Below the pieces are notes generated by a model. The model did no database searches and was not told the origin of the DNA. It worked only from the letters and a program-made list of their open reading frames with translations. 64,000 nt of DNA from positions 1 to 64,000 of the forward strand of contig JAIXYN010000020.1 of NCBI GenBank assembly GCA_027490195.1, written 5' to 3'. Source of the DNA: Verrucomicrobiaceae bacterium. Lineage in GTDB: Bacteria > Verrucomicrobiota > Verrucomicrobiia > Verrucomicrobiales > Verrucomicrobiaceae. Both the position numbers and the translations under genes were made by a program. Positions 1 to 64,000 of the stretch are shown piece by piece; positions within the stretch are counted from its first letter, which is position 1; every line of letters starts with the position of its first letter.

Positions 1-94
1 ACTTGTATTGCTACTCATAGTGTCCCGTTCGACTTGCATGTCTTATCCACGCCGCCAGCGTTCGTTCTGAGCCAGAATCAAACTCTCCAAAAAT
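1..94 (-). rRNA. rrs: 16S ribosomal RNA, 5' end (partial)
   Basis: Read on the minus strand, this begins close to the mature 5' end and contains the universal 27F primer site (complement of 67-86), followed by the ACGAACGCTGGCGGCGTG block and ATGCAAGTCGAACGGGA. These are conserved bases of bacterial 16S helices 1-6. The rest of the gene runs out of the window to the left. The exact 5' end (about 93-95) is set by comparison with E. coli numbering. The GGCGGCGTGGATAAGACATG segment resembles verrucomicrobial 16S genes. Confidence 0.95.
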
Positions 95-131
95 TTTGAG
101 CCGTCTCTTTTTAAGACGAACTCGATTGACT

Positions 132-154
132 GTGCCTGTTTAAACCACAGGCAC
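132..154 (-). other. hairpin in the 16S leader
   Basis: Arms at 132-139 and 147-154 pair perfectly over 8 bp around a 7-base loop. It lies 38 bases upstream of the mature 16S 5' end, so it would be in the precursor leader. A role in processing or antitermination is inference only. Confidence 0.4.
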
Positions 155-376
155 CTGCGCATTTTCATGCACAGCGCACAATTTAGTTTTCTGTTTTCTA
201 ACAACAAAACTCGGTTTTACCCTCATCTCATTGCTTCTGTGTTTTTAAAAGATCGTTTCTGATTCCAGTTAATTCGAGCCGCTTGTTGCTTCTCAAACCT
301 TCTTTTCTCAGCCCGCGTTTTTCGCTGCGGGTTAGGAGAGTAAAGCAGGTCAGAGATCGTGCAACTACATTGTGCT

Positions 377-392
377 GTTTTTTGCAAAAAAC
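377..392. repeat. 16-bp perfect palindrome upstream of rRNA
   Basis: The sequence GTTTTTTGCAAAAAAC equals its own reverse complement. It stands alone in the ~860-base rRNA/aconitase spacer. It could be a binding site for a dimeric regulator or a short cruciform; no function can be read from the sequence. Confidence 0.5.
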
Positions 393-953
393 TTTCGTTC
401 GATGCATCCATTCGGCCTTTTGGTGCAGTTTCGTGCCCCATGCATCGCATTCGATCCCGTATTCATGTTGTCTGCAAAAGCGACTCTCGAAAAACGACGT
501 TTTGTCTACGTAAACACGGCATTTTGAGAGCTGACGAAGCCTCGCTTTTGAAGCCTGATTATCATCTCATGAAGTCATTGATCCGAAAACTTCATCCAGC
601 TGCGCGTGCATCACGCATTTCTTCCATCCACTCGGTTTCATCTATGTTTGAGTTCGATGTCGCCAGGCTTTCTTCTTTGTATATCAGCCATCAAAATCAA
701 AACCCCTGTTTCGTGGCTCTCCTCCGAGCCTAAAAACACCGTTAGCACCGCCTGACGTGGGCACTCTCACCTTATATACGTGGCGGCTACGAGTTGCAGC
801 CTCTCTCCCTCATTCCCGTCTTCAGAGGACGATGACAGATCTTCCGCTTTGAGGCGCTCAGGAGTCTGACGTTTCTCTTCCCATACAGATGGGGGACAAA
901 AAAGTGGTGTCATTCGTGCTACTCTTGCTATTTCGTTGGCTGCTACCATCCCA

Positions 954-3725
<2,772 letters not shown>

Positions 3726-3766
3726 CTGAATGCGGTTTTCATCCCGCCTTCCCCAGTTCAACAATC

Positions 3767-3797
3767 ATCCGGCAGACCGCAAGGCTGCCGGATTTTT
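3767..3797 (+). terminator. rho-independent terminator after aconitase
   Basis: Nine-base arms ATCCGGCAG/CTGCCGGAT enclose a 9-base loop and are followed by five T's. It lies 42 bases downstream of the aconitase stop codon and upstream of the next gene's start. Confidence 0.85.
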
Positions 3798-3838
3798 GTT
3801 TTCTGGCATGTTTCACCGGAAGGATCACACTCAGCAGC

Positions 3839-4303
3839 ATGAATGCCGCCACCGTCTTCCCCATGATTCCCGCCGCGAGTAAATCGCTGTGGTTCTTTGC
3901 CATCATGAGCCTCATCCTCGTCGGGGTTCTGGTGCTGATGGTCTGGCTGGCGTGGTCCATGCAGCATGCACGTTTCACGGTTTCAAACGAAGTCTTGCGA
4001 CTCCAAGGCGATCTCTATGGTCGAATGGTCCCGCTCAAGTCGCTCAAGCTCGACGAGGCGGTCGTCGCCAACCTCAAGACCGACAAGGATCATCAGCCGA
4101 AATGGCGCACCATGGGCACCGCGCTGCCCGGCTACGACGCCGGATGGTTCAAACTGCGCAATGGGGAAAAAGCGCTGATGTATGTCACGGACAAGACGCG
4201 CGTGGCACGCATTCCGACCACAGAGGGCTACACCGTCATGGTGAGTGTGAGCGAACCTGCGGCATTGATTGATGAGTTAAAACGGCGGCAGGCTGCCCGC
4301 TGA
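3839..4303 (+). CDS. membrane-anchored bacterial PH-domain protein
   Basis: This 154-residue protein starts with a hydrophobic membrane segment at about residues 18-42 (FFAIMSLILVGVLVLMVWLA). A single beta-rich domain follows, with features of the bacterial pleckstrin-homology family: the ARFTVSNEVLRLQGDLYGRMVPL strand pattern and a late KARVARIPTTEG-like strand with a C-terminal helix. These domains usually sit at the membrane as small adaptor modules. Function is unknown. The stop lies only 3 bases from the convergent 821-residue gene, with no terminator between them. Confidence 0.7.
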   Translation: MNAATVFPMIPAASKSLWFFAIMSLILVGVLVLMVWLAWSMQHARFTVSNEVLRLQGDLYGRMVPLKSLKLDEAVVANLKTDKDHQPKWRTMGTALPGYDAGWFKLRNGEKALMYVTDKTRVARIPTTEGYTVMVSVSEPAALIDELKRRQAAR

Positions 4304-4306
4304 GAA

Positions 4307-6772
4307 CTACCCCCCGTTCACCACCATACCCCGCAGCGCACTCGATGACATCATCGGCTGCAGCAGCGCCAGACCGGCACGCAGCTGGGCGGGCGTGGTT
4401 TTGGCGGGGTTGTTGACGATGAGCACATCGGTCGCCAGAGGGGCAAGCGGGGCGACGTTGGCAAAGCTCTTCAGCAACGGTGAGGCATCGAGAATGATCC
4501 AGTCCACTTCCGTTTTCGCACGCTCGATCCAGCTGCGGTAGCCGTCCAGCAGTTCATTCGTGGCGTGGGCAGGCAGGTCGCAGCCGGGCAGCAGGAAGAG
4601 ATTGCTGTGACCGTAGCGCAGGGCCTCCAGGTTGCTGGCATAGGCACCGTAGCCCTGCACGGCCCGTGGAAACCACTGGTGAAGAGTGGGCGCGGAGGGA
4701 TTGCACTCCATCATGAACACACGACGGCCTTGGTGGCAGAAGGCGGCGGCCAGCGCGGCGGATACCAGTGTTTTGCCGTCACCCGTGCCCGCACTGGTGA
4801 TGAGGATCACGCCGGCGGTGCCACTGCGGTTCATGGCCTGCATTTCGAGCGTGCTGGTGAGCTGATGCAGCGCACTTGAGGCGCCTATAGGCTCCGGTTT
4901 CAGGAGTTCCGACAGCATGGCCTCCGGGCTGGATCCCTGCACATAGGGCAGACGGGCCAGAATGGTGGCTTCGCCATTGGCAGGCTTCAAGACCGGCATC
5001 TGGCGTGATTGCGGCTGCATCGGCGGTGCCGGATTCAACACGGGCGACGGACGTGCCGTGGCAGGCAAAGCTACCGCAGCAGGTGCGGCGATGGCGAAGG
5101 GAGAAGCAGGCGGTGATGCCTGCTGCACCGGATAGCCATAGCCATACGCAGTGTGCTGCGTTTGATCCTGCATCGCAGGCTTTTCGACTCTGGGGCTGAA
5201 AAGATTCCTCGCATGGTCGTCAAAGATGCCCCAGGCCACCGGCAGACCGAGAAATGCAAGGCCAAACAGCATGACGGCGGCCACCGCAGCGATGGGCTTG
5301 CTCGGTTTCACAGGCTTTTCCGGCACCATCGCCATGTCCGCCACCCGTAGCAGGCCGCTGTCACGGAACTGGCCGGTGAGTGCAGCCTGACTACGGCGCA
5401 TCTCGATTTTTTCATAGAGATCGCGATCCATGCGCACCTGGTCGCGCAGCAGGCTCTGCTGCACAGTTTTGCCGTTGATGTCCAGCGCCACGCCACGCGC
5501 ATCATCGAGCTGACGGCGGTAGTCGGCAATCTGCCGCTGCTGGGACTCTACCTCCGCCTGGATCATGCCGACGACAGAGCTGACTGCACGTTCCAGCGCA
5601 CCCCGCTGCGCTTCGATTTCATTCGCAAGAGCGATCATACGCGGATGTTTGCGCCCGCAGGTGGCTTCCAGCGGCGCTCGCTCGGCGATCTTTGCATCAA
5701 GCTGCTTGCGAATGAAGCTCACATCCGCGTTGTCCGCGAAGACTCGGAGTTCCGTGAGATCACGTCCGGACTTTTGCGCAGCAGCAAGATCATTGAGGTC
5801 ACTTCTGGCCTTGGTGAGCTTCAAATCAGCCTCCGTGATTGCAGCATTGAGCTGACGCACCTTCTCAGTGGAGACGTCCTTGGACTCCGTATTCTCCATG
5901 AGGACGTTTTGCTTGTTATACTCCGCCAGTTTCTGCTCCGATTCACGCAGGTGCTTCAGCAGCTCCTCTGATTTTGATTCGAGAAAGGTGGACGTGTCGG
6001 CGCTGAGCTGGCCTTCCTGCTCCGCCACGTAGTGGGTGTACTCCTCGACGAAACGGTTGGCCAGTTCAGCGGCTAATTTCGGATCTTTGTCTCGAATTTG
6101 CACCTTCAGCAAATGGGACTCCTTGACCGGCTCCACCCGTACATTGGCGATCATCAGATCGACGAAACGTTCGCGGGGATCGCCAAGCTTGCCCGGTTTG
6201 TAGAGACCCAGCAGCTTCATAAGCTCGTCTTTACGGCTCAACGAGTGCGCCTCACGATCCAGCAAAGCGTCGCGCTCCTGCGCCGGAAAGTGGTCGTAGA
6301 AATGGCCCAGATAGCGCCCCGACAACAACTCTGAACGGTGGTTGTTGATCAACTGCACCGCGCTCAATTCCGTGACTCCACGCGTGGACATGGCGTCAAA
6401 GTTGAACGGATTGGCATCCTGAATGCGCAGCAGCAGCTGCGACTCCGCCTCGTAGATCTTCACCCCCATGCCCAGGTAGTAGAACGAAAACACCGCGAGA
6501 ATGAGGCCCAGCACGGCACCCCGTAGCCAGCGCTTGCGGATGTAGCCGATCACATCGACCAGACTGATGAGCGACTGCACCTCAAAATCCTGCGGATTGA
6601 TCGGCGGCAGGAAGGCGCGTGGATCAAACACCGGCGACATGCCCGGATGCGCCGGCATGGTCATGGACGGTGCCACTGGTGTCAGACCACGCGCTGGTGG
6701 GAGAGCAAGCATCGCCCCAAAGCCATCCTGTGGGGCGGCTTTTGAGGGCTGAATGCTGTATGAAATGGCCAT
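4307..6772 (-). CDS. Wzz/BY-kinase-like exopolysaccharide co-polymerase
   Basis: This is an 821-residue inner-membrane protein, last in the exopolysaccharide operon. After a proline-rich N-terminus come a first membrane segment (~86-105), a long periplasmic Wzz-type coiled-coil region, and a second membrane segment (~490-515). A low-complexity Pro/Ala linker then leads to a cytoplasmic P-loop ATPase domain with Walker A SAGTGDGKT (~660) and Walker B WIILDASP (~756). Proteins of this build control polysaccharide chain length and export. Two features are odd for a tyrosine autokinase. The Walker A' motif reads VFMMECNPS instead of the usual D-x-D, and the protein ends at RGMVVNGG without a tyrosine cluster. 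It may be an inactive or regulatory ATPase. The start 9 bases after the upstream stop suggests coupling. Confidence 0.85.
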   Translation of the reverse strand: MAISYSIQPSKAAPQDGFGAMLALPPARGLTPVAPSMTMPAHPGMSPVFDPRAFLPPINPQDFEVQSLISLVDVIGYIRKRWLRGAVLGLILAVFSFYYLGMGVKIYEAESQLLLRIQDANPFNFDAMSTRGVTELSAVQLINNHRSELLSGRYLGHFYDHFPAQERDALLDREAHSLSRKDELMKLLGLYKPGKLGDPRERFVDLMIANVRVEPVKESHLLKVQIRDKDPKLAAELANRFVEEYTHYVAEQEGQLSADTSTFLESKSEELLKHLRESEQKLAEYNKQNVLMENTESKDVSTEKVRQLNAAITEADLKLTKARSDLNDLAAAQKSGRDLTELRVFADNADVSFIRKQLDAKIAERAPLEATCGRKHPRMIALANEIEAQRGALERAVSSVVGMIQAEVESQQRQIADYRRQLDDARGVALDINGKTVQQSLLRDQVRMDRDLYEKIEMRRSQAALTGQFRDSGLLRVADMAMVPEKPVKPSKPIAAVAAVMLFGLAFLGLPVAWGIFDDHARNLFSPRVEKPAMQDQTQHTAYGYGYPVQQASPPASPFAIAAPAAVALPATARPSPVLNPAPPMQPQSRQMPVLKPANGEATILARLPYVQGSSPEAMLSELLKPEPIGASSALHQLTSTLEMQAMNRSGTAGVILITSAGTGDGKTLVSAALAAAFCHQGRRVFMMECNPSAPTLHQWFPRAVQGYGAYASNLEALRYGHSNLFLLPGCDLPAHATNELLDGYRSWIERAKTEVDWIILDASPLLKSFANVAPLAPLATDVLIVNNPAKTTPAQLRAGLALLQPMMSSSALRGMVVNGG

Positions 6773-6781
6773 ATGGATGAT

Positions 6782-8023
6782 TTAAGCGGCTGGGCGGAGA
6801 ACAGGGTCATTCCCCTCCGGAGAATCGTTGGAACTGATCACCACTTGAGAAGTGGAACGCGGCAGCCAGCGGCGCACAGTGCGCAGAGCATGAAAGGCGG
6901 TGGCGCGCCAGCTTGCCGGGTTGAATGCTTCGAGGTCGAGCAGCAGGCGTGCACCGTCACACCATTGGCGCTTGTATTCGTAGTCGCAGGGCAGCATGTC
7001 ATACACCTGCAGGCCCCTCTGAATGCAGCCATCAATGGCCCAACGAGTGACCAGCCTTCCAGGGGAAATCTTCGCCAAGGACCAGTCCCAGCCCGTCTGA
7101 TATTGAAAAAACTCCTCACGCTCAAAGAAACCGTACAGCGCAGCCACCAGTTTGCCGTCGGCTTCGAGCAAGGGCACCCATGCCCGCTGCTGCGGCAGCC
7201 AGCGCGCCGCCAGACGCTGGTGGAAACGCCAGGAGGCTTCCGTGGTGAAGCTGCTGATTCCGTCCGCCCACTGCATGGCATGCAGCACTCGAAACTCCTT
7301 CATCGTTTCGGCGATGGTCATGCGCTCACCGGCCTGCGTGGCTATGCCCGCATGCTCCGCCGTGAACGCCCTGCGAACGCGGCGCAGCAAATTTCGCCAT
7401 TTGGAGCTGTGACGTGCCTCGTAGTCTTCCCACGATGCAGGCAGGTGAATGAACCGGCAGACCAGTCGGTTCAGCACTCCGGCATGGCTGAAAGCCTCCC
7501 TCAGCACGTTGAGGAGATGGGGCCTGTTGGGAGATTCTTCGGGCAGATGATTCAGCCGGACATTGTCGCATTCGGGCTGCAGCACCTTGAACACGCGGCA
7601 GAGCTGAGGCGTCAGCTCATCCTCACGGCCAGCGGGTACGATGAGGTCCATCCGCTCCCCATGCGCTTCTCCAAACCCGGCCAGAAAAGTCAGAGTCACG
7701 AGATGCTTGCGCACCGAATCCGGTTCAGAAGCGAGCATGAGCGGCGCGATGGCCTGCGGCACACCCTCGGCATCACGCAGCACGCCAATGACCAGCCGCG
7801 CCTCTTTACGGCACTCTTCCCACCACAGGCTCATCCAGTCCCAACGCACGAAGGGCGAACGCGTTTCCATCTTCTCGACCAGTACATCCCAGAACGGCTG
7901 CAGCGCTTTAAAGCCCGCTTCGTCGCGCACAATGTCGAGCGTGAGAGCACTACGACGCGGTGCCGGGTCGGCATTGGCCGCACCACGGCGCACTTGGGAA
8001 CTCAAGATCGTCGTCGTAGTCAC
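6782..8023 (-). CDS. CelD/BcsL-like GNAT acetyltransferase
   Basis: This 413-residue protein resembles the GNAT-fold acetyltransferases of the CelD/BcsL type that accompany cellulose and exopolysaccharide synthesis. The N-terminal part has the FKALQPFWDVLVEK and SPFVRWDWMSLWWE blocks. The C-terminal half has the LVAALYGFFEREEFFQYQTG strand-helix of the acyl-CoA-binding fold, followed by SPGRLVTRWAIDGCIQRG. It probably acylates a sugar or lipid-linked intermediate; the substrate is not evident. Translation starts at GTG within a GTGA overlap with the stop of the DUF4091 gene, a sign of coupled translation. Confidence 0.8.
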   Translation of the reverse strand: MTTTTILSSQVRRGAANADPAPRRSALTLDIVRDEAGFKALQPFWDVLVEKMETRSPFVRWDWMSLWWEECRKEARLVIGVLRDAEGVPQAIAPLMLASEPDSVRKHLVTLTFLAGFGEAHGERMDLIVPAGREDELTPQLCRVFKVLQPECDNVRLNHLPEESPNRPHLLNVLREAFSHAGVLNRLVCRFIHLPASWEDYEARHSSKWRNLLRRVRRAFTAEHAGIATQAGERMTIAETMKEFRVLHAMQWADGISSFTTEASWRFHQRLAARWLPQQRAWVPLLEADGKLVAALYGFFEREEFFQYQTGWDWSLAKISPGRLVTRWAIDGCIQRGLQVYDMLPCDYEYKRQWCDGARLLLDLEAFNPASWRATAFHALRTVRRWLPRSTSQVVISSNDSPEGNDPVLRPAA

Positions 8024-9771
8024 CGTGCTCCTCCTTCCGGCAATGCTACGGTTTTTTTGCGATGCTGCGCGGATTCAATCAGTGCACCCAGTTGCTGCCG
8101 TGCATTCAGCAGCGCCCCGGAATTATCATCCCAATCGCCAAAGCCACGCGCAAAATGGGCCGTCAAACGACGCGCCTCATCTTCCAGGCCCAGTTGCCGT
8201 GCCAGCATTAGATAATCGTAGTCCTCCGCCGTCTCACGCAGCCATTTCAGACGCATGGATGCCACCGGCGCGTTGCGGCCATGCCGCTTCTCCGTGGCAG
8301 GATAAATGAAAGAGCCGTCGCCATTGTAGGTTGCACCATCGGGTGTTTTGAACGTGCCCGCATCCTGCCAGACATCGACGCCTTCAGCCGCAAAGATCGT
8401 GTCCCAATAGTCAAAACCAGTGATGCCATGCTTCGGAAACAACCAGCCGACAATGCGATGCGCCATCGGCGGATAATCAATCGCCCAGACGGGCGGAAAG
8501 CTGTTCGTCAGCTGCTTGGGCCTGCCGTGCTGCTCTTCCCAGGCAACCGGCATCTGCACCAGTGCTGCATAGGCCCAGACTTCCTCGCCCGCCTGACGGC
8601 GCAGGGCGATGTCGTGCTTGCCACCAGCCCACTCCATATCCATCCACACGTCGCTGAAATGAGGCACCCAGATGTCCACCGCACCGTTCAATGAACCCCA
8701 CGCCGCCTTTTCAGCGGTCGGCTGCTCGGTGACATGCAGCGGCACACGCACGCCATGCTTTTTTTCCACTTCGTTAAAGAACTCGCCCCAGCGGCGCACG
8801 GTGTCATAGGCCGCCGCATCGTTCGGCTCATCGAGGTCTCCCATGATGACGTAGCCGCGTGACTCGCAGCGGATTTTCGCCAGCAGCTTCATCCATTGCG
8901 CGACATAGCTCATCGCTGCAGCGCGGTCCACACCGAGGGGATCTTTGAACGGCCACTGCGGCCAGATCGGCAGGCCGATGCTGTTGCAGTGGCGGTGCAG
9001 CAGATGCTTTCTGAGCGCCCGCTCGGCCTTGTCTTCATCCAACTTGCCAGTGCTGGCGTCGGGATAGCTGCCGTAAATTTGATCCACGCTGAGACGATGC
9101 TCGGCAAGCAGGTCGTAATACGCATTGAGCAATCCGGCGTGCGCCAGTGAAGGTGCATTGTCTTGATACTCCAGCCCATGCACCTGCGCGACGTGACGCA
9201 CTGTGGTCATGATTGAAGTGCGCAGTTTCGGCACCACGGGCAGGTCAAAGTCCCACACCTTGAGCGTGTAGCTGGCAATCGCTTTCATGCCATCGGCAAA
9301 CTCGAACCGCACTTCGCCGGTATAGGCTCCCGCTGCAGCCGTGTAGGGCACGAAGACATCCACCCAGTAAGGTTGATTCACCACCTCAATACCGCCGATT
9401 TCCTGCGCGGGCATGTCGAGCGGCACCAGCGCATCCGGATAATCGCCCGGTGGCAGCGGTGCCTGAGGCGTGGATTTGGAGACGCGCACATAGTGCTCAC
9501 GCAGCACCTTCGGCGCTGGCAGCAGCACACCCGAATCATCCTTGGCGATCCCCGTGGCCATCACCTGCATGGTTTTAAGCTGTGCCGGCGTGGCCGTGAC
9601 GACAATCTGAAGCGGCTCCCACTCACCACGCGCTGCGTAGAGGGTGTTCGTAGCTGCCGTGGGTGCTGCTCCATCACGGGAGATGCGCGTCATGCTATCG
9701 CAAAACGCCACTTTCACCGGCTGGGCAGCGGCATAAATGGTCAGCGCCAGGAGCAGCAAAAGCGCTTTCAT
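8020..9771 (-). CDS. exported DUF4091 glycoside-hydrolase-like protein
   Basis: The product has 583 residues with a clear signal peptide (MKALLLLLALTIYAAAQ). The rest matches the DUF4091 family layout: an N-terminal beta-sandwich (RGEWEPLQIVV, YWVDVFVPYTAAAGAYTG) and a TIM-barrel-like half with YVIMGDLDEPND and a C-terminal WLRETAEDYDYLMLARQLG block. Members are thought to act on carbohydrates, but no activity is established. Its position between a glycosyltransferase and an acyltransferase suggests periplasmic trimming or modification of the polymer made by this operon. Start and stop overlap both neighbours by 4 bases. Confidence 0.8.
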   Translation of the reverse strand: MKALLLLLALTIYAAAQPVKVAFCDSMTRISRDGAAPTAATNTLYAARGEWEPLQIVVTATPAQLKTMQVMATGIAKDDSGVLLPAPKVLREHYVRVSKSTPQAPLPPGDYPDALVPLDMPAQEIGGIEVVNQPYWVDVFVPYTAAAGAYTGEVRFEFADGMKAIASYTLKVWDFDLPVVPKLRTSIMTTVRHVAQVHGLEYQDNAPSLAHAGLLNAYYDLLAEHRLSVDQIYGSYPDASTGKLDEDKAERALRKHLLHRHCNSIGLPIWPQWPFKDPLGVDRAAAMSYVAQWMKLLAKIRCESRGYVIMGDLDEPNDAAAYDTVRRWGEFFNEVEKKHGVRVPLHVTEQPTAEKAAWGSLNGAVDIWVPHFSDVWMDMEWAGGKHDIALRRQAGEEVWAYAALVQMPVAWEEQHGRPKQLTNSFPPVWAIDYPPMAHRIVGWLFPKHGITGFDYWDTIFAAEGVDVWQDAGTFKTPDGATYNGDGSFIYPATEKRHGRNAPVASMRLKWLRETAEDYDYLMLARQLGLEDEARRLTAHFARGFGDWDDNSGALLNARQQLGALIESAQHRKKTVALPEGGAR

Positions 9772-11024
9772 GACTTCACCTCCAAGAGCTCTGCGTAGGT
9801 TTCCGCATACTGCCGCGCAGCTTGGGCGATGGTGAATTTCTCAAGCACCCGCTGGCGTGACTTCCGGGCGATTTCTTCACGCGCTGCTGTGCCGAGTTGC
9901 AGCGCCCTTTCCCAGGCGCTCGCCAGCGCGGAATGATCACGCATCGGCACCACCTCACCCAAACCCTCAAGCAGACGTCCGCAATCACCCACATCCGTGG
10001 CGACACACGGCACACCGCAGGACATCGCTTCAAGGATGGTCATCGGGCACGCTTCAGTACGCGAGGAAAGCGAGAACACGCTCAGCGCCGGATACAAACG
10101 CCACGGATCGGCACGGAAAGACTCAAAGCGCACCTGATGGCGCTGCGGCAGCATGGCCAGCAGCTCACGCTCCACTTCACCCAGTTCGATTTCGACCCCG
10201 CCGCAAAAGACGAAGTGTGCCTCGGGCACCCGCGTCTGAAGCAGAGCCGCTGCGCGCAGAAAGGTCGCCAGATCCTTCATCTCATGAAAACGCCCGACAA
10301 AGCCGATCACCGGAGCGTTCGCCGGCAGTTTCAATTCGGCGCGCGTGTCGAGACCCGCATCCGTATCAGGCACAAAACGCTCGGCGTTGATGCCATTGGG
10401 AATCCAGCGCATTTTAGCACGCGGATAGCCCATGGCATCGTGGTTTTCGATGGCGGTGGCTGAGCAGGAAATGATGCGCTGCGGGATAAAACGTGAGCTG
10501 TAGGCCAGCGCACGACGGAAGAGCCCCATCTTGGCGTCGCTGTCGCCGGGGTTGCGATGAATTTCGCGGCAGTGAATGCTCCAGACAATGTTGCGCACTC
10601 CAGCCACCCATGCAGCCCAGCCGCCTACGAGATCGGCGTGATGCGTCCACGTTTGCACGATGTCAGGGCGCTCTGCACGCAGCACGGCGTGCAGTCTGGC
10701 GAGTGTGCGCGGATTGAGATACGTGGTGCTTTCAAGATCATGTACATCCACCCCGGCCTCATGCAGCCGCTTCAGCTGATGCGTCCAAGGCTTGGCATTG
10801 ATGGCCACGACAACGGTGCGGAACTGCGCCGGATCGAGCGATTCAGCCAGGTTCATGAGCATCGCCTCCGCGCCACCACCGCCGATGCTGTAGGCAAAGT
10901 GCAACACCACCGGACGCCGGTCGAGTGCGGGTGCCGGCATGGATTGCGCAGCCACAAAGGCACGCATCGGCTGCTGGATAGGCAGCTGCAGCGTGGTACT
11001 CGTGGCAAGCGTGATCGTCTTCAT
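9768..11024 (-). CDS. glycosyltransferase family 4 (GT-B)
   Basis: This 418-residue cytoplasmic enzyme probably transfers a sugar from a nucleotide donor to the growing exopolysaccharide repeat unit. The N-terminal Rossmann domain carries SIGGGGAEAMLMNLAE. The C-terminal domain has VIGFVGRFHEMKDLATFLRA and the donor-site E-x7-E motif in RTEACPMTILEAMSCGVP, all standard for GT4. The ATG overlaps the stop of the deacetylase gene (ATGA), and its own stop overlaps the DUF4091 start. The sugar donor cannot be deduced. Confidence 0.93.
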   Translation of the reverse strand: MKTITLATSTTLQLPIQQPMRAFVAAQSMPAPALDRRPVVLHFAYSIGGGGAEAMLMNLAESLDPAQFRTVVVAINAKPWTHQLKRLHEAGVDVHDLESTTYLNPRTLARLHAVLRAERPDIVQTWTHHADLVGGWAAWVAGVRNIVWSIHCREIHRNPGDSDAKMGLFRRALAYSSRFIPQRIISCSATAIENHDAMGYPRAKMRWIPNGINAERFVPDTDAGLDTRAELKLPANAPVIGFVGRFHEMKDLATFLRAAALLQTRVPEAHFVFCGGVEIELGEVERELLAMLPQRHQVRFESFRADPWRLYPALSVFSLSSRTEACPMTILEAMSCGVPCVATDVGDCGRLLEGLGEVVPMRDHSALASAWERALQLGTAAREEIARKSRQRVLEKFTIAQAARQYAETYAELLEVKS

Positions 11025-12088
11025 ATCATCGACATCGCTTTCCGGCAGCTCTGCCGCCAGTCTTTGAGTGTTTCAAAGGCGCCCGAAACTGTGGCTTTTG
11101 CTTCCCACACGGATTCTGGGGAGCCGTAGCGTGGCAGCTGGTGCATGGAGACGGCGTCATGCACCCGGCCGCAGACCGTGGTGCAGGCGGCTTTGAACCC
11201 CGCCTCACGCACAAGCATGAGTGTTTCGCGGGTGAAATCGTCAGTCCCGCCATTGGGATAGGCAAAAGCAAGAGGCAGTTCACCGATCTCGGCATGAATG
11301 CGATCTCGGCAGGTGGCAATTTCCGCCCGCATCGCCATGACATCGCAGCGTGCCAGAATGGGATGAGTGTGTGTATGGCCGCCAATGTCCACATGCCCGC
11401 TGAGGGACATTTCACTCGCCATCTCCCACGTCATCGGGCGCATGGCTGTGGGAAGGTCATCAAAAGAGGGGGTTCTCACCTCAAGCGCAGCCTCCAAACG
11501 ATCAATCTCGCTCAGCAGATCGGCATCTGGCAGTTCCTTGAGTTCAGGCAGCAGCTTCATCAGTGACTGCTTACGCAACTCATAGGTTCCGAGGTACAGC
11601 CGCAGCTTCCTCCCATTGATTTTCCAGTCGAGCAGTTCCTTCTTCGTCCGACCGAGCGCCAGATCCGCACGCTGAAACCAAAACATTTCCACCCCATCCA
11701 GGAAACCCGTGGTGACAAAGATGGTGGCATGCAGGCCGAACTCCCGCAAAATGGGGAACGCCAGCTCGTAGTTGGATGCATAACCGTCGTCGAAGGTGAT
11801 GACCACTGAGTTGCTAGGCAGGCCGGATCCCTGGCTTCGCGCTTCGACGAGATCTGCCAGTGAGATCACCCGGTATTCTTTGGCCAGCATGGAGCAAATG
11901 CGGCGGAAGACATCGACCTGCAGATGCAGCGACCAGTCGAGAACACCTCGATCATGGGTATTTTCACTCAGACCATGAAACGTTAAGATCGTGGCCTCAT
12001 CAGAACGCCGTGTACGCGAGAACGACGCCAGACCGCTCCCAACAAGGGCGGCGGCTTTGATAGAGCGCGAGTAAGGAGCGAGCGGCAT
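11021..12088 (-). CDS. polysaccharide deacetylase (NodB domain)
   Basis: This 355-residue protein is first in the exopolysaccharide operon. The NodB homology domain shows motif 1 VVITFDDGYASN (about residue 98), with the catalytic Asp and metal-binding Asp. Motif 2 GGHTHTHPIL (about 236) has the metal-binding histidines, and FAYPNGGTDDF follows. It should remove N- or O-acetyl groups from a polysaccharide. A TTG six bases upstream is in frame, but the ATG at 12088 is preferred. It resembles the deacetylases of exosortase-linked polysaccharide loci; that assignment is inference. Confidence 0.9.
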   Translation of the reverse strand: MPLAPYSRSIKAAALVGSGLASFSRTRRSDEATILTFHGLSENTHDRGVLDWSLHLQVDVFRRICSMLAKEYRVISLADLVEARSQGSGLPSNSVVITFDDGYASNYELAFPILREFGLHATIFVTTGFLDGVEMFWFQRADLALGRTKKELLDWKINGRKLRLYLGTYELRKQSLMKLLPELKELPDADLLSEIDRLEAALEVRTPSFDDLPTAMRPMTWEMASEMSLSGHVDIGGHTHTHPILARCDVMAMRAEIATCRDRIHAEIGELPLAFAYPNGGTDDFTRETLMLVREAGFKAACTTVCGRVHDAVSMHQLPRYGSPESVWEAKATVSGAFETLKDWRQSCRKAMSMI

Positions 12089-12118
12089 AATCAAAGTGTT
12101 AATGAATGGTTTAGTCCC

Positions 12119-12136
12119 CCAGTTGCGAGCAACTGG
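12119..12136. promoter_or_regulatory. inverted repeat upstream of the exopolysaccharide operon
   Basis: CCAGTTG and CAACTGG face each other across CGAG, 31 bases before the deacetylase start codon. The bases out to about 12240 are strongly AT-rich and are the likely promoter of the operon. The repeat could be an operator or a 5'-UTR hairpin; the sequence does not decide. Confidence 0.35.
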
Positions 12137-12272
12137 TTGAAATAGTAGTTATAAATAATATGTCATTGCGACCATCACGCATACTTTAGGAGGCGATTTA
12201 TTAACTTCAATGGAATTATCATAAATACTGTATCATTCTTACGTTTTCCTTACTCTTGACCTTTGCCGCCTA

Positions 12273-12308
12273 AAAACAGCAAGGCCGGAGGTCGCCCTCC
12301 GGCCTTGC
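12273..12308 (-). terminator. strong terminator of the DUF1080 gene
   Basis: A perfect 13-bp stem (12279-12291 with 12296-12308) has a 4-base loop and is followed on the minus strand by GTTTTTAGG. It lies just after the DUF1080 stop codon. Confidence 0.9.
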
Positions 12309-12338
12309 CGAGTGTAATATTGATGTCCTGGCACCGCC

Positions 12339-13166
12339 TCAGAGCGGCCTGATCCAGATGTTTCGAATGCGTACCGGCGGCTCGTTTTTGTGGTCCTGAA
12401 TGCGGATCGGAGCTTTTTCGGGGAACTCCCCGCTGTAATCCGTGATGTTCTTGTGCTTCGTCGGTCCCATGATCTTCGTGTGGTTCTGCACGCAGATGCC
12501 ATTCACAAAGGTAGTGATGTAGGCTGGCTCCACCACTTTGCCGCCTTCCAGCTTGGGCGCGGTGAAGACGATGTCATACACCTGCCACTGACCGGCAGGA
12601 CGCACGGCATTCACCAGCGGCGGTGTCTGGCCGTACACACCGCCCGTCATGCCATCGGCATAGGTGGGGTTGTTGTCGCAGTCCAGCATCTGGGTCTCGT
12701 AGCGGTCCATGAAAAACACCCCGGCATTGCCCTTTTTCTGGGAATTGCCTTTCGTGTTCGGCTCGCTCATCCACTCCAGATGGAGCTGGCAGCTGGCGAA
12801 CTCCTGCTTTGTCCAGCAATCGCCGCCGGAAATCATCATCACCGCGCTGTCAATCGTCCACGGGCAGGGAATGATCTTCCCTGTCTCCTTGCCCTTCGCG
12901 TCCTTCTCCTTCGCTTGCAGCGCGTCGGAGCTGGTGCCGTTGAAAATCACAATCGCATCTGCGGGTGGATCGCCGGGCTTTTCGCCAGGAGCCACGGCGG
13001 CAGGACGAGGACGATCGATGTCATGCACCTTCCACTGGGTGCCAGGAATGACCGGCGTGTCCGAATAGCCAATGGGCGAAGGTTTTTCAGCGGCGGGTTT
13101 GGAGTCGGCAGCTAGGGCCGGAAAACTCGCCAAGGCGAGCAGGAGGGTTGTAGCAGTGTGTTTCAT
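12339..13166 (-). CDS. secreted DUF1080 (3-keto-disaccharide hydrolase-like) protein
   Basis: The 275-residue product opens with a signal peptide (MKHTATTLLLALASFPALAA). It then has the concanavalin-like DUF1080 fold: ADAIVIFNGTSSDALQ, then WTIDSAVMMISGGDCWTK, GNAGVFFMDRYETQML, and the closing IRIQDHKNEPPVRIRNIWIRPL-type strand. The family includes 3-keto-glycoside hydrolases and is greatly expanded in Verrucomicrobiota and Planctomycetota. The frame is open to 13250, but the ATG at 13166 places the signal peptide correctly. It is transcribed alone and ends at a strong terminator. Confidence 0.9.
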   Translation of the reverse strand: MKHTATTLLLALASFPALAADSKPAAEKPSPIGYSDTPVIPGTQWKVHDIDRPRPAAVAPGEKPGDPPADAIVIFNGTSSDALQAKEKDAKGKETGKIIPCPWTIDSAVMMISGGDCWTKQEFASCQLHLEWMSEPNTKGNSQKKGNAGVFFMDRYETQMLDCDNNPTYADGMTGGVYGQTPPLVNAVRPAGQWQVYDIVFTAPKLEGGKVVEPAYITTFVNGICVQNHTKIMGPTKHKNITDYSGEFPEKAPIRIQDHKNEPPVRIRNIWIRPL

Positions 13167-13200
13167 GCGGGAAGCAGCAAACGAGAAGCCGCAGATGATG

Positions 13201-13229
13201 TTGCAGGTCAAGATGTGAAGTAATGTAAA
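13201..13229 (+). promoter_or_regulatory. possible promoter of tRNA-fMet
   Basis: TTGCAG and TGTAAA are separated by 17 bases, about 50 bases before the tRNA 5' end. The match to the sigma-70 consensus is modest and was judged by eye. Confidence 0.3.
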
Positions 13230-13278
13230 TACAGGTTGCCAATCTTCCAAGACAGCCGATTCTCATCCCCCATCAAAT

Positions 13279-13355
<77 letters not shown>

Positions 13356-13361
13356 ATTTCA

Positions 13362-13396
13362 AAGCCCTGTAGCTCACCGAGTTGCAGGGCTTATTT
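13362..13396. terminator. hairpin terminator shared by tRNA-fMet and the hydrolase gene
   Basis: AAGCCCTG (13362-13369) pairs with CAGGGCTT (13385-13392), and the stem extends inward through G-U pairs. TTATTTGTT follows on the plus strand. The stop codon of the minus-strand hydrolase (13374-13376) lies inside the hairpin, so it could serve both convergent transcripts. Confidence 0.65.
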
Positions 13397-15278
13397 GTTC
13401 TCCCGAATGCGACCGCTTAGATAACGCTGTCAGCGTTGGCGCAAGCAGTACACTGTCGTCATCCAGCACCTGCTTTTGAATCAACTTGGAACCAAAGCGC
13501 TGATGCAAGTAACCCGTGAGTGACTGATAAAACGTCTGCCGCGCCTGCGCCGTGGAAAAAGTATGATCCGCATTCGCAATGAAGTGGCACTGCAGCCTTC
13601 CCTGTTTCATCAACTGCTTCGCCTTGCGCCGCGCCTGATACATCAGCAGGAAATACCCCGGATCATTGTCCGAAACAAACATGGCCAGCGTGCGCTCAGC
13701 AGCAGCGACACGGCTCAAATCTCCAGGAAGGTCTTTGCGCGCTGGATGCCCGCAGCCGCTCTGCGTTTCAGGCTTCTCAGTCGCTGCCATTAAGCTGCCA
13801 AATCTCTGGAGACGCGGCATCAGATGGCCCGCGAAGCGTTTCAGCGAGCCGGTAAACCCCGTGCGCGTCTTGCCGGTGAGCAGCATCTTCCACTGACTCC
13901 ATTTGAAGATAGCATTCCAATACTCACGCCAGGCCACAAGCTGGTCGGTGTTCGTATCATTGATGGTCATGCCCTCCTTCCAGAAAAAAACGAGGGGATT
14001 GATGAGGATGCTTTCGATGATAGCCGGATGTGGCAGCTGCGCCGCAGCCTGAAAGGCCACGTAGGCGCCCGAGCAGAGGCCCAGAAGCACGATGGGGCGA
14101 CCGGGTTGCTGCACATTCAAATAATCACACACCAGTCCCACGTCGCGAAAGGCTGTCGCCGCGTAGGTGTCGTTTTCTTTTTCGGGATCCACCACCACGC
14201 TGTCACCGATGCCGTTGATGTCGAGTCGCAGACAGGGATAACCGAGCGCCGCAAGCTGCCGCGCCATGGCCACATGGATTCGCCCCGGCCCGATCCGATA
14301 CGCGGCACCGGCATTGATCATGACGATCCAGGGCAGCTTCGTTGAGGGCTCCACCGGTTCCGTCATGATGCCAAACAAATCAGGCACTCTGCTGATGTGA
14401 AGAATGCTTTCACGCACCGCATCTGCACCGTAGGGCAGCATCGACATTGCACAGGATAAGAGCGCAGTTCCCCTGGCTGTTACGGCAGGGGATGCGGCCT
14501 TCATCCAGTCCACAATGCCCCGCAGGGCTTCTTGCGGCACTTCGGTCTCATGAGGTTCAGCCATCATTGCCTCGTAGCCGGGCAGCGCCATCAGCTCCGC
14601 CGCCACACCCTGCTTCAAAAGATGCTCCAGCAGCGACGCGTCACCCGCCGCGTTCGCATGGGATGCAATCAACACCCGCCCGCAGCGCAACGAATGCGAC
14701 AGCAGATCCACCTTCGCAAGTTCACCTGCCAACTCATGCACATAAACAAAGCCCATGGCCTCAATGCCTGCTGAATCACTGCCCGCAGCCATCTGCGCGG
14801 TTTGACTCAAAGCGGTGAGCTCGCGCACGTAGCGCCGGCCTTTCACAATAGGCGACCACAGCACCAGACTCTCCACCTCGTGCTGCTCCGCGTAAAGCGC
14901 CGCCAGAGTCGCCCCCATGCGCAGGCCCATGAGGCTGATCTTCTGACAGCCCGCTTTGCTGCGCAGCCATTCCACCGCATCGTTCACATTCACCTGCCAC
15001 GCGGCCAAAAGCAGCGGATCGTACTCGGTGCCGCCCGAGTCACCGGTGCCGTGGTAGTCTAGCCGCAGCACCGCAAAACCTTGTGCCGCCAGATTGTTCG
15101 CAAGATGTCGTAGCGAACGGTGTGAATGAACCTGCTCATGTCCGAGCGGCGGACAGATCAACACCCCGTGCTCAGCCACAGCGTCAGCGGGACGGTGAAG
15201 CCACGCAAACAATGACCTCCCACCGCTCTCAAAATAGAACGCGGTTCGCCTGACCTGATCCAGTGGCTCAGGTGTCAT
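13374..15278 (-). CDS. tandem alpha/beta-hydrolase, exosortase-system-like
   Basis: Two alpha/beta-hydrolase domains are fused in one 634-residue protein. Domain 1 has HGVLICPPLGHEQVHSHR, LRLDYHGTGDSGG and the nucleophile elbow GLRMG (118-122). Domain 2 has LRLDINGIGDS and the elbow GLCSG (400-404). Where hydrolases have serine, the first has Arg120 and the second Cys402. This pattern resembles the hydrolases of exosortase A loci. The first domain is therefore probably not a serine hydrolase; the second might use cysteine as a thioesterase or acyltransferase. An AGGA sits before the ATG at 15278, which overlaps the GH2 gene by 11 bases, so the longer frame to 15332 is not needed. It is the last gene of the carrier-protein operon. 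Confidence 0.82.
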   Translation of the reverse strand: MTPEPLDQVRRTAFYFESGGRSLFAWLHRPADAVAEHGVLICPPLGHEQVHSHRSLRHLANNLAAQGFAVLRLDYHGTGDSGGTEYDPLLLAAWQVNVNDAVEWLRSKAGCQKISLMGLRMGATLAALYAEQHEVESLVLWSPIVKGRRYVRELTALSQTAQMAAGSDSAGIEAMGFVYVHELAGELAKVDLLSHSLRCGRVLIASHANAAGDASLLEHLLKQGVAAELMALPGYEAMMAEPHETEVPQEALRGIVDWMKAASPAVTARGTALLSCAMSMLPYGADAVRESILHISRVPDLFGIMTEPVEPSTKLPWIVMINAGAAYRIGPGRIHVAMARQLAALGYPCLRLDINGIGDSVVVDPEKENDTYAATAFRDVGLVCDYLNVQQPGRPIVLLGLCSGAYVAFQAAAQLPHPAIIESILINPLVFFWKEGMTINDTNTDQLVAWREYWNAIFKWSQWKMLLTGKTRTGFTGSLKRFAGHLMPRLQRFGSLMAATEKPETQSGCGHPARKDLPGDLSRVAAAERTLAMFVSDNDPGYFLLMYQARRKAKQLMKQGRLQCHFIANADHTFSTAQARQTFYQSLTGYLHQRFGSKLIQKQVLDDDSVLLAPTLTALSKRSHSGEQISPATR

Positions 15279-17766
15279 GATGAGTTTCCTGAGATGCACT
15301 TCTGGCCTCCACCGAAATCTCGCCCGCCACATTCAGAGCCTCAATAGACACTTCAGGCACCTTGCTACCGCCGCTGCGTGGTGAAAAGGAGACTGTTTTG
15401 GCCCGGTTCGGTGCAAGATGGAAATAGTTGTCGTCAGGCAGAAATCCCTTGGCCGACAAGCGCACGTTATGCAAAAACCGGTCGCTCTTGAGTGTGAGTT
15501 GATAGCGCCCGCCACCCAGCGCTTCCACCTTGGCATCCAGCATATCCGCTGACATTGACTGCGCCACGGGATCACGTGCACGGGTCAAATGAAACGACTC
15601 ACTGATGACCTCACGCTCGGCGCTGAACCAGGTCGCGATCACCACATGATGCGACTGCGGACCAAAACGATACGCATAGTTCACATCAAAAAACGAACCC
15701 AGAAATTCATCAACACTCCGCATCTCCAGCGATCGCCCGTCCACCTTCAAAGCGATCTCATCGCGGGCAACGACGACATTCGGCTCACGCAGCAACTGCA
15801 CTTCCACAAAGCCCTCCACAGCCTCGACGGTTTCGTTGCTGAGATGCACATGCAACCCATCAAGCCCTTCATCCGTGAGCGACAACTGCCGCGTCTGCCA
15901 CGCGCGCTTCAGCTGATAATATGCTGCCTTCGGAGTTCCCGTACTGTCCACAATTCCCCACCCCGCCGCTGGCCACAGATCCTTGTAGAACCACACCAGG
16001 GCACCCGCATTACGACTGTAACCGCTGCGCCATTCAGCAAACGTTCGTGCCATCATCTCTCCCGATGCCACACGGCTCAATTCCAAATATCGCGGCATGT
16101 CGAACGAGCGCAACGTCACCGGATCGACATTGAACAACTCTCTCAGGTAGTGATCACGCACATCTTCAAAGTCCCATCCAGCTCCCGTGTCACGCGGAAC
16201 ACGCTGCTTCCAGCGCGGGTGGTGCATCACTGGCATCAGGCCACCCATGATCTCATCAATCGTATCCGTCTCCGGGATGTTCGCAAAACCCAGACACTCG
16301 CTGGTAAACTTCACATCCGCCTGCCTCAGCTCACGCAGCGAACGCAAATACGCCCCGATGCCATAGTAGTGAGTGACGCCGGTCCGCGTGTGAAACGGTA
16401 GCACACCGCCGCTCGGCGATGACGGCACATAAGCCGTGCCGGGATGATGCAGGTTGCACAGCTCGGGCAGTTGGTCGCCGAACCAGCCGTTGCGCCAAAG
16501 CTCACGCGCCATTCCCAGCATCGCAGCCTGCTGCTCGATCTCGCTGTTACCGCAGTAAACCGCCACGCAGGGATGCAGCGCGAATCGGTCGAGCTGCTGC
16601 TTCGCTTCAATCGTGATGTTTTCGTCGAACGCCGCGTCCTCCACAGGGTAGTCCATGTTGGCAAACATGAAGTCCTGCCAGACAAGGATGCCCAGTTCAT
16701 CGCAGAGGCGGTAAAAAGCATCGCTCTCATAGATCATCGTGCCGCCGATGCGCAGCATGTTCATGCCCGCATCACGCGCGAGTGTGAGGTCATGCCGCAG
16801 CGATTCCACCGTTCCACCGAGCGTAAAAATATCGTTCGTCGTCCAGCACGCACCCCGGCAGTACACGCGCTCACCATTCACATGAATCGCGAACCCAGGA
16901 TCATTGCAAACCTCGATGCTGCGGAAGCCCGTAGGCTCCAGCGGAAACTCATGAAGACCTGCATCCGTCTCGATGATCACCTTGCCAGCGTATGTCGCCT
17001 GCGCGCCATGCGTGTGCGGCCACCACAGCTCAGGGTGCTGAATGCTCAGCTCACCGCGCAGGACATCATCCTCAGACACAAGCTCCGCAAATTGCCCGCC
17101 GATCTGCAACCGAGCAGAGGAGATCTTCAACGACGTCGCTACCCTCGCACAAAAACTGACCACCCCTTCATCCTTCACAAGCACAGCCGTCTTTCGAATT
17201 TCCGTCAGCAGCACGGGAGCACGCTCCAGTCTCACCTCACGCCACGGACCCACCGCAGGCACCGGCGGCGACCAGCCGGGAATGCGTCCCAGCAGGCTCG
17301 TGCGCTGCCAGCGCAGCTGCTGGTTATTCACGAGGTTGGTTTTCCAGCGCGGACGTGGTCGTTTCTTCTTCAAGTCCGCCGTTAGCGAACGAAAGCAGAT
17401 CACCAGCTCATTCTCATCGCGCAGTACTTTCGCCACATCCACACGATGGCTGCGGAACATGTTGTTGGAGCTCAGAATGAGCTCGCCGTTGAGCCACACA
17501 TCCGCCAGCGATGCCAGGCCATCAAAGCACAAAAAGCATGGCTCTTCCGCCACTCGCGCTGCCGCCGCAAAAGTGGTGCGGTACCACCAGTCCTGCGCAT
17601 CGACATCTGGCGGATTTTGATGATTCCACTGGCCTCGTGCACGCAATGCCGAAGCCACGGTGCCCGGCACCTCCGCATTAAACCAGTCGCCCTGCGCCGG
17701 TTGAGCGCTGGCTCCGGGAGCCTGCGCACAGCATGTCCACGGCGCAAAGTGAACGGGGTCCGTCAT
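15268..17766 (-). CDS. GH2 beta-mannosidase-like glycoside hydrolase
   Basis: This 832-residue protein has the GH2 layout: an N-terminal jelly-roll (FLCFDGLASLADVWLNGE), an Ig-like domain, a TIM barrel, and C-terminal beta domains. The acid/base Glu409 lies in YCGNSEIEQQ and the nucleophile Glu490 in FTSECLGFAN. The barrel start GMNMLRIGGTMIYESDAFY and EFPLEPTGFRSIEV also match beta-mannosidases. There is no signal peptide, so it should act in the cytoplasm. It sits between a DUF1839 gene and a hydrolase in an operon for charging a carrier protein. That suggests it handles a glycosylated small molecule rather than dietary mannan; this is inference. Confidence 0.85.
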   Translation of the reverse strand: MTDPVHFAPWTCCAQAPGASAQPAQGDWFNAEVPGTVASALRARGQWNHQNPPDVDAQDWWYRTTFAAAARVAEEPCFLCFDGLASLADVWLNGELILSSNNMFRSHRVDVAKVLRDENELVICFRSLTADLKKKRPRPRWKTNLVNNQQLRWQRTSLLGRIPGWSPPVPAVGPWREVRLERAPVLLTEIRKTAVLVKDEGVVSFCARVATSLKISSARLQIGGQFAELVSEDDVLRGELSIQHPELWWPHTHGAQATYAGKVIIETDAGLHEFPLEPTGFRSIEVCNDPGFAIHVNGERVYCRGACWTTNDIFTLGGTVESLRHDLTLARDAGMNMLRIGGTMIYESDAFYRLCDELGILVWQDFMFANMDYPVEDAAFDENITIEAKQQLDRFALHPCVAVYCGNSEIEQQAAMLGMARELWRNGWFGDQLPELCNLHHPGTAYVPSSPSGGVLPFHTRTGVTHYYGIGAYLRSLRELRQADVKFTSECLGFANIPETDTIDEIMGGLMPVMHHPRWKQRVPRDTGAGWDFEDVRDHYLRELFNVDPVTLRSFDMPRYLELSRVASGEMMARTFAEWRSGYSRNAGALVWFYKDLWPAAGWGIVDSTGTPKAAYYQLKRAWQTRQLSLTDEGLDGLHVHLSNETVEAVEGFVEVQLLREPNVVVARDEIALKVDGRSLEMRSVDEFLGSFFDVNYAYRFGPQSHHVVIATWFSAEREVISESFHLTRARDPVAQSMSADMLDAKVEALGGGRYQLTLKSDRFLHNVRLSAKGFLPDDNYFHLAPNRAKTVSFSPRSGGSKVPEVSIEALNVAGEISVEARSASQETHHDT

Positions 17767-17771
17767 CGTAT

Positions 17772-18749
17772 TTACGCGGGAAACGCGTCCTTCAGTTGCT
17801 GCATCGCCAATGCCCAGTTCTCAGCCATTTGATCGACAGGAGCGAAATCAATCGCCCTCTTCCGTGCCATCGCGCGTGCCAGCTGAAACTGCAGCGTCTT
17901 CGCCCCGGTGGAAAGCCGGAGAATCGACTCAATCGCGCCATCCAGCCCACCCACGCCCTGGCTCTGCAACCACTTCAGGTAGGTGCCGGCCAGTTCATAG
18001 CAGGAGCCAAACTGACGCAGCGTGGCAAAGGAGTATTGATGAAACGTAGTGATCGGCTCGTTGATCAGCCACTGCATGTCGGCCTCAAAACGGGCGCGGA
18101 ACTTCACGAAGGGATTCCCTTCTGGCAGGCGGTGCAGCTGACGCCGCAGCAAACCGAGCGACGCATTCAGCAGTTCCTCGCCTTGCAGCGCCAGCGAGGG
18201 GGTGCTCTTTACAATCTCACAGTAGGGTGGCAGAATCGCGGGATTCTTTTCGCCGCGCAGATGAAACACATGCGCGAAATCATCCCCCTGCAGATGGTAG
18301 TAGCCCTGCGCATGGAAGTAGCCCAGGCGCTGCTGCTCCATGTCGATCTCGGCGATGGCCACTGTCGTTTTGACATGCTCCAGCTGATAGGCGCTGCCTG
18401 CCGTGTCAGGCAGATAAAACGAGTCGAGTTCAACCAGCAGCGGTCGTCCAAGCGACAACTGCTCTTCGATGTGCGCCGTCAGAGGGCGATAGATCGCAAG
18501 CTCTTGCACATCGAGCCCATAGAGTTCGTACAAATCCGCCAGTTGGTATTTGAAAAAGGTCCACTGGTCGCCTTCGAAGTCGATGCCCAGCGTGAATGGC
18601 AGGGCCGCTATCGGCTCCAGCCCCCGGGCGTGCAGCACTTCGATCCACACGTCCACGTAGCAGTTCGTCTCCGCCCACTCGCGCTCCTGCGTGTGCAGGC
18701 GATGCCGCGCGTAAGTTTGTGGATCAAGCGCTGGAAACGGCTGAGTCAT
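17772..18749 (-). CDS. DUF1839 family protein
   Basis: The 325-residue product matches DUF1839, a family of unknown function that I know as a neighbour of amino acid:[carrier protein] ligase genes. Visible features are WAETNCYVDVWIEVLHARG near the N-terminus, then FEGDQWTFFKYQLADLYELYG and LVELDSFYLPDTAGSAYQ. The fold hints at a cysteine-peptidase-like or BtrH-like transferase: an early Cys30, a His in the LEHVKTTVA segment, and an Asp in VELDSFYLPD. If that is right, it could move the amino acid from the carrier protein to an acceptor. There is no signal peptide or membrane segment. The start overlaps the ligase stop by 4 bases (ATGA). Confidence 0.75.
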   Translation of the reverse strand: MTQPFPALDPQTYARHRLHTQEREWAETNCYVDVWIEVLHARGLEPIAALPFTLGIDFEGDQWTFFKYQLADLYELYGLDVQELAIYRPLTAHIEEQLSLGRPLLVELDSFYLPDTAGSAYQLEHVKTTVAIAEIDMEQQRLGYFHAQGYYHLQGDDFAHVFHLRGEKNPAILPPYCEIVKSTPSLALQGEELLNASLGLLRRQLHRLPEGNPFVKFRARFEADMQWLINEPITTFHQYSFATLRQFGSCYELAGTYLKWLQSQGVGGLDGAIESILRLSTGAKTLQFQLARAMARKRAIDFAPVDQMAENWALAMQQLKDAFPA

Positions 18750-19681
18750 AGTTCCAGGGCATTTTTGACCTCATACGGCCAACGGTCAGGATCAAATCCG
18801 TGGTGCTTGAACAAGGCCAGCGTGATGCGTTCCATTCCAAACCCGATGCACGCCGAATGCGCCGCCTCACCGTTCGGCAGATTGATGTCGAAGGCTTTGC
18901 CGAAGTAGTCCATATGGCAGTTGGTCGATGCAATTGCCGTCGGCTTCTCATCCGAGGCCACGGCAAAGGTGAATTCATGCTTCAAATCCTGATCCTTTTG
19001 CGAGGCCGCCATCACACGCCCGCCACGTCCGAAAAACGGATCATTGGCCAGCACGATTTCCACTCCGAGACCGACCTCCGCCAAAATGTCGCGGCCCAGT
19101 TCAAGCCATTGTTTGCGATGCTCCAGCGCCTGTTCGGCCGTTCCAATACGGACGAACTCGCGCTGGCGGAAAATCTGCAAGCGGCACGGGTCGATCGAAG
19201 GCTCATGCCGAAACACCTGTGACAGCAGATCCACCGTCTTGCCCTCGTTCGTGATCGTGCCTGTCAATGTTGGGTACAAAGGATAGCAGCACGCGGGCGA
19301 CAGCATCAGCGCGCTTGGCGCCAGTTCCTGCGTCCATTCTTCACCGTTTTCGCGCTTTGTCAGCATCCTCACATGTTCACGCTCACGTCCCATGAAGCTG
19401 TGCACGGAGCCCATCAAATCCGGAAAGTTTTCGAGGTGGCTCGTCTTCAAATAATGCTCTCGGCTCAGCACTCCAGGCAGTCGCAGTACATCGGCCTGGA
19501 TATGCGCAGCTCGGCGCGTGATCAGGCGGTCAAAGCTTTGCAGCACACCGTCAAACACACCGTTGTAACCATAGACACCACGCACGCCGAGCGGCACGAG
19601 CAGTCCGGCCTCGGTGACCTGGTCAAGAAACGCCTGGTAGGCCTCAGTGAGTGGGAGGGTTGCGGTGGATGTACACGTCAT
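18746..19681 (-). CDS. amino acid--[acyl-carrier-protein] ligase (SerRS-like)
   Basis: This 311-residue class II aminoacyl-tRNA synthetase homologue has the catalytic core only, without the tRNA-binding arm of SerRS. Motif 2 is FRHEPSIDPCRLQIFRQREF and motif 3 is GFGMERITLALFKHHG. The zinc-binding Cys-Glu-Cys triad of the characterised Bradyrhizobium enzyme maps to Cys131, Glu175 and Cys278. Family members activate glycine or alanine with ATP and load it on the phosphopantetheine arm of a small carrier protein instead of tRNA. Genes for a matching carrier protein and an acyl-CoA dehydrogenase lie immediately upstream. The amino acid used here cannot be read from sequence. No tRNA-binding or editing domain is present. 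Confidence 0.9.
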   Translation of the reverse strand: MTCTSTATLPLTEAYQAFLDQVTEAGLLVPLGVRGVYGYNGVFDGVLQSFDRLITRRAAHIQADVLRLPGVLSREHYLKTSHLENFPDLMGSVHSFMGREREHVRMLTKRENGEEWTQELAPSALMLSPACCYPLYPTLTGTITNEGKTVDLLSQVFRHEPSIDPCRLQIFRQREFVRIGTAEQALEHRKQWLELGRDILAEVGLGVEIVLANDPFFGRGGRVMAASQKDQDLKHEFTFAVASDEKPTAIASTNCHMDYFGKAFDINLPNGEAAHSACIGFGMERITLALFKHHGFDPDRWPYEVKNALEL

Positions 19682-19684
19682 AAA

Positions 19685-20920
19685 TCAGCCTTCCTTGTGA
19701 ACCAGCAGCATCGTGGCGTTCAGTTTCAAAATGCGGTCGTTGTTGACCATCAGTGCCGCGCCATAAGCATCTCGCAGATGGCGCGCGATGCTGAATTTGG
19801 TATCGTTACGATAACCCGAAATGCCGCAGATCAGCATCGCACGGCCCACGATATCCACGAGTTGCTGTGATGAAGACAGCTTCAGATTGTTCGTGCGGAT
19901 GGAAAAGCCAAATTCTTCAAACACATCCGGGCAGTCGCGGCTGCGCAGTTCATCGTATTCTCGAGCCAGTGCCGCCACATTGTGCCGCATCACCTGCAGC
20001 ACTTGATCAGCCTCACCCAGCCGAATGGCCGAAATGGGTGTTTCGCCGGGTGTCTTGCGCGCTTCAGCACGCACAAAGGCACGGGCCTGGTTCACCGCGT
20101 CCATCGCGATGCCCGACCACAGCGCACCCCACACAATGTGTGAGTAAGGGTGCATCGTCTGCCCTAGAATCTCGTTGAACGGCTGCGGAATGATCTGCTC
20201 CGCGCTGCCAGATGCAGTCAGTTCAAAGCCCGAGCTGCAGGTGCCGCGAAAGCCCATCGTGTCCCAGGTCGAAAGCGGCACCGCCGTATAATCACCCTTC
20301 CGCACCATGACGTGTACCTGCTCATTCGCCGGCGCATTCGGCTCACTACGGCAAGTCACCAAAATCTCGTCCGCGTACTCTCCATACGAAATGACGGGGG
20401 CCTTCTTGGTGAGCTTGAAACGATCCCCAGTGACTTCCACCGCACAAATGCTGGAGCGCAAGTCCCCACCCGTGCCGATCTCCGTCGTCGCAGAAGCCAT
20501 GAGTCGCTGCTCATCCACCAGCCGTCTCAGGTAGTCGCAGAAGAATTCCGACTGCTGGGCATGATGCACGACGCACGCCACCTGAATCTTGTGCATCGCA
20601 TAAATCATGGCCGATGAGCCGCAGTACTGGCCCAGGGTCTCGCAAATCTTCGCAACCTGCACGAGGTTCAACCCCATCCCGCCATACTCTTCAGGAACAT
20701 AGGCACTCAATAGCCGCGCCTCGCGCATGGCATTGATCGACTCGCTCGGAAAGCGCGCTTTTTTATCCACATCCGCCGCATGAACACGGAGCACCGTTTT
20801 GCCCAGCGCATGCACCTCCTTCAAAAGTTCGTCGAAATCGACTTCGGTGCTGCAAAGAGTGCTCACAGGATTGGCTTGGGGCTGGGGGTGAAAGGTCTTG
20901 ACCAGTTGGCGCAGTTTCAA
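19685..20920 (-). CDS. acyl-CoA dehydrogenase-like flavoprotein
   Basis: This 411-residue flavoenzyme has the ACAD fold: an N-terminal helical domain (LLSAYVPEEYGGMGLNLVQ), a beta domain (MASATTEIGTGGDLRSS, then WDTMGFRGTCSSGFEL) and a C-terminal helical domain. The context suggests it oxidises an aminoacyl group carried on the adjacent carrier protein, as related dehydrogenases oxidise prolyl thioesters, rather than a fatty acyl-CoA. The start shown is a TTG nine bases after the carrier-protein stop. The first ATG in frame lies well inside the fold, so TTG or a GTG about 19 codons later is required. Confidence 0.82.
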   Translation of the reverse strand: MKLRQLVKTFHPQPQANPVSTLCSTEVDFDELLKEVHALGKTVLRVHAADVDKKARFPSESINAMREARLLSAYVPEEYGGMGLNLVQVAKICETLGQYCGSSAMIYAMHKIQVACVVHHAQQSEFFCDYLRRLVDEQRLMASATTEIGTGGDLRSSICAVEVTGDRFKLTKKAPVISYGEYADEILVTCRSEPNAPANEQVHVMVRKGDYTAVPLSTWDTMGFRGTCSSGFELTASGSAEQIIPQPFNEILGQTMHPYSHIVWGALWSGIAMDAVNQARAFVRAEARKTPGETPISAIRLGEADQVLQVMRHNVAALAREYDELRSRDCPDVFEEFGFSIRTNNLKLSSSQQLVDIVGRAMLICGISGYRNDTKFSIARHLRDAYGAALMVNNDRILKLNATMLLVHKEG

Positions 20921-20929
20921 AACCTGGGC

Positions 20930-21184
20930 CTAGGCCGCGAGCTTTGTGATCACCTCTGCAATGGATTCGATGCTCTTGAAGGTGCGGCGGCCAATCAGAT
21001 TGTCGGGGAATTCCACATCGAACTTGTCTTCCAGCGCCAGCATCACCGCCACGGTCGCTAAAGACGTCAGGCCGGCGTTATAAAGGTCATCAGCCTCCGT
21101 CAGGTTTTCCACGGGGAACCGTCCATGCTGGGCAAGGACTTCACGGATGTCAGGCACCAAAGTATTGCGTTCGTTGTCGCTCAT
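20930..21184 (-). CDS. aminoacyl carrier protein (ACP-like)
   Basis: This 84-residue four-helix carrier protein carries Ser41 in DDLYNAGLTSLATVAVML, the expected phosphopantetheine attachment site. Helix III and the end of the fold read EFPDNLIGRRTFKSIESIAEVI. It is first in the operon and is the likely acceptor for the amino acid ligase two genes downstream. Standard fatty-acid ACPs have DSL at the attachment site, whereas here it is LTS, so it is a specialised carrier. An AT-rich stretch with TATAAT on the minus strand (21211-21216) lies about 30 bases upstream and may be the -10 box. Confidence 0.9.
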   Translation of the reverse strand: MSDNERNTLVPDIREVLAQHGRFPVENLTEADDLYNAGLTSLATVAVMLALEDKFDVEFPDNLIGRRTFKSIESIAEVITKLAA

Positions 21185-21493
21185 AATGATAAGTGGACTA
21201 AATATATGTAATTATAATAAATATAGCAAATATTTATCCGTCCATTTATTTCATCAGCCACCGCGACTCTCGCTGCCCAGCAATGAAGCATGCCCCCATG
21301 GGGCGAACTTTTCAGCGCCCTTCGCCAGCTTTTCCCACGCGCAGCGTGCCTCATCACCTGCGTCTTTACCTGCCCTTATTTTGCAGTGCATGACCGCCCC
21401 CAGACCGTTCGCCATTGTGGCGCGGTGGCAAAATCAACGCCGGCCATGATTAACCCATACGCACGCACAGGTTAAGCAGAGAGGGGGTTGTTC
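21185..21493. other. intergenic region upstream of the carrier-protein operon
   Basis: The first ~65 bases are very AT-rich (21185-21250) and probably hold the operon promoter, including TATAAT on the minus strand at 21211-21216. No good -35 was found. The remainder has short inverted repeats (for example GCCCCCATGGGGC near 21293) and no convincing gene. Confidence 0.4.
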
Positions 21494-21531
21494 AAAAATG
21501 CCTACAGGCTGCACCCTGCCTTGACGCAGGG
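21494..21531 (-). terminator. possible terminator of the small secreted protein gene
   Basis: On the minus strand a CCCTGC/GCAGGG hairpin is followed by a short GCC-TGTA-GGC hairpin and ATTTTTG. It lies just after the stop codon of the gene ending at 21550. Confidence 0.45.
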
Positions 21532-21549
21532 CAGAAGCGGTACGGCCAA

Positions 21550-22005
21550 TCAACGCACCGGATTTTTCGAAATTTTATAAATCCAATGTTCAACACGCCC
21601 AGCGCGGACGCATGCATAAACTTCAGATGAGAACTGGGTGGTACTGTACCGAGCTCTGGAGACGCGCGGGAGAGGCCTGCCATCCGTGCTGATCTGCTGG
21701 TACGAAGTGTCTGGACCTGCGGTGAAAAACGTCACAGGCACCAGCCAGTAAATCTCGTTGTTGTATTTGCCAATGGTTGGGTTGCCGTAACGAAACACAT
21801 TTTCTGGGGTCACGGAGCTGACCTGACCTGCCCGCATGCTCTTAATGAGCAACGGGTATCGCCCTCTGAAATCTTTTGCTGGCCTCACGCCTGCCATTGG
21901 ATGGTTGAAACTGGGATCTGTCGCGTGGTCCGAGGCATTGGCGGATGCGAACATGCCCAGACCAAAAACAACGAGAAAAGCGAGCAGTGAGGAATGAGTC
22001 TTCAT
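21550..22005 (-). CDS. small secreted protein of unknown function
   Basis: The product has 151 residues with a signal peptide (MKTHSSLLAFLVVFGLGMFASANAS). I do not recognise the mature domain. It is polar, contains one cysteine (EVYACVRAG), and has a series of short beta-prone segments (NEIYWLVPVTFFTAGP, EHWIYKISKNPVR). The frame is open for 17 more codons upstream, but the ATG at 22005 starts the signal peptide. It stands alone on the minus strand and is followed by a weak terminator. Confidence 0.6.
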   Translation of the reverse strand: MKTHSSLLAFLVVFGLGMFASANASDHATDPSFNHPMAGVRPAKDFRGRYPLLIKSMRAGQVSSVTPENVFRYGNPTIGKYNNEIYWLVPVTFFTAGPDTSYQQISTDGRPLPRVSRARYSTTQFSSEVYACVRAGRVEHWIYKISKNPVR

Positions 22006-22157
22006 GTGAGTGATGGGATTGCGCCTATGAATATGGCCATATCCTTGAGAGATCAATGAAACCTTAATGACAAAACGGTTGATTGTAGGGGCACACTAAA
22101 AAGATGCCCCCCCCTTGTAAGCATCATTCACGCCATGATCGCTGCTGGGTTCTGCCG

Positions 22158-22526
22158 TCAGCCCAACTCTCCGACCTCGTAATAATCATCCTCTGCGATG
22201 TCTGGAATGCCAACAACGAGGACGCGCATCTTCCCACGCGCACCATGCACGACACCGGGCGGGATGTGTACCAGAGAGCCCTGGCTGACAGGCTGTTCGA
22301 CGCCGTCGAGCACGACAGTGCCGCTGCCGGCAAGGACGTAGTAGAGTTCCGTGGAGCGTTTGTGGTAATGGAGCTTCGCGCCGTCGATGTCCACCGCATG
22401 TGCCCAGGCAGCTGGGGACAACTCCTCATCTTCGCGGCTGATTAAGCGATCCCGCCAGCCGCAGGTGCTACGCTCACGCGGCGTGTGGCCTTCGTGGCGG
22501 ATCAGCAGCGGGCCGGCGGCAGACAT
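22158..22526 (-). CDS. cupin-domain protein
   Basis: The 122-residue protein is a single small beta-barrel cupin. Motif 1 is LHYHKRSTELYYVLAGSG, with two His and one Glu as metal ligands. Motif 2 is GSLVHIPPGVVHGARG, with the last His. Such proteins bind a metal and a small ligand; substrate and reaction are not evident. It lies 33 bases after the CII-like regulator on the same strand and is probably cotranscribed with it. Confidence 0.85.
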   Translation of the reverse strand: MSAAGPLLIRHEGHTPRERSTCGWRDRLISREDEELSPAAWAHAVDIDGAKLHYHKRSTELYYVLAGSGTVVLDGVEQPVSQGSLVHIPPGVVHGARGKMRVLVVGIPDIAEDDYYEVGELG

Positions 22527-22559
22527 GGGTGCAAATGACCTGGATTTGTAACGCAGGTG

Positions 22560-23045
22560 CTACTTAAAAGTGCGGTGGGTTTTAATCTCATCCGCGAGAG
22601 GGGCAAACTCGCCCTTCTCGCAATGTCGGACAAAACCTTCAGTGAAACGTTTCAATTCATCCCACACACTGCGGATGTGGGCCGCCTCCTCCAAACTGAC
22701 ACGGCTGTCTGATGCGGCCGTGCTGATGGCGGTGAGGAGATCCGCGAACTGCTGGACGATTTCCTGCGTGGCAGGCATCAGTTCCATGCCACGCGGCCCC
22801 CCGCCGGTGGGATTCTGCACAAAGACGCCGTTTGCCTTGTGGCAGAGCCACTGGATGAGCTGCGGATCCTTGGTGATCTCAAACAATTGGCGCACGCGAT
22901 CAAGCGGATTGGAGGTCCCACTGCCCTGCTGCTCGTCGGGCTGGGACCACTTGTAGGCGAGCGAAAGAGAAACGCCCATCTGAGCCGCCACCTCTTTAAA
23001 GCTGGTTTGCTCAACGGCCTTGCTGATCACTTCGTGGGAGTCCAT
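22560..23045 (-). CDS. CII-like HTH regulatory protein
   Basis: This 161-residue protein has an N-terminal helix-turn-helix (EQTSFKEVAAQMGVSLSLAYKW), then PLDRVRQLFEITKDPQLIQWLC and a helical tail. The arrangement resembles the phage regulatory CII family, which is also common as chromosomal genes in this phylum. Nothing else nearby is phage-like, so I read it as a chromosomal DNA-binding regulator. It may control the cupin gene downstream, with which it forms a two-gene unit. Confidence 0.65.
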   Translation of the reverse strand: MDSHEVISKAVEQTSFKEVAAQMGVSLSLAYKWSQPDEQQGSGTSNPLDRVRQLFEITKDPQLIQWLCHKANGVFVQNPTGGGPRGMELMPATQEIVQQFADLLTAISTAASDSRVSLEEAAHIRSVWDELKRFTEGFVRHCEKGEFAPLADEIKTHRTFK

Positions 23046-23236
23046 ACCTGATTTGTTTCAGAAAGTGAACCATTTGGCAAGTAGCATCCTTGCCGTTCTA
23101 ACATGGCAAATGTGACACACTCTTACTCTTTGCGCTTGTAGAAGAAAATTCCACGCACCTAGTCTGCCGCCTCATAAAAATCTCCACCGTCATCGTCAGC
23201 AAAGACGGCACGGCCACCATTGAGGAGAGTGTTCTA

Positions 23237-23893
23237 ATGGGTGCCCAGCCCGCTGGCATGATCCAAGGCGGTCAGGGCGATCAGCTCAAGGGCCTCGTCA
23301 TGGACAAGGAAAAAGCCGAGGAACGCGCGAAGAAACTCGGCGAGGGCGTCACCGTCAAATCCCATGAGGAAGTGAAAACTCCCGATGGCAAAAGCGGTGT
23401 GAAAATCGTCTTCGCCGTCGCTGATGTGACGAAGCTGAAATACGCACCCTATGAACCCGAGCAGGAAGGCAAGCCCTCCACCACAGCGCCGATGACCTTC
23501 GCGCTGAGCGGCTCCACCCTTACCATCACCAATCCTGATGCGGATAAAAAGAAAGGCGGCGATGCCGCAAAGCCGAAGAAGAACGCCGAGCAAATCGCCA
23601 TGATGAAATCCCAGATGGCGATGATGAAGCCTATGTTCGCGGGCATGCACGTTGCCGTGGAAGTCAAAGGAGCCAATGGCATCTCCAGCTCCAGCGCCTC
23701 GCATCTGAAGGATGGCACGATCAGCTACATGGACATCCAGTTCGACAAGATCATGGACAACAGCGAGGTCTTCGCCGGCTTCATGGAAACGGCTGATACC
23801 GGCTTGAGCCCGGCGGAAGTGGCAGAAAAATTCAAAAACGTCGATGGTCTCAAAATCGAGGGCAAAAAAGTGGCCACGGCTGAGCTCAAGTAA
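23237..23893 (+). CDS. probable secreted/lipoprotein of unknown function, start unresolved
   Basis: The 218-codon frame from the ATG at 23237 encodes a basic, lysine-rich protein with PEQEGKPSTTAPMTFALSG and a C-terminal helical part (SPAEVAEKFKNVDGLKIEG). The same frame stays open upstream to 23102 and reads STVIVSKDGTATIEESVL just before that ATG. This is a typical first beta-strand pair of verrucomicrobial exported proteins in which KDG(S/T)xTI precedes such a strand. No ATG, GTG or TTG occurs in the extension, and a signal peptide is missing. The gene may have lost its 5' end, carry a frameshift near 23100-23170, or use a rare start. Function unknown. Confidence 0.6.
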   Translation: MGAQPAGMIQGGQGDQLKGLVMDKEKAEERAKKLGEGVTVKSHEEVKTPDGKSGVKIVFAVADVTKLKYAPYEPEQEGKPSTTAPMTFALSGSTLTITNPDADKKKGGDAAKPKKNAEQIAMMKSQMAMMKPMFAGMHVAVEVKGANGISSSSASHLKDGTISYMDIQFDKIMDNSEVFAGFMETADTGLSPAEVAEKFKNVDGLKIEGKKVATAELK

Positions 23894-23925
23894 GCCACCT
23901 CACCCATCGACTGAGTCAATCCAGC

Positions 23926-23954
23926 AAAGCCGGGGAATGAAGCCCCGGCTTTTT
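23926..23954 (+). terminator. rho-independent terminator
   Basis: AGCCGGGG (23928-23935) pairs with CCCCGGCT (23943-23950), the stem is extended by A-T pairs, and a T-run follows. It lies 33 bases after the preceding stop codon. Confidence 0.88.
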
Positions 23955-24025
23955 CGTGAGTTCTTGTCGAGATCGGCATGAGTTTTCGTTTGCCGCACCG
24001 CCCTGACGCCGGACATTCAGCGCCC

Positions 24026-24679
24026 ATGTCTCAGATTCTAGATTTCGCCCTGCACATCGACAAGCACCTGCAAACCTTCGCCTTGGAACATGGCGCACTG
24101 ATTTATGGACTGCTCTTCGCCATTGTCTTTTGCGAGACCGGCCTGGTGGTGATGCCCTTTCTGCCGGGTGACTCACTGCTGTTTGCCGTGGGCGCACTGT
24201 CCGCCCAGGGCCTCATCCGCATCGAGTACATTATTCCGCTGCTCATGTGCGCCGCCATCATCGGGGACAACCTGAACTACTGGATCGGCCGCAAGGCGGG
24301 CGGCTGGATCGTCAACCAGCGCTGGTTCAAGCGCGACTACCTCGCGAAGACCGAAGGCTTCTTCGTCAAGCATGGCGGCAAGGCCATCATCCTCGCACGC
24401 TTCGTGCCCATCGTGCGCACCTTTGCCCCCTTCACCGCAGGCTTTGGCCGCATGGACTACCGCCGTTTCCTCGGCTACAGCCTCGGCGGCGGCTTGGTCT
24501 GGGTGCTCAGCTTCAGCATCGCCGGTTACTTCCTCGGCAGCATCCCAATCATCAAAAACAACCTCAAGCTGGTCTTTGTTCTCATCATCGTCGTCTCCAT
24601 GCTGCCCATCATGTTTGAAGTGCTCAAACACAAAGCAGAGGCCAAAAAGGCGAAAGCGGAAAAGGACGGTGAATCTTAG
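24026..24679 (+). CDS. DedA-family membrane protein
   Basis: The 217-residue protein is a polytopic inner-membrane DedA/SNARE-associated protein. It has the re-entrant segment ETGLVVMPFLPGDSLLFAVG and the family signature ARFVPIVRTFAPFTAGFG, with the conserved Arg residues. Members act in phospholipid (undecaprenyl phosphate or phosphatidylethanolamine) flipping and in proton-linked homeostasis. The C-terminus is a charged Lys/Glu tail. The frame is open to an ATG at 23978, but the ATG at 24026 fits family starts (MSQILDFALHIDKHL). It converges with the lipoprotein gene 6 bases later. Confidence 0.92.
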   Translation: MSQILDFALHIDKHLQTFALEHGALIYGLLFAIVFCETGLVVMPFLPGDSLLFAVGALSAQGLIRIEYIIPLLMCAAIIGDNLNYWIGRKAGGWIVNQRWFKRDYLAKTEGFFVKHGGKAIILARFVPIVRTFAPFTAGFGRMDYRRFLGYSLGGGLVWVLSFSIAGYFLGSIPIIKNNLKLVFVLIIVVSMLPIMFEVLKHKAEAKKAKAEKDGES

Positions 24680-24685
24680 TCCCGT

Positions 24686-25174
24686 TTAAGGCCTCGGCAC
24701 CCGCGCCCCCGTGCTCGGGTTCATGTAGTAGCCCTGAGCACCGCCGACACCGGGCACGTACACCGGCTGCGTGGGCATCCTGCCGTTGTAGCGCTGGTTG
24801 TTGTGCGGAACCGTCATGCCCGGATACACCGGCATGTTGCCAATAGTCTGATAGCTCTGCACCCCGCCGTAAGAGTTGATGACACCGCTCGAACTGCGGC
24901 TGCCAAAGGGGCCGGACACATTCTGCTGGTACATGAACTGGTTCCCCTGCGGCATTGCCGTCGGTCCGGAACCCGGCGCATACCCACCCCGTGGTACTGG
25001 GGCGCTGCTGCTGCCAGACATGCTGGCAATGCTCTGGCTGGGGCTACTGCGCGGAACGACTGCCGGGCGGTTGGCAGAGGGATAATAATAACTCGAACCG
25101 TCTCCTCGTGGTGCGCTGTCACAAGCACCCAGGGAAAGTGCGACCAATGCAGGCACACAGAATCGTGTTTTCAT
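24686..25174 (-). CDS. putative lipoprotein, Gly/Pro/Ser/Tyr-rich
   Basis: This 162-residue protein has a lipoprotein signal with the lipobox LGAC (MKTRFCVPALVALSLGAC). The mature part is low complexity, rich in Ser, Pro, Gly, Tyr and Asn (for example GGAQGYYMNPSTGARVPRP at the end). It has no recognisable domain and is probably surface-anchored and disordered. It is divergent from the uracil phosphoribosyltransferase gene, 77 bases away. Confidence 0.6.
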   Translation of the reverse strand: MKTRFCVPALVALSLGACDSAPRGDGSSYYYPSANRPAVVPRSSPSQSIASMSGSSSAPVPRGGYAPGSGPTAMPQGNQFMYQQNVSGPFGSRSSSGVINSYGGVQSYQTIGNMPVYPGMTVPHNNQRYNGRMPTQPVYVPGVGGAQGYYMNPSTGARVPRP

Positions 25175-25251
25175 GCCTGCACGGTATCATGACCGTCAAC
25201 CCGGTGGTGGAAAACTTTGCCAGCACGGGCAAACGCGGCAGAATGCCCGCC

Positions 25252-25875
25252 ATGCAGCCCGTTGTCGTCGTTCAACATCCTTTGGCACAGTGCCATCTCG
25301 CCGCCATCCGTGCTGTCGGCACGCCATCGCATGAATTTCGGCGGCATCTGAATCACCTCGCACGCCTTCTCTTCCTCGAAGCCACCCGTGAGCTGCCGGT
25401 GCAGGAAGTCAGCGTGCAAACACCGCTGAAACAAACCGTGGGCGCACAGCTGGCACGCCCGCTCGTCTGCGTGCCCATCCTGCGCGCCGGCCTGGGTTTG
25501 CTGGATGGCATCCTGCCCCTCGTGCCTGACGCCGTCGTCGCCCACGTAGGCATCAGGCGAAATGAGGAAACCGCCCTGCCGCAGGCCTACTATGCAAATC
25601 TTCCCGCCAATCTCTCTGCCGCAGATGTGTTCCTGATGGACCCCATGCTCGCCACCGGCGGCAGCGCCTGCGAGGCCGCACGCCAGCTCAAGGAAGCCGG
25701 AGCCATGCGTATCACCATGATCTGCGTGGTGAGCTGCCCGGAAGGACTGGCGGCGATGCAGCTTGCTCATCCCGATGTGGCCATCGTCACCGCCGCCATT
25801 GATGCTGGCCTCAACGACAAATGCTACATCGTCCCCGGCCTCGGCGATGCCGGAGACCGCTATTTCGGCACCTGA
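25252..25875 (+). CDS. upp: uracil phosphoribosyltransferase
   Basis: The 207-residue enzyme makes UMP from uracil and PRPP in pyrimidine salvage. The PRPP-binding loop VFLMDPMLATGGSACEA and the C-terminal uracil-binding segment GDAGDRYFGT are intact. The length equals that of E. coli Upp (208), and the N-terminus MQPVVVVQHPLAQ aligns with it. The frame extends far upstream (to 24955), but that extension overlaps the lipoprotein gene antisense and is not coding. An ATG three codons earlier (25243) is the only serious alternative start. Confidence 0.96.
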   Translation: MQPVVVVQHPLAQCHLAAIRAVGTPSHEFRRHLNHLARLLFLEATRELPVQEVSVQTPLKQTVGAQLARPLVCVPILRAGLGLLDGILPLVPDAVVAHVGIRRNEETALPQAYYANLPANLSAADVFLMDPMLATGGSACEAARQLKEAGAMRITMICVVSCPEGLAAMQLAHPDVAIVTAAIDAGLNDKCYIVPGLGDAGDRYFGT

Positions 25876-25932
25876 AGTTTGCTTCCTCTTCGCACGATCC
25901 GGCCCTTAAGCAGCGTTTCATTCCTTCCTCCC

Positions 25933-26859
25933 ATGCCAATCACCTTCCCTCCTCTCACCCGCCGCAACTTTTTGCAGCACGGCACCGCCGCTGCCCTGGG
26001 CACACTCGCCACCCAGCTTCCGGCCTTGGAGATCCCTGAGCAGACCTGGGTGTTGTTTTCTGACACCCACATCGCCCAAGACGAGGCACTCGTCGCTCGC
26101 GGTGCCTGCATGGCGGAAAACCTGCGTCGCTGCGCCAATCAGGTGCTCAAGATCGGTCAGAAGCCCTTTGGCCTCATCGTCAACGGTGACTGCGCCTACC
26201 TGGATGGCAAAACAGAAGACTACGTCGCCTTCGGCCATTGCATTCAGGCCCTGCGCGAGCAGTCCATTCAGATCCACTGCACCCTCGGCAACCACGACCA
26301 CCGCACCAATTTCCTCAACGCCATCATCGGCCCGCCGCCGCCCAATGCCGAGCGCCCCATGAACGTGCCGGACAAGCACGTCGCCACCGTCACCAGTGCG
26401 CAGGTGAACTGGATCCTCCTCGACTCCCTCGACCTCGTCAATAAAACCCCCGGCATGCTGGGCGAGCAACAGCTCGTATGGATCGAGCGCGAACTGCGCA
26501 ACGCGCCTAACAAGCCCACCTTCATCGTGGCGCATCACAACCCCATGCAGACCAGCATGGACGAGAAGAAGAAAGGCAGCTGCCTGCAGGACAGCGATGC
26601 CCTCTTCGACCTCCTCGCCGCCTATCCCAAAGTGCAGGGCTACATTTACGGCCACACGCACACCTGGCTGAAAACGAAGCATGAGAAGACCGGCCTTCCG
26701 CTCATCAATCTCCCGCCCGTTGCCTACACCTTCGACCCCAAACGCCCGAACGGCTGGGTCATCGTCCGCATCAATTCAGAGCGCGCCGAGTTCGAACTCC
26801 GTGCACTCAACCCCGCTCATGAAGAGCACGGGCAGAAGCACGTGATCAAGTTCGTGTGA
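25933..26859 (+). CDS. Tat-exported metallophosphoesterase
   Basis: The 308-residue protein begins with a Tat-type signal (LTRRNFLQHGTAAALG). The calcineurin-like metallophosphoesterase motifs appear in order: FSDTHI, IVNGDCAYLDG, GNHDHR, AHHNPMQ and YGHTHTW. It should bind two metal ions and hydrolyse a phosphoester outside the cytoplasm; the substrate is unknown. It lies 57 bases after upp and may be cotranscribed with it. The ATG at 25933 places the signal correctly, so the frame's earlier TTG is not used. Confidence 0.9.
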   Translation: MPITFPPLTRRNFLQHGTAAALGTLATQLPALEIPEQTWVLFSDTHIAQDEALVARGACMAENLRRCANQVLKIGQKPFGLIVNGDCAYLDGKTEDYVAFGHCIQALREQSIQIHCTLGNHDHRTNFLNAIIGPPPPNAERPMNVPDKHVATVTSAQVNWILLDSLDLVNKTPGMLGEQQLVWIERELRNAPNKPTFIVAHHNPMQTSMDEKKKGSCLQDSDALFDLLAAYPKVQGYIYGHTHTWLKTKHEKTGLPLINLPPVAYTFDPKRPNGWVIVRINSERAEFELRALNPAHEEHGQKHVIKFV

Positions 26860-26874
26860 GGCCAGGCAACCAAG

Positions 26875-26900
26875 GTGTCGGGGTCTCCTGACCCCGACAC
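26875..26900. terminator. bidirectional terminator between convergent genes
   Basis: GTGTCGGGGTC (26875-26885) pairs perfectly over 11 bp with GACCCCGACAC (26890-26900) around TCCT. It serves the metallophosphoesterase gene and abuts the stop codon of the opposing gene. Confidence 0.8.
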
Positions 26901-27340
26901 TAAACTCCGTCTTTGGAAGAATGCTGAATGGTGATCGTCATCTTGTCCTCACCATCATCAATTTGAATCTGACCTGTGCTGATTTCGATCTTCGGTTGAT
27001 GCGGAATCTTTTCCTGAAACACCGCTGATTTCCGGTACAGAGTGACCTGCTGGCCACCACGGTTAACCAACTCCACTTTCCATTGGATTGGTTCAATCAA
27101 ACCCAGTCCGTCGTATTCAACAAACGAAACGCCGACCACTTCTTGGCCGTCTAACGTGCCCCTGAAAAAGGTTCCATGTTCCGAGTAGTGGTGCCCTCTG
27201 GTCAAACAATACAACCCAACTGGGATCACCGCGACCAGCGCCCCGGCAATGAAGCTGATAACCCATCTATGGGACTTTCCCTTCATGCCCGAATTTAGAA
27301 TAGGCCTACTGTCGGAAAAAGAATCCCAGGCCAGCCTCAC
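26900..27340 (-). CDS. small single-pass membrane protein, unknown function
   Basis: This 146-residue protein has one membrane segment (WVISFIAGALVAVIPVGLY) and a C-terminal polar beta-rich part. I do not recognise the domain. Two starts are possible. The GTG at 27340 overlaps the preceding stop as GTGA and would couple it to the PUR-alpha-like gene. The ATG at 27286 puts the membrane segment near the N-terminus. The GTGA overlap favours the longer form. It is cotranscribed with the gene before it. Confidence 0.55.
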   Translation of the reverse strand: MRLAWDSFSDSRPILNSGMKGKSHRWVISFIAGALVAVIPVGLYCLTRGHHYSEHGTFFRGTLDGQEVVGVSFVEYDGLGLIEPIQWKVELVNRGGQQVTLYRKSAVFQEKIPHQPKIEISTGQIQIDDGEDKMTITIQHSSKDGV

Positions 27341-27579
27341 TCATCCACACCCGCAGCATCCAGCGTACGCATCATGGCGTCCAGGAACTCCTGCGCGGCG
27401 TCGATCGGCAGAATGATCGTGTCACGGCGGCCGCGAACGTCCTCGGTGATCTTGATGAACTTACCACGCTCATTCTCCTTGAGATCCAGGAAAAAAATCT
27501 TCCGATCCGTGATGATTTTCTCGGAATGCAGCGGCGGATTAGGCGGACGCCGTTCGTCTTCAAATTCTGTGTTCCTCAT
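27337..27579 (-). CDS. PUR-alpha-like nucleic-acid-binding protein
   Basis: The 80-residue protein contains one PUR repeat (KIFFLDLKENERGKFIKITE, then RRDTIILPIDAAQEFLDAMM). This matches the bacterial PUR-alpha family, which binds single-stranded DNA or RNA as dimers. A perfect GGAGGT Shine-Dalgarno lies 7 bases before the ATG at 27579. An upstream GTG at 27594 would overlap that site and is rejected. The GTGA overlap with the following membrane-protein gene suggests a two-gene operon. Confidence 0.85.
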   Translation of the reverse strand: MRNTEFEDERRPPNPPLHSEKIITDRKIFFLDLKENERGKFIKITEDVRGRRDTIILPIDAAQEFLDAMMRTLDAAGVDE

Positions 27580-27934
27580 GCCGGTAACCTCCACTGACTG
27601 ACGATTCGCTGTACTTTGTTCTGGGTGAATTCGATGACGATTCTAGGAGCAGCGCCGGGCTTGTCAATCCTTCTCACGGTTCATATCACGACCTCCAAGC
27701 CGCCTCCGGTGAAGTCTGCCGTCCCTCTCCGCACCCAAAAATAACCCGCGCAATCATTCCGAAGCCCAGTTTTTCAATTCTCCCCCACTCCGGCGATCAG
27801 GAATTTATTTAACCCTTCATTCACGCGCAACTAGTCACATCTAATTGCATTGAAGACGTTCAGCAAAATTGTAATCGCCTCGCCTCCAGTCAGTTGCTTA
27901 TATCGCGCATGACCATGACGTCAGCCCTCCCCAC
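27580..27934. other. intergenic region between divergent PUR-like and YqiJ-like genes
   Basis: These 355 bases must contain the two divergent promoters. The part nearest the PUR-like gene holds its GGAGGT ribosome-binding site (about 27587-27592). Around 27790-27880 the sequence becomes AT-rich (for example GAATTTATTTAACCC), which is the most likely promoter area for the plus-strand flotillin operon. No repeat or gene was recognised. Confidence 0.4.
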
Positions 27935-28585
27935 GTGTTAGAACTCTTTCAAGCATCCATCCTGCCACACCAGCTTTTGCTGACGCTGCTGCTGACACTG
28001 GTCGTTCTGTACTGGCTGCTAGTCCTGCTTGGCGCACTGGATTTCGAAGCTGATCTGCCGGACGATCTGGGCACAGACGGCGATGCCCACCACGGCACCG
28101 GCTCCTCACACGCTCTCGGCGGTGCCTGGCTCTCGGCAGGTCGTTTCTTCGGCTTCTCGCAGGTGCCCCTGCTGGTCTGGCTCAGTTTCATGGTCCTCTT
28201 TCTCTGGTTCGGCTCGCTGGCGCTGAATGAATGGTATAACCAGGCCGGCAGCCTGCTGCAGGCCACCTGGCTCCTTCTGCCCAACCTTCTCGGCAGCCTC
28301 ATCATGACCAAGCTCGTCACTCTTCCCGTCGCCAAACTCTTCAAAGCCATGGGCGATGCCGACTCCGAGGCCGAAGAGGTCATCGGGCGCACCGGTGTCA
28401 TCACTTCCACCGAGGCAGACGCCTCCTACGGTCAGCTAGAAATCACCACCGCCAGCGTTCCTCTGCTGATCAATGTCCGCACCGAGCCGGGAGTCACACC
28501 GCTGAAACGCGGCGACTCGGCCAAAGTCACCGCTGCCGGTCCCGACTATATCTTTTACTTCATCGAACCCGCTTCCCAGAACTAA
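27935..28585 (+). CDS. YqiJ-like OB-fold membrane protein (flotillin partner)
   Basis: The 216-residue protein has membrane segments near residues 9-34, 76-98 and 105-127, followed by a C-terminal OB-fold (GRTGVITSTEADASYGQLEI to the end). This layout belongs to the YqiJ/NfeD-like proteins that pair with flotillins in bacterial membrane microdomains. Translation starts at GTG (27935); no ATG exists near the N-terminus. The flotillin gene follows 26 bases later on the same strand. Confidence 0.85.
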   Translation: MLELFQASILPHQLLLTLLLTLVVLYWLLVLLGALDFEADLPDDLGTDGDAHHGTGSSHALGGAWLSAGRFFGFSQVPLLVWLSFMVLFLWFGSLALNEWYNQAGSLLQATWLLLPNLLGSLIMTKLVTLPVAKLFKAMGDADSEAEEVIGRTGVITSTEADASYGQLEITTASVPLLINVRTEPGVTPLKRGDSAKVTAAGPDYIFYFIEPASQN

Positions 28586-28611
28586 TCCCCCCCCTTTCAC
28601 CCAACTCTCTC

Positions 28612-30699
28612 ATGACCACATCCCTACCCCTCGCTCTCCTGCTGCAAGGCAGCCTTCTTGTCGGAGTCATCATCATCGGCATCTTTCTCGGCATCCTGAT
28701 CCTGTTCTCGCGCTTCTTCCGCAAGGTGCAGCAGGGCCAGGCCATCGTGCGCAACGGCATCGGCGGCACCAAGGTGACCTTCAACGGCATGATCGTCATC
28801 CCTGTGGCCCATCAGTCCGAGTACATGGACATCTCGGTCAAGCGCATCGAGATCGAGCGCAAAGCTCAGGAGGGCCTCATCTGCAAAGACAACCTGCGTG
28901 CCGACATCAAGGTCGCCTTCTTCGTCCGTGTGAACAAGACACCTGAGGATGTGCTGCGCGTGGCCCAGAGCATCGGCTGCACCCGTGCCAGCACCGTGGA
29001 CACCATTCGCGTGCTGTTTGACGCCAAATTTTCCGAAGCCCTCAAAACCGTGGGCAAGCGCTTCGAGTTCGTGCAGCTCTACAATGAGCGCGATCATTTC
29101 AAGAGCGAGATCCTCAAAGTCATCGGCACCGACCTGAACGGCTTCACCCTCGACGACTGCGCCATCGACTTCCTCGAACAAACGCAGCTCGAAAACCTTG
29201 ACCCCGACAACATCCTCGATGCCGAAGGCATCAAGAAAATCACCGAGCTCACCGCCATCCAGGCCAAGCTCTCCAACAACATCCAGCGTGACAAAGAAAA
29301 AGTCATCAAGCAGCAGGACGTGCAGGCTCGTGAAGCCATACTCGAACTCGAGCGCCAGCTCGCCGAGACCGAATCCAAGCAGAAGCGCGATGTCGAAAGC
29401 GTCCGTGCCCGCGAAACGGCCGAGACGATGAAGGTCCAGGAAGAAGAACGCCTGAAGTCTGAACGCGCCAGAATCAGCGCCGACGAAGAAATCGCCGTCG
29501 CCACCCAGAACAAAGATCGTCAGGTCCTCGTCGCTCAGCGCAACAAGGAGCGCACCGACGCCGTGGAAATCGAGCGCGTCACCCGTGATCGCGATCTCGA
29601 AATCATCGACCGCGAGCGCGTCACCACGCTCAAGGCCATCGAGAAGGAAAAGGCCGTCGAAGTGGAGAAGAAGAACATCCAGGAAGTCATCAAAGACCGC
29701 GTGGCTCTCGAAAAAACCGTCGTCATCGAGCAGCAGAAAATGAAGGACGCCGAAGCCTTCGCCACCGCCGACCGCGAGAAGCAGGTCGCCCTCACCAACG
29801 CCGAGAAAAACGCCCAGGAGCAGCTCATCCAGAAAATCAAAGAGGCCGAAGCCTCCAAACAATCCGCACAGCTCGCCGCTGAGCAGGCCGCCTTCACCGC
29901 CATCAAAGCCGCCGAGGCCGCCAAGCAGGCTGCCGAGCTTCACGCTCAGGAATTGCTCACTCTGGCCGAAGCCCGGCAGGAGTCCGCCTCCAAGGATGCC
30001 GCCGCCGAGAAATCCCTCGCCGAAGGTCGCACCGCCAGCTCCGCCGCCATCGGCCTCGGAGAAGCCCAGGTCCTGCTTGCCAAGGCCGAGGCTTCACAGA
30101 AGCAGGGCACCGCAGACGCCGAAGTCACGCAGCTCAAACTCGCTGCGGAAGCCGATGGCATCACCAAGAAGGCGCAGGCCATGAAGCTCCTCGAAAACGC
30201 CGGACGCGAACACGAAGAATTCAAGCTCACGCTCGAAAAGGAAAAAGCCATCGAGCTCGCGCAGATCAACATCCAGAAGGACATCGCCGCCGCCCAGGCC
30301 AACGTGCTTGGCGAGGCCATGAAGTCCGCCAAGATCGAAATCATCGGCGGCGAAAGCCAGTTCTTCGACAAGATCACCAACGCCATCGGCAATGCCCGCG
30401 CCATCGACCGCATGGTCGAAGGCAGCCGCACGCTCACGGATGTGAAGGAAACCTTCTTCACCGGCGATCCCGACTACTTCAAATCCCAGCTCAAAAACAT
30501 CATTGATCAATTCGGCCTCACCTCCGAAGACACCAAGAACCTCACCCTCAGCGCTCTCTTCAGCAAACTGATCGGCCTCAACCCCGACGCCACCACCTTA
30601 AATAAGCTCACCGGCATGATCGGCGCCGCCTCCCGCTTCGGCCTCACCGAGCAGACCGTCAGCGGCCTCCTCGCAACCAAAGCGGCAATGAAAGCATAG
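28612..30699 (+). CDS. flotillin (SPFH/band-7) family protein
   Basis: The 695-residue protein has an N-terminal membrane helix (about 12-34) and an SPFH domain with LFDAKFSEALKTVGKRF and LDDCAIDFLEQTQLE. A very long Glu/Ala/Lys/Gln coiled coil follows (about 230-560), then a C-terminal oligomerisation region (SQFFDKITNAIGNARAID). It is of the YqiK type and probably forms membrane microdomain scaffolds with the YqiJ-like protein. The large AAA ATPase gene downstream completes a conserved-looking trio. Length fits the YqiK branch, which is longer than eukaryotic flotillins. Confidence 0.93.
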   Translation: MTTSLPLALLLQGSLLVGVIIIGIFLGILILFSRFFRKVQQGQAIVRNGIGGTKVTFNGMIVIPVAHQSEYMDISVKRIEIERKAQEGLICKDNLRADIKVAFFVRVNKTPEDVLRVAQSIGCTRASTVDTIRVLFDAKFSEALKTVGKRFEFVQLYNERDHFKSEILKVIGTDLNGFTLDDCAIDFLEQTQLENLDPDNILDAEGIKKITELTAIQAKLSNNIQRDKEKVIKQQDVQAREAILELERQLAETESKQKRDVESVRARETAETMKVQEEERLKSERARISADEEIAVATQNKDRQVLVAQRNKERTDAVEIERVTRDRDLEIIDRERVTTLKAIEKEKAVEVEKKNIQEVIKDRVALEKTVVIEQQKMKDAEAFATADREKQVALTNAEKNAQEQLIQKIKEAEASKQSAQLAAEQAAFTAIKAAEAAKQAAELHAQELLTLAEARQESASKDAAAEKSLAEGRTASSAAIGLGEAQVLLAKAEASQKQGTADAEVTQLKLAAEADGITKKAQAMKLLENAGREHEEFKLTLEKEKAIELAQINIQKDIAAAQANVLGEAMKSAKIEIIGGESQFFDKITNAIGNARAIDRMVEGSRTLTDVKETFFTGDPDYFKSQLKNIIDQFGLTSEDTKNLTLSALFSKLIGLNPDATTLNKLTGMIGAASRFGLTEQTVSGLLATKAAMKA

Positions 30700-30744
30700 T
30701 CCGCCCATCAAGACCATGCAATCGCCACATCTGGGGCCCGAAAC

Positions 30745-30848
30745 CTCGCGTCAGCGTCCTGGAGTGCGCCAGTCCTCTGGCGCTTTCGGAAGTCCCCCGG
30801 CCTGCGAAAAGCTCCAGAGGGCTGGAGCACTCCAAAACGCTCAGGCGT
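30745..30848. repeat. palindromic repeat element, intergenic copy
   Basis: The 89-base core (30753-30841) is an inverted repeat: about 36 bases at each end are near-perfect reverse complements (AGCGTCCTGGAGTGCGCCAG against CTGGAGCACTCCAAAACGCT). Similar CGCG-containing flanks extend it to ~104 bases. Its reverse complement matches the copy at 33991-34094 at 76 of 89 core positions by eye, with no gaps. It lies between the flotillin stop and the ATPase start, so it could form a large hairpin in their transcript. Confidence 0.85.
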
Positions 30849-30880
30849 ATAAAGTTCATTGCTCCGGCTGCTAATACCCC

Positions 30881-33800
30881 ATGGCCGATACGCCTCCATC
30901 TCCCCAACCCTCCCCGCAGCTAGAAGCCGGCGCTTACGAAGTCATTCGTCAGCGTCTCAACAAGCACGGCTCCGAATTGCAGCGTCGGCTGGATCTGCTG
31001 AACGCCGACCGCAAGGCCGAATTCGGCGGCATCGAAACGGCATTGCTCGCCACCTCGCGCCTCACGACAGAAAACAACTGCGTACCGCGCGATCTTGCCG
31101 CTATAGGTCCGCACCGCTTTCTGTTTGGCTACAACGTCCACCTCGGCCTGCGCAGCACCATGCGCATCGAGGACGTGTTCGCGGTCTATGATTATCATCC
31201 TGCGGATCACAGCTTTCATCCGAACAAAGACGGCCTGCTGAGCGATCCCCAGTTCGCGGAGGACTTCGCCTACCTCTACAGCTACTACAAGCACGCCTCC
31301 TTCCTGAAGTTCCACCGCATCGGCCCGCACCTCTACCTGGGCTTTCAGGTGGGCCAGCGCACCACGGAGGTGAAAGCCTTCAAGTGGCTCGTGAACGATG
31401 ACCTCGGCACGCTCAAGTACCTCGGCAACCGCAGCGATCACGAATTCATCTTCCCCACGCCGCAGGAGTTTGAATGGAAGCGCGCGACGCGGGACATGTA
31501 CATCCACGGCAACCACCCGCACATCAGCATCGAGGATCGCGTCTTCGTCGAGACCATCGGCGGCGATCTCACCGTGAAGGTGGAAAACAACACCGACTCA
31601 GGCCGTGGCATCTACAGCGAGCCCGTCGAAAATAGAGATCAGACCCTCGACGATGCCGAGGTGTACTACGCCATCGTCGGCAGCCTCATCCTGCTCAAGC
31701 TCCTCCCCTACCAGGAGAAAACGTGGCGGCATCTCGTCTTCAATGAGCGCACACGTCAGGCGCATCGCATCGACAGCATCGCCGAAAGCTGCGTCCTCCT
31801 GCCGGACGATCACGGCCTCCTCTTCCCGCATGGCTATGTGCTGCAGACCGGCGAAGTGAGGCGCTTTGAAACCGGCCTGCCCCCCATGCGTTTCGAGAAG
31901 CGCATCCCTGCCGCAAATGGTGAGGACACGCTCTTTGTCTTCAGCCATCTGGAGAGCGGATCCTACCTGCTGCTCAGCTACAATCTCATCACGCAAAACG
32001 TCGCCACGCCGCAGCCCTGCCACGGCTTCAGCCTCTTCCCCAGCGGTGAACTCGTGCTCTTTTCGGCGGATGAAGAGCCGCGCAAGCACCACGTCATTCA
32101 GGTCTGGCGCACACCTTTCGTTTCCGCCGATGTGAGCGAAGCCAAAGCTTCACAGACCTTCCTCAGCAAGATCGGCAACGCCGAAATCGTCCGCGCCATG
32201 GCCGAGTGCCAGGGCGTGCTCACACTGCTTTGCAAAGACGATTCCTTCTCAGGCCTCTACGTCGAGCTCTCCCGCTCCTGCGGCGACATTGCTGACAGCT
32301 ACTTCTGGGTCGGACGCGAAGAAGCCCACGATCTCAAGAGCATCCTCGTTGAGGTCAAGACCACCGCCGAAGCCGCGCTGGGCGAGTTTGAAAAAGTCAG
32401 CCGCATGCGCAAAACGGCGAGGGAGCAGACCGCCACGCTCCAGGAGAAATCGCAGAAAGCTCTCAACGCTGCCGCCAACACCGATCCCACCGACATCCTC
32501 GGCTTCGTCCAGCTTCTCACCTCCCTGCGTGAGCTGCGCGGCCAGATCATCGCCCTACGCGATGTGCGCTACACCGACGCCGCCGAGATCGACCGTATGG
32601 ACAAGGCGGTGGCGGAAGGCGCAGACAAGCTCTCGGCCAAATGCGTCACCTTTCTGCTCAAGCCGGAATCGCTGGACCCCTACCGCAAACAGATATCCGA
32701 ACAGCAGGCCCGTGTGCCTGCACTGGCCAAAGTCACCGAAGCCCAGGCCGTCGAAGAAGCCCTCGCCAAATCCAGCAGCGAGCTGGAAATGCTCACCGCG
32801 ATTGTCAGCGGCCTCAAGATCGAAGACGCCACCGAGACCACCCGCATCATCGAAGGCATCTCCACGCTCTTCGCGCAGCTCAATCAGGTGCGCAGTGTAC
32901 TGCGCAACCGCCGCAATGACCTCGCCAAGACCGAAGGTGCCGCACAGTTCCAGGCCCAGCTCAGCCTGCTCAGCCAGAGCGTGCTGAACTACCTCGAAGT
33001 CGCCACCACTCCTGAGAAGTGCGACGAATCGCTCACCCGTGTGCTCGTGCAGATCGAGGAAATGGAGACACGCTTCTCCGACTTCGACGACTACGCCGCC
33101 GAGTTGATCAAGAAGCGTGAAGAAGTGCAGTCCGCCTTCGATTCACGCCGCCAGAGCCTCAGCGATGCCCTGAACCGCCGCTGCGGCAGCCTCGGCCAGT
33201 CCGCCGAACGCATTCTCACCAGCATCCGCAATCGCCTCGCGAACTTCGCCAAGCCCGAGGAAGTCCACGCTTGGCTCGCCTCCGATGCCATGGTCGCCAA
33301 GTTGCGCGATCTCATCGAAGAACTGCGCAAGCTCGGCGACAGCGTCCGTGCCGACGAACTGCAAACCCGCCTCAAGACCGTCCAGCAGGACTCGATCAAG
33401 CAGATCCGCGACAAATCAGAGATCTTCGTCGCAGGCGGCGATCTCATCCAGCTTGGCCAGCATCAGTTCAGCGTGAACAAGCAGCCGCTGGAGCTCACCA
33501 TTCTCCCACGTGACAATGCGCTGGCCTTCCACCTCACCGGCACGCGTTTTTATGAGACCGTCGAAAACCCTGAACTCGCGACACAGCGCAGCGTGTGGGA
33601 CCAGGCCGTCGTCTCCGAAAATGCCGATGTCTATCGCGCCGAATACCTCGCCTGGCAGATGCTCAAGGCCGGCGCAGGCGATGACGTAGCCACCTTCATG
33701 GCACAGCGTTATCACGAAGGCTACACCAAAGGCGTGCACGATCACGACGCCGCGCTGATGCTGAAACCCCTGCGCGAAATGCAGCAGGCCCTCGGCCTCC

Positions 33801-35956
33801 TCCGCCATTCCCCCGCCGCACGCGGCTACGCCCGCCTGTTCTGGCACGCGTGGGCCGAAGACGACTCCAAGAAAGCTCTCCTGGCCCGCATGCAGTCCAA
33901 AGGTCGCATGCGCGACCTTCTCGGCATCTCGAATGCATCCGTCGATAACGATCTGGTGACACGTGTCGAACAATTGCTAGGCATCCAAAAACGCGACAGC
34001 GTCCTGGAGTGCTCCAGCCCTCTGGAGCTTTCCGCAGGCCATAGAATTCCCGAAAGCGCCGGAGGACCGGCGCACTCCAAAACGCTGCCGCGAGCCTCAT
34101 CCCTCCAAATCACCGCCTGCCTCCTCGACGAGCTCCAATCCAAGCACCCCTTCACCCGCTCTGCCGCTGCCACAGAGCTCCTGCGTGCCTTCCACCGCGA
34201 ACTCACCGTCAAACACGCGGCGAAGGATTTCGAAGAAACTCTGGCCTCGCTCGTCGCTCAGCCCCTGCTCGCATTCGAAATCGCCTTGGAGTGGCTCACC
34301 GCTCTCAATCCCACCGCAGCTCCCGGCGTGCTGATCGAAACCGCAGCCATGGTCATCACCCACGACCAACCTCCAGCCGCCATCCCCACCGAGCCCACCG
34401 CCCACGCCACCATCACCGGCCTGATCGGCACGCACGCACGCATCGCCGACGCAAAACTCGAACTCAACTACCACGAGTTCACTATACGCCTGCAACGCTA
34501 CGAAGCCGAGGTCGTGCCCGCTTTTGAAGCCTTCCAGTTGCTCAAGCATCGCCTCGCCGACACCCGCCGCCGCGAACTGCGGCTCGATCAATTCAAAGCC
34601 GGCGTGCTCAGCTCCTTCGTGCGCAACCGCCTCATCGATCAGGTCTATCTTCCTCTCATCGGTGCCAACCTCGCTAAACAACTCGGTGCCGCAGGCAAGG
34701 ACACCCGCACCGACCGCATGGGCATGCTGCTGCTCATCTCACCGCCCGGTTACGGCAAAACGACGCTCATGGAATACGTCGCCAGCCGCCTCGGCATCAC
34801 GCTGGTGAAGATCAACGGCCCCGCTCTCGGCCACAAGGTCACCTCACTGGATCCCGCCGAGGCCGCCAACGCCAGCGCGCGTGAAGAAGTGGAGAAACTC
34901 AATCTCGCCTTCGAGATGGGCGACAATGTCATGATCTACGTCGATGACATTCAGCACACGAACCCCGAGTTCCTGCAAAAATTCATCTCCCTCTGCGATG
35001 GCACCCGCAAGATCGAAGGCGTGTTCAAAGGCGAGGCGAAGACCTATGACCTGCGTGGCCGCAAAGTCGCCATCGTCATGGCCGGCAATCCCTACACCGA
35101 AGTCGGCGGTAAATTCCAGGTGCCGGACATGCTCGCCAACCGTGCCGACACCTACAACCTCGGCGATATCCTCGGCGGTCATCAGGAAGTCTTCAAAGAC
35201 AGCTACATCGAGAACAGCCTCACCAGCAATGCCACGCTGGCGCGCATCGCCGCGCGCAGTCATGCCGATGCCCTCGCCGTCTTGAAGGTCGCACAGACCG
35301 GCACCCGTGAAGGCGTCGAGTTTGAAGGCAGTTACAGCGCCGAAGAGATCAACGAAGCCGTCGCCGTCATGGAAAAGCTCCTCCACGTGCGCGAGATCAT
35401 CCTGCGCGTGAATCAAGAATACGTGCGCAGCGCCGCCATGGAGGACGCCTACCGCACCGAGCCGCCCTTCAAGCTCCAGGGCAGCTACCGTAACATGAAC
35501 AAGATCGCGGAGAAAATCCTCCCGCTCATGACCGATGCCGAAGTCGCCAGCCTCATCGCCGATCACTATCGCGGTGAAGCGCAAACCCTCAGCCAGGCCG
35601 CAGAATCAAACCTCCTCAAGTGGCGCGAGATCAACGCCCTCTCCACCGAGGCCGATGTCATTCGCTGGACCGAGATTAAGAGCACCTTCAAGCGCAACCT
35701 CCTCACCGGTGGCGCAGGCGAAAACGATCCCATCAACCGCATCACCGGCCACATGAACGCCTTCACCGTCGGTCTGGAAAAGATCGAGCAGGCCGTCAGC
35801 AAACCAACTCTTTCCGACGTCACCATCGAACGCCTCCAGCGCATCATCGAAGGCCTCCGCGCCGTCCCCGTAAACGTCGAAATCCGCGTTCAGCCCGTCG
35901 AAAAAGAAGCCGCAGGCGAGTCGCCTGTGGATGTCTCCAGCACCGTCGAGCAGTAA
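30881..35956 (+). CDS. giant AAA ATPase ('DNA repair ATPase' family, DUF3686)
   Basis: This 1691-residue protein has an N-terminal DUF3686-type domain (FGYNVHLGLRSTMRIEDVF, then YDYHPADHSFHPNKDGLL). A long coiled-coil region follows (about 480-860), then a mid region and a C-terminal AAA domain. Walker A is PPGYGKTTLMEY (about 1288), Walker B is NVMIYVDDIQHTN (about 1350), and a sensor-1-like VAIVMAGNPYTE follows. The family is annotated as DNA-repair ATPases, but the role is not established. Proximity to flotillin and YqiJ-like genes suggests a membrane-linked machine. Residues ~1037-1072 are encoded by an inserted palindromic repeat and are probably not part of the native fold. The gene start at ATG 30881 follows the intergenic copy of the same repeat. 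Confidence 0.85.
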   Translation: MADTPPSPQPSPQLEAGAYEVIRQRLNKHGSELQRRLDLLNADRKAEFGGIETALLATSRLTTENNCVPRDLAAIGPHRFLFGYNVHLGLRSTMRIEDVFAVYDYHPADHSFHPNKDGLLSDPQFAEDFAYLYSYYKHASFLKFHRIGPHLYLGFQVGQRTTEVKAFKWLVNDDLGTLKYLGNRSDHEFIFPTPQEFEWKRATRDMYIHGNHPHISIEDRVFVETIGGDLTVKVENNTDSGRGIYSEPVENRDQTLDDAEVYYAIVGSLILLKLLPYQEKTWRHLVFNERTRQAHRIDSIAESCVLLPDDHGLLFPHGYVLQTGEVRRFETGLPPMRFEKRIPAANGEDTLFVFSHLESGSYLLLSYNLITQNVATPQPCHGFSLFPSGELVLFSADEEPRKHHVIQVWRTPFVSADVSEAKASQTFLSKIGNAEIVRAMAECQGVLTLLCKDDSFSGLYVELSRSCGDIADSYFWVGREEAHDLKSILVEVKTTAEAALGEFEKVSRMRKTAREQTATLQEKSQKALNAAANTDPTDILGFVQLLTSLRELRGQIIALRDVRYTDAAEIDRMDKAVAEGADKLSAKCVTFLLKPESLDPYRKQISEQQARVPALAKVTEAQAVEEALAKSSSELEMLTAIVSGLKIEDATETTRIIEGISTLFAQLNQVRSVLRNRRNDLAKTEGAAQFQAQLSLLSQSVLNYLEVATTPEKCDESLTRVLVQIEEMETRFSDFDDYAAELIKKREEVQSAFDSRRQSLSDALNRRCGSLGQSAERILTSIRNRLANFAKPEEVHAWLASDAMVAKLRDLIEELRKLGDSVRADELQTRLKTVQQDSIKQIRDKSEIFVAGGDLIQLGQHQFSVNKQPLELTILPRDNALAFHLTGTRFYETVENPELATQRSVWDQAVVSENADVYRAEYLAWQMLKAGAGDDVATFMAQRYHEGYTKGVHDHDAALMLKPLREMQQALGLLRHSPAARGYARLFWHAWAEDDSKKALLARMQSKGRMRDLLGISNASVDNDLVTRVEQLLGIQKRDSVLECSSPLELSAGHRIPESAGGPAHSKTLPRASSLQITACLLDELQSKHPFTRSAAATELLRAFHRELTVKHAAKDFEETLASLVAQPLLAFEIALEWLTALNPTAAPGVLIETAAMVITHDQPPAAIPTEPTAHATITGLIGTHARIADAKLELNYHEFTIRLQRYEAEVVPAFEAFQLLKHRLADTRRRELRLDQFKAGVLSSFVRNRLIDQVYLPLIGANLAKQLGAAGKDTRTDRMGMLLLISPPGYGKTTLMEYVASRLGITLVKINGPALGHKVTSLDPAEAANASAREEVEKLNLAFEMGDNVMIYVDDIQHTNPEFLQKFISLCDGTRKIEGVFKGEAKTYDLRGRKVAIVMAGNPYTEVGGKFQVPDMLANRADTYNLGDILGGHQEVFKDSYIENSLTSNATLARIAARSHADALAVLKVAQTGTREGVEFEGSYSAEEINEAVAVMEKLLHVREIILRVNQEYVRSAAMEDAYRTEPPFKLQGSYRNMNKIAEKILPLMTDAEVASLIADHYRGEAQTLSQAAESNLLKWREINALSTEADVIRWTEIKSTFKRNLLTGGAGENDPINRITGHMNAFTVGLEKIEQAVSKPTLSDVTIERLQRIIEGLRAVPVNVEIRVQPVEKEAAGESPVDVSSTVEQ
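33991..34094. repeat. palindromic repeat element inside the AAA ATPase gene
   Basis: This is a second copy of the 104-base repeat, in the opposite orientation to the intergenic copy, with the same 89-base core length (33998-34086). It is read in frame without a stop and adds about 35 residues, including VLECSSPLELSAG and GPAHSKTLPR, to the ATPase between the coiled-coil and AAA regions. Read on the minus strand it also lacks stops and gives a related peptide (VLECAGPPALSG), as expected for a palindrome. Confidence 0.88.
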
Positions 35957-35960
35957 TAAA

Positions 35961-37682
35961 TCAACTCAGCCGCTTCTTGGCCGCCCTCAACGCCCCCAGT
36001 GTCCAAACCACAGGATAAAGCTGCTCATGATACCACAGCCGCGCGAAGTAGAGACCAATAGGAGCCGTCGGAAAACGAGTGCCGTTCTCCGTTGCCGCAA
36101 TGAGCCATTGCACGCTGGCACTCACGTCTTGCTCTTCGCCACTCAAAGCATGCAAAGCCACCGCCGTCTCCTCAATGCTGGCAGGCGCATTCGCATCTCC
36201 ACCAAATGAGCCATCAGACTTCCGGGCGCTGCGCAGGTACTGCCTCCCGCTTTGAATCAATGCATCAAACTTGCTGGCTAGCTCCTCGCTGCCACTCAGA
36301 TGATTGACCACCTGCGCCGTGCCATAGACCGGATTGTTTTCATCCGGCGTATGCTCATTGCCAAACCACAGCGGAATCCAGGAACCATCTGTCAGTTGCA
36401 CGCGCTTCAAGTAAGCCAGCCCCTGCCGCGTTCCTACGTCGATGCGTTTCTTCAAAGCATGCGGCGCTGCATCTCTCCACACCCACCACGCACACAGGGC
36501 ATGCGCCGTGATCTCTGGCGTGCTGCGGTCAAATGGCAGCGTGCCCCAGCCACGACAAAAAGTAGGAATACCCCCATCCCGATTTTGCAAATCAAGCAGC
36601 CAGGTGATCCCCTGCTGCATCGCCGCATCGCAAGTATGCCCGATCTTCTTGAGCGCAATGAGCGCACTCGAAGTGTCATCAGCGTCAGGCACCCCTCCTG
36701 GCAAATCCGTCCACGCCCACCCCCCCGGCGGCGCATTGGTGAAGGGATGAACTTCACGGTACTGCTGCGCCAACAGCCAAGGAATCGGTGACGCGCTAAA
36801 GTCCGAACTCCGCAGCGATAGCGTCGTCCCCCACGTTGCCAGATTGCTATCAATCGGCCAGCTTCCATCCTCCCGCTTGGAGCGCACCAGGAAATCAACC
36901 GCCAGCGGCAGGCACGGATGATCAAAATCACCAGCACCCGCAAGCGCCATGGTCACAAAACTCGTCAGCGGCGTCGCTTCCAAATAACCACCGCTGCTCG
37001 GTTGCAACGCCTTGAGCATCGGCCGAATTCGCGGCCACGTCAGCGCACGCAGCCACCGCAGCGGATTCCACCACGCGGGCGGCTCGTTTTTAAAACGCGT
37101 GTACCCAATGGCGATCAGCGCCGGCAACGCATAGCTCACCACCGGCAGCCCCACCGCCCCAAACCACGTGCGTGGCAACGCAGCAAGCTCAAACGGCAGC
37201 GCAATGACATGCTTCCATGACCTATCTCCCAAAGTGCCGCACAGCGCGCACAGCATCAGAATGGGCACGGAAAAAGTTTTGTCCTTGCCGTAGCGCGACA
37301 CCACCGCCCGGGCAATGTCCACGGGTGCAAGCGAGCCCACCTGCGCGATGATACACCCATTGGCAGCTTCAACGGTCTGCGAAGTCCGCATCCCCATGAG
37401 ATGCAGCGCACTCCAGCACAGCAGCGTGGTCGAAAGGTTGCTCTTACTCAGCGTGGTGTCGCCCCAGCCACCATCCTTATTCTGATGCTCACACAGCCAC
37501 TGCGCACCTGCGTCAATATGCACCGCATGCTTGTCACGATCCACCAGCGCCAGCGCGACGATGGCCGTCGCGGTCGAAAGCGCGCTGCTGGACAGCCGAC
37601 CTTCCCAGTGGCCGCTCGCATTGCGCAGGGCATCCAGATGCGCCTGCGTGTTGGCGATGGCGCTGTCGAGGGCGTCCATCAT
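35961..37682 (-). CDS. squalene-hopene cyclase-like class II terpene cyclase
   Basis: The 573-residue protein is an all-alpha double-barrel of the squalene cyclase/prenyltransferase-repeat type. The class II catalytic motif DxDD is present as Asp333-Ala-Asp335-Asp336 in GVPDADDTSSALIAL. Several QW-like repeats (NKDGGWGDT, REDGSWPIDSNLATWGTT, NRDGGIPTF, TDGSWIPLWFG, SDGSFGGD) are recognisable. It is about 60 residues shorter than typical squalene-hopene cyclases, so the substrate may be a polyprenoid other than squalene. No hopanoid genes are nearby. The first two codons are both ATG. Confidence 0.82.
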   Translation of the reverse strand: MMDALDSAIANTQAHLDALRNASGHWEGRLSSSALSTATAIVALALVDRDKHAVHIDAGAQWLCEHQNKDGGWGDTTLSKSNLSTTLLCWSALHLMGMRTSQTVEAANGCIIAQVGSLAPVDIARAVVSRYGKDKTFSVPILMLCALCGTLGDRSWKHVIALPFELAALPRTWFGAVGLPVVSYALPALIAIGYTRFKNEPPAWWNPLRWLRALTWPRIRPMLKALQPSSGGYLEATPLTSFVTMALAGAGDFDHPCLPLAVDFLVRSKREDGSWPIDSNLATWGTTLSLRSSDFSASPIPWLLAQQYREVHPFTNAPPGGWAWTDLPGGVPDADDTSSALIALKKIGHTCDAAMQQGITWLLDLQNRDGGIPTFCRGWGTLPFDRSTPEITAHALCAWWVWRDAAPHALKKRIDVGTRQGLAYLKRVQLTDGSWIPLWFGNEHTPDENNPVYGTAQVVNHLSGSEELASKFDALIQSGRQYLRSARKSDGSFGGDANAPASIEETAVALHALSGEEQDVSASVQWLIAATENGTRFPTAPIGLYFARLWYHEQLYPVVWTLGALRAAKKRLS

Positions 37683-37693
37683 AGCAGGAGATC

Positions 37694-38194
37694 TCAGGCT
37701 TCGAGCTTCAGCTCAGGGCGGGCATCGATAGCCTTGGTGAGCGAAATCCAGCCACCTTCACGCTGCTGCTGGAACATGTACAAATACAACGCGACCTGCT
37801 TGGCAGGATACGCCGCGAGCAAGGCGGTCACCGCAGCTTCAGCCTTGTCGTCATCAATCACTTCAGGAAGTTCGGTCACTTCACCTTTGCCATCATGCGC
37901 GATCTGCGCGGCATCGAGGAAAGTGATCAGCATCTGCGGCTGGCCTTTGAGCAGCCAGATCTGGAAAATCTGCGCCGTCACTTCTTCGTTCGATTTCGTG
38001 TTGAGCTGCTCCAGCACCCACTCGGCCTGCTTGGCTCGGGATTTCTCCAGGATGAAAGCGGGACGAAGACGCTTGGCAGGGGCGAGCGAATCAATGACAG
38101 CCTTATACGCAGCACGCTGATCGGTCTGCATGTAGGTCATGATCTGCAGGCGCAGTTCGGCACCGATGGCTTGAAGAAGTTGGTTGGGTCGCAT
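37694..38194 (-). CDS. conserved hypothetical helical protein
   Basis: The 166-residue soluble protein is mainly alpha-helical, with no signal, membrane segment or known motif (RPNQLLQAIGAELRLQIMTY at the start, TALLAAYPAKQVALYLYMFQ near the end). It is on the same strand as the cyclase gene, 11 bases before it, and is probably cotranscribed. Function unknown. Confidence 0.6.
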   Translation of the reverse strand: MRPNQLLQAIGAELRLQIMTYMQTDQRAAYKAVIDSLAPAKRLRPAFILEKSRAKQAEWVLEQLNTKSNEEVTAQIFQIWLLKGQPQMLITFLDAAQIAHDGKGEVTELPEVIDDDKAEAAVTALLAAYPAKQVALYLYMFQQQREGGWISLTKAIDARPELKLEA

Positions 38195-38260
38195 CTGGAT
38201 TTGGGTGAAAACGGGGAAGCTCTGCTACCACCACGGCACAGCAGTCGCAACCGTTTTGCC

Positions 38261-38623
38261 TCACAGCAGGCGAATCGTCAGTGGGAAGCGGTAGACCTTC
38301 CCCTCCGAAGCATTCACGATGCCGATGATGGTAAGCACGAAGGTGGCAATCCCCACCCCGATGAGAAGCGGGAAGCCAATCAGAAAGATACAGAGGAAAA
38401 GGGCCCCAAGACCATACAGCAGGTAGCTGAGCTGAAAGTTCAGCAATTCCCTCCCCTGCCGGTCTAGGTAGCTGCTCTGGTCTTTTTTGATCAGCCAGAC
38501 GATCAGCGGCCCTAGAATGGGAAAACCGACCAGACAAAGCACATGCATGACGATGCCCAGAGTTTTTTCATCCTGGGTGACCGCATCAAGCGGCAGCGCG
38601 GGAGGTGGAGGAGGGGTTTCCAT
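38261..38623 (-). CDS. DUF4870 (Tic20-like) membrane protein
   Basis: The 120-residue protein has a proline-rich start and three to four membrane helices. It shows the DUF4870 pattern: EKTLGIVMHVLCLVGFPILG, then GRELLNFQLSYLLYGL, and a final hydrophobic segment with GIVNASEGKVYRFPL. The function of the family is unknown. It may be the first gene of the operon running into the hypothetical and cyclase genes. Confidence 0.85.
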   Translation of the reverse strand: METPPPPPALPLDAVTQDEKTLGIVMHVLCLVGFPILGPLIVWLIKKDQSSYLDRQGRELLNFQLSYLLYGLGALFLCIFLIGFPLLIGVGIATFVLTIIGIVNASEGKVYRFPLTIRLL

Positions 38624-38667
38624 AGTGGTGTCACGTTACTCCAAACCGCCCCACGGCCCAAATACAA

Positions 38668-38695
38668 ACGCGGAGCCAGTTTCCTGGCTCCGCGT
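38668..38695 (-). terminator. terminator of the oxidoreductase gene
   Basis: A perfect 12-bp stem (38668-38679 with 38684-38695) has a 4-base loop. On the minus strand TTTGTATTT follows. It lies just after the oxidoreductase stop codon. Confidence 0.75.
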
Positions 38696-38725
38696 CGGGG
38701 GAAAACTTGGCAGTTCTCTGGTCGT

Positions 38726-40279
38726 CTAGACTTCCGGCAGCTTGAACTCTTCCACGTAGTTCTCAGTAGCCAGCTTGTTGGCCTCCTCGGCGAACTCACC
38801 GGTGAACTTCTCGGAGACAGGATCAAACTCCAGCCACGGGCCAGCGCTGATTTTGTCCACGTTGAGGTCAATCTTGTTGTCCTCGAGATTCTTCACGAAG
38901 TGCTCGAAGGTCTCCTGACCGGCTGCGTCATTCTTGAGGCGTTCTTTGACCTCCGCGACATTCACAGCCTTGCCCAGCCGGTAGGAAATGTTCGCCAGAT
39001 GGGCCAGCGAAGCAGCATGGAAACCATGGGAGACGTGAAGGTTGGGATTGATGAGCTTCCCGGCACGCACCGAGTTGATGAAGTTGAGCATGTGGTCAGC
39101 GCCGTCATTGAAGTTCTCGAACTTCTTGATGGCCTTGCCTTCAAGATCATAAGCCTTGGCCTCGATCACGTACCCGCCTTCGCAATGGATGACGTTTCCG
39201 ACGCGCGCTGCGGCGGTCTTGCCATTCACGCGATAAACTGGCTCAAGCTTCCAATCCATGTCCTTCAAAGGAAGTCCACGATTGTCAAAGAGCAACGGAG
39301 CAGGCTCATAGGCCCAGAAGGCCATTTGATTGTTGGCGGTCTCACCGTCGTCTTTGTAGCCCCAGCGTCCGCCAAAGCTCATCACGCGCTTGGGCAGCAG
39401 TTCGGGATCTCCCAGCGCCCAGCGGCCCACATCGGTCTGATGCGGCCCTTGATTGCCGATATCGCCATTGCCGAAAGCCCACTGCCAGTGCCAGTCATAA
39501 TGAAACTGCGAACGGTGCACCGGCATCATGCCGCGCGGTCCGGACCAGAGCTTGTAATCGACATCCACATCCTGCGGAGCCCCTGAGGGGTCTGTCTTGA
39601 CGTTGCGCAGATCATGGAAAGTACCCTTAATGATGCCGTCCTTCGGCTCAACATCCGTCGCCACCTTGCCGGTGGAGATACGTGACTTGTAATTCAGACC
39701 ACGCGAAAGTGTCACCTTGCCGATGTGGCCTTCCTTCACCCAAGCCATGGCCTCCGCCCAGCCGGGGCTGGAGCGGCGCTGCATCCCATGCTGCACCACG
39801 AGCCCCTTTTTCGCGACTTTCTCGGCCGCGTTCAAAAGCTGCCGCCCTTCCCAAATGTTATGGCAGACGGGCTTCTCCACGTACACATGCTTGCCGTGCT
39901 TCATGGCCGTCATGGCGATCAGCGTATGCGTGTGGTTAGGCGTGGCGATGGTCACAGCGTCCACCTCGGGGTCCAGCATGAGCTTGCGGTAATCCGTGTA
40001 AGCCGTGACAGTGTTATTTCTCTTGGCCTGCCCAGCCACGCCCCTGGCGAGCACATTAGCATCCACGTCGCAGAGAGCGACGATGCGCACTCCTGGGATT
40101 GCCTCCAGGCTCTTGATGTGGCCTGCGCCACGACTGTTGAAGCCGATGACCGCGACGCGAACATCACCATTGGCACCCAGCGGTGCAGAGAAGGCTCGGG
40201 ATGCGACAAGACCGGCGGCGCCGGCCACTGTTCCGCGAATGAAAGTGCGGCGGGTGGTTTGGTTTGTATTTGTTTGCAT
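38726..40279 (-). CDS. Tat-exported Gfo/Idh/MocA family oxidoreductase
   Basis: The 517-residue protein begins with a Tat signal (TTRRTFIRGTVAGAAGLVAS). An NAD(P)-binding Rossmann domain (VRVAVIGFNSRGAGHI) follows, with the family's EKP motif in HVYVEKPVCHN. The C-terminal alpha/beta domain contains GDIGNQGPHQTDVGRWALG. Proteins of this kind oxidise or reduce sugars or related polyols, and Tat export with a bound cofactor is common in this phylum. The ATG at 40279 starts the signal; the longer frame to 40390 is not needed. A single-gene unit ends at a strong terminator. Confidence 0.9.
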   Translation of the reverse strand: MQTNTNQTTRRTFIRGTVAGAAGLVASRAFSAPLGANGDVRVAVIGFNSRGAGHIKSLEAIPGVRIVALCDVDANVLARGVAGQAKRNNTVTAYTDYRKLMLDPEVDAVTIATPNHTHTLIAMTAMKHGKHVYVEKPVCHNIWEGRQLLNAAEKVAKKGLVVQHGMQRRSSPGWAEAMAWVKEGHIGKVTLSRGLNYKSRISTGKVATDVEPKDGIIKGTFHDLRNVKTDPSGAPQDVDVDYKLWSGPRGMMPVHRSQFHYDWHWQWAFGNGDIGNQGPHQTDVGRWALGDPELLPKRVMSFGGRWGYKDDGETANNQMAFWAYEPAPLLFDNRGLPLKDMDWKLEPVYRVNGKTAAARVGNVIHCEGGYVIEAKAYDLEGKAIKKFENFNDGADHMLNFINSVRAGKLINPNLHVSHGFHAASLAHLANISYRLGKAVNVAEVKERLKNDAAGQETFEHFVKNLEDNKIDLNVDKISAGPWLEFDPVSEKFTGEFAEEANKLATENYVEEFKLPEV

Positions 40280-40672
40280 GGGATGGTGATTTGGATTGCG
40301 AGCAAAGCGCACGCCCAAGCGGACGCAGCCAAGCACGGAATATATAGAGCCTAGCCAAAACGCCGGAGAAATGGCAACCTTTCCTTTCATTCCCCATCGT
40401 TTGGATCAGTTCTCGAAAAGATTGACCTATTGAACCGGCGAGCGCAGCGGCCCCAGTGGCAAGGCGGGAGGGCCGCCTGCGATTGATCAATCACAGGCAA
40501 ACGACCAACGCAGCCAATGGGGCCGCTCCGCCGTCCGGGCAATCGGACAAGATTTTAGAGAGTTGATCTCTACCCAATTCCCCACCGTTTGTGATTCGGC
40601 GGGGCTTTGCCCGACAGCGCACCTTTGCTTCAGGTGACTGTGCTTGGTTTGAGTCTTTAGAGGCAGTCCAGA
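40280..40672. other. intergenic region after the giant gene
   Basis: This carries the promoter of the oxidoreductase gene and the transcript end of the giant gene, both on the minus strand. It contains a large nested palindrome (40446-40527) and smaller hairpins (for example GTCCGGGCAATCGGAC near 40533 and CCCCACCG/CGGCGGGG at 40580-40604). No T-run follows them on the minus strand, so no clear rho-independent terminator was seen. Confidence 0.4.
40446..40527. repeat. nested palindromic element
   Basis: The outer arms AGCGGCCCCAGTGGC (40446-40460) and GCCAATGGGGCCGCT (40513-40527) are reverse complements with two mismatches. A second palindrome, CCTGCGATTGATCAATCACAGG (40476-40497), has the same centre of symmetry (40486/40487). 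The whole 82-base unit could fold as a cruciform or a branched hairpin. It differs in sequence from the 89-bp repeat family at 30745 and 33991. Confidence 0.6.
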
Positions 40673-40756
40673 TCAGCGTGCAGAACGGCGGCGGCGGAGC
40701 ATGAGGCCGAGCAGGCCGAGCAGGAGAAGCAGCGTCCGGGAGGCTTCAGGCACGAT
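40673..40756 (-). other. PEP-CTERM sorting signal of the giant protein
   Basis: The last ~27 residues read VPEASRTLLLLLGLLGLML followed by RRRRSAR. They give a PE(A) motif, a hydrophobic helix and a basic end, the three parts of an exosortase recognition tail. No exosortase gene is in the window. Confidence 0.75.
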
Positions 40757-43700
40757 GACAAGAACACCGTAGGTGGTGAAGGCGCTGGTATCCCATGCCA
40801 GACCAGGATGCGTGGTGGTGAGATCAGGCAGGTAGAAGTCTCCTACCGCCCCGCCCGTCGTGAAGCCGGTTGGGTTGTTGAAGCCAGTGTTGACGAGGGT
40901 TGTCCAGTCCAGCAAGTTGAAGACTTGGCCCACCGCATAGCTAGGTGTGCCATTGGCGAACACACGAACCGCACTGCCGCTGTTCAAGGTCAGCGTATTG
41001 GCCACATTGAGGAAGTCGTGGTTTCCTGAAGCAGGGACGACATTGATTTCTGTTGCCACCGCAGTGTTGTCAGCCGGCGGAGTCAGACTGCCGTTGTTGG
41101 TGATGAGGTTCTGAATATTGCTGTATCCAGTCGGCAGCCCAGTGGAGCTGGTTAGGAAATATTGACCATCGGTGAACACAAAGCTGGTGGGTGCCGCCAC
41201 AGTAGGTGTCGTGATGCCCAAGTTGAGCATGGAACCAGCGGTCACGACGAGGTTACCATTGATCGTAAGCGAGCCGTTGTCTGCACCGAGGCTTCCTCCC
41301 GGGGCAAGAATACCGACCGCACCAGCGCCACCGACGGTGACCGTGCTGGAGCCACTGCCGAGGGTGGCATTATTGTCAGCGGAAAGCACGGCGGCACTTG
41401 TGCCCGTGAAGCTGTTGGTCGCACCACTGTAAGTGCCGAGGGTGCCCGAAGTCTTGCTCACCGTGACGGCGTTGGTGTTCGTCTGGCTGCCTGCGAAGTG
41501 CATCTGTCCGTTGCTCACTGTGGTGGCGCCGGTGTAGGTGTTGGCACCCGAGAGGATCCAGGTGCCCGTGCCGTTCTTGGCAAGGGAGGTGGCACCGGAA
41601 CCGTTGTCACCCACCGGAGCGGCCAGAGTGTTGGCGTCGGTGTTCGTGCCGGTCAGGGTCAGCGTGCGGGCGGTGTTGGTGCCGTCGAGGGCTGGTGCCG
41701 AGGTGCTGGTGAGGTTCAGCGCGCTACCGGTTCCGCCAGAAGCGTCAATCGTGCCACCGGCGGTGCCAATGGTGAAGGAACGATCCGTGGTGCCGTCGGT
41801 CGCGCCGGTGCCGGTGTATTTCAGCGTAGAGCCGAGGATCTGCAGGTTGACCGCAGCGTTGGTGGAAGCACCGATGCTACTGTTGCTGCTACCGTCGGCG
41901 AGTTTCTTCACTTCGAGCGTGCCGCTGTTCGAGATAACTGTGCGGCCGGTGTAACTATTGCTGGTGTCGCTCAGCGTGGTCGTACCGCCTCCGGCTTGGA
42001 CGAAGTCACCGGTACCGCTGATGTTATTGGCGATATTGTAGTCGTTGCTGCGGGAGATGACCAGTTGGGTGCCATTATTGATAACAGCGCCACTGCCGAG
42101 CGTGCCGGTGGTGGTGCCATTGCCAATCTGCAATGCACCCGTGCTGATGGTGGTCGTTCCGTAGCTGTTAGTGCCGGTCAAGGTCAGATCCCCGGTGCCA
42201 TTCTTGGTCAGACCAAAGCCGCCGCTGATATCTCCACCAACAAGAAGGCCACCGGACGAGTTGTTGGTCCAGGTCTGGGTGGCACCCAGGGCGACGTTGG
42301 CGCTAATGGAGTGGGATGCGGAGGTGGAATTGACGGTGATGCCACCGCTGCCGACCGTCAGCGTGTTGGTGCCGGTGCCATTGGCAATGGTCACATTGGT
42401 GGTGTCGGCCGCAGTGCCGCTGCCCGTAAAGGTCAAACTGGCGATGCTGAAGCTGCCATCCAGCGTGGTGGTGAAGTTAGCCGCAGCACCGGAGTTAGCC
42501 GTCATGAAGACATTGGTCGTGCCTCCACCAGGAATCTGGTTGGCGTCGATCGTGCCAGCAGCATCCGTGGACCAGTTGGTGTTGTTTCCAGCGCCAATGC
42601 TGCTCCAGCTGCCCGTGCCGCCGGAACCCTGGTCGCCCGTCCAGTAAGCATTGAGTGCAAACGGGTTGGTAAACACGCTCAACTGCAACTTGGTCGTGGT
42701 GGCGAGGAAATTGGCCGCCGTGGAGGCACTGCCAGTGTCCCACACGAGACCATAGCTGCGGCCACCACCGATCTGCACCAAGTTGCCACCGGCACCGAAG
42801 GTAATGTTGCCTGTTCCTGCACCAAAGGTGAAGTCACCCGAAGCCGTCGAATTGGCACCGAAGGTAACCAGGTCATACGTGCCATTGGCCAGTGTCGTTC
42901 CGGCGATGGTGTTCAGGCCCACAATCGTTCCACCTGCATTCAGGAGCAGCCTCTGGTTCACCGCGATGAGGTCATTGGTATTGGTCGTCGCATTGATGTC
43001 CATGAGCAGGGAGGCCGCCGTAGAAGCCCCGCCCAAGGTCAAGGTGGTGGCACCCGCCGTGGCGCTATTCAGCGTCAAAGTATTAATCGTGCCGTCCTGC
43101 AGGCTCAGGATGCCGGCTGTGGCGGTGCTATTCACGGTGACGCTGGCGGAACCAGAAGTACCGATGGTCCGGTTGCCAGAGATCTTCAGGGTGGCCGCAT
43201 CGGCCACGGTAATGGCAGTGCCAGCCAACGAACCGCCAGCCCCGAGCTCAAGAGTACCCGAAGTCACGGTCGTCGTCCCGGTATAGTTGCTCGCTCCTGT
43301 CAGAGTGGTCACGCTGGAAACACCGCCAGCCTGCTGGAGGGAGCCGGTGCCAGTGATGACGTTGCTGATGGTCAGAGCATTGCTGCGATTGACCACCAAG
43401 GCACCGTTGTTGGTAATCGTTCCGGTACCTGTGCCGAGATCCCCTGTGGTGCTGCCATTGCCGATCTGCAGCGTTCCAGCGCTGATCGTGGTTGTGCCCG
43501 AGTAGGTGTTGGCTGCTGTGAACACCAGCTTACCTGCGCCAGTCTTGGTGATGCTATCGCCCGCGCTGCCAGATCCGTTAGAAATCGTGGCGTTGACGGT
43601 CAGGTCGTCGGTTGCGCTGCTATCCCCGACGGCGAAGGTGCGATTGGCCGCGCCAGGAAGCCCCGTTCCCACGGCGGTGCCGCCCAAGGAAACAAAACCA

Positions 43701-46700
43701 GAACCCAAGATCGTGGAGCCATTCGGATTGTTCGTGGCATCGTAGGTGACGTTGCCCAGCAAGGTCAGAGTGCCTGAGGTGCCTGTCTGAACGTTGTTGG
43801 TGCTCGTGCTAGTCGAACCCGCGCCACCAAAGGTAAGCGAGGCAACGCTATTGTTGAAATTAGCCAGATTAAGCAGTCCGGTTTCACCAGCAGTCGTGTT
43901 GTTGATGGTGAGGGCTGTGGAAGCTGGCAGAGCATTGCTGGCCGCGAGTGTGATCGTGCCACGGTTGATCGTGGTGGAGCCGCTATAGCTGTTCGGGCCA
44001 CCCAGGGTCAATGAGCCGCTGCCCACCTTCACCAAGTTCAAGGTGGATCCCACGTTGTTAGTGATCGCACCACCAAAGCCTGTGTTGCTCGAGTCTCCAA
44101 CGGTGAAGGTTACAGTGCCCGTGACCGCCGAGTTGGTGATCAGACCGCCAGTGGTGCTGCTGTCGCCAGCCAGTGAGGCAACCGTGGTGCTATTGGCATT
44201 GAGATCCAACGTACCGCCGGACAGCACCGAAAGCGCCGTGGCTGTCGGGAGCGCACCCAAGTTGCCCAGCCTGAGAAGACCGCCGCTGACTGTGGTGGCA
44301 CCGACATAACTGTTGAAGCTGTTGGCCACGGCCGCGCCACCGAAGGTGATGTTCTGGTTCACCACCGAGGCGGTGAGCGCATTGTTCAGGGTGATGATTC
44401 CCGTGGCTGTGTCAATGTTCGTGATGGTCGTAGAGGCGGCGATACCGGTGCCCGTCACCGTCGAACCAACGGACAGCGTGGCAGCCTGCCCCGTGCTCAC
44501 CGTCAGGGTGGCGGCACCTGTCGCCCCGGCAGTGGCCGCGTAAGTCTGGGTCGTACCAAAAGCAAAGTTGCCCGCGTTCGTGGTGGCCACGGCAGCTTGC
44601 GATAGAGTGACAGCACTGCCTGCGACAGACGACACTGTCGTCCCCGGAGCAATACCTGTTCCATGAACAGTCATGCCAGCGACAACACCTGAGGCGGCGG
44701 CGGCGCTCAAAGTGAGCGTCGTTGTGCCAGCAACGGTTGCATTTGTGGCAGCACCAGTCGCGCTAAGCGCACCAGTCGTCGTCGGTGTCAAAGTCAACGT
44801 ACCGTTGCCGACTTTCGTCAGACCACCCGCAGTTCCAGTCACAATGCCACCCATTGTGGCGGTCACCTGCGGGCTGGTCACCGTGAGGGTGCGCGCCGCG
44901 CCGCCCAGGTTCACCGTTCCGTTCAGCGTCAGGCTGTGCGTGCTGGCCGTTCCACCAAAAGTGAAGTCGCCATTCACCACCACGTTGTTCGAGAAGGTGC
45001 GGGCGGTATTGTCAGACTGGAGGGTGGTGCTACCTGCAATGGTGAGCGCGCCTGTGCCCAGAGGACCGCTAGTGATGCCGGCACCCACGGTGTTCTGCGT
45101 GCTGGCAGCACCGATGATGAGCGTGCCCGCGTTGAGCTGCACACCGCCTGCGAAAGTGCTCGCACCGCTCAGCACCAAGGAACTAGTGCCTGCTTTGATA
45201 AGGCCGGCCGCCGTGGTGCTCATGGTGTTCTGCACCACACCGCTCATGACCATGCCCATGGGGGAACTGCCGTTGACCGTGATGGTCTTGGTCGCGCCAT
45301 TAAGTTCGAGGATGGAGGCAATCGTTGGCGTGAAGCCATAGTTGTCGTTGGTCGTGGTAATCGCACCGTTGATCACGATCGTGCCACCGGTGACGGTCGG
45401 TGTGGCCGTGCCGCCACTGTTGTTGAAGGTGAGCGACTGGAAGGTGTTCTGATTGACCAGGGTCAGGACACCACCGCCGTTGATGGTGATGTTGCTGGTG
45501 GACGCGATGGAGCCGTTGTTGGTGCCCTGAGTGGCATTGGCGTTGTTCAGGATCAGGTTGCCTTGGACCTGGATGCCACCGAGTTGGGCGTTGCCGCCAC
45601 CAATGTTGAGCGTGCCTTGGTTGACAACGGTGTCGCCCGTGTAGGTGTTGGAGAAGTAGGGCAGCGGGGCTGTGAAGGTCGCTGTTCCACTGACCACGCC
45701 CAGCGTGGCGGTGGAGAGGGTCAGCGTGGTGCCGGAGATGGCTGTCACCGTCGTGCCATTTGCAATATTGAGCCCGAAGACAGGCATGCCGACCGCCAAT
45801 CCTGTAGCGCTTCCCACCGTGAGTGAAGTGGATCCGCTCGTTGCGCTTCCTGTAGTGGACACATTGGCCAGAAAGTTGGCGATCGGGGCTCCAAAGATCA
45901 GGTTATTCAAAGTGTGTGACGCTGACGCATTGACCGCTGCACCCGTGGTGGCATTCACCAAGGTGATGGTGGAACCACTGACCGTGCCGATGACCGTGTT
46001 TTGTGGGATGCCGACACCCTGAACATACATACCAGGGGTGAGACCGGCCGCCTCAGCGGCACTGGCCATGGTGATGGAAGCATTGCCGCTTGTAGTTGCA
46101 CCGATTGCCGTCCGTCCGATGGCGTTAGATAGGCCGTAGTAGGCATTGGCCGTGCCCGTGGCGGAGGCTGCCGTCGAGAGGGTGATGGTATTGGCATCCA
46201 CGATTCCCGCAACGGTGGTTCCGAGGGGAATGCCGGGGCCCTGAATTGGCTGGCCAACGAACATACCCACACTGCTGAGGACCTTGGCTGTGGTGCTGGC
46301 GGCGATGGTGGATGTTGGCGTGGATCTCTCCGTTGGGGCTGCGAAGGTTGCCGTCGTGACAGTGCTCGTCGTGCCACCAATCGTGTTCGAAAGGGTCACT
46401 ACACCAGTGCCTTGATTGTAAGCAGTGATGATCGTGTTGGCAGGCAGGGTCGCCGTGCCGCCAGTGACGGTGACAACTTGGCCAACATTAAGTCCCAAGG
46501 TGTTTGGGGCTACAGTGAAGGTGTTTGTGCCGGCGGTCAGGGTGGGTGCCGAAGCCGTCTGGGCGGCCACAGGAGCGAAGAGGACTGCGGAGTTGCCTGT
46601 AGTTCCGCCGATGTTGTTGGAAAGAGTCACGGTGGTTCCAGAGATGCTCAACACGGTGGTGTTGGCTGGGAGTGTGGCGGTTGCACCCACTTGGAGCGAA

Positions 46701-49700
46701 ACAACCTGACCGGGGTAAAGGATGGTGCCTGTGGGCACCGTGATGGTGTTGGTACCGCTGGTCAGCGTCCGGTTTGGAAGCACTTGCGTGACAGGGGCAG
46801 TGAAGCTCTGGCTCCCGTTGTCGCCCGTTCCAGTGCCCACATTTTGACTGATGGTGAAGGTTGTGCCGCTATTAACCTGAGTGACCACCGAGGAAGCGGG
46901 GATGCCCATGACTGCCGCAGCAAAACCCATGCCGACGACTAAGCCTGGAACGCCAGCTTGACCCGTACTATTGGCACCAGCAGAAGTGATGAGAGAGGTG
47001 GCGCTAGTGGTGCTATCAAGTTCGAAGCGGGGCTCGACACGAAGAGTCACCGCAGCAGAGCCGGATTTCACAAAGTTAACCGCGCCGCCACCGTTGTTCT
47101 CAAGGCGAGACAGGAACTGCGTGGTGCCGTTGTTAGCAAAGGTGTAGATCGAAGAGTTCGCCGCAGTCCCCGCCGTGATGCGTCCATTCAGGAAGTTGAC
47201 GTTTTGGCCATTGTTATTGGTGAGAATGCCTCCTGTGCCGATTGTCAGAAGTTGATCCATGGATCGGAAGGTATAGGCAGGTACACCTGTGGCTCCCGTA
47301 TTGCGCACAGACCATGAGTTGATCGTGCGGGAGGTAATGTCACTAACGCTGCCGCCTTGGGTGATATTATCTGCTGCAACACCAGCCGTGATGGCATTGG
47401 CGGAATAGGCTCCAAACGGTGTCTGGCCGTTGGCGCTGAAGCCCAAGTTGCCGACCCCGAATGCACCGGTAATTGGATCCACCGTCGAGCGGTAGCTGGC
47501 AAAGTCCGCGCCGTTGATTACCGCCCAACCGCCGATGATACCATTGACGAGCGTTGGCGCGGAGGTGATGACGATCTGCGGGTTAGCTCCCTGGTTGAGC
47601 AGGGCCGTGTTGGATGCATTGAGGATAGTGCCCACTGGACCGCCCAGGTTGCCGCCGGCACTCGTGAAGTTGATGGTGGACTGAATCGCACTGCCACGGG
47701 TGAGGCTGGCGAGGGTCAGCACCGAGCTTGATCCAGAGGTGGAGCCACTGGCGAAGATGGTATTGTTGATGACGTTGGCACCACCGTTGATGGTGATCGC
47801 ACCGAGGGTCTGGGTATCTGAAATGTCGCCAGCCAGGAAGGACAGGGTGCCGCCTGTCATGCTGAAGGCACCCGCGCCGATGCGGGAGGAACTCACGATG
47901 CCGATGCCACTGTTGTCGAGTGTCACCTGACCAAATGGCAGGCTGATTGTGCCAGTGGTGCTCATGGTGGCGCTATCACGGAGAACCACAGAGCCGCCAC
48001 GCACAGTGAAGCTGCCTGAGCCGAGGTTGCTGGCACTCACAAGAGTGAGGCTGTTGGCCCCCTGTTTTTCAAAGTTGATGTTACCACCGGAGATAGCTCC
48101 TGCGAAGGTGGTGGCCGTGTTATCCTGAACCACCAGCAACGTGGCAGTGGTGCCGCTGCTGTTGGTGACGGTGCCAGCACCACCATCATAGATGTTGAAA
48201 GTGGTGTTGGTCAGCCTGCGGATGGCCTGGGTGTTGCCATTGAGGTCGAACGTGCCGCTGTTGACGTTCAGGTCAGCAACCGTCGCGGCCGTTGCCGTCG
48301 GGATCACAAGCAGCGGATTCGTGCCAAGGCCGGTGCCGAGCCTCAATGTGCCATTATTCACAGTAGTAGCACCTGTGTTGTAGCTTCTGGCACTCAAGAT
48401 TGCTGTGCCTGCGTCGGATTTCACGATGCCGCCCGTGCCGAGGATGGTGGAGCCCACGCTGAGGGTGGTGCCGGAGCCGAGCACATGGAAGTGCATTGGG
48501 TTGGCACCGGAGATGATGGAGCCGCCGGAGAAGCCGGTGTTGCCAGAGTTGGCGATGACGCCGCCACTGGTGATAGTGAGCGTGTTGAGGGCGCCGTTGA
48601 GGCCAAAGAACTGGCCGCTCGGACTGTTGGTGGAAGCCAAGTTGCCGCCACTGAAGTAGCCAACACCACCGCCATTATTGAGCGTGAGGCTCTGGAATGT
48701 CGTGGCCTGCTGAATGGCGTTCGACACGGTGGTGGCAAAGTTGGCGGCGGCGGTGGCTCCAAAAGTGATGCGCTGGGCCTGCAGGCCGCCTGTTGTAGCT
48801 GCACTCAAGGTGATGGTATTCCCTGCCACGCTGCTGATCACCGAGTTCGCTGCAATGCCGGTGCCACTGACAGTCATACCCGCAAACAGATTGGAAGCAT
48901 CCTGAACCTGCAGTGTGGTGGAGTTGTTCATCGACCCGTTCAGCACCACCCCTGTACCGGTGGTTGACGTGAGAAGACTGCGGTACTCGGCAGAGGTCAG
49001 CAGACGGAAGCCGTTCACGTCATGGGTGACGAATCCGCCCGTGGTGTTGCTGGAATCGATGCCGATGATGTCAGGACGGATACCATTCGTGACTGAGCCG
49101 CTCGTTCCAGGGTTGGTACCAACGAGAGTAGGTGTCGTGGCAAAGACTGTGACTCGGTTGGCTCCGGCAGCACCGCCGCCCAAGGTGCCGGTCGCACCCG
49201 CATTGAGCACCAAGTTGCCGGTGTTTGCAGCACTTTGTGCGGTGAGCGTGCCCAGGTTGATACGGGTCTGGTTGCCCGTGTTCTGCGTCAGGTTCCACTG
49301 GGTCTGACCAGCTATGTTGGTGACGGTGTTCAAATTCTCGACCACGGCGGAACTGCTGCTGCCCTGATAGTTCAGGACACCACCACGGTTGTTGAAAACA
49401 CGGTCGGCGGTCGTTGTCTGGATCGAGGTGGTGCCACCGAGGCGGTCACTGATGGCACCGGTGCCGTTCAAGGTGAGGACACCACCCCTGCCGAGGTTGG
49501 TGGTCACAAAGCCCACCTTCCCTGTGGCCTGGTCCATGGTGACGGCATCACCGAGGATGGTCAGCGTGCCCAGCAAGGCACCTGAGCTGTCGCCTGTGAG
49601 CGTCCAGTCTCCCGAACCAACCTTCGTGACCGAGAGCTGGCCGGTGGTGTAGTCACTGAGGAAAGTACCCGCGAAGGTACCAGAGGTGCTGTCACCCGTG

Positions 49701-52700
49701 ACCAACGTGGCCCCAGTGTTGACGTTGAAGTTCTTGATGAAAGAGCCCGATACGCCGCTGATGGTGCCAACCACAATGTTGTTGTTGCCACGCATGTCGA
49801 GAATGGTCCCGGAGTTGGCAAGATTGATGGCAGTGGCGACATAGTTGGAGGCCGCCGTGCCAGTGCTTGGGCCCAGCACCAGAGTTCCAGCATTGACATT
49901 GACCGTGAGTGTCTGGCTGCTGAAGCCGCCCAACTGGAGAACGCCTGCGCCTTCCTTGTTGATGGTGCCGCTGGTAAGGATATTCGAATTGATAGCGAGA
50001 CCAATCTGCTCATTCGCCTGACCAGTGGTGCCTTGGACTGCAGTCAGTCCGCCAGCCACCTGGGCCACGGTGATGGTTGCCGTCGAGGGCAATGCGAGAC
50101 GTCCGCTGAGCATCGGCACAATGCGTACATCATCCAATGCGCTGGCGCTGATGGTATCACCCGTGTTGGTCAGAGTCAGAGTGCCGATGCCACTGATGAC
50201 AAAGGTGCTGCCAGGACCGTTCGTCGCCGTCACGAATCCACCCTGCGACTGGAACGCGAGCTTGGAAACCGTTTCGTTGAAACCATTGAGATCCCAGGCC
50301 GCGCCACCACGAACTGTGACAGTAGCGGTGTCAGCGATCTGCTGGCTGCCGAGATTGCGCGTGGTGGCATTACCAACGCCTGCGGTGTCTCCACCGCTAT
50401 TAGTGCCGCCTGTGACCACCAAGTTGCCGGTGATAGCATTGCCAGAACCGGTCTGATTGTTGAGGAGGAGGACTACGCCATTGCTATAAGCGGTGCCGGT
50501 ATAGGTGTTGGCGTTGGTGAGGTTGATGGTCGGGGTGTTGGCAAGCTGGGCCATGGCTCCCATCACCAGATCAAAGGTGCCGGCGCCGTTGGCACCGATG
50601 TCGGAGTTGATGGTCAGGGTATTGGCACCGTTGTGGAGGAAGAGTTCCGAGCCGCTGGTGGTCAGGCGGCCACGCACCGCCGCAGAGCCGATCGTGCGTG
50701 CAGCATTGTCAGTGCCGGAGAGAAGGCCCCCAGAGGCGAGGGTGAGCGTGTCGGTGCCTGCAGCGAAGTTCACCGTGGAAGCCGCACCGTTCAGGGTAAG
50801 GGAGTTGATGACCTGGCCTCCGGTGATCACACTTTGAGTGCCGTTAAAGCGAACGTTGCTGGTGCTGGTGGCCGCTGCCAGCGTGGTTGTTTGTTCGATG
50901 CCGTTCAACTGGCGGACGCCAGTGGCGGGGTCGTATTTGGCAAACTCGGCGTTTGCACCAACGGTGGTACCGTTAGCCGTAACCACGGTGGCCCAGCCGC
51001 CGATAATATTGTTGGTGTTGGTGGTCAGGCCTGCGGCGGTGGCAGTGACGAACGGATTGCTGCCCAGCAAACCGCCACCAGAAGTGAAGGTGAGGGTAGA
51101 GCCAGTGGAGCGGCTGAAGGTACCGCCAAGATTAAGGGTGGCCTGACCGAGACCACTGTTGCCGACGTTGGCACGGATGACGGCATTGCCGCCCGTGACA
51201 GAGAGGTTGCCCAAGGTGACAGACCCAGCGGTGCCGCTGCGGCTGATGTACTCGAAGGCCCCGCCATCGAGGTTGACCGCCACGTCGCTGCTGATGCGGT
51301 TGCTCATGGCCTGGATGCCGGAGTCATCCCAGCGCAGGAGGCTGTTGCGAATGCTGATGGTGTCACCCGCACTCATGCCGGAGAAGCGGCCCTGATCGAC
51401 GAGGGCAGTGATGCTGCCCATGAAGGTGGCGTTGCCAGTAAACTGGTTGTTGTCGCGCATCGTGAGCTGCGTGCCGCCGGTCTTGACGAAATTCAGGTTG
51501 CCATTGATCTGGCCAGTCCAGTCACGAGCCGTACCCACATTTGTGATGAACGTCGCAAGCGATCCCGCGTTGTTGATGATGCCGCCGCTGCCCAGGGTGC
51601 TGTTGCGGCTGAAGAGGTCGCCGAAAATCTGACTGTTGCCGTTCAACTCGAGCAGGCCACCAGTCATGACGAGAGCATCGTTGCTGGCGGTGGTAGTGTT
51701 GGCGTTGATGAGCGGAGCTATGGCAAAGCGGTAGAAGATGGCGTTGTTCGGAGCCCCGGCAGCGATTTCGACGGTGCCGAGGTTGATGATGGTGGCCCCA
51801 GTGTAGCTGTTTCCGGTGGTCGAGTTGAGCAGCACCTTGCCGTCGCCGCTCTTGAAGAAGCCGCCTGTCGTCGGGGCCACACGTCCGCCGAGCGCCACAT
51901 CCAACGTCAGCGTCGTGCTGCTGCCCATGGTGTGAATCGTCCAGGCGGTGGAGGCCGTGGTGGTCGTCAGCGTGCCTGTGCCGGTAATGGACGCACTGGT
52001 CTTGGCCAGGATACCGCCCGACTCGACCTGCAGGTTACGGAACGCGTTCACTGTGAACGGCCCGCTGTTCTCGAAGGTGATGGAGTTGACGCTGTTGGAA
52101 GTGATGCCCGTGGCTGCCGCACCGGAGTTCAAAGCTCCCGTGACACGCATGTTAGCATTTGCCGTGAACGTCGTGGCCATTTCAGTGCTGGTGTTCAGTG
52201 GGCGAAGGCCATTAGTGGCACCATCGTTAACCAGGAACTGCGTCGTGGCGGTCGTTCCATTGCTCGTCGACGAGATGTCGGCGATGGCCCACGGGAGGAT
52301 CTGTTTGTTGGTGGCACCATTGGCACCCGCTTGGCCGAGAAAGGTCTGGAAGTTGGTCGGCGCCGTGGTGGTGGCGAGGATGATGTTGGTGTTGGTGGCA
52401 CCCGCGCCTTGGCCAAGAGCGTCACCACGAAGGAACAAGGTTGCGCCGTTGGCGCGGGAGAGTGTGCCAGCACCGGCGGTCGTGATGCGCAGGTTCGCGC
52501 CGTTATTATCCAGCGAGATGAGGTTGTACCCGAAGTTGATCGCAATCTGCGCGTCCGCTGCCAGCGCTTCGTTCACCGCCGTGCCGCTGTTGCCAAGTAT
52601 TTCAAGCAGACCACCGTTCAAGGTGAGCCCACGCGTGCCGAGGCGGACGCTGCTGGCAGTGCCCGTGTTGTCGAGTGACAGCTTCACATCCGGGACGATG

Positions 52701-55700
52701 CCCGTGTAGGTGGCGTTGTTGAGGGTGGTGGCAGTGGTGCCGAATATGCCGAGCGTTCCACTGCCGCTAAGCGTGATGCTGCCCTGGTTGATTGTAGTGG
52801 TTCCCGTTGTTGCGGTGCCATAAGTGTTGGCAGCGGTCAAAGTGAGGTTGTTGGTGCCGACCTTGGTGAGGGTGAAAGCCCCGCTGACCACACCACTCAG
52901 AGTGATGTCACCGGAAGTCACTCCACTCAGAGCATTGACGCGGCTGCCACCAATGCTGGTGGCAGCTGACATCACCACCGGACCGGCAAGGCTGGCTGCA
53001 GTCGAGGATGAGTTGATCAACGCAGCCAGAGAACTGACTGTGCCGACGCCTGAAAGGGTGCCGCTACCGCCGAAGCCAGTACCAGCGATGGTGATCGGCT
53101 CAGCACCGATATTCAAGCCGTTGAGATCAAGCACTGCGCCGGTGGAGATCGTAGTGCCGTTCGTCGTGTCGCTCAAGGCTCCGACGTTGCCCAATTTCAA
53201 GGTGCCTAGATTGACAGCAAGGGTGGTGAAGCTGTTGCCGGCGCCCGAGAGGGTCAGGTTATTGGTGCCGGTCTTGGTCAGGGCGAAGGCACCCGTGATG
53301 TTGTTGCTGAAGGTCAAATCTCCGAAGCCGCCGATCGAGGAAGCGCTACCGAGGGTGATGACACCGGAAAGCGTTGCGGCTGTAGCGCTGCTGTTCCAGA
53401 TGGCACCCTTGGAGTTGCCAGCGAGCGGAGCGGTGCCAGTGCCGTTGATGGTCAGCGCTTTACTGATGCTCAAACCATTCACGTCCAACATGCCGTTGGT
53501 GGCCCCCACCAAGTTAGTGATGCCACCAGATCCCGTAGCACCCAGCGAAATGGTGATCTGCGAGGCACTGTCAACGCTGACAATGTAGGCCCCGCTCGGG
53601 ATATTGTTGCCAGTCACCGCCATGCCCTGCTGCATGCTCGCGGTGGAGGTGATACCCGTGATCACGGAAGAACCAGCGGTAGTCGTCGCGGCAGCCTGCG
53701 CGGTCAGGGTAGTTCCAGACACCGTTACAAGGCCAGAAGGCAGCGCCCCAGCGTGATTGAGCATGACTGTGCCGTCCTGGATGGCAAGGTCGCCGGTGAA
53801 GGTGCCAGCAGTGGCGTTGTCTCCACCGAGGATGAGGGTGCCCTGGCCTGCCTTGATCAGCGCGCCACTGGCACCCGTGCCGGTGACCAGACCCGTACCG
53901 CTCTGGGTAATGGTGCCAATGAGGTTCAACGTGCCAGCACTGGCAGCGGTGCCCGCATTCGCGGTGGCGATGATCGCGCCCGTGCCGATGGAGATCAGGC
54001 CGTCAGCGCCGAACCAGCCGGTACCGAAGCTGCCTGAGGCACCATTGGTGACATTCAGGATGGAGCTGTTACCCAGCACCATCGAGAACGTGCCTGCGCC
54101 TTGAGTGCCCGCTGTGTCGATTTGGTTGGCAAGCTGGGGAGCGACCACCGCACCGAACTGGGTACCAAAGGAGTCAAGTGTGGCCGTGGTGCCGTTGGCC
54201 AGATAGTAGGCATTGTTGATGATGGCAGCACCATTGTAGCCGTTCGCAGAAGTGGGAGCTGCGGTGGTGCCGAAGAAATTGCTGGAGGCGATGGACTGGA
54301 AGCTGTTCCCAGTATCTTCACCGGAGTAGTACAGACGGAAGCCGCCGCCGCCGCCGGAATTACTGACCTTATAAACAATCGAGTGATAGCCGCTGGTGAG
54401 GTTCACGGTGACGTTGGCAAGGTCGCTGAGGCCGTGGCCGAAGGTGCCGTCGCTGGCGACAGCGACACCATCGATATAAAGCGAGAGACCGTCGTCGGAA
54501 CCAGAGCGGAAGGTGTAATTACCCGCTTCTGTAATGTTCAAGAAGCCGGAATAGGCGGCTGTACCATTGGTGAAGGCGGTAGCGGTGGCGGCCGGACGAT
54601 TGGCGAAGGTGCCGTCAGCGAGCTGGTTGATGAACAGGTTCGAGCCCGAGAAGCCCACTCCGGAGAATGCCTGGGAGACCGTGGCGGTCGGTGCCGCAGC
54701 AAGCTGGGCAAAGGCACCATTGAGGCCGCCGCTGCTGTAGCCGTAGCTGGTCATGTTCGCACCCGTGAGCACGGCACTGTTGATCTGAATAGGATAAGCG
54801 CCATTGAGGACAACCGGTGCGCCAGAACCGAGTGTAGTCGTGGTGCCGATCTGAACTTGGTCGGTAAAGAGGAGGTTGCCCTGGCCGACATTGACAGGCT
54901 TGTCTCCGGACCAGCCGAAGACGACCACTGTGGAACCCGAGGCGACGTTGATCATGGGCGCGGCACCGCCAGCCGTGTCACCGCTGACGTTCACCAAGCG
55001 CAGAGTGTAACCATTGGCGCTCGAGACGTTGAGGATCTGGCCACCATTGAGTTGCAGGTCGTTGATAGCGATGGTGTTGCCCGTGTTGGCACCGTTGTTG
55101 CCAACGTTGAGGCTGGCCGCAGCAAGCGAACCATTGATGACAATGTTGTTGGCGTAAGAGATGACACCATTGTTGGCCGTTCCGTTGTTCTGAAGGGAGA
55201 GCAGGCCTCCGTTGCCGATGGTGGCCAGGGTGCCGGAGAAGACAGGGGCCGTGCTATTGTCGTTGAGGCCGGCAAGGGTGAGCGTGCCCGCGTTGACCGT
55301 GACACCACCCGCGAAGGTGTTGTTACTGCCCAGAAGCAACGTTCCGAGACCTTCCTTGGTGATGCCGTAGCCATTGCCGCCGTCATCCAGAAGCATGTTC
55401 AGGGCCAGCACCGCCTGGGGCGCATCCACTGTCACCGTCGTATTGCCCAGCAAGGTGGTCGTGGTGTTATTGCCCTGGATGGTCAGGTTGTTGGTGCCCT
55501 TGAGCGTGATCTGCGTGCCAGTGAGCACCAGAGCATTGCTCAAAGTATTCGCGCCAGTGGAGGTCAGGTAGGTGCCCGCTGCACCAATCGTGAGCGCCCC
55601 GGTACCAATCGGGCCGTTGGCGAAGGCGGAGACGACACCCGTAGTGCCATCACGCGTGGTCACGTTCGTGCTGCCACCGACGGCAAGGCCACCCGCCTGC

Positions 55701-58700
55701 ACATTCACGCCACCGCCGAAGAGGTTCGCGCCGGAGAGCTGAAGCAGGCCATTGCCCGTCTTGACGAGGCCGGTGGTGCCGACGTTCGTGGAACTGCTGA
55801 TCGGAGCGCTGATGGCCAAGGTCGGCGTAACATTGGCGACGGTGGTGTTGCCGTTCACCGTCACGGGATTCACCGTCAAGGTGCGGCTTGTGCCGCCAAG
55901 ATCCACGGCGGTGCCGCCAGTACCAGCACCAGAAATGGTGGAAACTCCACCCACGTTGCTCGAACTGGCGGTGATGTTGCCGCTGAGGGTCAGGATGCCG
56001 GTGCCGGTGGTCAGCGCCGGTGCTGTGCCACCATCGTTGTCAAAGATCAGGCCAGCGAGAGTCTGGTTGAAGTTGTTCAGGTTCAGGGTGGCCAGGTGGC
56101 CGCGAAGCACTGGCGTGATGCCGAAGTTGATCTGGTTGGCCTGCAGGAGGCGAACATTGCCACCATTGATGATGAGGGAGTCGGCCACGGTGGTGGCCAG
56201 CGGGATCGCAGAGTTGCCCGTGGTGCCATTGGCACCTGTCACGTTGAGATCGAAGATGCCGTTGTTCGCACCATTGGGCGCGTTGACTATGGTGCCGCCG
56301 GAGTAGGTGTTGGCACCATTGGTGATCTGGAGGGTGCCGGCGTTGTAGCCAGTGTAAACCAAGCGCACCACGTCGCTGCCATTGTCAACAATGCGCGAAT
56401 TGATGATGAAGGCGTTGGTGGCACCGGTGTTGACAATGCTCAGGTCAACCGGGGTGGCATCCGCAACACCACCCGCCGTGAGGCGTCCGCTGTCCACCGT
56501 CGCACCAAAGTTCGTGTTGGACGTGGCTGATTTGACGATAAGGCCTGCCGTCAGATTGAAGACGTCCGTGGAACTACCGAAGGTAAAGGTCTGTGCCACA
56601 GCCGCGTTATTGAGGACCATGGCGTTGATGTTCAACCCACCCGACGGAAGGGCGATGGAAGCTGCCGTGCCGACACGATAATTTCCGGTAGCGTTGCTGG
56701 CCGTCGGGAGAGCGACCCCGTCGTACCCTTGATAGCCTGCCGTGGCGAGCGGAGCAAAGCCGCCTGTCGCGTTTCCGGCAGACGCAGCCACATAGCTCAC
56801 CAGCTCCGCGCCCCCGCTGTTCATCCATGGGACGATGCCGTTTACCATCAAACTGGTGCCATTGGTGGCAGTGAGACGTTGGTTGCTGCCCATCGAGCCG
56901 GTCATATTGTTCAAGAGGACCATGGCACCGTTCGTCTGCGTGAGGTTGCCGAGAGCGATGACAGTGGAGCGAACCGTGCCCAACGCTTGCGTGGAGGGAA
57001 ACGCGATGTTGTTGCCCCCTTGGGCAAACAGCACATCACCAAGGGTTTCTGCGGTATTGGTCTGGTCACGACCCGTGATGTTGAGAGTACCGCTGCGGAA
57101 AGTGAAGTTCGCGGCGTTGTTGATGCGATCGGTGTTCGACATGGTGCCGGCATCGTTCAGAGTAAGGACGCCACCATTGAGGGCGATGCTTGTGGTGCCA
57201 GAGAGACGGCCTTCGTCCTGAAGGGTCAGCGTGCCGCCATTGATGAGCGTACCACCTGTGTAGGAGTTGTCGGAGTAAAAGACCGTGTTGTTGGCACCCG
57301 ACTTGTTGAAATAAAGACCTGTGCCCTGAATGCTGCCGCCCCAACCGCCAGTATTGCCGGAAGAGTGCGCAGAGATGAGCGTTGCAGTGCCAGTAATGGT
57401 GCCGCCAGATCCAGCAAAGGCCAAGCGGTTCGGCGAGCTGATTTCACCGACCATTTGCGCATTCGCGCCAAGATTCAGAGTTGCCCCAGGGCCGACAGAA
57501 AGGTTCTGCCCTGCCGTGCCACCCTGCGCACCCTGCCAGAGGGTGTTCTCACCGCCATTGAGGATGGTCGTGCCACCCGAGACGTTGAAGAAGTTGGCAC
57601 CGGCGTTGAAGTATTGTTTGGTGTTGAAGGTGAGGCTGCCTGCAAGGCTCTTGGTAACATCCTGGGTGTTGTAGAACGCGGCGTTGACTGCGAGGTCGGC
57701 ACCGGTATCCACTGAAATCGCGCCCGCGACGCTGGTGAAGACGATGGCGGCAGCACTGGTGGCGGCAGGCTGCGGGGCAGTACCGAAGAAGATGGCCGGG
57801 GCGGAACCGAGGCCTGCCAGAGTCGAGTTGCCGATGGTCTGTCCAGTGCCAGTGGCAAGGATCATACCTGTGTTGATGGCAAGCTGCGTACCACCGGAGG
57901 TAGCAAAGGCGACGTCGGTGCCTGCTCCCGAGATTTTCAGAGCGCTGGTCGTGCGCAGGTTCAGGCCGGGGTTGCTAAGCGCCACGGTATCACCGGTGAT
58001 GTTGATGACATTGCGCCCACCCGTCACAGTCGCAGCATCCTGAGCATTCATGCCATAAGCAGTGCCGCCGTTGACATTGGTGAATCTCAAGTCAGTGCCA
58101 GTGCCGGTGCCATCAAGGTTGGTGTAGGTCGAGTAAGCCTTGAGGTTGCCAGCGGCACCTGAGCCAGTGTAAGTGGCGAAGTTCGTGCCTGTGGCGTCTC
58201 TCACGATTGCGCGCAAAATGATGCCATCACCCGCAACCGTGGCGGTGTTGACCGGAGTGGTACTGACAAATGTCGCAGGCATCGTCGCCGCCACTGGCGT
58301 GGTGGTGAAGATGACGCGGTTCGTCGTGTCATTGAAGGTCTGCGCACTCTCAAACAACAAATGACCGCCTGTGCCTGGCACGGTTAGCGAAGCGAAGGTC
58401 AGGGTGGCGTTGGCGACTCCTGCATTGGTCAGCGTGAGCTTGCTCCCGCCTGGGCCGGCAGCAAGCGCAGCGAAGGTCTCGGAGGAAGCAGAAGTGCCGT
58501 TGGCAGTGTAAGCGAAATTGCCGGCGTTCAGAGTCACGGCTCGGGCAGTACCACCGAAGCGGGTCAGCGGTCCGCCCGTGGTGTCGTTTATATTCAGCAG
58601 GCCATTGTTCTGGACGGTGATAGCGCCGGTCCCGCCGGTGAACTGACCGGCACCTGAAACGTTGAAGGTGCCTTGAGTCACAGTGATCGCCAAAGCCGTC

Positions 58701-61700
58701 GTCTGCGCGGAGGTGAAGTTCAGCGTGCCTGTACCAACCTTGGAGATGGTCACACCAGCCGTGCCGATGCTGCCATTGACATTGATGATGCCCGTGCCCA
58801 CCGCATTGAAGGTCGGGCTGTTGCCTAACGCAAGGCCACCGATGTTCAGCGTCGCCCCACTGGCTGCCCCGAAGGTGACGCCGACGGAGGCCGAGTTCGT
58901 GATGGCACCACTGAGGGTGTTGACGCCGCTCAAAGAGAACACGCCACCGGTATTGTTGATGCCGCTGGGCGCACCGGAACCCGTGCTGGCCATGTTGATG
59001 TTATTCGTCAGGGTGACGTCATTGGTGAGATAAAGGGCAGCGCCTCCACCCACAGCGGCACCTGTGCCGAGAACGATCTGTCCAGAGCCAAGCGCGTTGG
59101 CATTGTCAATCTGGACCACGCCCGCGAAGATGTTGGTAACGCCGGTGCGCGCGCTGTTGTTCGCGGTAATGACCAGCGTGCCGATATCGTTCTTCTGCAG
59201 GGCGTTCGTGGCAGCGCTGAATGTGAACGCCGTGTCAATGATCGCTGTGGTGTTGGCAGCGACATCAATTCCCACGGTGGCGGCATTGAGGTTGATGACG
59301 CGGCCGGTGAGGGTGTAGCTTGTGCCGCCGGCGAAGCGGAGCCCCTGGATGCCGGAGTTCACACTCAGGCGGATGATATTGGAGGTGTCGCCAAAGGCCC
59401 CGTTGCTGGTGCCGGAGAGGATGCCCCCCGTCACGTCAATGATGGCGCTGCTGCCACCGAAGGAGTTGCCGCTATTGGTGAGTTCCATCGTGCCAGCACC
59501 GGACTTGGTGAGCACGACCGCGCCGGTCTGCCCGCCGCTGATCACGCCCGACAAGGTCAGACCCTGCACCACGTTGGAGTTCGTGGCCGTACCGACACTG
59601 AAGGTGGGGAACCCGCCGCTGGTAGCCAGAGTCTGATTGTTGGAAATGAGCAGCCCGTAGCCATTGGCATTGTTCGTCACGGTCAAAGTGACTGCGGGGT
59701 TCGGACTCGCGATGCTGAAGTTATTCAGCTCGATGGTCTTGTTTGCCGCCTGCAGGTTGAGCGGCGCAAAGGTCAGCGCGGCGCGGTCCACGTTAATTGT
59801 GGCAGCCGTGGTGTTCATAACGATGGCGTTGCTAATCGTAAGGGTCTCAGGGGTCACACCCGTGGAGACCGCAGTGCCATCCCAGAGGATCTGCAAGCCA
59901 CCGCCGTTCAGGTTCACAGCAGCCCCGCTCAGCGGCAAAGCACCCACGCTGGAGAGCGTGCCCGCTGCCACGTTGAAATTGGAGGTGCCAGTGATCGTGG
60001 CAGTATTGTCGGCGTTGAGGCGAAGGGTGCCCGCTCCGACCATGGAAATGGTCTGATTGGCCGCCGTAAGCTTTCCATTAAGCTGAAGCAGGGTGGCTGG
60101 GCTGAAAGCACCGCCGCCCGTGCCGATGGTCACACCGCGATTGGCGGCAAACACTGGGCTATTCGTGGCGGCGAGAATGGCACCATTCTGAATGGTCAGC
60201 TGGTCAGCCACGAAGCTCGCAGGATCAGCACCCAGGCTGTTGTTACCCGAGATGGAGAGGATACCGTTGTTCACCGTGGTGACGCCCGTGTAGGTGTTGG
60301 CCACAGCGGCATTGGAGAGGGTCAGCGTGCCCAGACCATCCTTGGTGATGCCAAAGGAGCCACTGATCAATCCACCAATCGTGGTCACCATCTGCGGGGC
60401 CGTGACCGTGATGGTTGGGGTCGCCCCGAGCGTGGTCGCGCCGTTGAAGGTGAGGCCAAGAATGCCGTCCGTGGTGAAGCTGCCGTTCACGGTCATGGCA
60501 TTGGCCACGGTGGCGGCTGTGGACGCGAGCAGACGCGTGCCGGATCCGATGGTCAAGGTGCCGGTGCCAAGCGGGCCACTCGTCACGGTGGAGCCGACCC
60601 CGCTGGCGGTGCTGTTGGCGTTGAGAACCAAACCGCCCGCCTGAAGGTCCACGCCACCGGTGAAGGTATTGGCACCGCCGAGTTGGAGCAGACCATTGCC
60701 AGTCTTGACGATGCCTGCCGCTGCACCCGAGTTACCGATAATCGCGGTCACATTCAAGGTTGGCGTGAGGGAGGCCACGGTGGTCGAGCCATTGATGGTC
60801 ACTGGCGCGATGTTGAAGGTGCGGTTGGCACCATTCAGATCAAGGCCCAGCGGAGCGGTGCCGGAAATGAGTGACACCGAGCCAGCATTCGAAGAGGTGG
60901 CGGTGATGCCTCCAGTCAGTTTCAGGATACCACCTGCACCACCGAGAGCGACGGTTGGGGCCGTGCCACCATTGTTGTTAAAGGACAGACCGGCCAAGGT
61001 CTGGGCCTGAGCGTTGAGATTCAGCGTAGAGCTGCCGTTCAGGGTGGGAATGACACCGAAGTGGATCTGGTTGGCCGCATCAAGACGCACGGTAGCGCCG
61101 TTAATAACCAAATCACCGTTCGGGACGGCCACCGTGGAGCCGCCATCCGCAGACGCCACGTTCAGCGCCAGCGTACCGGTGTGATTGGTGCCGCCATTGA
61201 TCTGGGTGCCACCCGTGTAAGTGTTGTTAGCCCGGAGTGAGGTGACCGATGCGTTCGCAGGCGTCAGCACGAGGCGAGTCTGCGCCCCGACCGTGCCATT
61301 ATCGACGATAGCGGAGTTTACCGTGAGGGTGTTTTGATTAACAAAGAGGTAGAACGGATTGACACCGCTGGCGGTTCCACCCGTGGTGATCGAACCGTTG
61401 CCCACGGCGGTGCCGATGCTGCTGTCAAAGGCACCGGAGATCACCAGCGTCCCTGCAGTCAGATTCAGGATGTCCGCATTGTCAGCAAAGACCAAGTTAT
61501 CGCCGGTGGAATCCCGGATGAAGGCGATGGCATTGGCATTGTAGGTTCCTGCCGAAACTCCACCAATGTTAGGCACGGTGACCAAGCTGTTCGCCAGACG
61601 CAGGTTTTGTGTCAGGGAGCCAACTCCGGCAGGGAGCACCGTCGCGTCATATCCCGCATAACCGGCGCTGTTGAGCAAACCGACGCCGCCAGAGTCGTTG

Positions 61701-64000
61701 TTGGTGGAAGCAGCCACGTAGCTTGCCAACTCGGTGAAGTTTGTGGCCCAAGGCAGGACGTTGTTCACCAAGTGGGTGCTGCCATTGGCAAAGACCAAGC
61801 GTGCGGCACTGCCCAACTGGCCGGTGTAGTTCGTTTCCACCGTCGCATAGTTGCTCTGGGTGAGATTGCCAAAGACGAGTTCGGTGGAGCGGATCGTGCC
61901 GCTACCGAGTCCGGCAATGATGCGGTTCTGGCCGCCGTCCAAGGTGAGGGTGCCCAAAGATTCCGTCGTGTCCGTGTTATCGCGTCCGGTTAGGAGCAAG
62001 GCACCGCCTCGAAGGGTCACATTGGAACCGCCCAGGCGGTTGTTGATCGCCATCGTGCCACTGTTGGTGAGGATCAAGGACGCGTAATTGAGCTCTATTG
62101 CTCCGCCCCCGGAAAGTTTGCCCTGATCGGTCAGGGTCAATGAACTGCCGTTGATGAGCGTGCCGCCAGTGTAGGTGTTGTCATTGCGGAAGTTGGTGCT
62201 CGTGCTGCCCGCCTTGTTGTAGAAGATGCTGCCGGTGATCTGACCGCCCCACTCACCCGTGGTGCCGGAGAGGTAGCTGGTGACGAACGTCGCGGCGGTG
62301 GACGAAGTGACGATGCCACCTGCGCCCGCGAAGGCGTTGCGGTTGGAATTGACAAGGTCGCCGACCATCTGCGCGGTGCCGTTCAAGTTCAACGTGCCGC
62401 CCGAACCGATGTCCAGGTGCTGCCCTTGGGTGCCGCCCTGCAGGCCCTGATACAGGGTGTTGTCACCACCATTGAGTTTGACGATGCCGTTCATGATGCC
62501 CAGGAAGTTGGCCCCGGTGTTGAAGTATTGCTCCGTGTTGAAACGCACTTCGCCGCCGAGACCGGTCCGGTAGTCCGCGCCACCGCCGCGGAGCACGCCG
62601 TTCATCTCCAAAATGCTGCCGCTGTCCACCAGCAGGGTGCCCACAGTCCCAGCCGTGTCGATGATCACACCGCTGGCGATGGTGTTGGTGCCGCCGGAGA
62701 CGAGAATGTTCGGGACGGTCAAGACGAGGCTGGTGCCACCTTTGACGGTTGAGGTGAGGTCCACCCCCGTGCCGCTGAGGTAGAGCGCGTTGAGCGTCTT
62801 ACCAGAGTTGCCTGCCAGATTCGTGTCCGCCGTCAGCCTCACCGTGGCCGTCGCAGCGGCAGCGATCAGGTTATTGTTCACATCGTAGGCACTGAAGGCC
62901 TGGATGCCGTTGGTGGCGTTATAATTAGCGAAGTTCGTGCCCGCAGCATCGATCACCACCGCCCGGGGAATGATGCCCGTGGTGAGCGTGGGAGCAGTCG
63001 TGAAGAGAATGCGCGCGTCTGCCGCACCGAGAGTCTTGCCCGAAGCGCTGCTAAAGGTCAAAATCGAGCCGCTGGTCAGCACGTTCGACGCCAAGCCGGC
63101 AAACGTGAGGGTGCTGGCCGCCGAGCCTGAGTTCGTCAGGATGATGTTGTTGTTACCCGGGTTGGAGGTCAAGGTGCCGAGGGATTCCGCAGACGCGACG
63201 GTGCCGTTGGCGATGTAATTGAACGTACCGTCCGTGAGGACCATCGTGTGCGGAGTGACCGCACCGCCAAGGCGGTTGTCCACGTTCGCAAAGGAGTTGT
63301 CCACCCGCAGCACACCGCCGGAAGAAACCGTTAGCGCAGTGGCCGCAGCACCAATGGATCCCAGGCCGGTGGTGGAGGAGCCAATCACGAACTGGTTGTT
63401 GTTCACCGTGATGAGGTTCGTGTAGCCAGAAGCAGCCACACCGAGTGTAAAGGTGCCGTGACTGCCCAGCGACGGCTTGTTAACGGTGATCGAGGTCAGA
63501 TTGGCATTCACGAACGCCGTGGTGTCAATGTTGAGGGTGCCATTGCCCACCAGCGTCAGAGCGGCCGCAGTTCCGGCAAAACCACCCTGAATGTTCAAAG
63601 TAGCAGTCGAGTCCACGCCAATGGTGGATGCATTCGCCTGCGTGATCGCGGATGTGACCGAGTTCGTCGTGCCGGAGAGCGCACGCAGGGCACCCGTGCT
63701 GTTGATGCCGGTGTTGGAAAGGCTGATCAGACCGCTGGTCTTGTTCAGCGCCACGCCCGCGCCGGTCGCACCATTCAGTTCCAGCGCCGCACCGACGACA
63801 TTGGAGACCACGATGTTAGCGGTGGCCGCGTTGATCTGATCCACATCGGAAATCCGCAGGGCTCCCGCCGCGATGGTCCAAGCTCCAGTCAGCCCAGTGT
63901 TATTAAGACTGCCGGTGAAAGCCAGCGTACCGTTGTCATTCTTCTGCAGCGCATTCCCGGCGGCTCCGAAAGTGAAGGCCGTGTCGAGCGTGGCCACGGT
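40673..64000 (-). CDS. giant autotransporter-strand-repeat surface protein, PEP-CTERM (5' partial)
   Basis: The frame is open for 7775 codons from the window edge to its stop, so the N-terminus and export signal lie outside. Nearly all of it is Gly/Thr/Asn/Ser/Ala-rich beta-strand repeat of the autotransporter-associated type. Examples are KNGTGTWILSGANTYTG, KTGAGKLVFTAANTYSGTTT and KTGNGLLQLSGANLF. This implies a very long right-handed beta-helix outside the cell. I noticed no cysteine on read-through. It ends not in an outer-membrane barrel but in a PEP-CTERM-like tail (PEA, hydrophobic stretch, RRRR). Embedded are a PA14-like domain, six tandem ~75-residue modules, and a duplicated ~1600-residue block. 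The long plus-strand open frames inside it are composition shadows. Confidence 0.9.
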   Translation of the reverse strand, partial: TVATLDTAFTFGAAGNALQKNDNGTLAFTGSLNNTGLTGAWTIAAGALRISDVDQINAATANIVVSNVVGAALELNGATGAGVALNKTSGLISLSNTGINSTGALRALSGTTNSVTSAITQANASTIGVDSTATLNIQGGFAGTAAALTLVGNGTLNIDTTAFVNANLTSITVNKPSLGSHGTFTLGVAASGYTNLITVNNNQFVIGSSTTGLGSIGAAATALTVSSGGVLRVDNSFANVDNRLGGAVTPHTMVLTDGTFNYIANGTVASAESLGTLTSNPGNNNIILTNSGSAASTLTFAGLASNVLTSGSILTFSSASGKTLGAADARILFTTAPTLTTGIIPRAVVIDAAGTNFANYNATNGIQAFSAYDVNNNLIAAAATATVRLTADTNLAGNSGKTLNALYLSGTGVDLTSTVKGGTSLVLTVPNILVSGGTNTIASGVIIDTAGTVGTLLVDSGSILEMNGVLRGGGADYRTGLGGEVRFNTEQYFNTGANFLGIMNGIVKLNGGDNTLYQGLQGGTQGQHLDIGSGGTLNLNGTAQMVGDLVNSNRNAFAGAGGIVTSSTAATFVTSYLSGTTGEWGGQITGSIFYNKAGSTSTNFRNDNTYTGGTLINGSSLTLTDQGKLSGGGAIELNYASLILTNSGTMAINNRLGGSNVTLRGGALLLTGRDNTDTTESLGTLTLDGGQNRIIAGLGSGTIRSTELVFGNLTQSNYATVETNYTGQLGSAARLVFANGSTHLVNNVLPWATNFTELASYVAASTNNDSGGVGLLNSAGYAGYDATVLPAGVGSLTQNLRLANSLVTVPNIGGVSAGTYNANAIAFIRDSTGDNLVFADNADILNLTAGTLVISGAFDSSIGTAVGNGSITTGGTASGVNPFYLFVNQNTLTVNSAIVDNGTVGAQTRLVLTPANASVTSLRANNTYTGGTQINGGTNHTGTLALNVASADGGSTVAVPNGDLVINGATVRLDAANQIHFGVIPTLNGSSTLNLNAQAQTLAGLSFNNNGGTAPTVALGGAGGILKLTGGITATSSNAGSVSLISGTAPLGLDLNGANRTFNIAPVTINGSTTVASLTPTLNVTAIIGNSGAAAGIVKTGNGLLQLGGANTFTGGVDLQAGGLVLNANSTASGVGSTVTSGPLGTGTLTIGSGTRLLASTAATVANAMTVNGSFTTDGILGLTFNGATTLGATPTITVTAPQMVTTIGGLISGSFGITKDGLGTLTLSNAAVANTYTGVTTVNNGILSISGNNSLGADPASFVADQLTIQNGAILAATNSPVFAANRGVTIGTGGGAFSPATLLQLNGKLTAANQTISMVGAGTLRLNADNTATITGTSNFNVAAGTLSSVGALPLSGAAVNLNGGGLQILWDGTAVSTGVTPETLTISNAIVMNTTAATINVDRAALTFAPLNLQAANKTIELNNFSIASPNPAVTLTVTNNANGYGLLISNNQTLATSGGFPTFSVGTATNSNVVQGLTLSGVISGGQTGAVVLTKSGAGTMELTNSGNSFGGSSAIIDVTGGILSGTSNGAFGDTSNIIRLSVNSGIQGLRFAGGTSYTLTGRVINLNAATVGIDVAANTTAIIDTAFTFSAATNALQKNDIGTLVITANNSARTGVTNIFAGVVQIDNANALGSGQIVLGTGAAVGGGAALYLTNDVTLTNNINMASTGSGAPSGINNTGGVFSLSGVNTLSGAITNSASVGVTFGAASGATLNIGGLALGNSPTFNAVGTGIINVNGSIGTAGVTISKVGTGTLNFTSAQTTALAITVTQGTFNVSGAGQFTGGTGAITVQNNGLLNINDTTGGPLTRFGGTARAVTLNAGNFAYTANGTSASSETFAALAAGPGGSKLTLTNAGVANATLTFASLTVPGTGGHLLFESAQTFNDTTNRVIFTTTPVAATMPATFVSTTPVNTATVAGDGIILRAIVRDATGTNFATYTGSGAAGNLKAYSTYTNLDGTGTGTDLRFTNVNGGTAYGMNAQDAATVTGGRNVINITGDTVALSNPGLNLRTTSALKISGAGTDVAFATSGGTQLAINTGMILATGTGQTIGNSTLAGLGSAPAIFFGTAPQPAATSAAAIVFTSVAGAISVDTGADLAVNAAFYNTQDVTKSLAGSLTFNTKQYFNAGANFFNVSGGTTILNGGENTLWQGAQGGTAGQNLSVGPGATLNLGANAQMVGEISSPNRLAFAGSGGTITGTATLISAHSSGNTGGWGGSIQGTGLYFNKSGANNTVFYSDNSYTGGTLINGGTLTLQDEGRLSGTTSIALNGGVLTLNDAGTMSNTDRINNAANFTFRSGTLNITGRDQTNTAETLGDVLFAQGGNNIAFPSTQALGTVRSTVIALGNLTQTNGAMVLLNNMTGSMGSNQRLTATNGTSLMVNGIVPWMNSGGAELVSYVAASAGNATGGFAPLATAGYQGYDGVALPTASNATGNYRVGTAASIALPSGGLNINAMVLNNAAVAQTFTFGSSTDVFNLTAGLIVKSATSNTNFGATVDSGRLTAGGVADATPVDLSIVNTGATNAFIINSRIVDNGSDVVRLVYTGYNAGTLQITNGANTYSGGTIVNAPNGANNGIFDLNVTGANGTTGNSAIPLATTVADSLIINGGNVRLLQANQINFGITPVLRGHLATLNLNNFNQTLAGLIFDNDGGTAPALTTGTGILTLSGNITASSSNVGGVSTISGAGTGGTAVDLGGTSRTLTVNPVTVNGNTTVANVTPTLAISAPISSSTNVGTTGLVKTGNGLLQLSGANLFGGGVNVQAGGLAVGGSTNVTTRDGTTGVVSAFANGPIGTGALTIGAAGTYLTSTGANTLSNALVLTGTQITLKGTNNLTIQGNNTTTTLLGNTTVTVDAPQAVLALNMLLDDGGNGYGITKEGLGTLLLGSNNTFAGGVTVNAGTLTLAGLNDNSTAPVFSGTLATIGNGGLLSLQNNGTANNGVISYANNIVINGSLAAASLNVGNNGANTGNTIAINDLQLNGGQILNVSSANGYTLRLVNVSGDTAGGAAPMINVASGSTVVVFGWSGDKPVNVGQGNLLFTDQVQIGTTTTLGSGAPVVLNGAYPIQINSAVLTGANMTSYGYSSGGLNGAFAQLAAAPTATVSQAFSGVGFSGSNLFINQLADGTFANRPAATATAFTNGTAAYSGFLNITEAGNYTFRSGSDDGLSLYIDGVAVASDGTFGHGLSDLANVTVNLTSGYHSIVYKVSNSGGGGGFRLYYSGEDTGNSFQSIASSNFFGTTAAPTSANGYNGAAIINNAYYLANGTTATLDSFGTQFGAVVAPQLANQIDTAGTQGAGTFSMVLGNSSILNVTNGASGSFGTGWFGADGLISIGTGAIIATANAGTAASAGTLNLIGTITQSGTGLVTGTGASGALIKAGQGTLILGGDNATAGTFTGDLAIQDGTVMLNHAGALPSGLVTVSGTTLTAQAAATTTAGSSVITGITSTASMQQGMAVTGNNIPSGAYIVSVDSASQITISLGATGSGGITNLVGATNGMLDVNGLSISKALTINGTGTAPLAGNSKGAIWNSSATAATLSGVITLGSASSIGGFGDLTFSNNITGAFALTKTGTNNLTLSGAGNSFTTLAVNLGTLKLGNVGALSDTTNGTTISTGAVLDLNGLNIGAEPITIAGTGFGGSGTLSGVGTVSSLAALINSSSTAASLAGPVVMSAATSIGGSRVNALSGVTSGDITLSGVVSGAFTLTKVGTNNLTLTAANTYGTATTGTTTINQGSITLSGSGTLGIFGTTATTLNNATYTGIVPDVKLSLDNTGTASSVRLGTRGLTLNGGLLEILGNSGTAVNEALAADAQIAINFGYNLISLDNNGANLRITTAGAGTLSRANGATLFLRGDALGQGAGATNTNIILATTTAPTNFQTFLGQAGANGATNKQILPWAIADISSTSNGTTATTQFLVNDGATNGLRPLNTSTEMATTFTANANMRVTGALNSGAAATGITSNSVNSITFENSGPFTVNAFRNLQVESGGILAKTSASITGTGTLTTTTASTAWTIHTMGSSTTLTLDVALGGRVAPTTGGFFKSGDGKVLLNSTTGNSYTGATIINLGTVEIAAGAPNNAIFYRFAIAPLINANTTTASNDALVMTGGLLELNGNSQIFGDLFSRNSTLGSGGIINNAGSLATFITNVGTARDWTGQINGNLNFVKTGGTQLTMRDNNQFTGNATFMGSITALVDQGRFSGMSAGDTISIRNSLLRWDDSGIQAMSNRISSDVAVNLDGGAFEYISRSGTAGSVTLGNLSVTGGNAVIRANVGNSGLGQATLNLGGTFSRSTGSTLTFTSGGGLLGSNPFVTATAAGLTTNTNNIIGGWATVVTANGTTVGANAEFAKYDPATGVRQLNGIEQTTTLAAATSTSNVRFNGTQSVITGGQVINSLTLNGAASTVNFAAGTDTLTLASGGLLSGTDNAARTIGSAAVRGRLTTSGSELFLHNGANTLTINSDIGANGAGTFDLVMGAMAQLANTPTINLTNANTYTGTAYSNGVVLLLNNQTGSGNAITGNLVVTGGTNSGGDTAGVGNATTRNLGSQQIADTATVTVRGGAAWDLNGFNETVSKLAFQSQGGFVTATNGPGSTFVISGIGTLTLTNTGDTISASALDDVRIVPMLSGRLALPSTATITVAQVAGGLTAVQGTTGQANEQIGLAINSNILTSGTINKEGAGVLQLGGFSSQTLTVNVNAGTLVLGPSTGTAASNYVATAINLANSGTILDMRGNNNIVVGTISGVSGSFIKNFNVNTGATLVTGDSTSGTFAGTFLSDYTTGQLSVTKVGSGDWTLTGDSSGALLGTLTILGDAVTMDQATGKVGFVTTNLGRGGVLTLNGTGAISDRLGGTTSIQTTTADRVFNNRGGVLNYQGSSSSAVVENLNTVTNIAGQTQWNLTQNTGNQTRINLGTLTAQSAANTGNLVLNAGATGTLGGGAAGANRVTVFATTPTLVGTNPGTSGSVTNGIRPDIIGIDSSNTTGGFVTHDVNGFRLLTSAEYRSLLTSTTGTGVVLNGSMNNSTTLQVQDASNLFAGMTVSGTGIAANSVISSVAGNTITLSAATTGGLQAQRITFGATAAANFATTVSNAIQQATTFQSLTLNNGGGVGYFSGGNLASTNSPSGQFFGLNGALNTLTITSGGVIANSGNTGFSGGSIISGANPMHFHVLGSGTTLSVGSTILGTGGIVKSDAGTAILSARSYNTGATTVNNGTLRLGTGLGTNPLLVIPTATAATVADLNVNSGTFDLNGNTQAIRRLTNTTFNIYDGGAGTVTNSSGTTATLLVVQDNTATTFAGAISGGNINFEKQGANSLTLVSASNLGSGSFTVRGGSVVLRDSATMSTTGTISLPFGQVTLDNSGIGIVSSSRIGAGAFSMTGGTLSFLAGDISDTQTLGAITINGGANVINNTIFASGSTSGSSSVLTLASLTRGSAIQSTINFTSAGGNLGGPVGTILNASNTALLNQGANPQIVITSAPTLVNGIIGGWAVINGADFASYRSTVDPITGAFGVGNLGFSANGQTPFGAYSANAITAGVAADNITQGGSVSDITSRTINSWSVRNTGATGVPAYTFRSMDQLLTIGTGGILTNNNGQNVNFLNGRITAGTAANSSIYTFANNGTTQFLSRLENNGGGAVNFVKSGSAAVTLRVEPRFELDSTTSATSLITSAGANSTGQAGVPGLVVGMGFAAAVMGIPASSVVTQVNSGTTFTISQNVGTGTGDNGSQSFTAPVTQVLPNRTLTSGTNTITVPTGTILYPGQVVSLQVGATATLPANTTVLSISGTTVTLSNNIGGTTGNSAVLFAPVAAQTASAPTLTAGTNTFTVAPNTLGLNVGQVVTVTGGTATLPANTIITAYNQGTGVVTLSNTIGGTTSTVTTATFAAPTERSTPTSTIAASTTAKVLSSVGMFVGQPIQGPGIPLGTTVAGIVDANTITLSTAASATGTANAYYGLSNAIGRTAIGATTSGNASITMASAAEAAGLTPGMYVQGVGIPQNTVIGTVSGSTITLVNATTGAAVNASASHTLNNLIFGAPIANFLANVSTTGSATSGSTSLTVGSATGLAVGMPVFGLNIANGTTVTAISGTTLTLSTATLGVVSGTATFTAPLPYFSNTYTGDTVVNQGTLNIGGGNAQLGGIQVQGNLILNNANATQGTNNGSIASTSNITINGGGVLTLVNQNTFQSLTFNNSGGTATPTVTGGTIVINGAITTTNDNYGFTPTIASILELNGATKTITVNGSSPMGMVMSGVVQNTMSTTAAGLIKAGTSSLVLSGASTFAGGVQLNAGTLIIGAASTQNTVGAGITSGPLGTGALTIAGSTTLQSDNTARTFSNNVVVNGDFTFGGTASTHSLTLNGTVNLGGAARTLTVTSPQVTATMGGIVTGTAGGLTKVGNGTLTLTPTTTGALSATGAATNATVAGTTTLTLSAAAASGVVAGMTVHGTGIAPGTTVSSVAGSAVTLSQAAVATTNAGNFAFGTTQTYAATAGATGAATLTVSTGQAATLSVGSTVTGTGIAASTTITNIDTATGIITLNNALTASVVNQNITFGGAAVANSFNSYVGATTVSGGLLRLGNLGALPTATALSVLSGGTLDLNANSTTVASLAGDSSTTGGLITNSAVTGTVTFTVGDSSNTGFGGAITNNVGSTLNLVKVGSGSLTLGGPNSYSGSTTINRGTITLAASNALPASTALTINNTTAGETGLLNLANFNNSVASLTFGGAGSTSTSTNNVQTGTSGTLTLLGNVTYDATNNPNGSTILGSGFVSLGGTAVGTGLPGAANRTFAVGDSSATDDLTVNATISNGSGSAGDSITKTGAGKLVFTAANTYSGTTTISAGTLQIGNGSTTGDLGTGTGTITNNGALVVNRSNALTISNVITGTGSLQQAGGVSSVTTLTGASNYTGTTTVTSGTLELGAGGSLAGTAITVADAATLKISGNRTIGTSGSASVTVNSTATAGILSLQDGTINTLTLNSATAGATTLTLGGASTAASLLMDINATTNTNDLIAVNQRLLLNAGGTIVGLNTIAGTTLANGTYDLVTFGANSTASGDFTFGAGTGNITFGAGGNLVQIGGGRSYGLVWDTGSASTAANFLATTTKLQLSVFTNPFALNAYWTGDQGSGGTGSWSSIGAGNNTNWSTDAAGTIDANQIPGGGTTNVFMTANSGAAANFTTTLDGSFSIASLTFTGSGTAADTTNVTIANGTGTNTLTVGSGGITVNSTSASHSISANVALGATQTWTNNSSGGLLVGGDISGGFGLTKNGTGDLTLTGTNSYGTTTISTGALQIGNGTTTGTLGSGAVINNGTQLVISRSNDYNIANNISGTGDFVQAGGGTTTLSDTSNSYTGRTVISNSGTLEVKKLADGSSNSSIGASTNAAVNLQILGSTLKYTGTGATDGTTDRSFTIGTAGGTIDASGGTGSALNLTSTSAPALDGTNTARTLTLTGTNTDANTLAAPVGDNGSGATSLAKNGTGTWILSGANTYTGATTVSNGQMHFAGSQTNTNAVTVSKTSGTLGTYSGATNSFTGTSAAVLSADNNATLGSGSSTVTVGGAGAVGILAPGGSLGADNGSLTINGNLVVTAGSMLNLGITTPTVAAPTSFVFTDGQYFLTSSTGLPTGYSNIQNLITNNGSLTPPADNTAVATEINVVPASGNHDFLNVANTLTLNSGSAVRVFANGTPSYAVGQVFNLLDWTTLVNTGFNNPTGFTTGGAVGDFYLPDLTTTHPGLAWDTSAFTTYGVLVIVPEASRTLLLLLGLLGLMLRRRRSAR
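45650..47040 (-). repeat. six tandem ~75-residue hairpin-type modules
   Basis: Six consecutive units in the giant protein share the pattern GMxVxGxxIPxxTxVxxVxGxTITLSxxxxxT, ending near FxAP. Examples are VGQPIQGPGIPLGTTVAGI, GMYVQGVGIPQNTVIGTVSG and GMPVFGLNIANGTTVTAISG. The block interrupts one beta-strand repeat: GSAAVTLRVE lies before it and YFSNTYTGDTVVNQGTLNIG after it. Isolated copies of the same module occur near 44640, 48850 and 53620. Confidence 0.7.
54260..54740 (-). other. PA14-like domain within the giant protein
   Basis: About 160 residues contain ATAFTNGTAAYSGFLNI, TEAGNYTFRSGSDDGLSLYI and GYHSIVYKVSNSGGGGGFRL. This is the pattern of PA14/GLEYA carbohydrate-binding domains, with the SDDGLxLYIDG core. 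It is the only clearly non-repeat domain seen in the giant protein and may bind glycans. Confidence 0.8.
55600..59260 (-). repeat. duplicated super-module of the giant protein, copy 2
   Basis: Landmarks occur in the same order as in the block at 60500-64000: DTAFTFSAATNALQKND, then NFATYTGSG, YFNAGANFFNVSGGTTILNG, LASYVAAS-like VSYVAASAG, GYQGYDGVALP and KTGNGLLQLSGANLFGGG. The offset between copies is about 4.75-4.95 kb. Protein identity is moderate, so the duplication is old. Confidence 0.7.
60500..64000 (-). repeat. duplicated super-module of the giant protein, copy 1
   Basis: This is the N-terminal-side copy, cut by the window edge. Landmarks are DTAFTFGAAGNALQKND, NFANYNATNG, YFNTGANFLGIMNGIVKLNG, LASYVAASTN, GYAGYDATVLP and KTGNGLLQLGGANTFTGG, all colinear with the block at 55600-59260. 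A third, more diverged relative of part of it lies near 51350-51680. Confidence 0.7.

Follow-up and report, generated by a model that had tools for sequence, protein, structure and literature searches.

The Cassette and Its Insertion Site

The window, that is, the whole 64,000-nucleotide stretch that was analyzed, contains a conserved, mobile cassette of six genes, all on the minus strand. It opens with a carrier protein (CP) of 84 aa (20930..21184; PF00550, NF005480), whose phosphopantetheine site lies in AGLTSLATV. Then follow an ACAD-fold flavoprotein of 411 aa (19685..20920, TTG start as listed; PF02771, PF00441), a SerRS-like amino acid:[carrier protein] ligase of 311 aa (18746..19681; NF005479; PDB 3mey/4h2w, Bll0957), and a DUF1839 protein of 325 aa (17772..18749; PF08893), predicted to be a papain-like cysteine acyltransferase using Cys30 and His125. 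The last two members are a GH2 β-mannosidase-like protein of 832 aa (15268..17766; PF22666, PF17753) and a twin α/β hydrolase (13374..15278, the longer listed ORF starting at 15332), made of fused relatives of XrtA-system hydrolases 2 and 1. The original prediction had put these six genes at these positions and assigned them to these families, and Pfam and NCBIfam profiles agree; the genes are real, and their order is conserved. It had also described overlaps of 4-11 bp from gene to gene, which hold at two of the five junctions, while the other three are gaps of 9, 3, and 5 bp. The ligase and DUF1839 genes share 4 bp. For the GH2 and hydrolase genes the overlap is 11 bp when an internal Met (15278) is taken as the hydrolase start, and 65 bp for the ORF as listed (to 15332).

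A tRNA-Met (CAT) gene (13279..13355, plus strand) lies next to the cassette at its distal end, and the insertion point is at about 13399. Prosthecobacter relatives carry the cassette as an insert of some 8.8 kb next to tRNA-Met, a site at which five relatives have no insert. Within the genus it is present or absent as a single block (13400..22168), consisting of the six genes and an ORF at 21550-22056; no attachment repeats of 9 bases or longer were found at the block ends.

Downstream, polysaccharide genes neighbor the cassette (4307..12094, minus strand): they encode a Wzc-like protein, a GNAT protein (PF13480), a weakly matched GH123-like protein, a GT4 glycosyltransferase (TIGR03088-like, below cut-off), and a deacetylase. 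Neither Bac_transf nor ManC was found among the window flank proteins scanned. Between these genes and the cassette region is a terminator-like hairpin of 15 pairs, 11 of them G-C (12277..12310, minus strand). Terminator-like sites number 9 against 9.3 expected in shuffles; this hairpin has the longest stem, and its inverted repeat is also present in four relatives (L051, L053, L054, and L055). The polysaccharide genes are probably a transcript separate from the cassette.

Conservation across Loci

Of the thirty-six loci collected, 12 came from ligase similarity and 24 from DUF1839 similarity; each set thereby presupposes one gene and not the other five. The ACAD, ligase, and DUF1839 genes occur together in all 36. 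The CP is found in 35, the contig of L026 starting within the ACAD gene, where the CP is not assessable; the GH2 is also found in 35, being partial in L026, L036, and L040. The twin hydrolase accompanies 22 of the 36 within the 8-10 kb seen. This joint occurrence exceeds chance. The first four genes are found in Verrucomicrobiota, Planctomycetota, and Alpha- and Betaproteobacteria, and R. binae has the quartet without a GH2 within 10 kb. The five core proteins have well-correlated pairwise distances, both over 28 loci (r 0.81-0.97) and over the 16 proteobacterial ones (r 0.87-0.95). The co-occurrence in other genomes on which the original prediction had staked itself is therefore there, the sixth gene being looser than the rest; the GH2, which it took for a local addition, turns out to belong to the standard cassette.

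The Encoded Proteins

The ligase reaches 400.6 bits on NF005479, against a cut-off of 357, and its CP scores 93.8 bits on NF005480 (cut-off 72). The ligase matches just the C-terminal part of the 518-aa SerRS model, i.e., the catalytic core without the tRNA-binding domain, and its residues 27-309 align with 47-330 of Bll0957 (346 aa). C132, E160, and C278, aligned with Bll0957 and presumably the zinc ligands Cys/Glu/Cys, are kept in all 34 rows having residues there (L022 and L030 were shortened by extraction, and L026 was omitted). Family membership and these residues make the predicted loading of an amino acid onto the carrier well supported. Judging from characterized relatives, for which the available text of PMC5370406 describes loading of Gly and Ala, the ligase would adenylate a small amino acid, most likely one of these two, and load it onto the CP thiol. 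Apart from the genome of the window, 4 of 288 Verrucomicrobiota genomes have a divergent ligase-like family, at 94-134 bits (cut-off 357); since the control M. jannaschii was also matched, these proteins may be SerRS.

The original prediction had the loaded amino acid oxidized. This step is less secure, because of the residues involved. Val392 stands opposite the catalytic Glu of three solved ACADs, and Val or Ile occupies this place in the 13 rows printed. In the same rows, neither Glu nor Asp occurs within residues 256-273, a stretch that spans the alternative-base position, the exact place of which varies between alignments. A classical acyl-CoA dehydrogenase has its catalytic Glu at one of the positions that we take to be MCAD-376 and IVD-254, and the cassette protein has it at neither. 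The enzyme might act on the aminoacyl-CP, in a manner more probably oxygenase- or oxidase-like than one of classical desaturation.

According to PMC10318531, DUF1839 has a papain-like fold; in the literature searched, one paper mentions DUF1839. The cassette protein scores 402 bits on PF08893 (cut-off 22.5). The residues agree with a C-T/S-H pattern: Cys30 is kept in 36 of 36 rows and His125 in 35 of 36, the rows being the window and 35 loci (L026 omitted, L028 and L039 represented by a second copy). The Methylobacterium protein (L027) is without the His. Two of seven DUF1839 proteins match BtrH_N (PF14399) weakly, at 14.1 and 12.9 bits, which is short of membership at the cut-off of 29.7; of 145 Verrucomicrobiota genomes, three have BtrH_N matches, none of them reaching the cut-off. 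An AlphaFold2 model of DUF1839, built with 11 near sequences, was too poor for a structure search (mean pLDDT 51.9). The cysteine would accept the acyl group and hand it on to a sugar, either in a lipid-linked repeat unit or in a polymer.

In GH2 β-mannosidases, an Asn precedes the acid/base Glu. The cassette protein, aligned to PDB 5n6u and 6byg, keeps the catalytic acid/base and nucleophile Glu in 33 of 33 rows, and a Ser stands just ahead of the acid/base Glu in every one of them, where 6byg reads GNNE. No signal peptide was seen by eye; hence the protein is read as cytoplasmic, and there it might trim or remodel the glycan acceptor.

The twin hydrolase scores 138.8 on TIGR03100 (XrtA hydrolase 1; cut-off 168.45) and 123.3 on TIGR03101 (XrtA hydrolase 2; cut-off 202.75). 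Its motifs are GLRMG in half 1 and GLCSG in half 2, and in all 23 rows having residues there the nucleophile position of half 1 is without Ser or Cys. The best 50 PDB matches listed for its structural model (mean pLDDT 65.3) are generic esterases/lipases. Its Cys half may share, proofread, or reverse the transfer by DUF1839.

Two ideas related to XrtA were set aside. An XrtA locus was rejected, the genome's two exosortase matches being below cut-off and on other contigs; its sole two TIGR03100 matches are both in the twin hydrolase and below cut-off, and 8 of 14 controls match too. With the XrtA AMP-ligase (TIGR03098), tried as an analogous cassette, 8 of the 9 genomes or records give matches, but so do 12 of the 14 controls. 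The single match over cut-off, in the B. cenocepacia record, is about 1.1 Mb from the cassette, and in C. metallidurans 1 of 24 sub-cut-off matches is about 9 kb from it, which was taken as chance.

Does the cassette simply serve central metabolism? An ACAD together with two α/β hydrolase domains could mean that the aminoacyl-CP serves as an intermediate in oxidizing or supplying amino acids, with the hydrolases releasing the product; prolyl carriers are known for CP-bound amino-acid oxidation, and a RedW-type NCBIfam hit was obtained below cut-off. Such a role is very improbable, however, as it leaves the GH2, DUF1839, and the polysaccharide context unexplained, and the missing nucleophile of half 1 also speaks against it.

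The Link to Exopolysaccharides

Polysaccharide genes lie within the 8-10 kb seen at 12 of the 36 loci; the other 24 are without them. The four Planctomycetota loci gave no polysaccharide-panel matches (flank proteins of three were scanned). There are also no polysaccharide genes near the cassettes of L008, Azospirillum, Mycetohabitans, Caballeronia, Methylobacterium, and all Rhizobium loci but one. Isolated envelope-glycan genes do occur at such loci, for instance those for ArnT and an LTA-synthase-family protein in L021, or one for a GT9 protein where L033 ends.

In B. cenocepacia (L045), the run CP-ACAD-ligase-DUF1839-GH2 is flanked by a Crp-type and a VpsR/sigma-54 regulator, and within 30 kb are Bac_transf, ManC (by similarity), glycosyltransferases, a Wzc-like protein, a flippase, Wza, and the twin hydrolase. 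The cassette of C. metallidurans (L044) sits in a full exopolysaccharide locus with Bac_transf, ManC, and the twin hydrolase. The clusters that enclose the cassette in Burkholderia and Cupriavidus are of the Bep/Bec type. Rhizobium sp. NLR16a has a twin hydrolase fused to a Wzx-like flippase, with GT4 genes on the flanks.

Published work on these clusters adds to this picture. Bcam1334 of the bep cluster is a TIGR03100 protein, and becG carries the annotation acyl-CoA dehydrogenase. Insertion in becG lowered biofilm to 0.84 from 1.25 and gave smooth colonies, and insertion in the glycosyltransferase gene becA gave 0.52; the milder effect fits what a tailoring step might give, and it could be polar. 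By its position, becF is probably the CP gene; it is present in the transposon library and not among its hits. In the literature searched, BCAM1343-1348 are not mentioned. Nothing useful was found there that connects exopolysaccharide with the combination of ligase, ACAD, and mannosidase, with aminoacyl esters, or with the ligase literature, nor anything useful on exosortase clusters with acyl carriers.

The proposed transfer to an envelope sugar polymer is supported by the exopolysaccharide-cluster location in Burkholderia and Cupriavidus, the Rhizobium flippase fusion, and the becG phenotype, and it stands as a prediction. The same three observations tell against the rather unlikely reading that the cassette makes a small diffusible product (an oxidized amino acid or an aminoacyl glycoside) and that its polysaccharide neighbors are coincidental or co-regulated. 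Transporter genes adjoin some cassettes, and none recurs across the annotated loci, which also weakens it. What speaks for it is the self-contained block, present or absent as a unit amid varying neighbors, together with the 24 loci without polysaccharide genes in the stretch seen and the R. binae quartet without a GH2.

Another question is how the acyl group would be linked. The published Bep structure contains only the neutral hexoses Gal, Glc, and Man, its repeat unit has no amino sugar, and extraction was in 0.3 M NaOH; no substituent is reported in the portion of the paper available. A repeat unit without an amino sugar leads one to expect an alkali-labile ester there, and the published structure could miss ester-linked aminoacyl groups because this alkali should remove them. 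An amide should withstand alkali better than an ester, and it should have outlasted the Bep extraction better. This weighs on an alternative that we consider unlikely: an amide link to an amino sugar, in LPS or in a different glycolipid, for which DUF1839 would form the amide and the flavoprotein would mono-oxygenate the aminoacyl group, essentially as in Iyer et al. 2010. It has a gene-neighborhood prediction in print (PMC2922099) and a precedent in BtrH, a papain-fold protein that is an acyl carrier protein:aminoglycoside acyltransferase (PMC10318531), and the polysaccharide deacetylase among the window neighbors could free amino groups. Bep, the sole polymer of known structure tied to the cassette, offers no amine.

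A Proposed Function

That the gene set is a self-contained aminoacylation cassette for a surface polysaccharide seems to us evenly balanced between right and wrong. We favor an exopolysaccharide aminoacylation of the Dlt/Alm kind, with the papain-like cysteine protein DUF1839 as the transferase; where the cluster is of the Bep/Bec type, the biofilm exopolysaccharide would serve as acceptor. More tentatively, the cassette may be a mobile Dlt-like system (aaRS-derived ligase, CP, and papain-like transferase) that puts alkali-labile, possibly flavin-oxidized aminoacyl esters on Bep/Bec-type biofilm exopolysaccharides, absent from the published Bep structure, as far as its text is available, through alkaline extraction and analysis. 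Counted against the polysaccharide reading are the 12 of 36 loci only, the window hairpin, becF as a non-hit, the possible polarity of becG, the lack of a reported substituent in the available Bep text, the His loss in L027, and the weak BtrH_N matches.

If the proposal is true, biofilm exopolysaccharides bear charged, labile aminoacyl groups that are destroyed by alkaline extraction, and views of matrix charge and cohesion would change. With a polysaccharide that has published mutants, regulators, and a structure tied to the cassette, the product question becomes a direct analytical test.

Comparison with Known Systems

The idea of ligation to a sugar goes back to a note in proof by Iyer et al. 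2010 (PMC2922099). It described the neighborhood of a SerRS paralogue with the same components (an ACP, a redox enzyme, a conserved uncharacterized protein, a glycosidase, and liposaccharide genes) and predicted that an amino acid is placed on a cell-surface sugar, essentially as the original prediction does. What is new here is the identity of the sixth gene, the presence or absence of the block at tRNA-Met, the Bep/Bec link, the argument for an ester over an amide, and the missing ACAD glutamate.

The Bradyrhizobium/Agrobacterium ligase and CP (Mocibob 2010, 2013; PDB 3mey, 4h2w) share the ligase family, the zinc-ligand residues, and the adjoining CP, whereas the members described here extend to Verrucomicrobiota and Planctomycetota. 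With the Bep (Bcam1330-1341) and Bec (becA-R) clusters, L045 and L044 have in common the cassette, ManC, Bac_transf, Wzc-type genes, and the twin hydrolase; the window differs in that its scanned flank proteins include neither Bac_transf nor ManC. The exosortase-A-system hydrolases 1 and 2 (TIGR03100, TIGR03101) are the top two NCBIfam models of the twin hydrolase, one per half, but here the two are fused and below both cut-offs, and no exosortase gene was found in the window contig. Lastly, no MBOAT (DltB), DltD, or LPLAT homologues appeared among the Pfam/NCBIfam hits of the six genes. In Dlt (D-alanylation of teichoic acid) and Alm (glycylation of Vibrio LPS), as the available part of PMC3783018 describes them, a carrier-loaded amino acid goes to an envelope glycan or glycolipid, and the same is proposed here; unlike in those systems, the ligase is aaRS-derived and not of the DltA type, and a flavoprotein and a GH2 come in addition.

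Gene Organization and Distribution

The six genes of the cassette lie on the minus strand of the window: carrier protein (CP, 20930-21184), acyl-CoA-dehydrogenase-like flavoprotein (ACAD, 19685-20920), amino acid:[carrier protein] ligase (18746-19681), DUF1839 (17772-18749), GH2 (15268-17766) and twin hydrolase (13374-15278; the listed ORF extends to 15332). The original prediction had them joined by 4-11 bp overlaps, which is true of two junctions (4 and 11 bp), while the other three are gaps of 9, 3, and 5 bp. Elsewhere in the window, a 7774-aa reading frame (40673-63997) runs to the end and is possibly a giant protein.

All six genes keep the same order in the 12 loci found by a ligase search, of which eight belong to Verrucomicrobiota MAGs and the remaining four to Planctomycetota, three of these under the name Schlesneria; by ligase, the closest named relatives of the window's contig (G000:C73) are Prosthecobacter and other Verrucomicrobiota MAGs. 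DUF1839 is also carried on alpha- and betaproteobacterial plasmids (59 records). A joint tally of 36 loci was built from the 12 loci, 23 plasmid loci from these records, and one planctomycete locus, L026. ACAD, ligase, and DUF1839 each occur in 36/36, the CP in 35 (the sequence of L026 begins inside ACAD), GH2 in 35 (absent from L020; partial in L026, L040, and L036, the last showing a fragment only) and the twin hydrolase in 22. A 24th plasmid locus, L057, outside the tally, has all six. DUF1839 is scarce: it occurs in 1/387 Verrucomicrobiota genomes (the window's own), in 2/294 Planctomycetota genomes, one being the chosen centre, and in 9/48 genomes of the window's genus, its own counted. 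Pairwise distances of CP, ACAD, ligase, DUF1839, and GH2 correlate with r 0.81-0.97 over 28 loci, and with r 0.87-0.95 in the 16 proteobacterial loci alone; the eight left out were L020, for want of GH2, and L022, L026, L028, L030, L036, L039, and L040, as truncated, fragmentary or rearranged.

Two side observations concern distribution. In the symbiotic plasmids of Rhizobium gallicum and R. acidisoli (L032, L036), the cassette comes immediately after nif and an "exopolysaccharide production repressor" gene. Four other Verrucomicrobiota genomes (L015-L018) hold divergent ligase-like proteins, scoring 94-134 bits with NF005479 against a cut-off of 357, which may be SerRS.

How is the cassette gained or lost? 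A tRNA scan of the window placed tRNA-Met at 13279-13355, just past the cassette, as in the seven closest Verrucomicrobiota loci (L002-L007, L013) and in none of the other 12 loci scanned. In three members of the genus without DUF1839 (L052-L054), the matches to window positions ~13400 and ~22170 are only 6-11 bases apart; because these flanks adjoin in cassette-free relatives, the ~8.8 kb between them is a unit that is present or absent. It contains the six genes and an ORF (21550-22056) with no Pfam or NCBIfam match, which tblastn found again in L002 only among the 36 loci. No direct or inverted repeats of at least 9 bases were found at the block ends. The cassette is also missing at the tRNA-Met site of L051 and L055, which have ~0.9 kb (L051) and ~3 kb (L055) of other sequence; the different insert of L055 hints at a possible hot spot for insertion. 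The cassette is real and conserved, and it comes and goes as a block.

Active Sites

The ligase aligns with Bll0957 (PDB 3mey, 4h2w) over 283 residues, and the Cys/Glu/Cys zinc ligands of the family are kept in all 34 rows having residues there. Relatives are described as loading Gly or Ala (PMC5370406).

The flavoprotein departs from its models. Where three solved ACADs have Glu and a fourth (7p98) has Thr, it has Val392, and 13 printed rows show Val or Ile at this position. The same rows have no Glu or Asp within residues 256-273, presumably the stretch of the alternative catalytic base. Since Glu is missing at both base positions, classical alpha,beta-dehydrogenation is doubtful, judging from the alignment. 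GH2 retains both catalytic Glu residues, but the residue preceding the acid/base is Ser in 33/33 rows, where Asn is usual.

A 2023 survey classed DUF1839 as a member of the papain-like superfamily bearing a C-(T/S)-H triad, and suggested a role in acyl-CoA-dependent glycan processing at the cell wall (PMC10318531). Cys30 is kept in 36/36 rows, counting for two Cupriavidus loci the copy found first, a second one on the other strand, and His125 in 35/36; the Methylobacterium protein (L027) lacks His125 and Asp109. In these Cupriavidus (CH34, EM10), the in-cassette DUF1839 has lost the Cys, and the nearby opposite-strand copy retains it (12688-13671 and 17446-18642 in L044; same pattern in L028).

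As for the twin hydrolase, its first half has GLRxG in 18 of the 23 rows having residues, and in none of the 23 is its nucleophile position Ser or Cys; in the second half, all 23 have a nucleophile-elbow Cys together with a conserved His. In Rhizobium sp. NLR16a (L034:12874-16185), it follows a Wzx-like flippase domain (residues 30-327, PF13440) in one 1103-aa protein, with GT4 genes on the flanks.

Association with Polysaccharide Genes

In Burkholderia cenocepacia (L045), CP-ACAD-ligase-DUF1839-GH2 spans 22183-28192, with a Crp-type gene on one side and a VpsR/sigma-54 regulator on the other (ligase and DUF1839 positions are from the same record as L024). Within ~30 kb are Bac_transf, ManC, glycosyltransferases, a Wzc-like gene, a flippase, Wza, and the twin hydrolase (43904-45691). 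This region resembles the published bep/bec region, although gene order differs in places: Bcam1330-1341 contains Wza, a tyrosine kinase, ManC, and a TIGR03100 hydrolase, Bcam1334 (PMC3584217), and berB and berA are BCAM1342 and BCAM1349 (PMC9684580). Six loci lie between the latter, the same number as GH2, DUF1839, ligase, ACAD, CP, and one Crp gene, and from this count we infer that BCAM1343-1347 are the cassette; a literature search found no text naming BCAM1343-1348. In Cupriavidus metallidurans (L044), the cassette is part of an exopolysaccharide locus that also holds Bac_transf, ManC, Wzc, and twin hydrolase, to which reading of the printed ORFs adds a second Wzc, Wza, Wzx, and glycosyltransferases.

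Mutant data exist for B. pseudomallei, whose becG is annotated as an acyl-CoA dehydrogenase. Its insertion gave smooth colonies and a biofilm value of 0.84, versus 1.25 for the wild type, with 0.52 for becA (glycosyltransferase) and 0.66 for becP (manC). Of the 18 bec genes, all but three scored as hits; the library lacked two of these three, and becF was in it yet was no hit (PMC5507470). By position, becF is probably the CP gene, and its result counts against aminoacylation of the polysaccharide, unless the insertion was silent.

Would such a group have been seen? Bep is [3)-Gal-(1->3)-Glc-(1->3)-Gal-(1->3)-Man-(1->]n, with neutral hexoses only, extracted in 0.3 M NaOH (3 h, 8 C) and solved in NaOD (PMC7084887). 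Because all hexoses are neutral, an amide to Bep would have no acceptor amine. Ester-linked aminoacyl groups should not survive such alkali. For Bep, the predicted linkage would thus be an ester, and any action of the cassette on this polymer could be invisible in the published structure, which does not itself testify that the group exists.

As a raw count, 12/36 loci have polysaccharide genes within the sequence seen: NLR16a, two loci each from Burkholderia and Cupriavidus, and seven of Prosthecobacter type. In the other 24, neither a 20-protein query panel nor, where present, annotation revealed any, save single genes: GumC ~6 kb from the cassette in Shinella L022, ArnT and an LTA-synthase-family gene in L021, and GT9 at the edge of L033. 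These 24 loci count against the polysaccharide model. A terminator-like hairpin at 12277-12310 of the window separates the cassette and a DUF1080 gene from the polysaccharide genes, so their adjacency probably does not reflect co-transcription. The hairpin's inverted repeat is also present in L051, L053, L054, and L055, and its stem is the longest in a scan whose nine such sites are no excess over shuffles (9.3). The exosortase candidates of the genome all score below cut-off, and none is on the window's contig.

Comparison with Known Systems

The general idea of the cassette was predicted in a note in proof by Iyer et al. in 2010 (PMC2922099), and the window locus is a further member of that system. 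Our literature search found no text linking this ligase family with exopolysaccharide. The Bep/Bec link, the argument from alkali, and the departures at the active sites are new here and together make the question of the cassette's product, posed by a system first predicted in 2010, a testable one.
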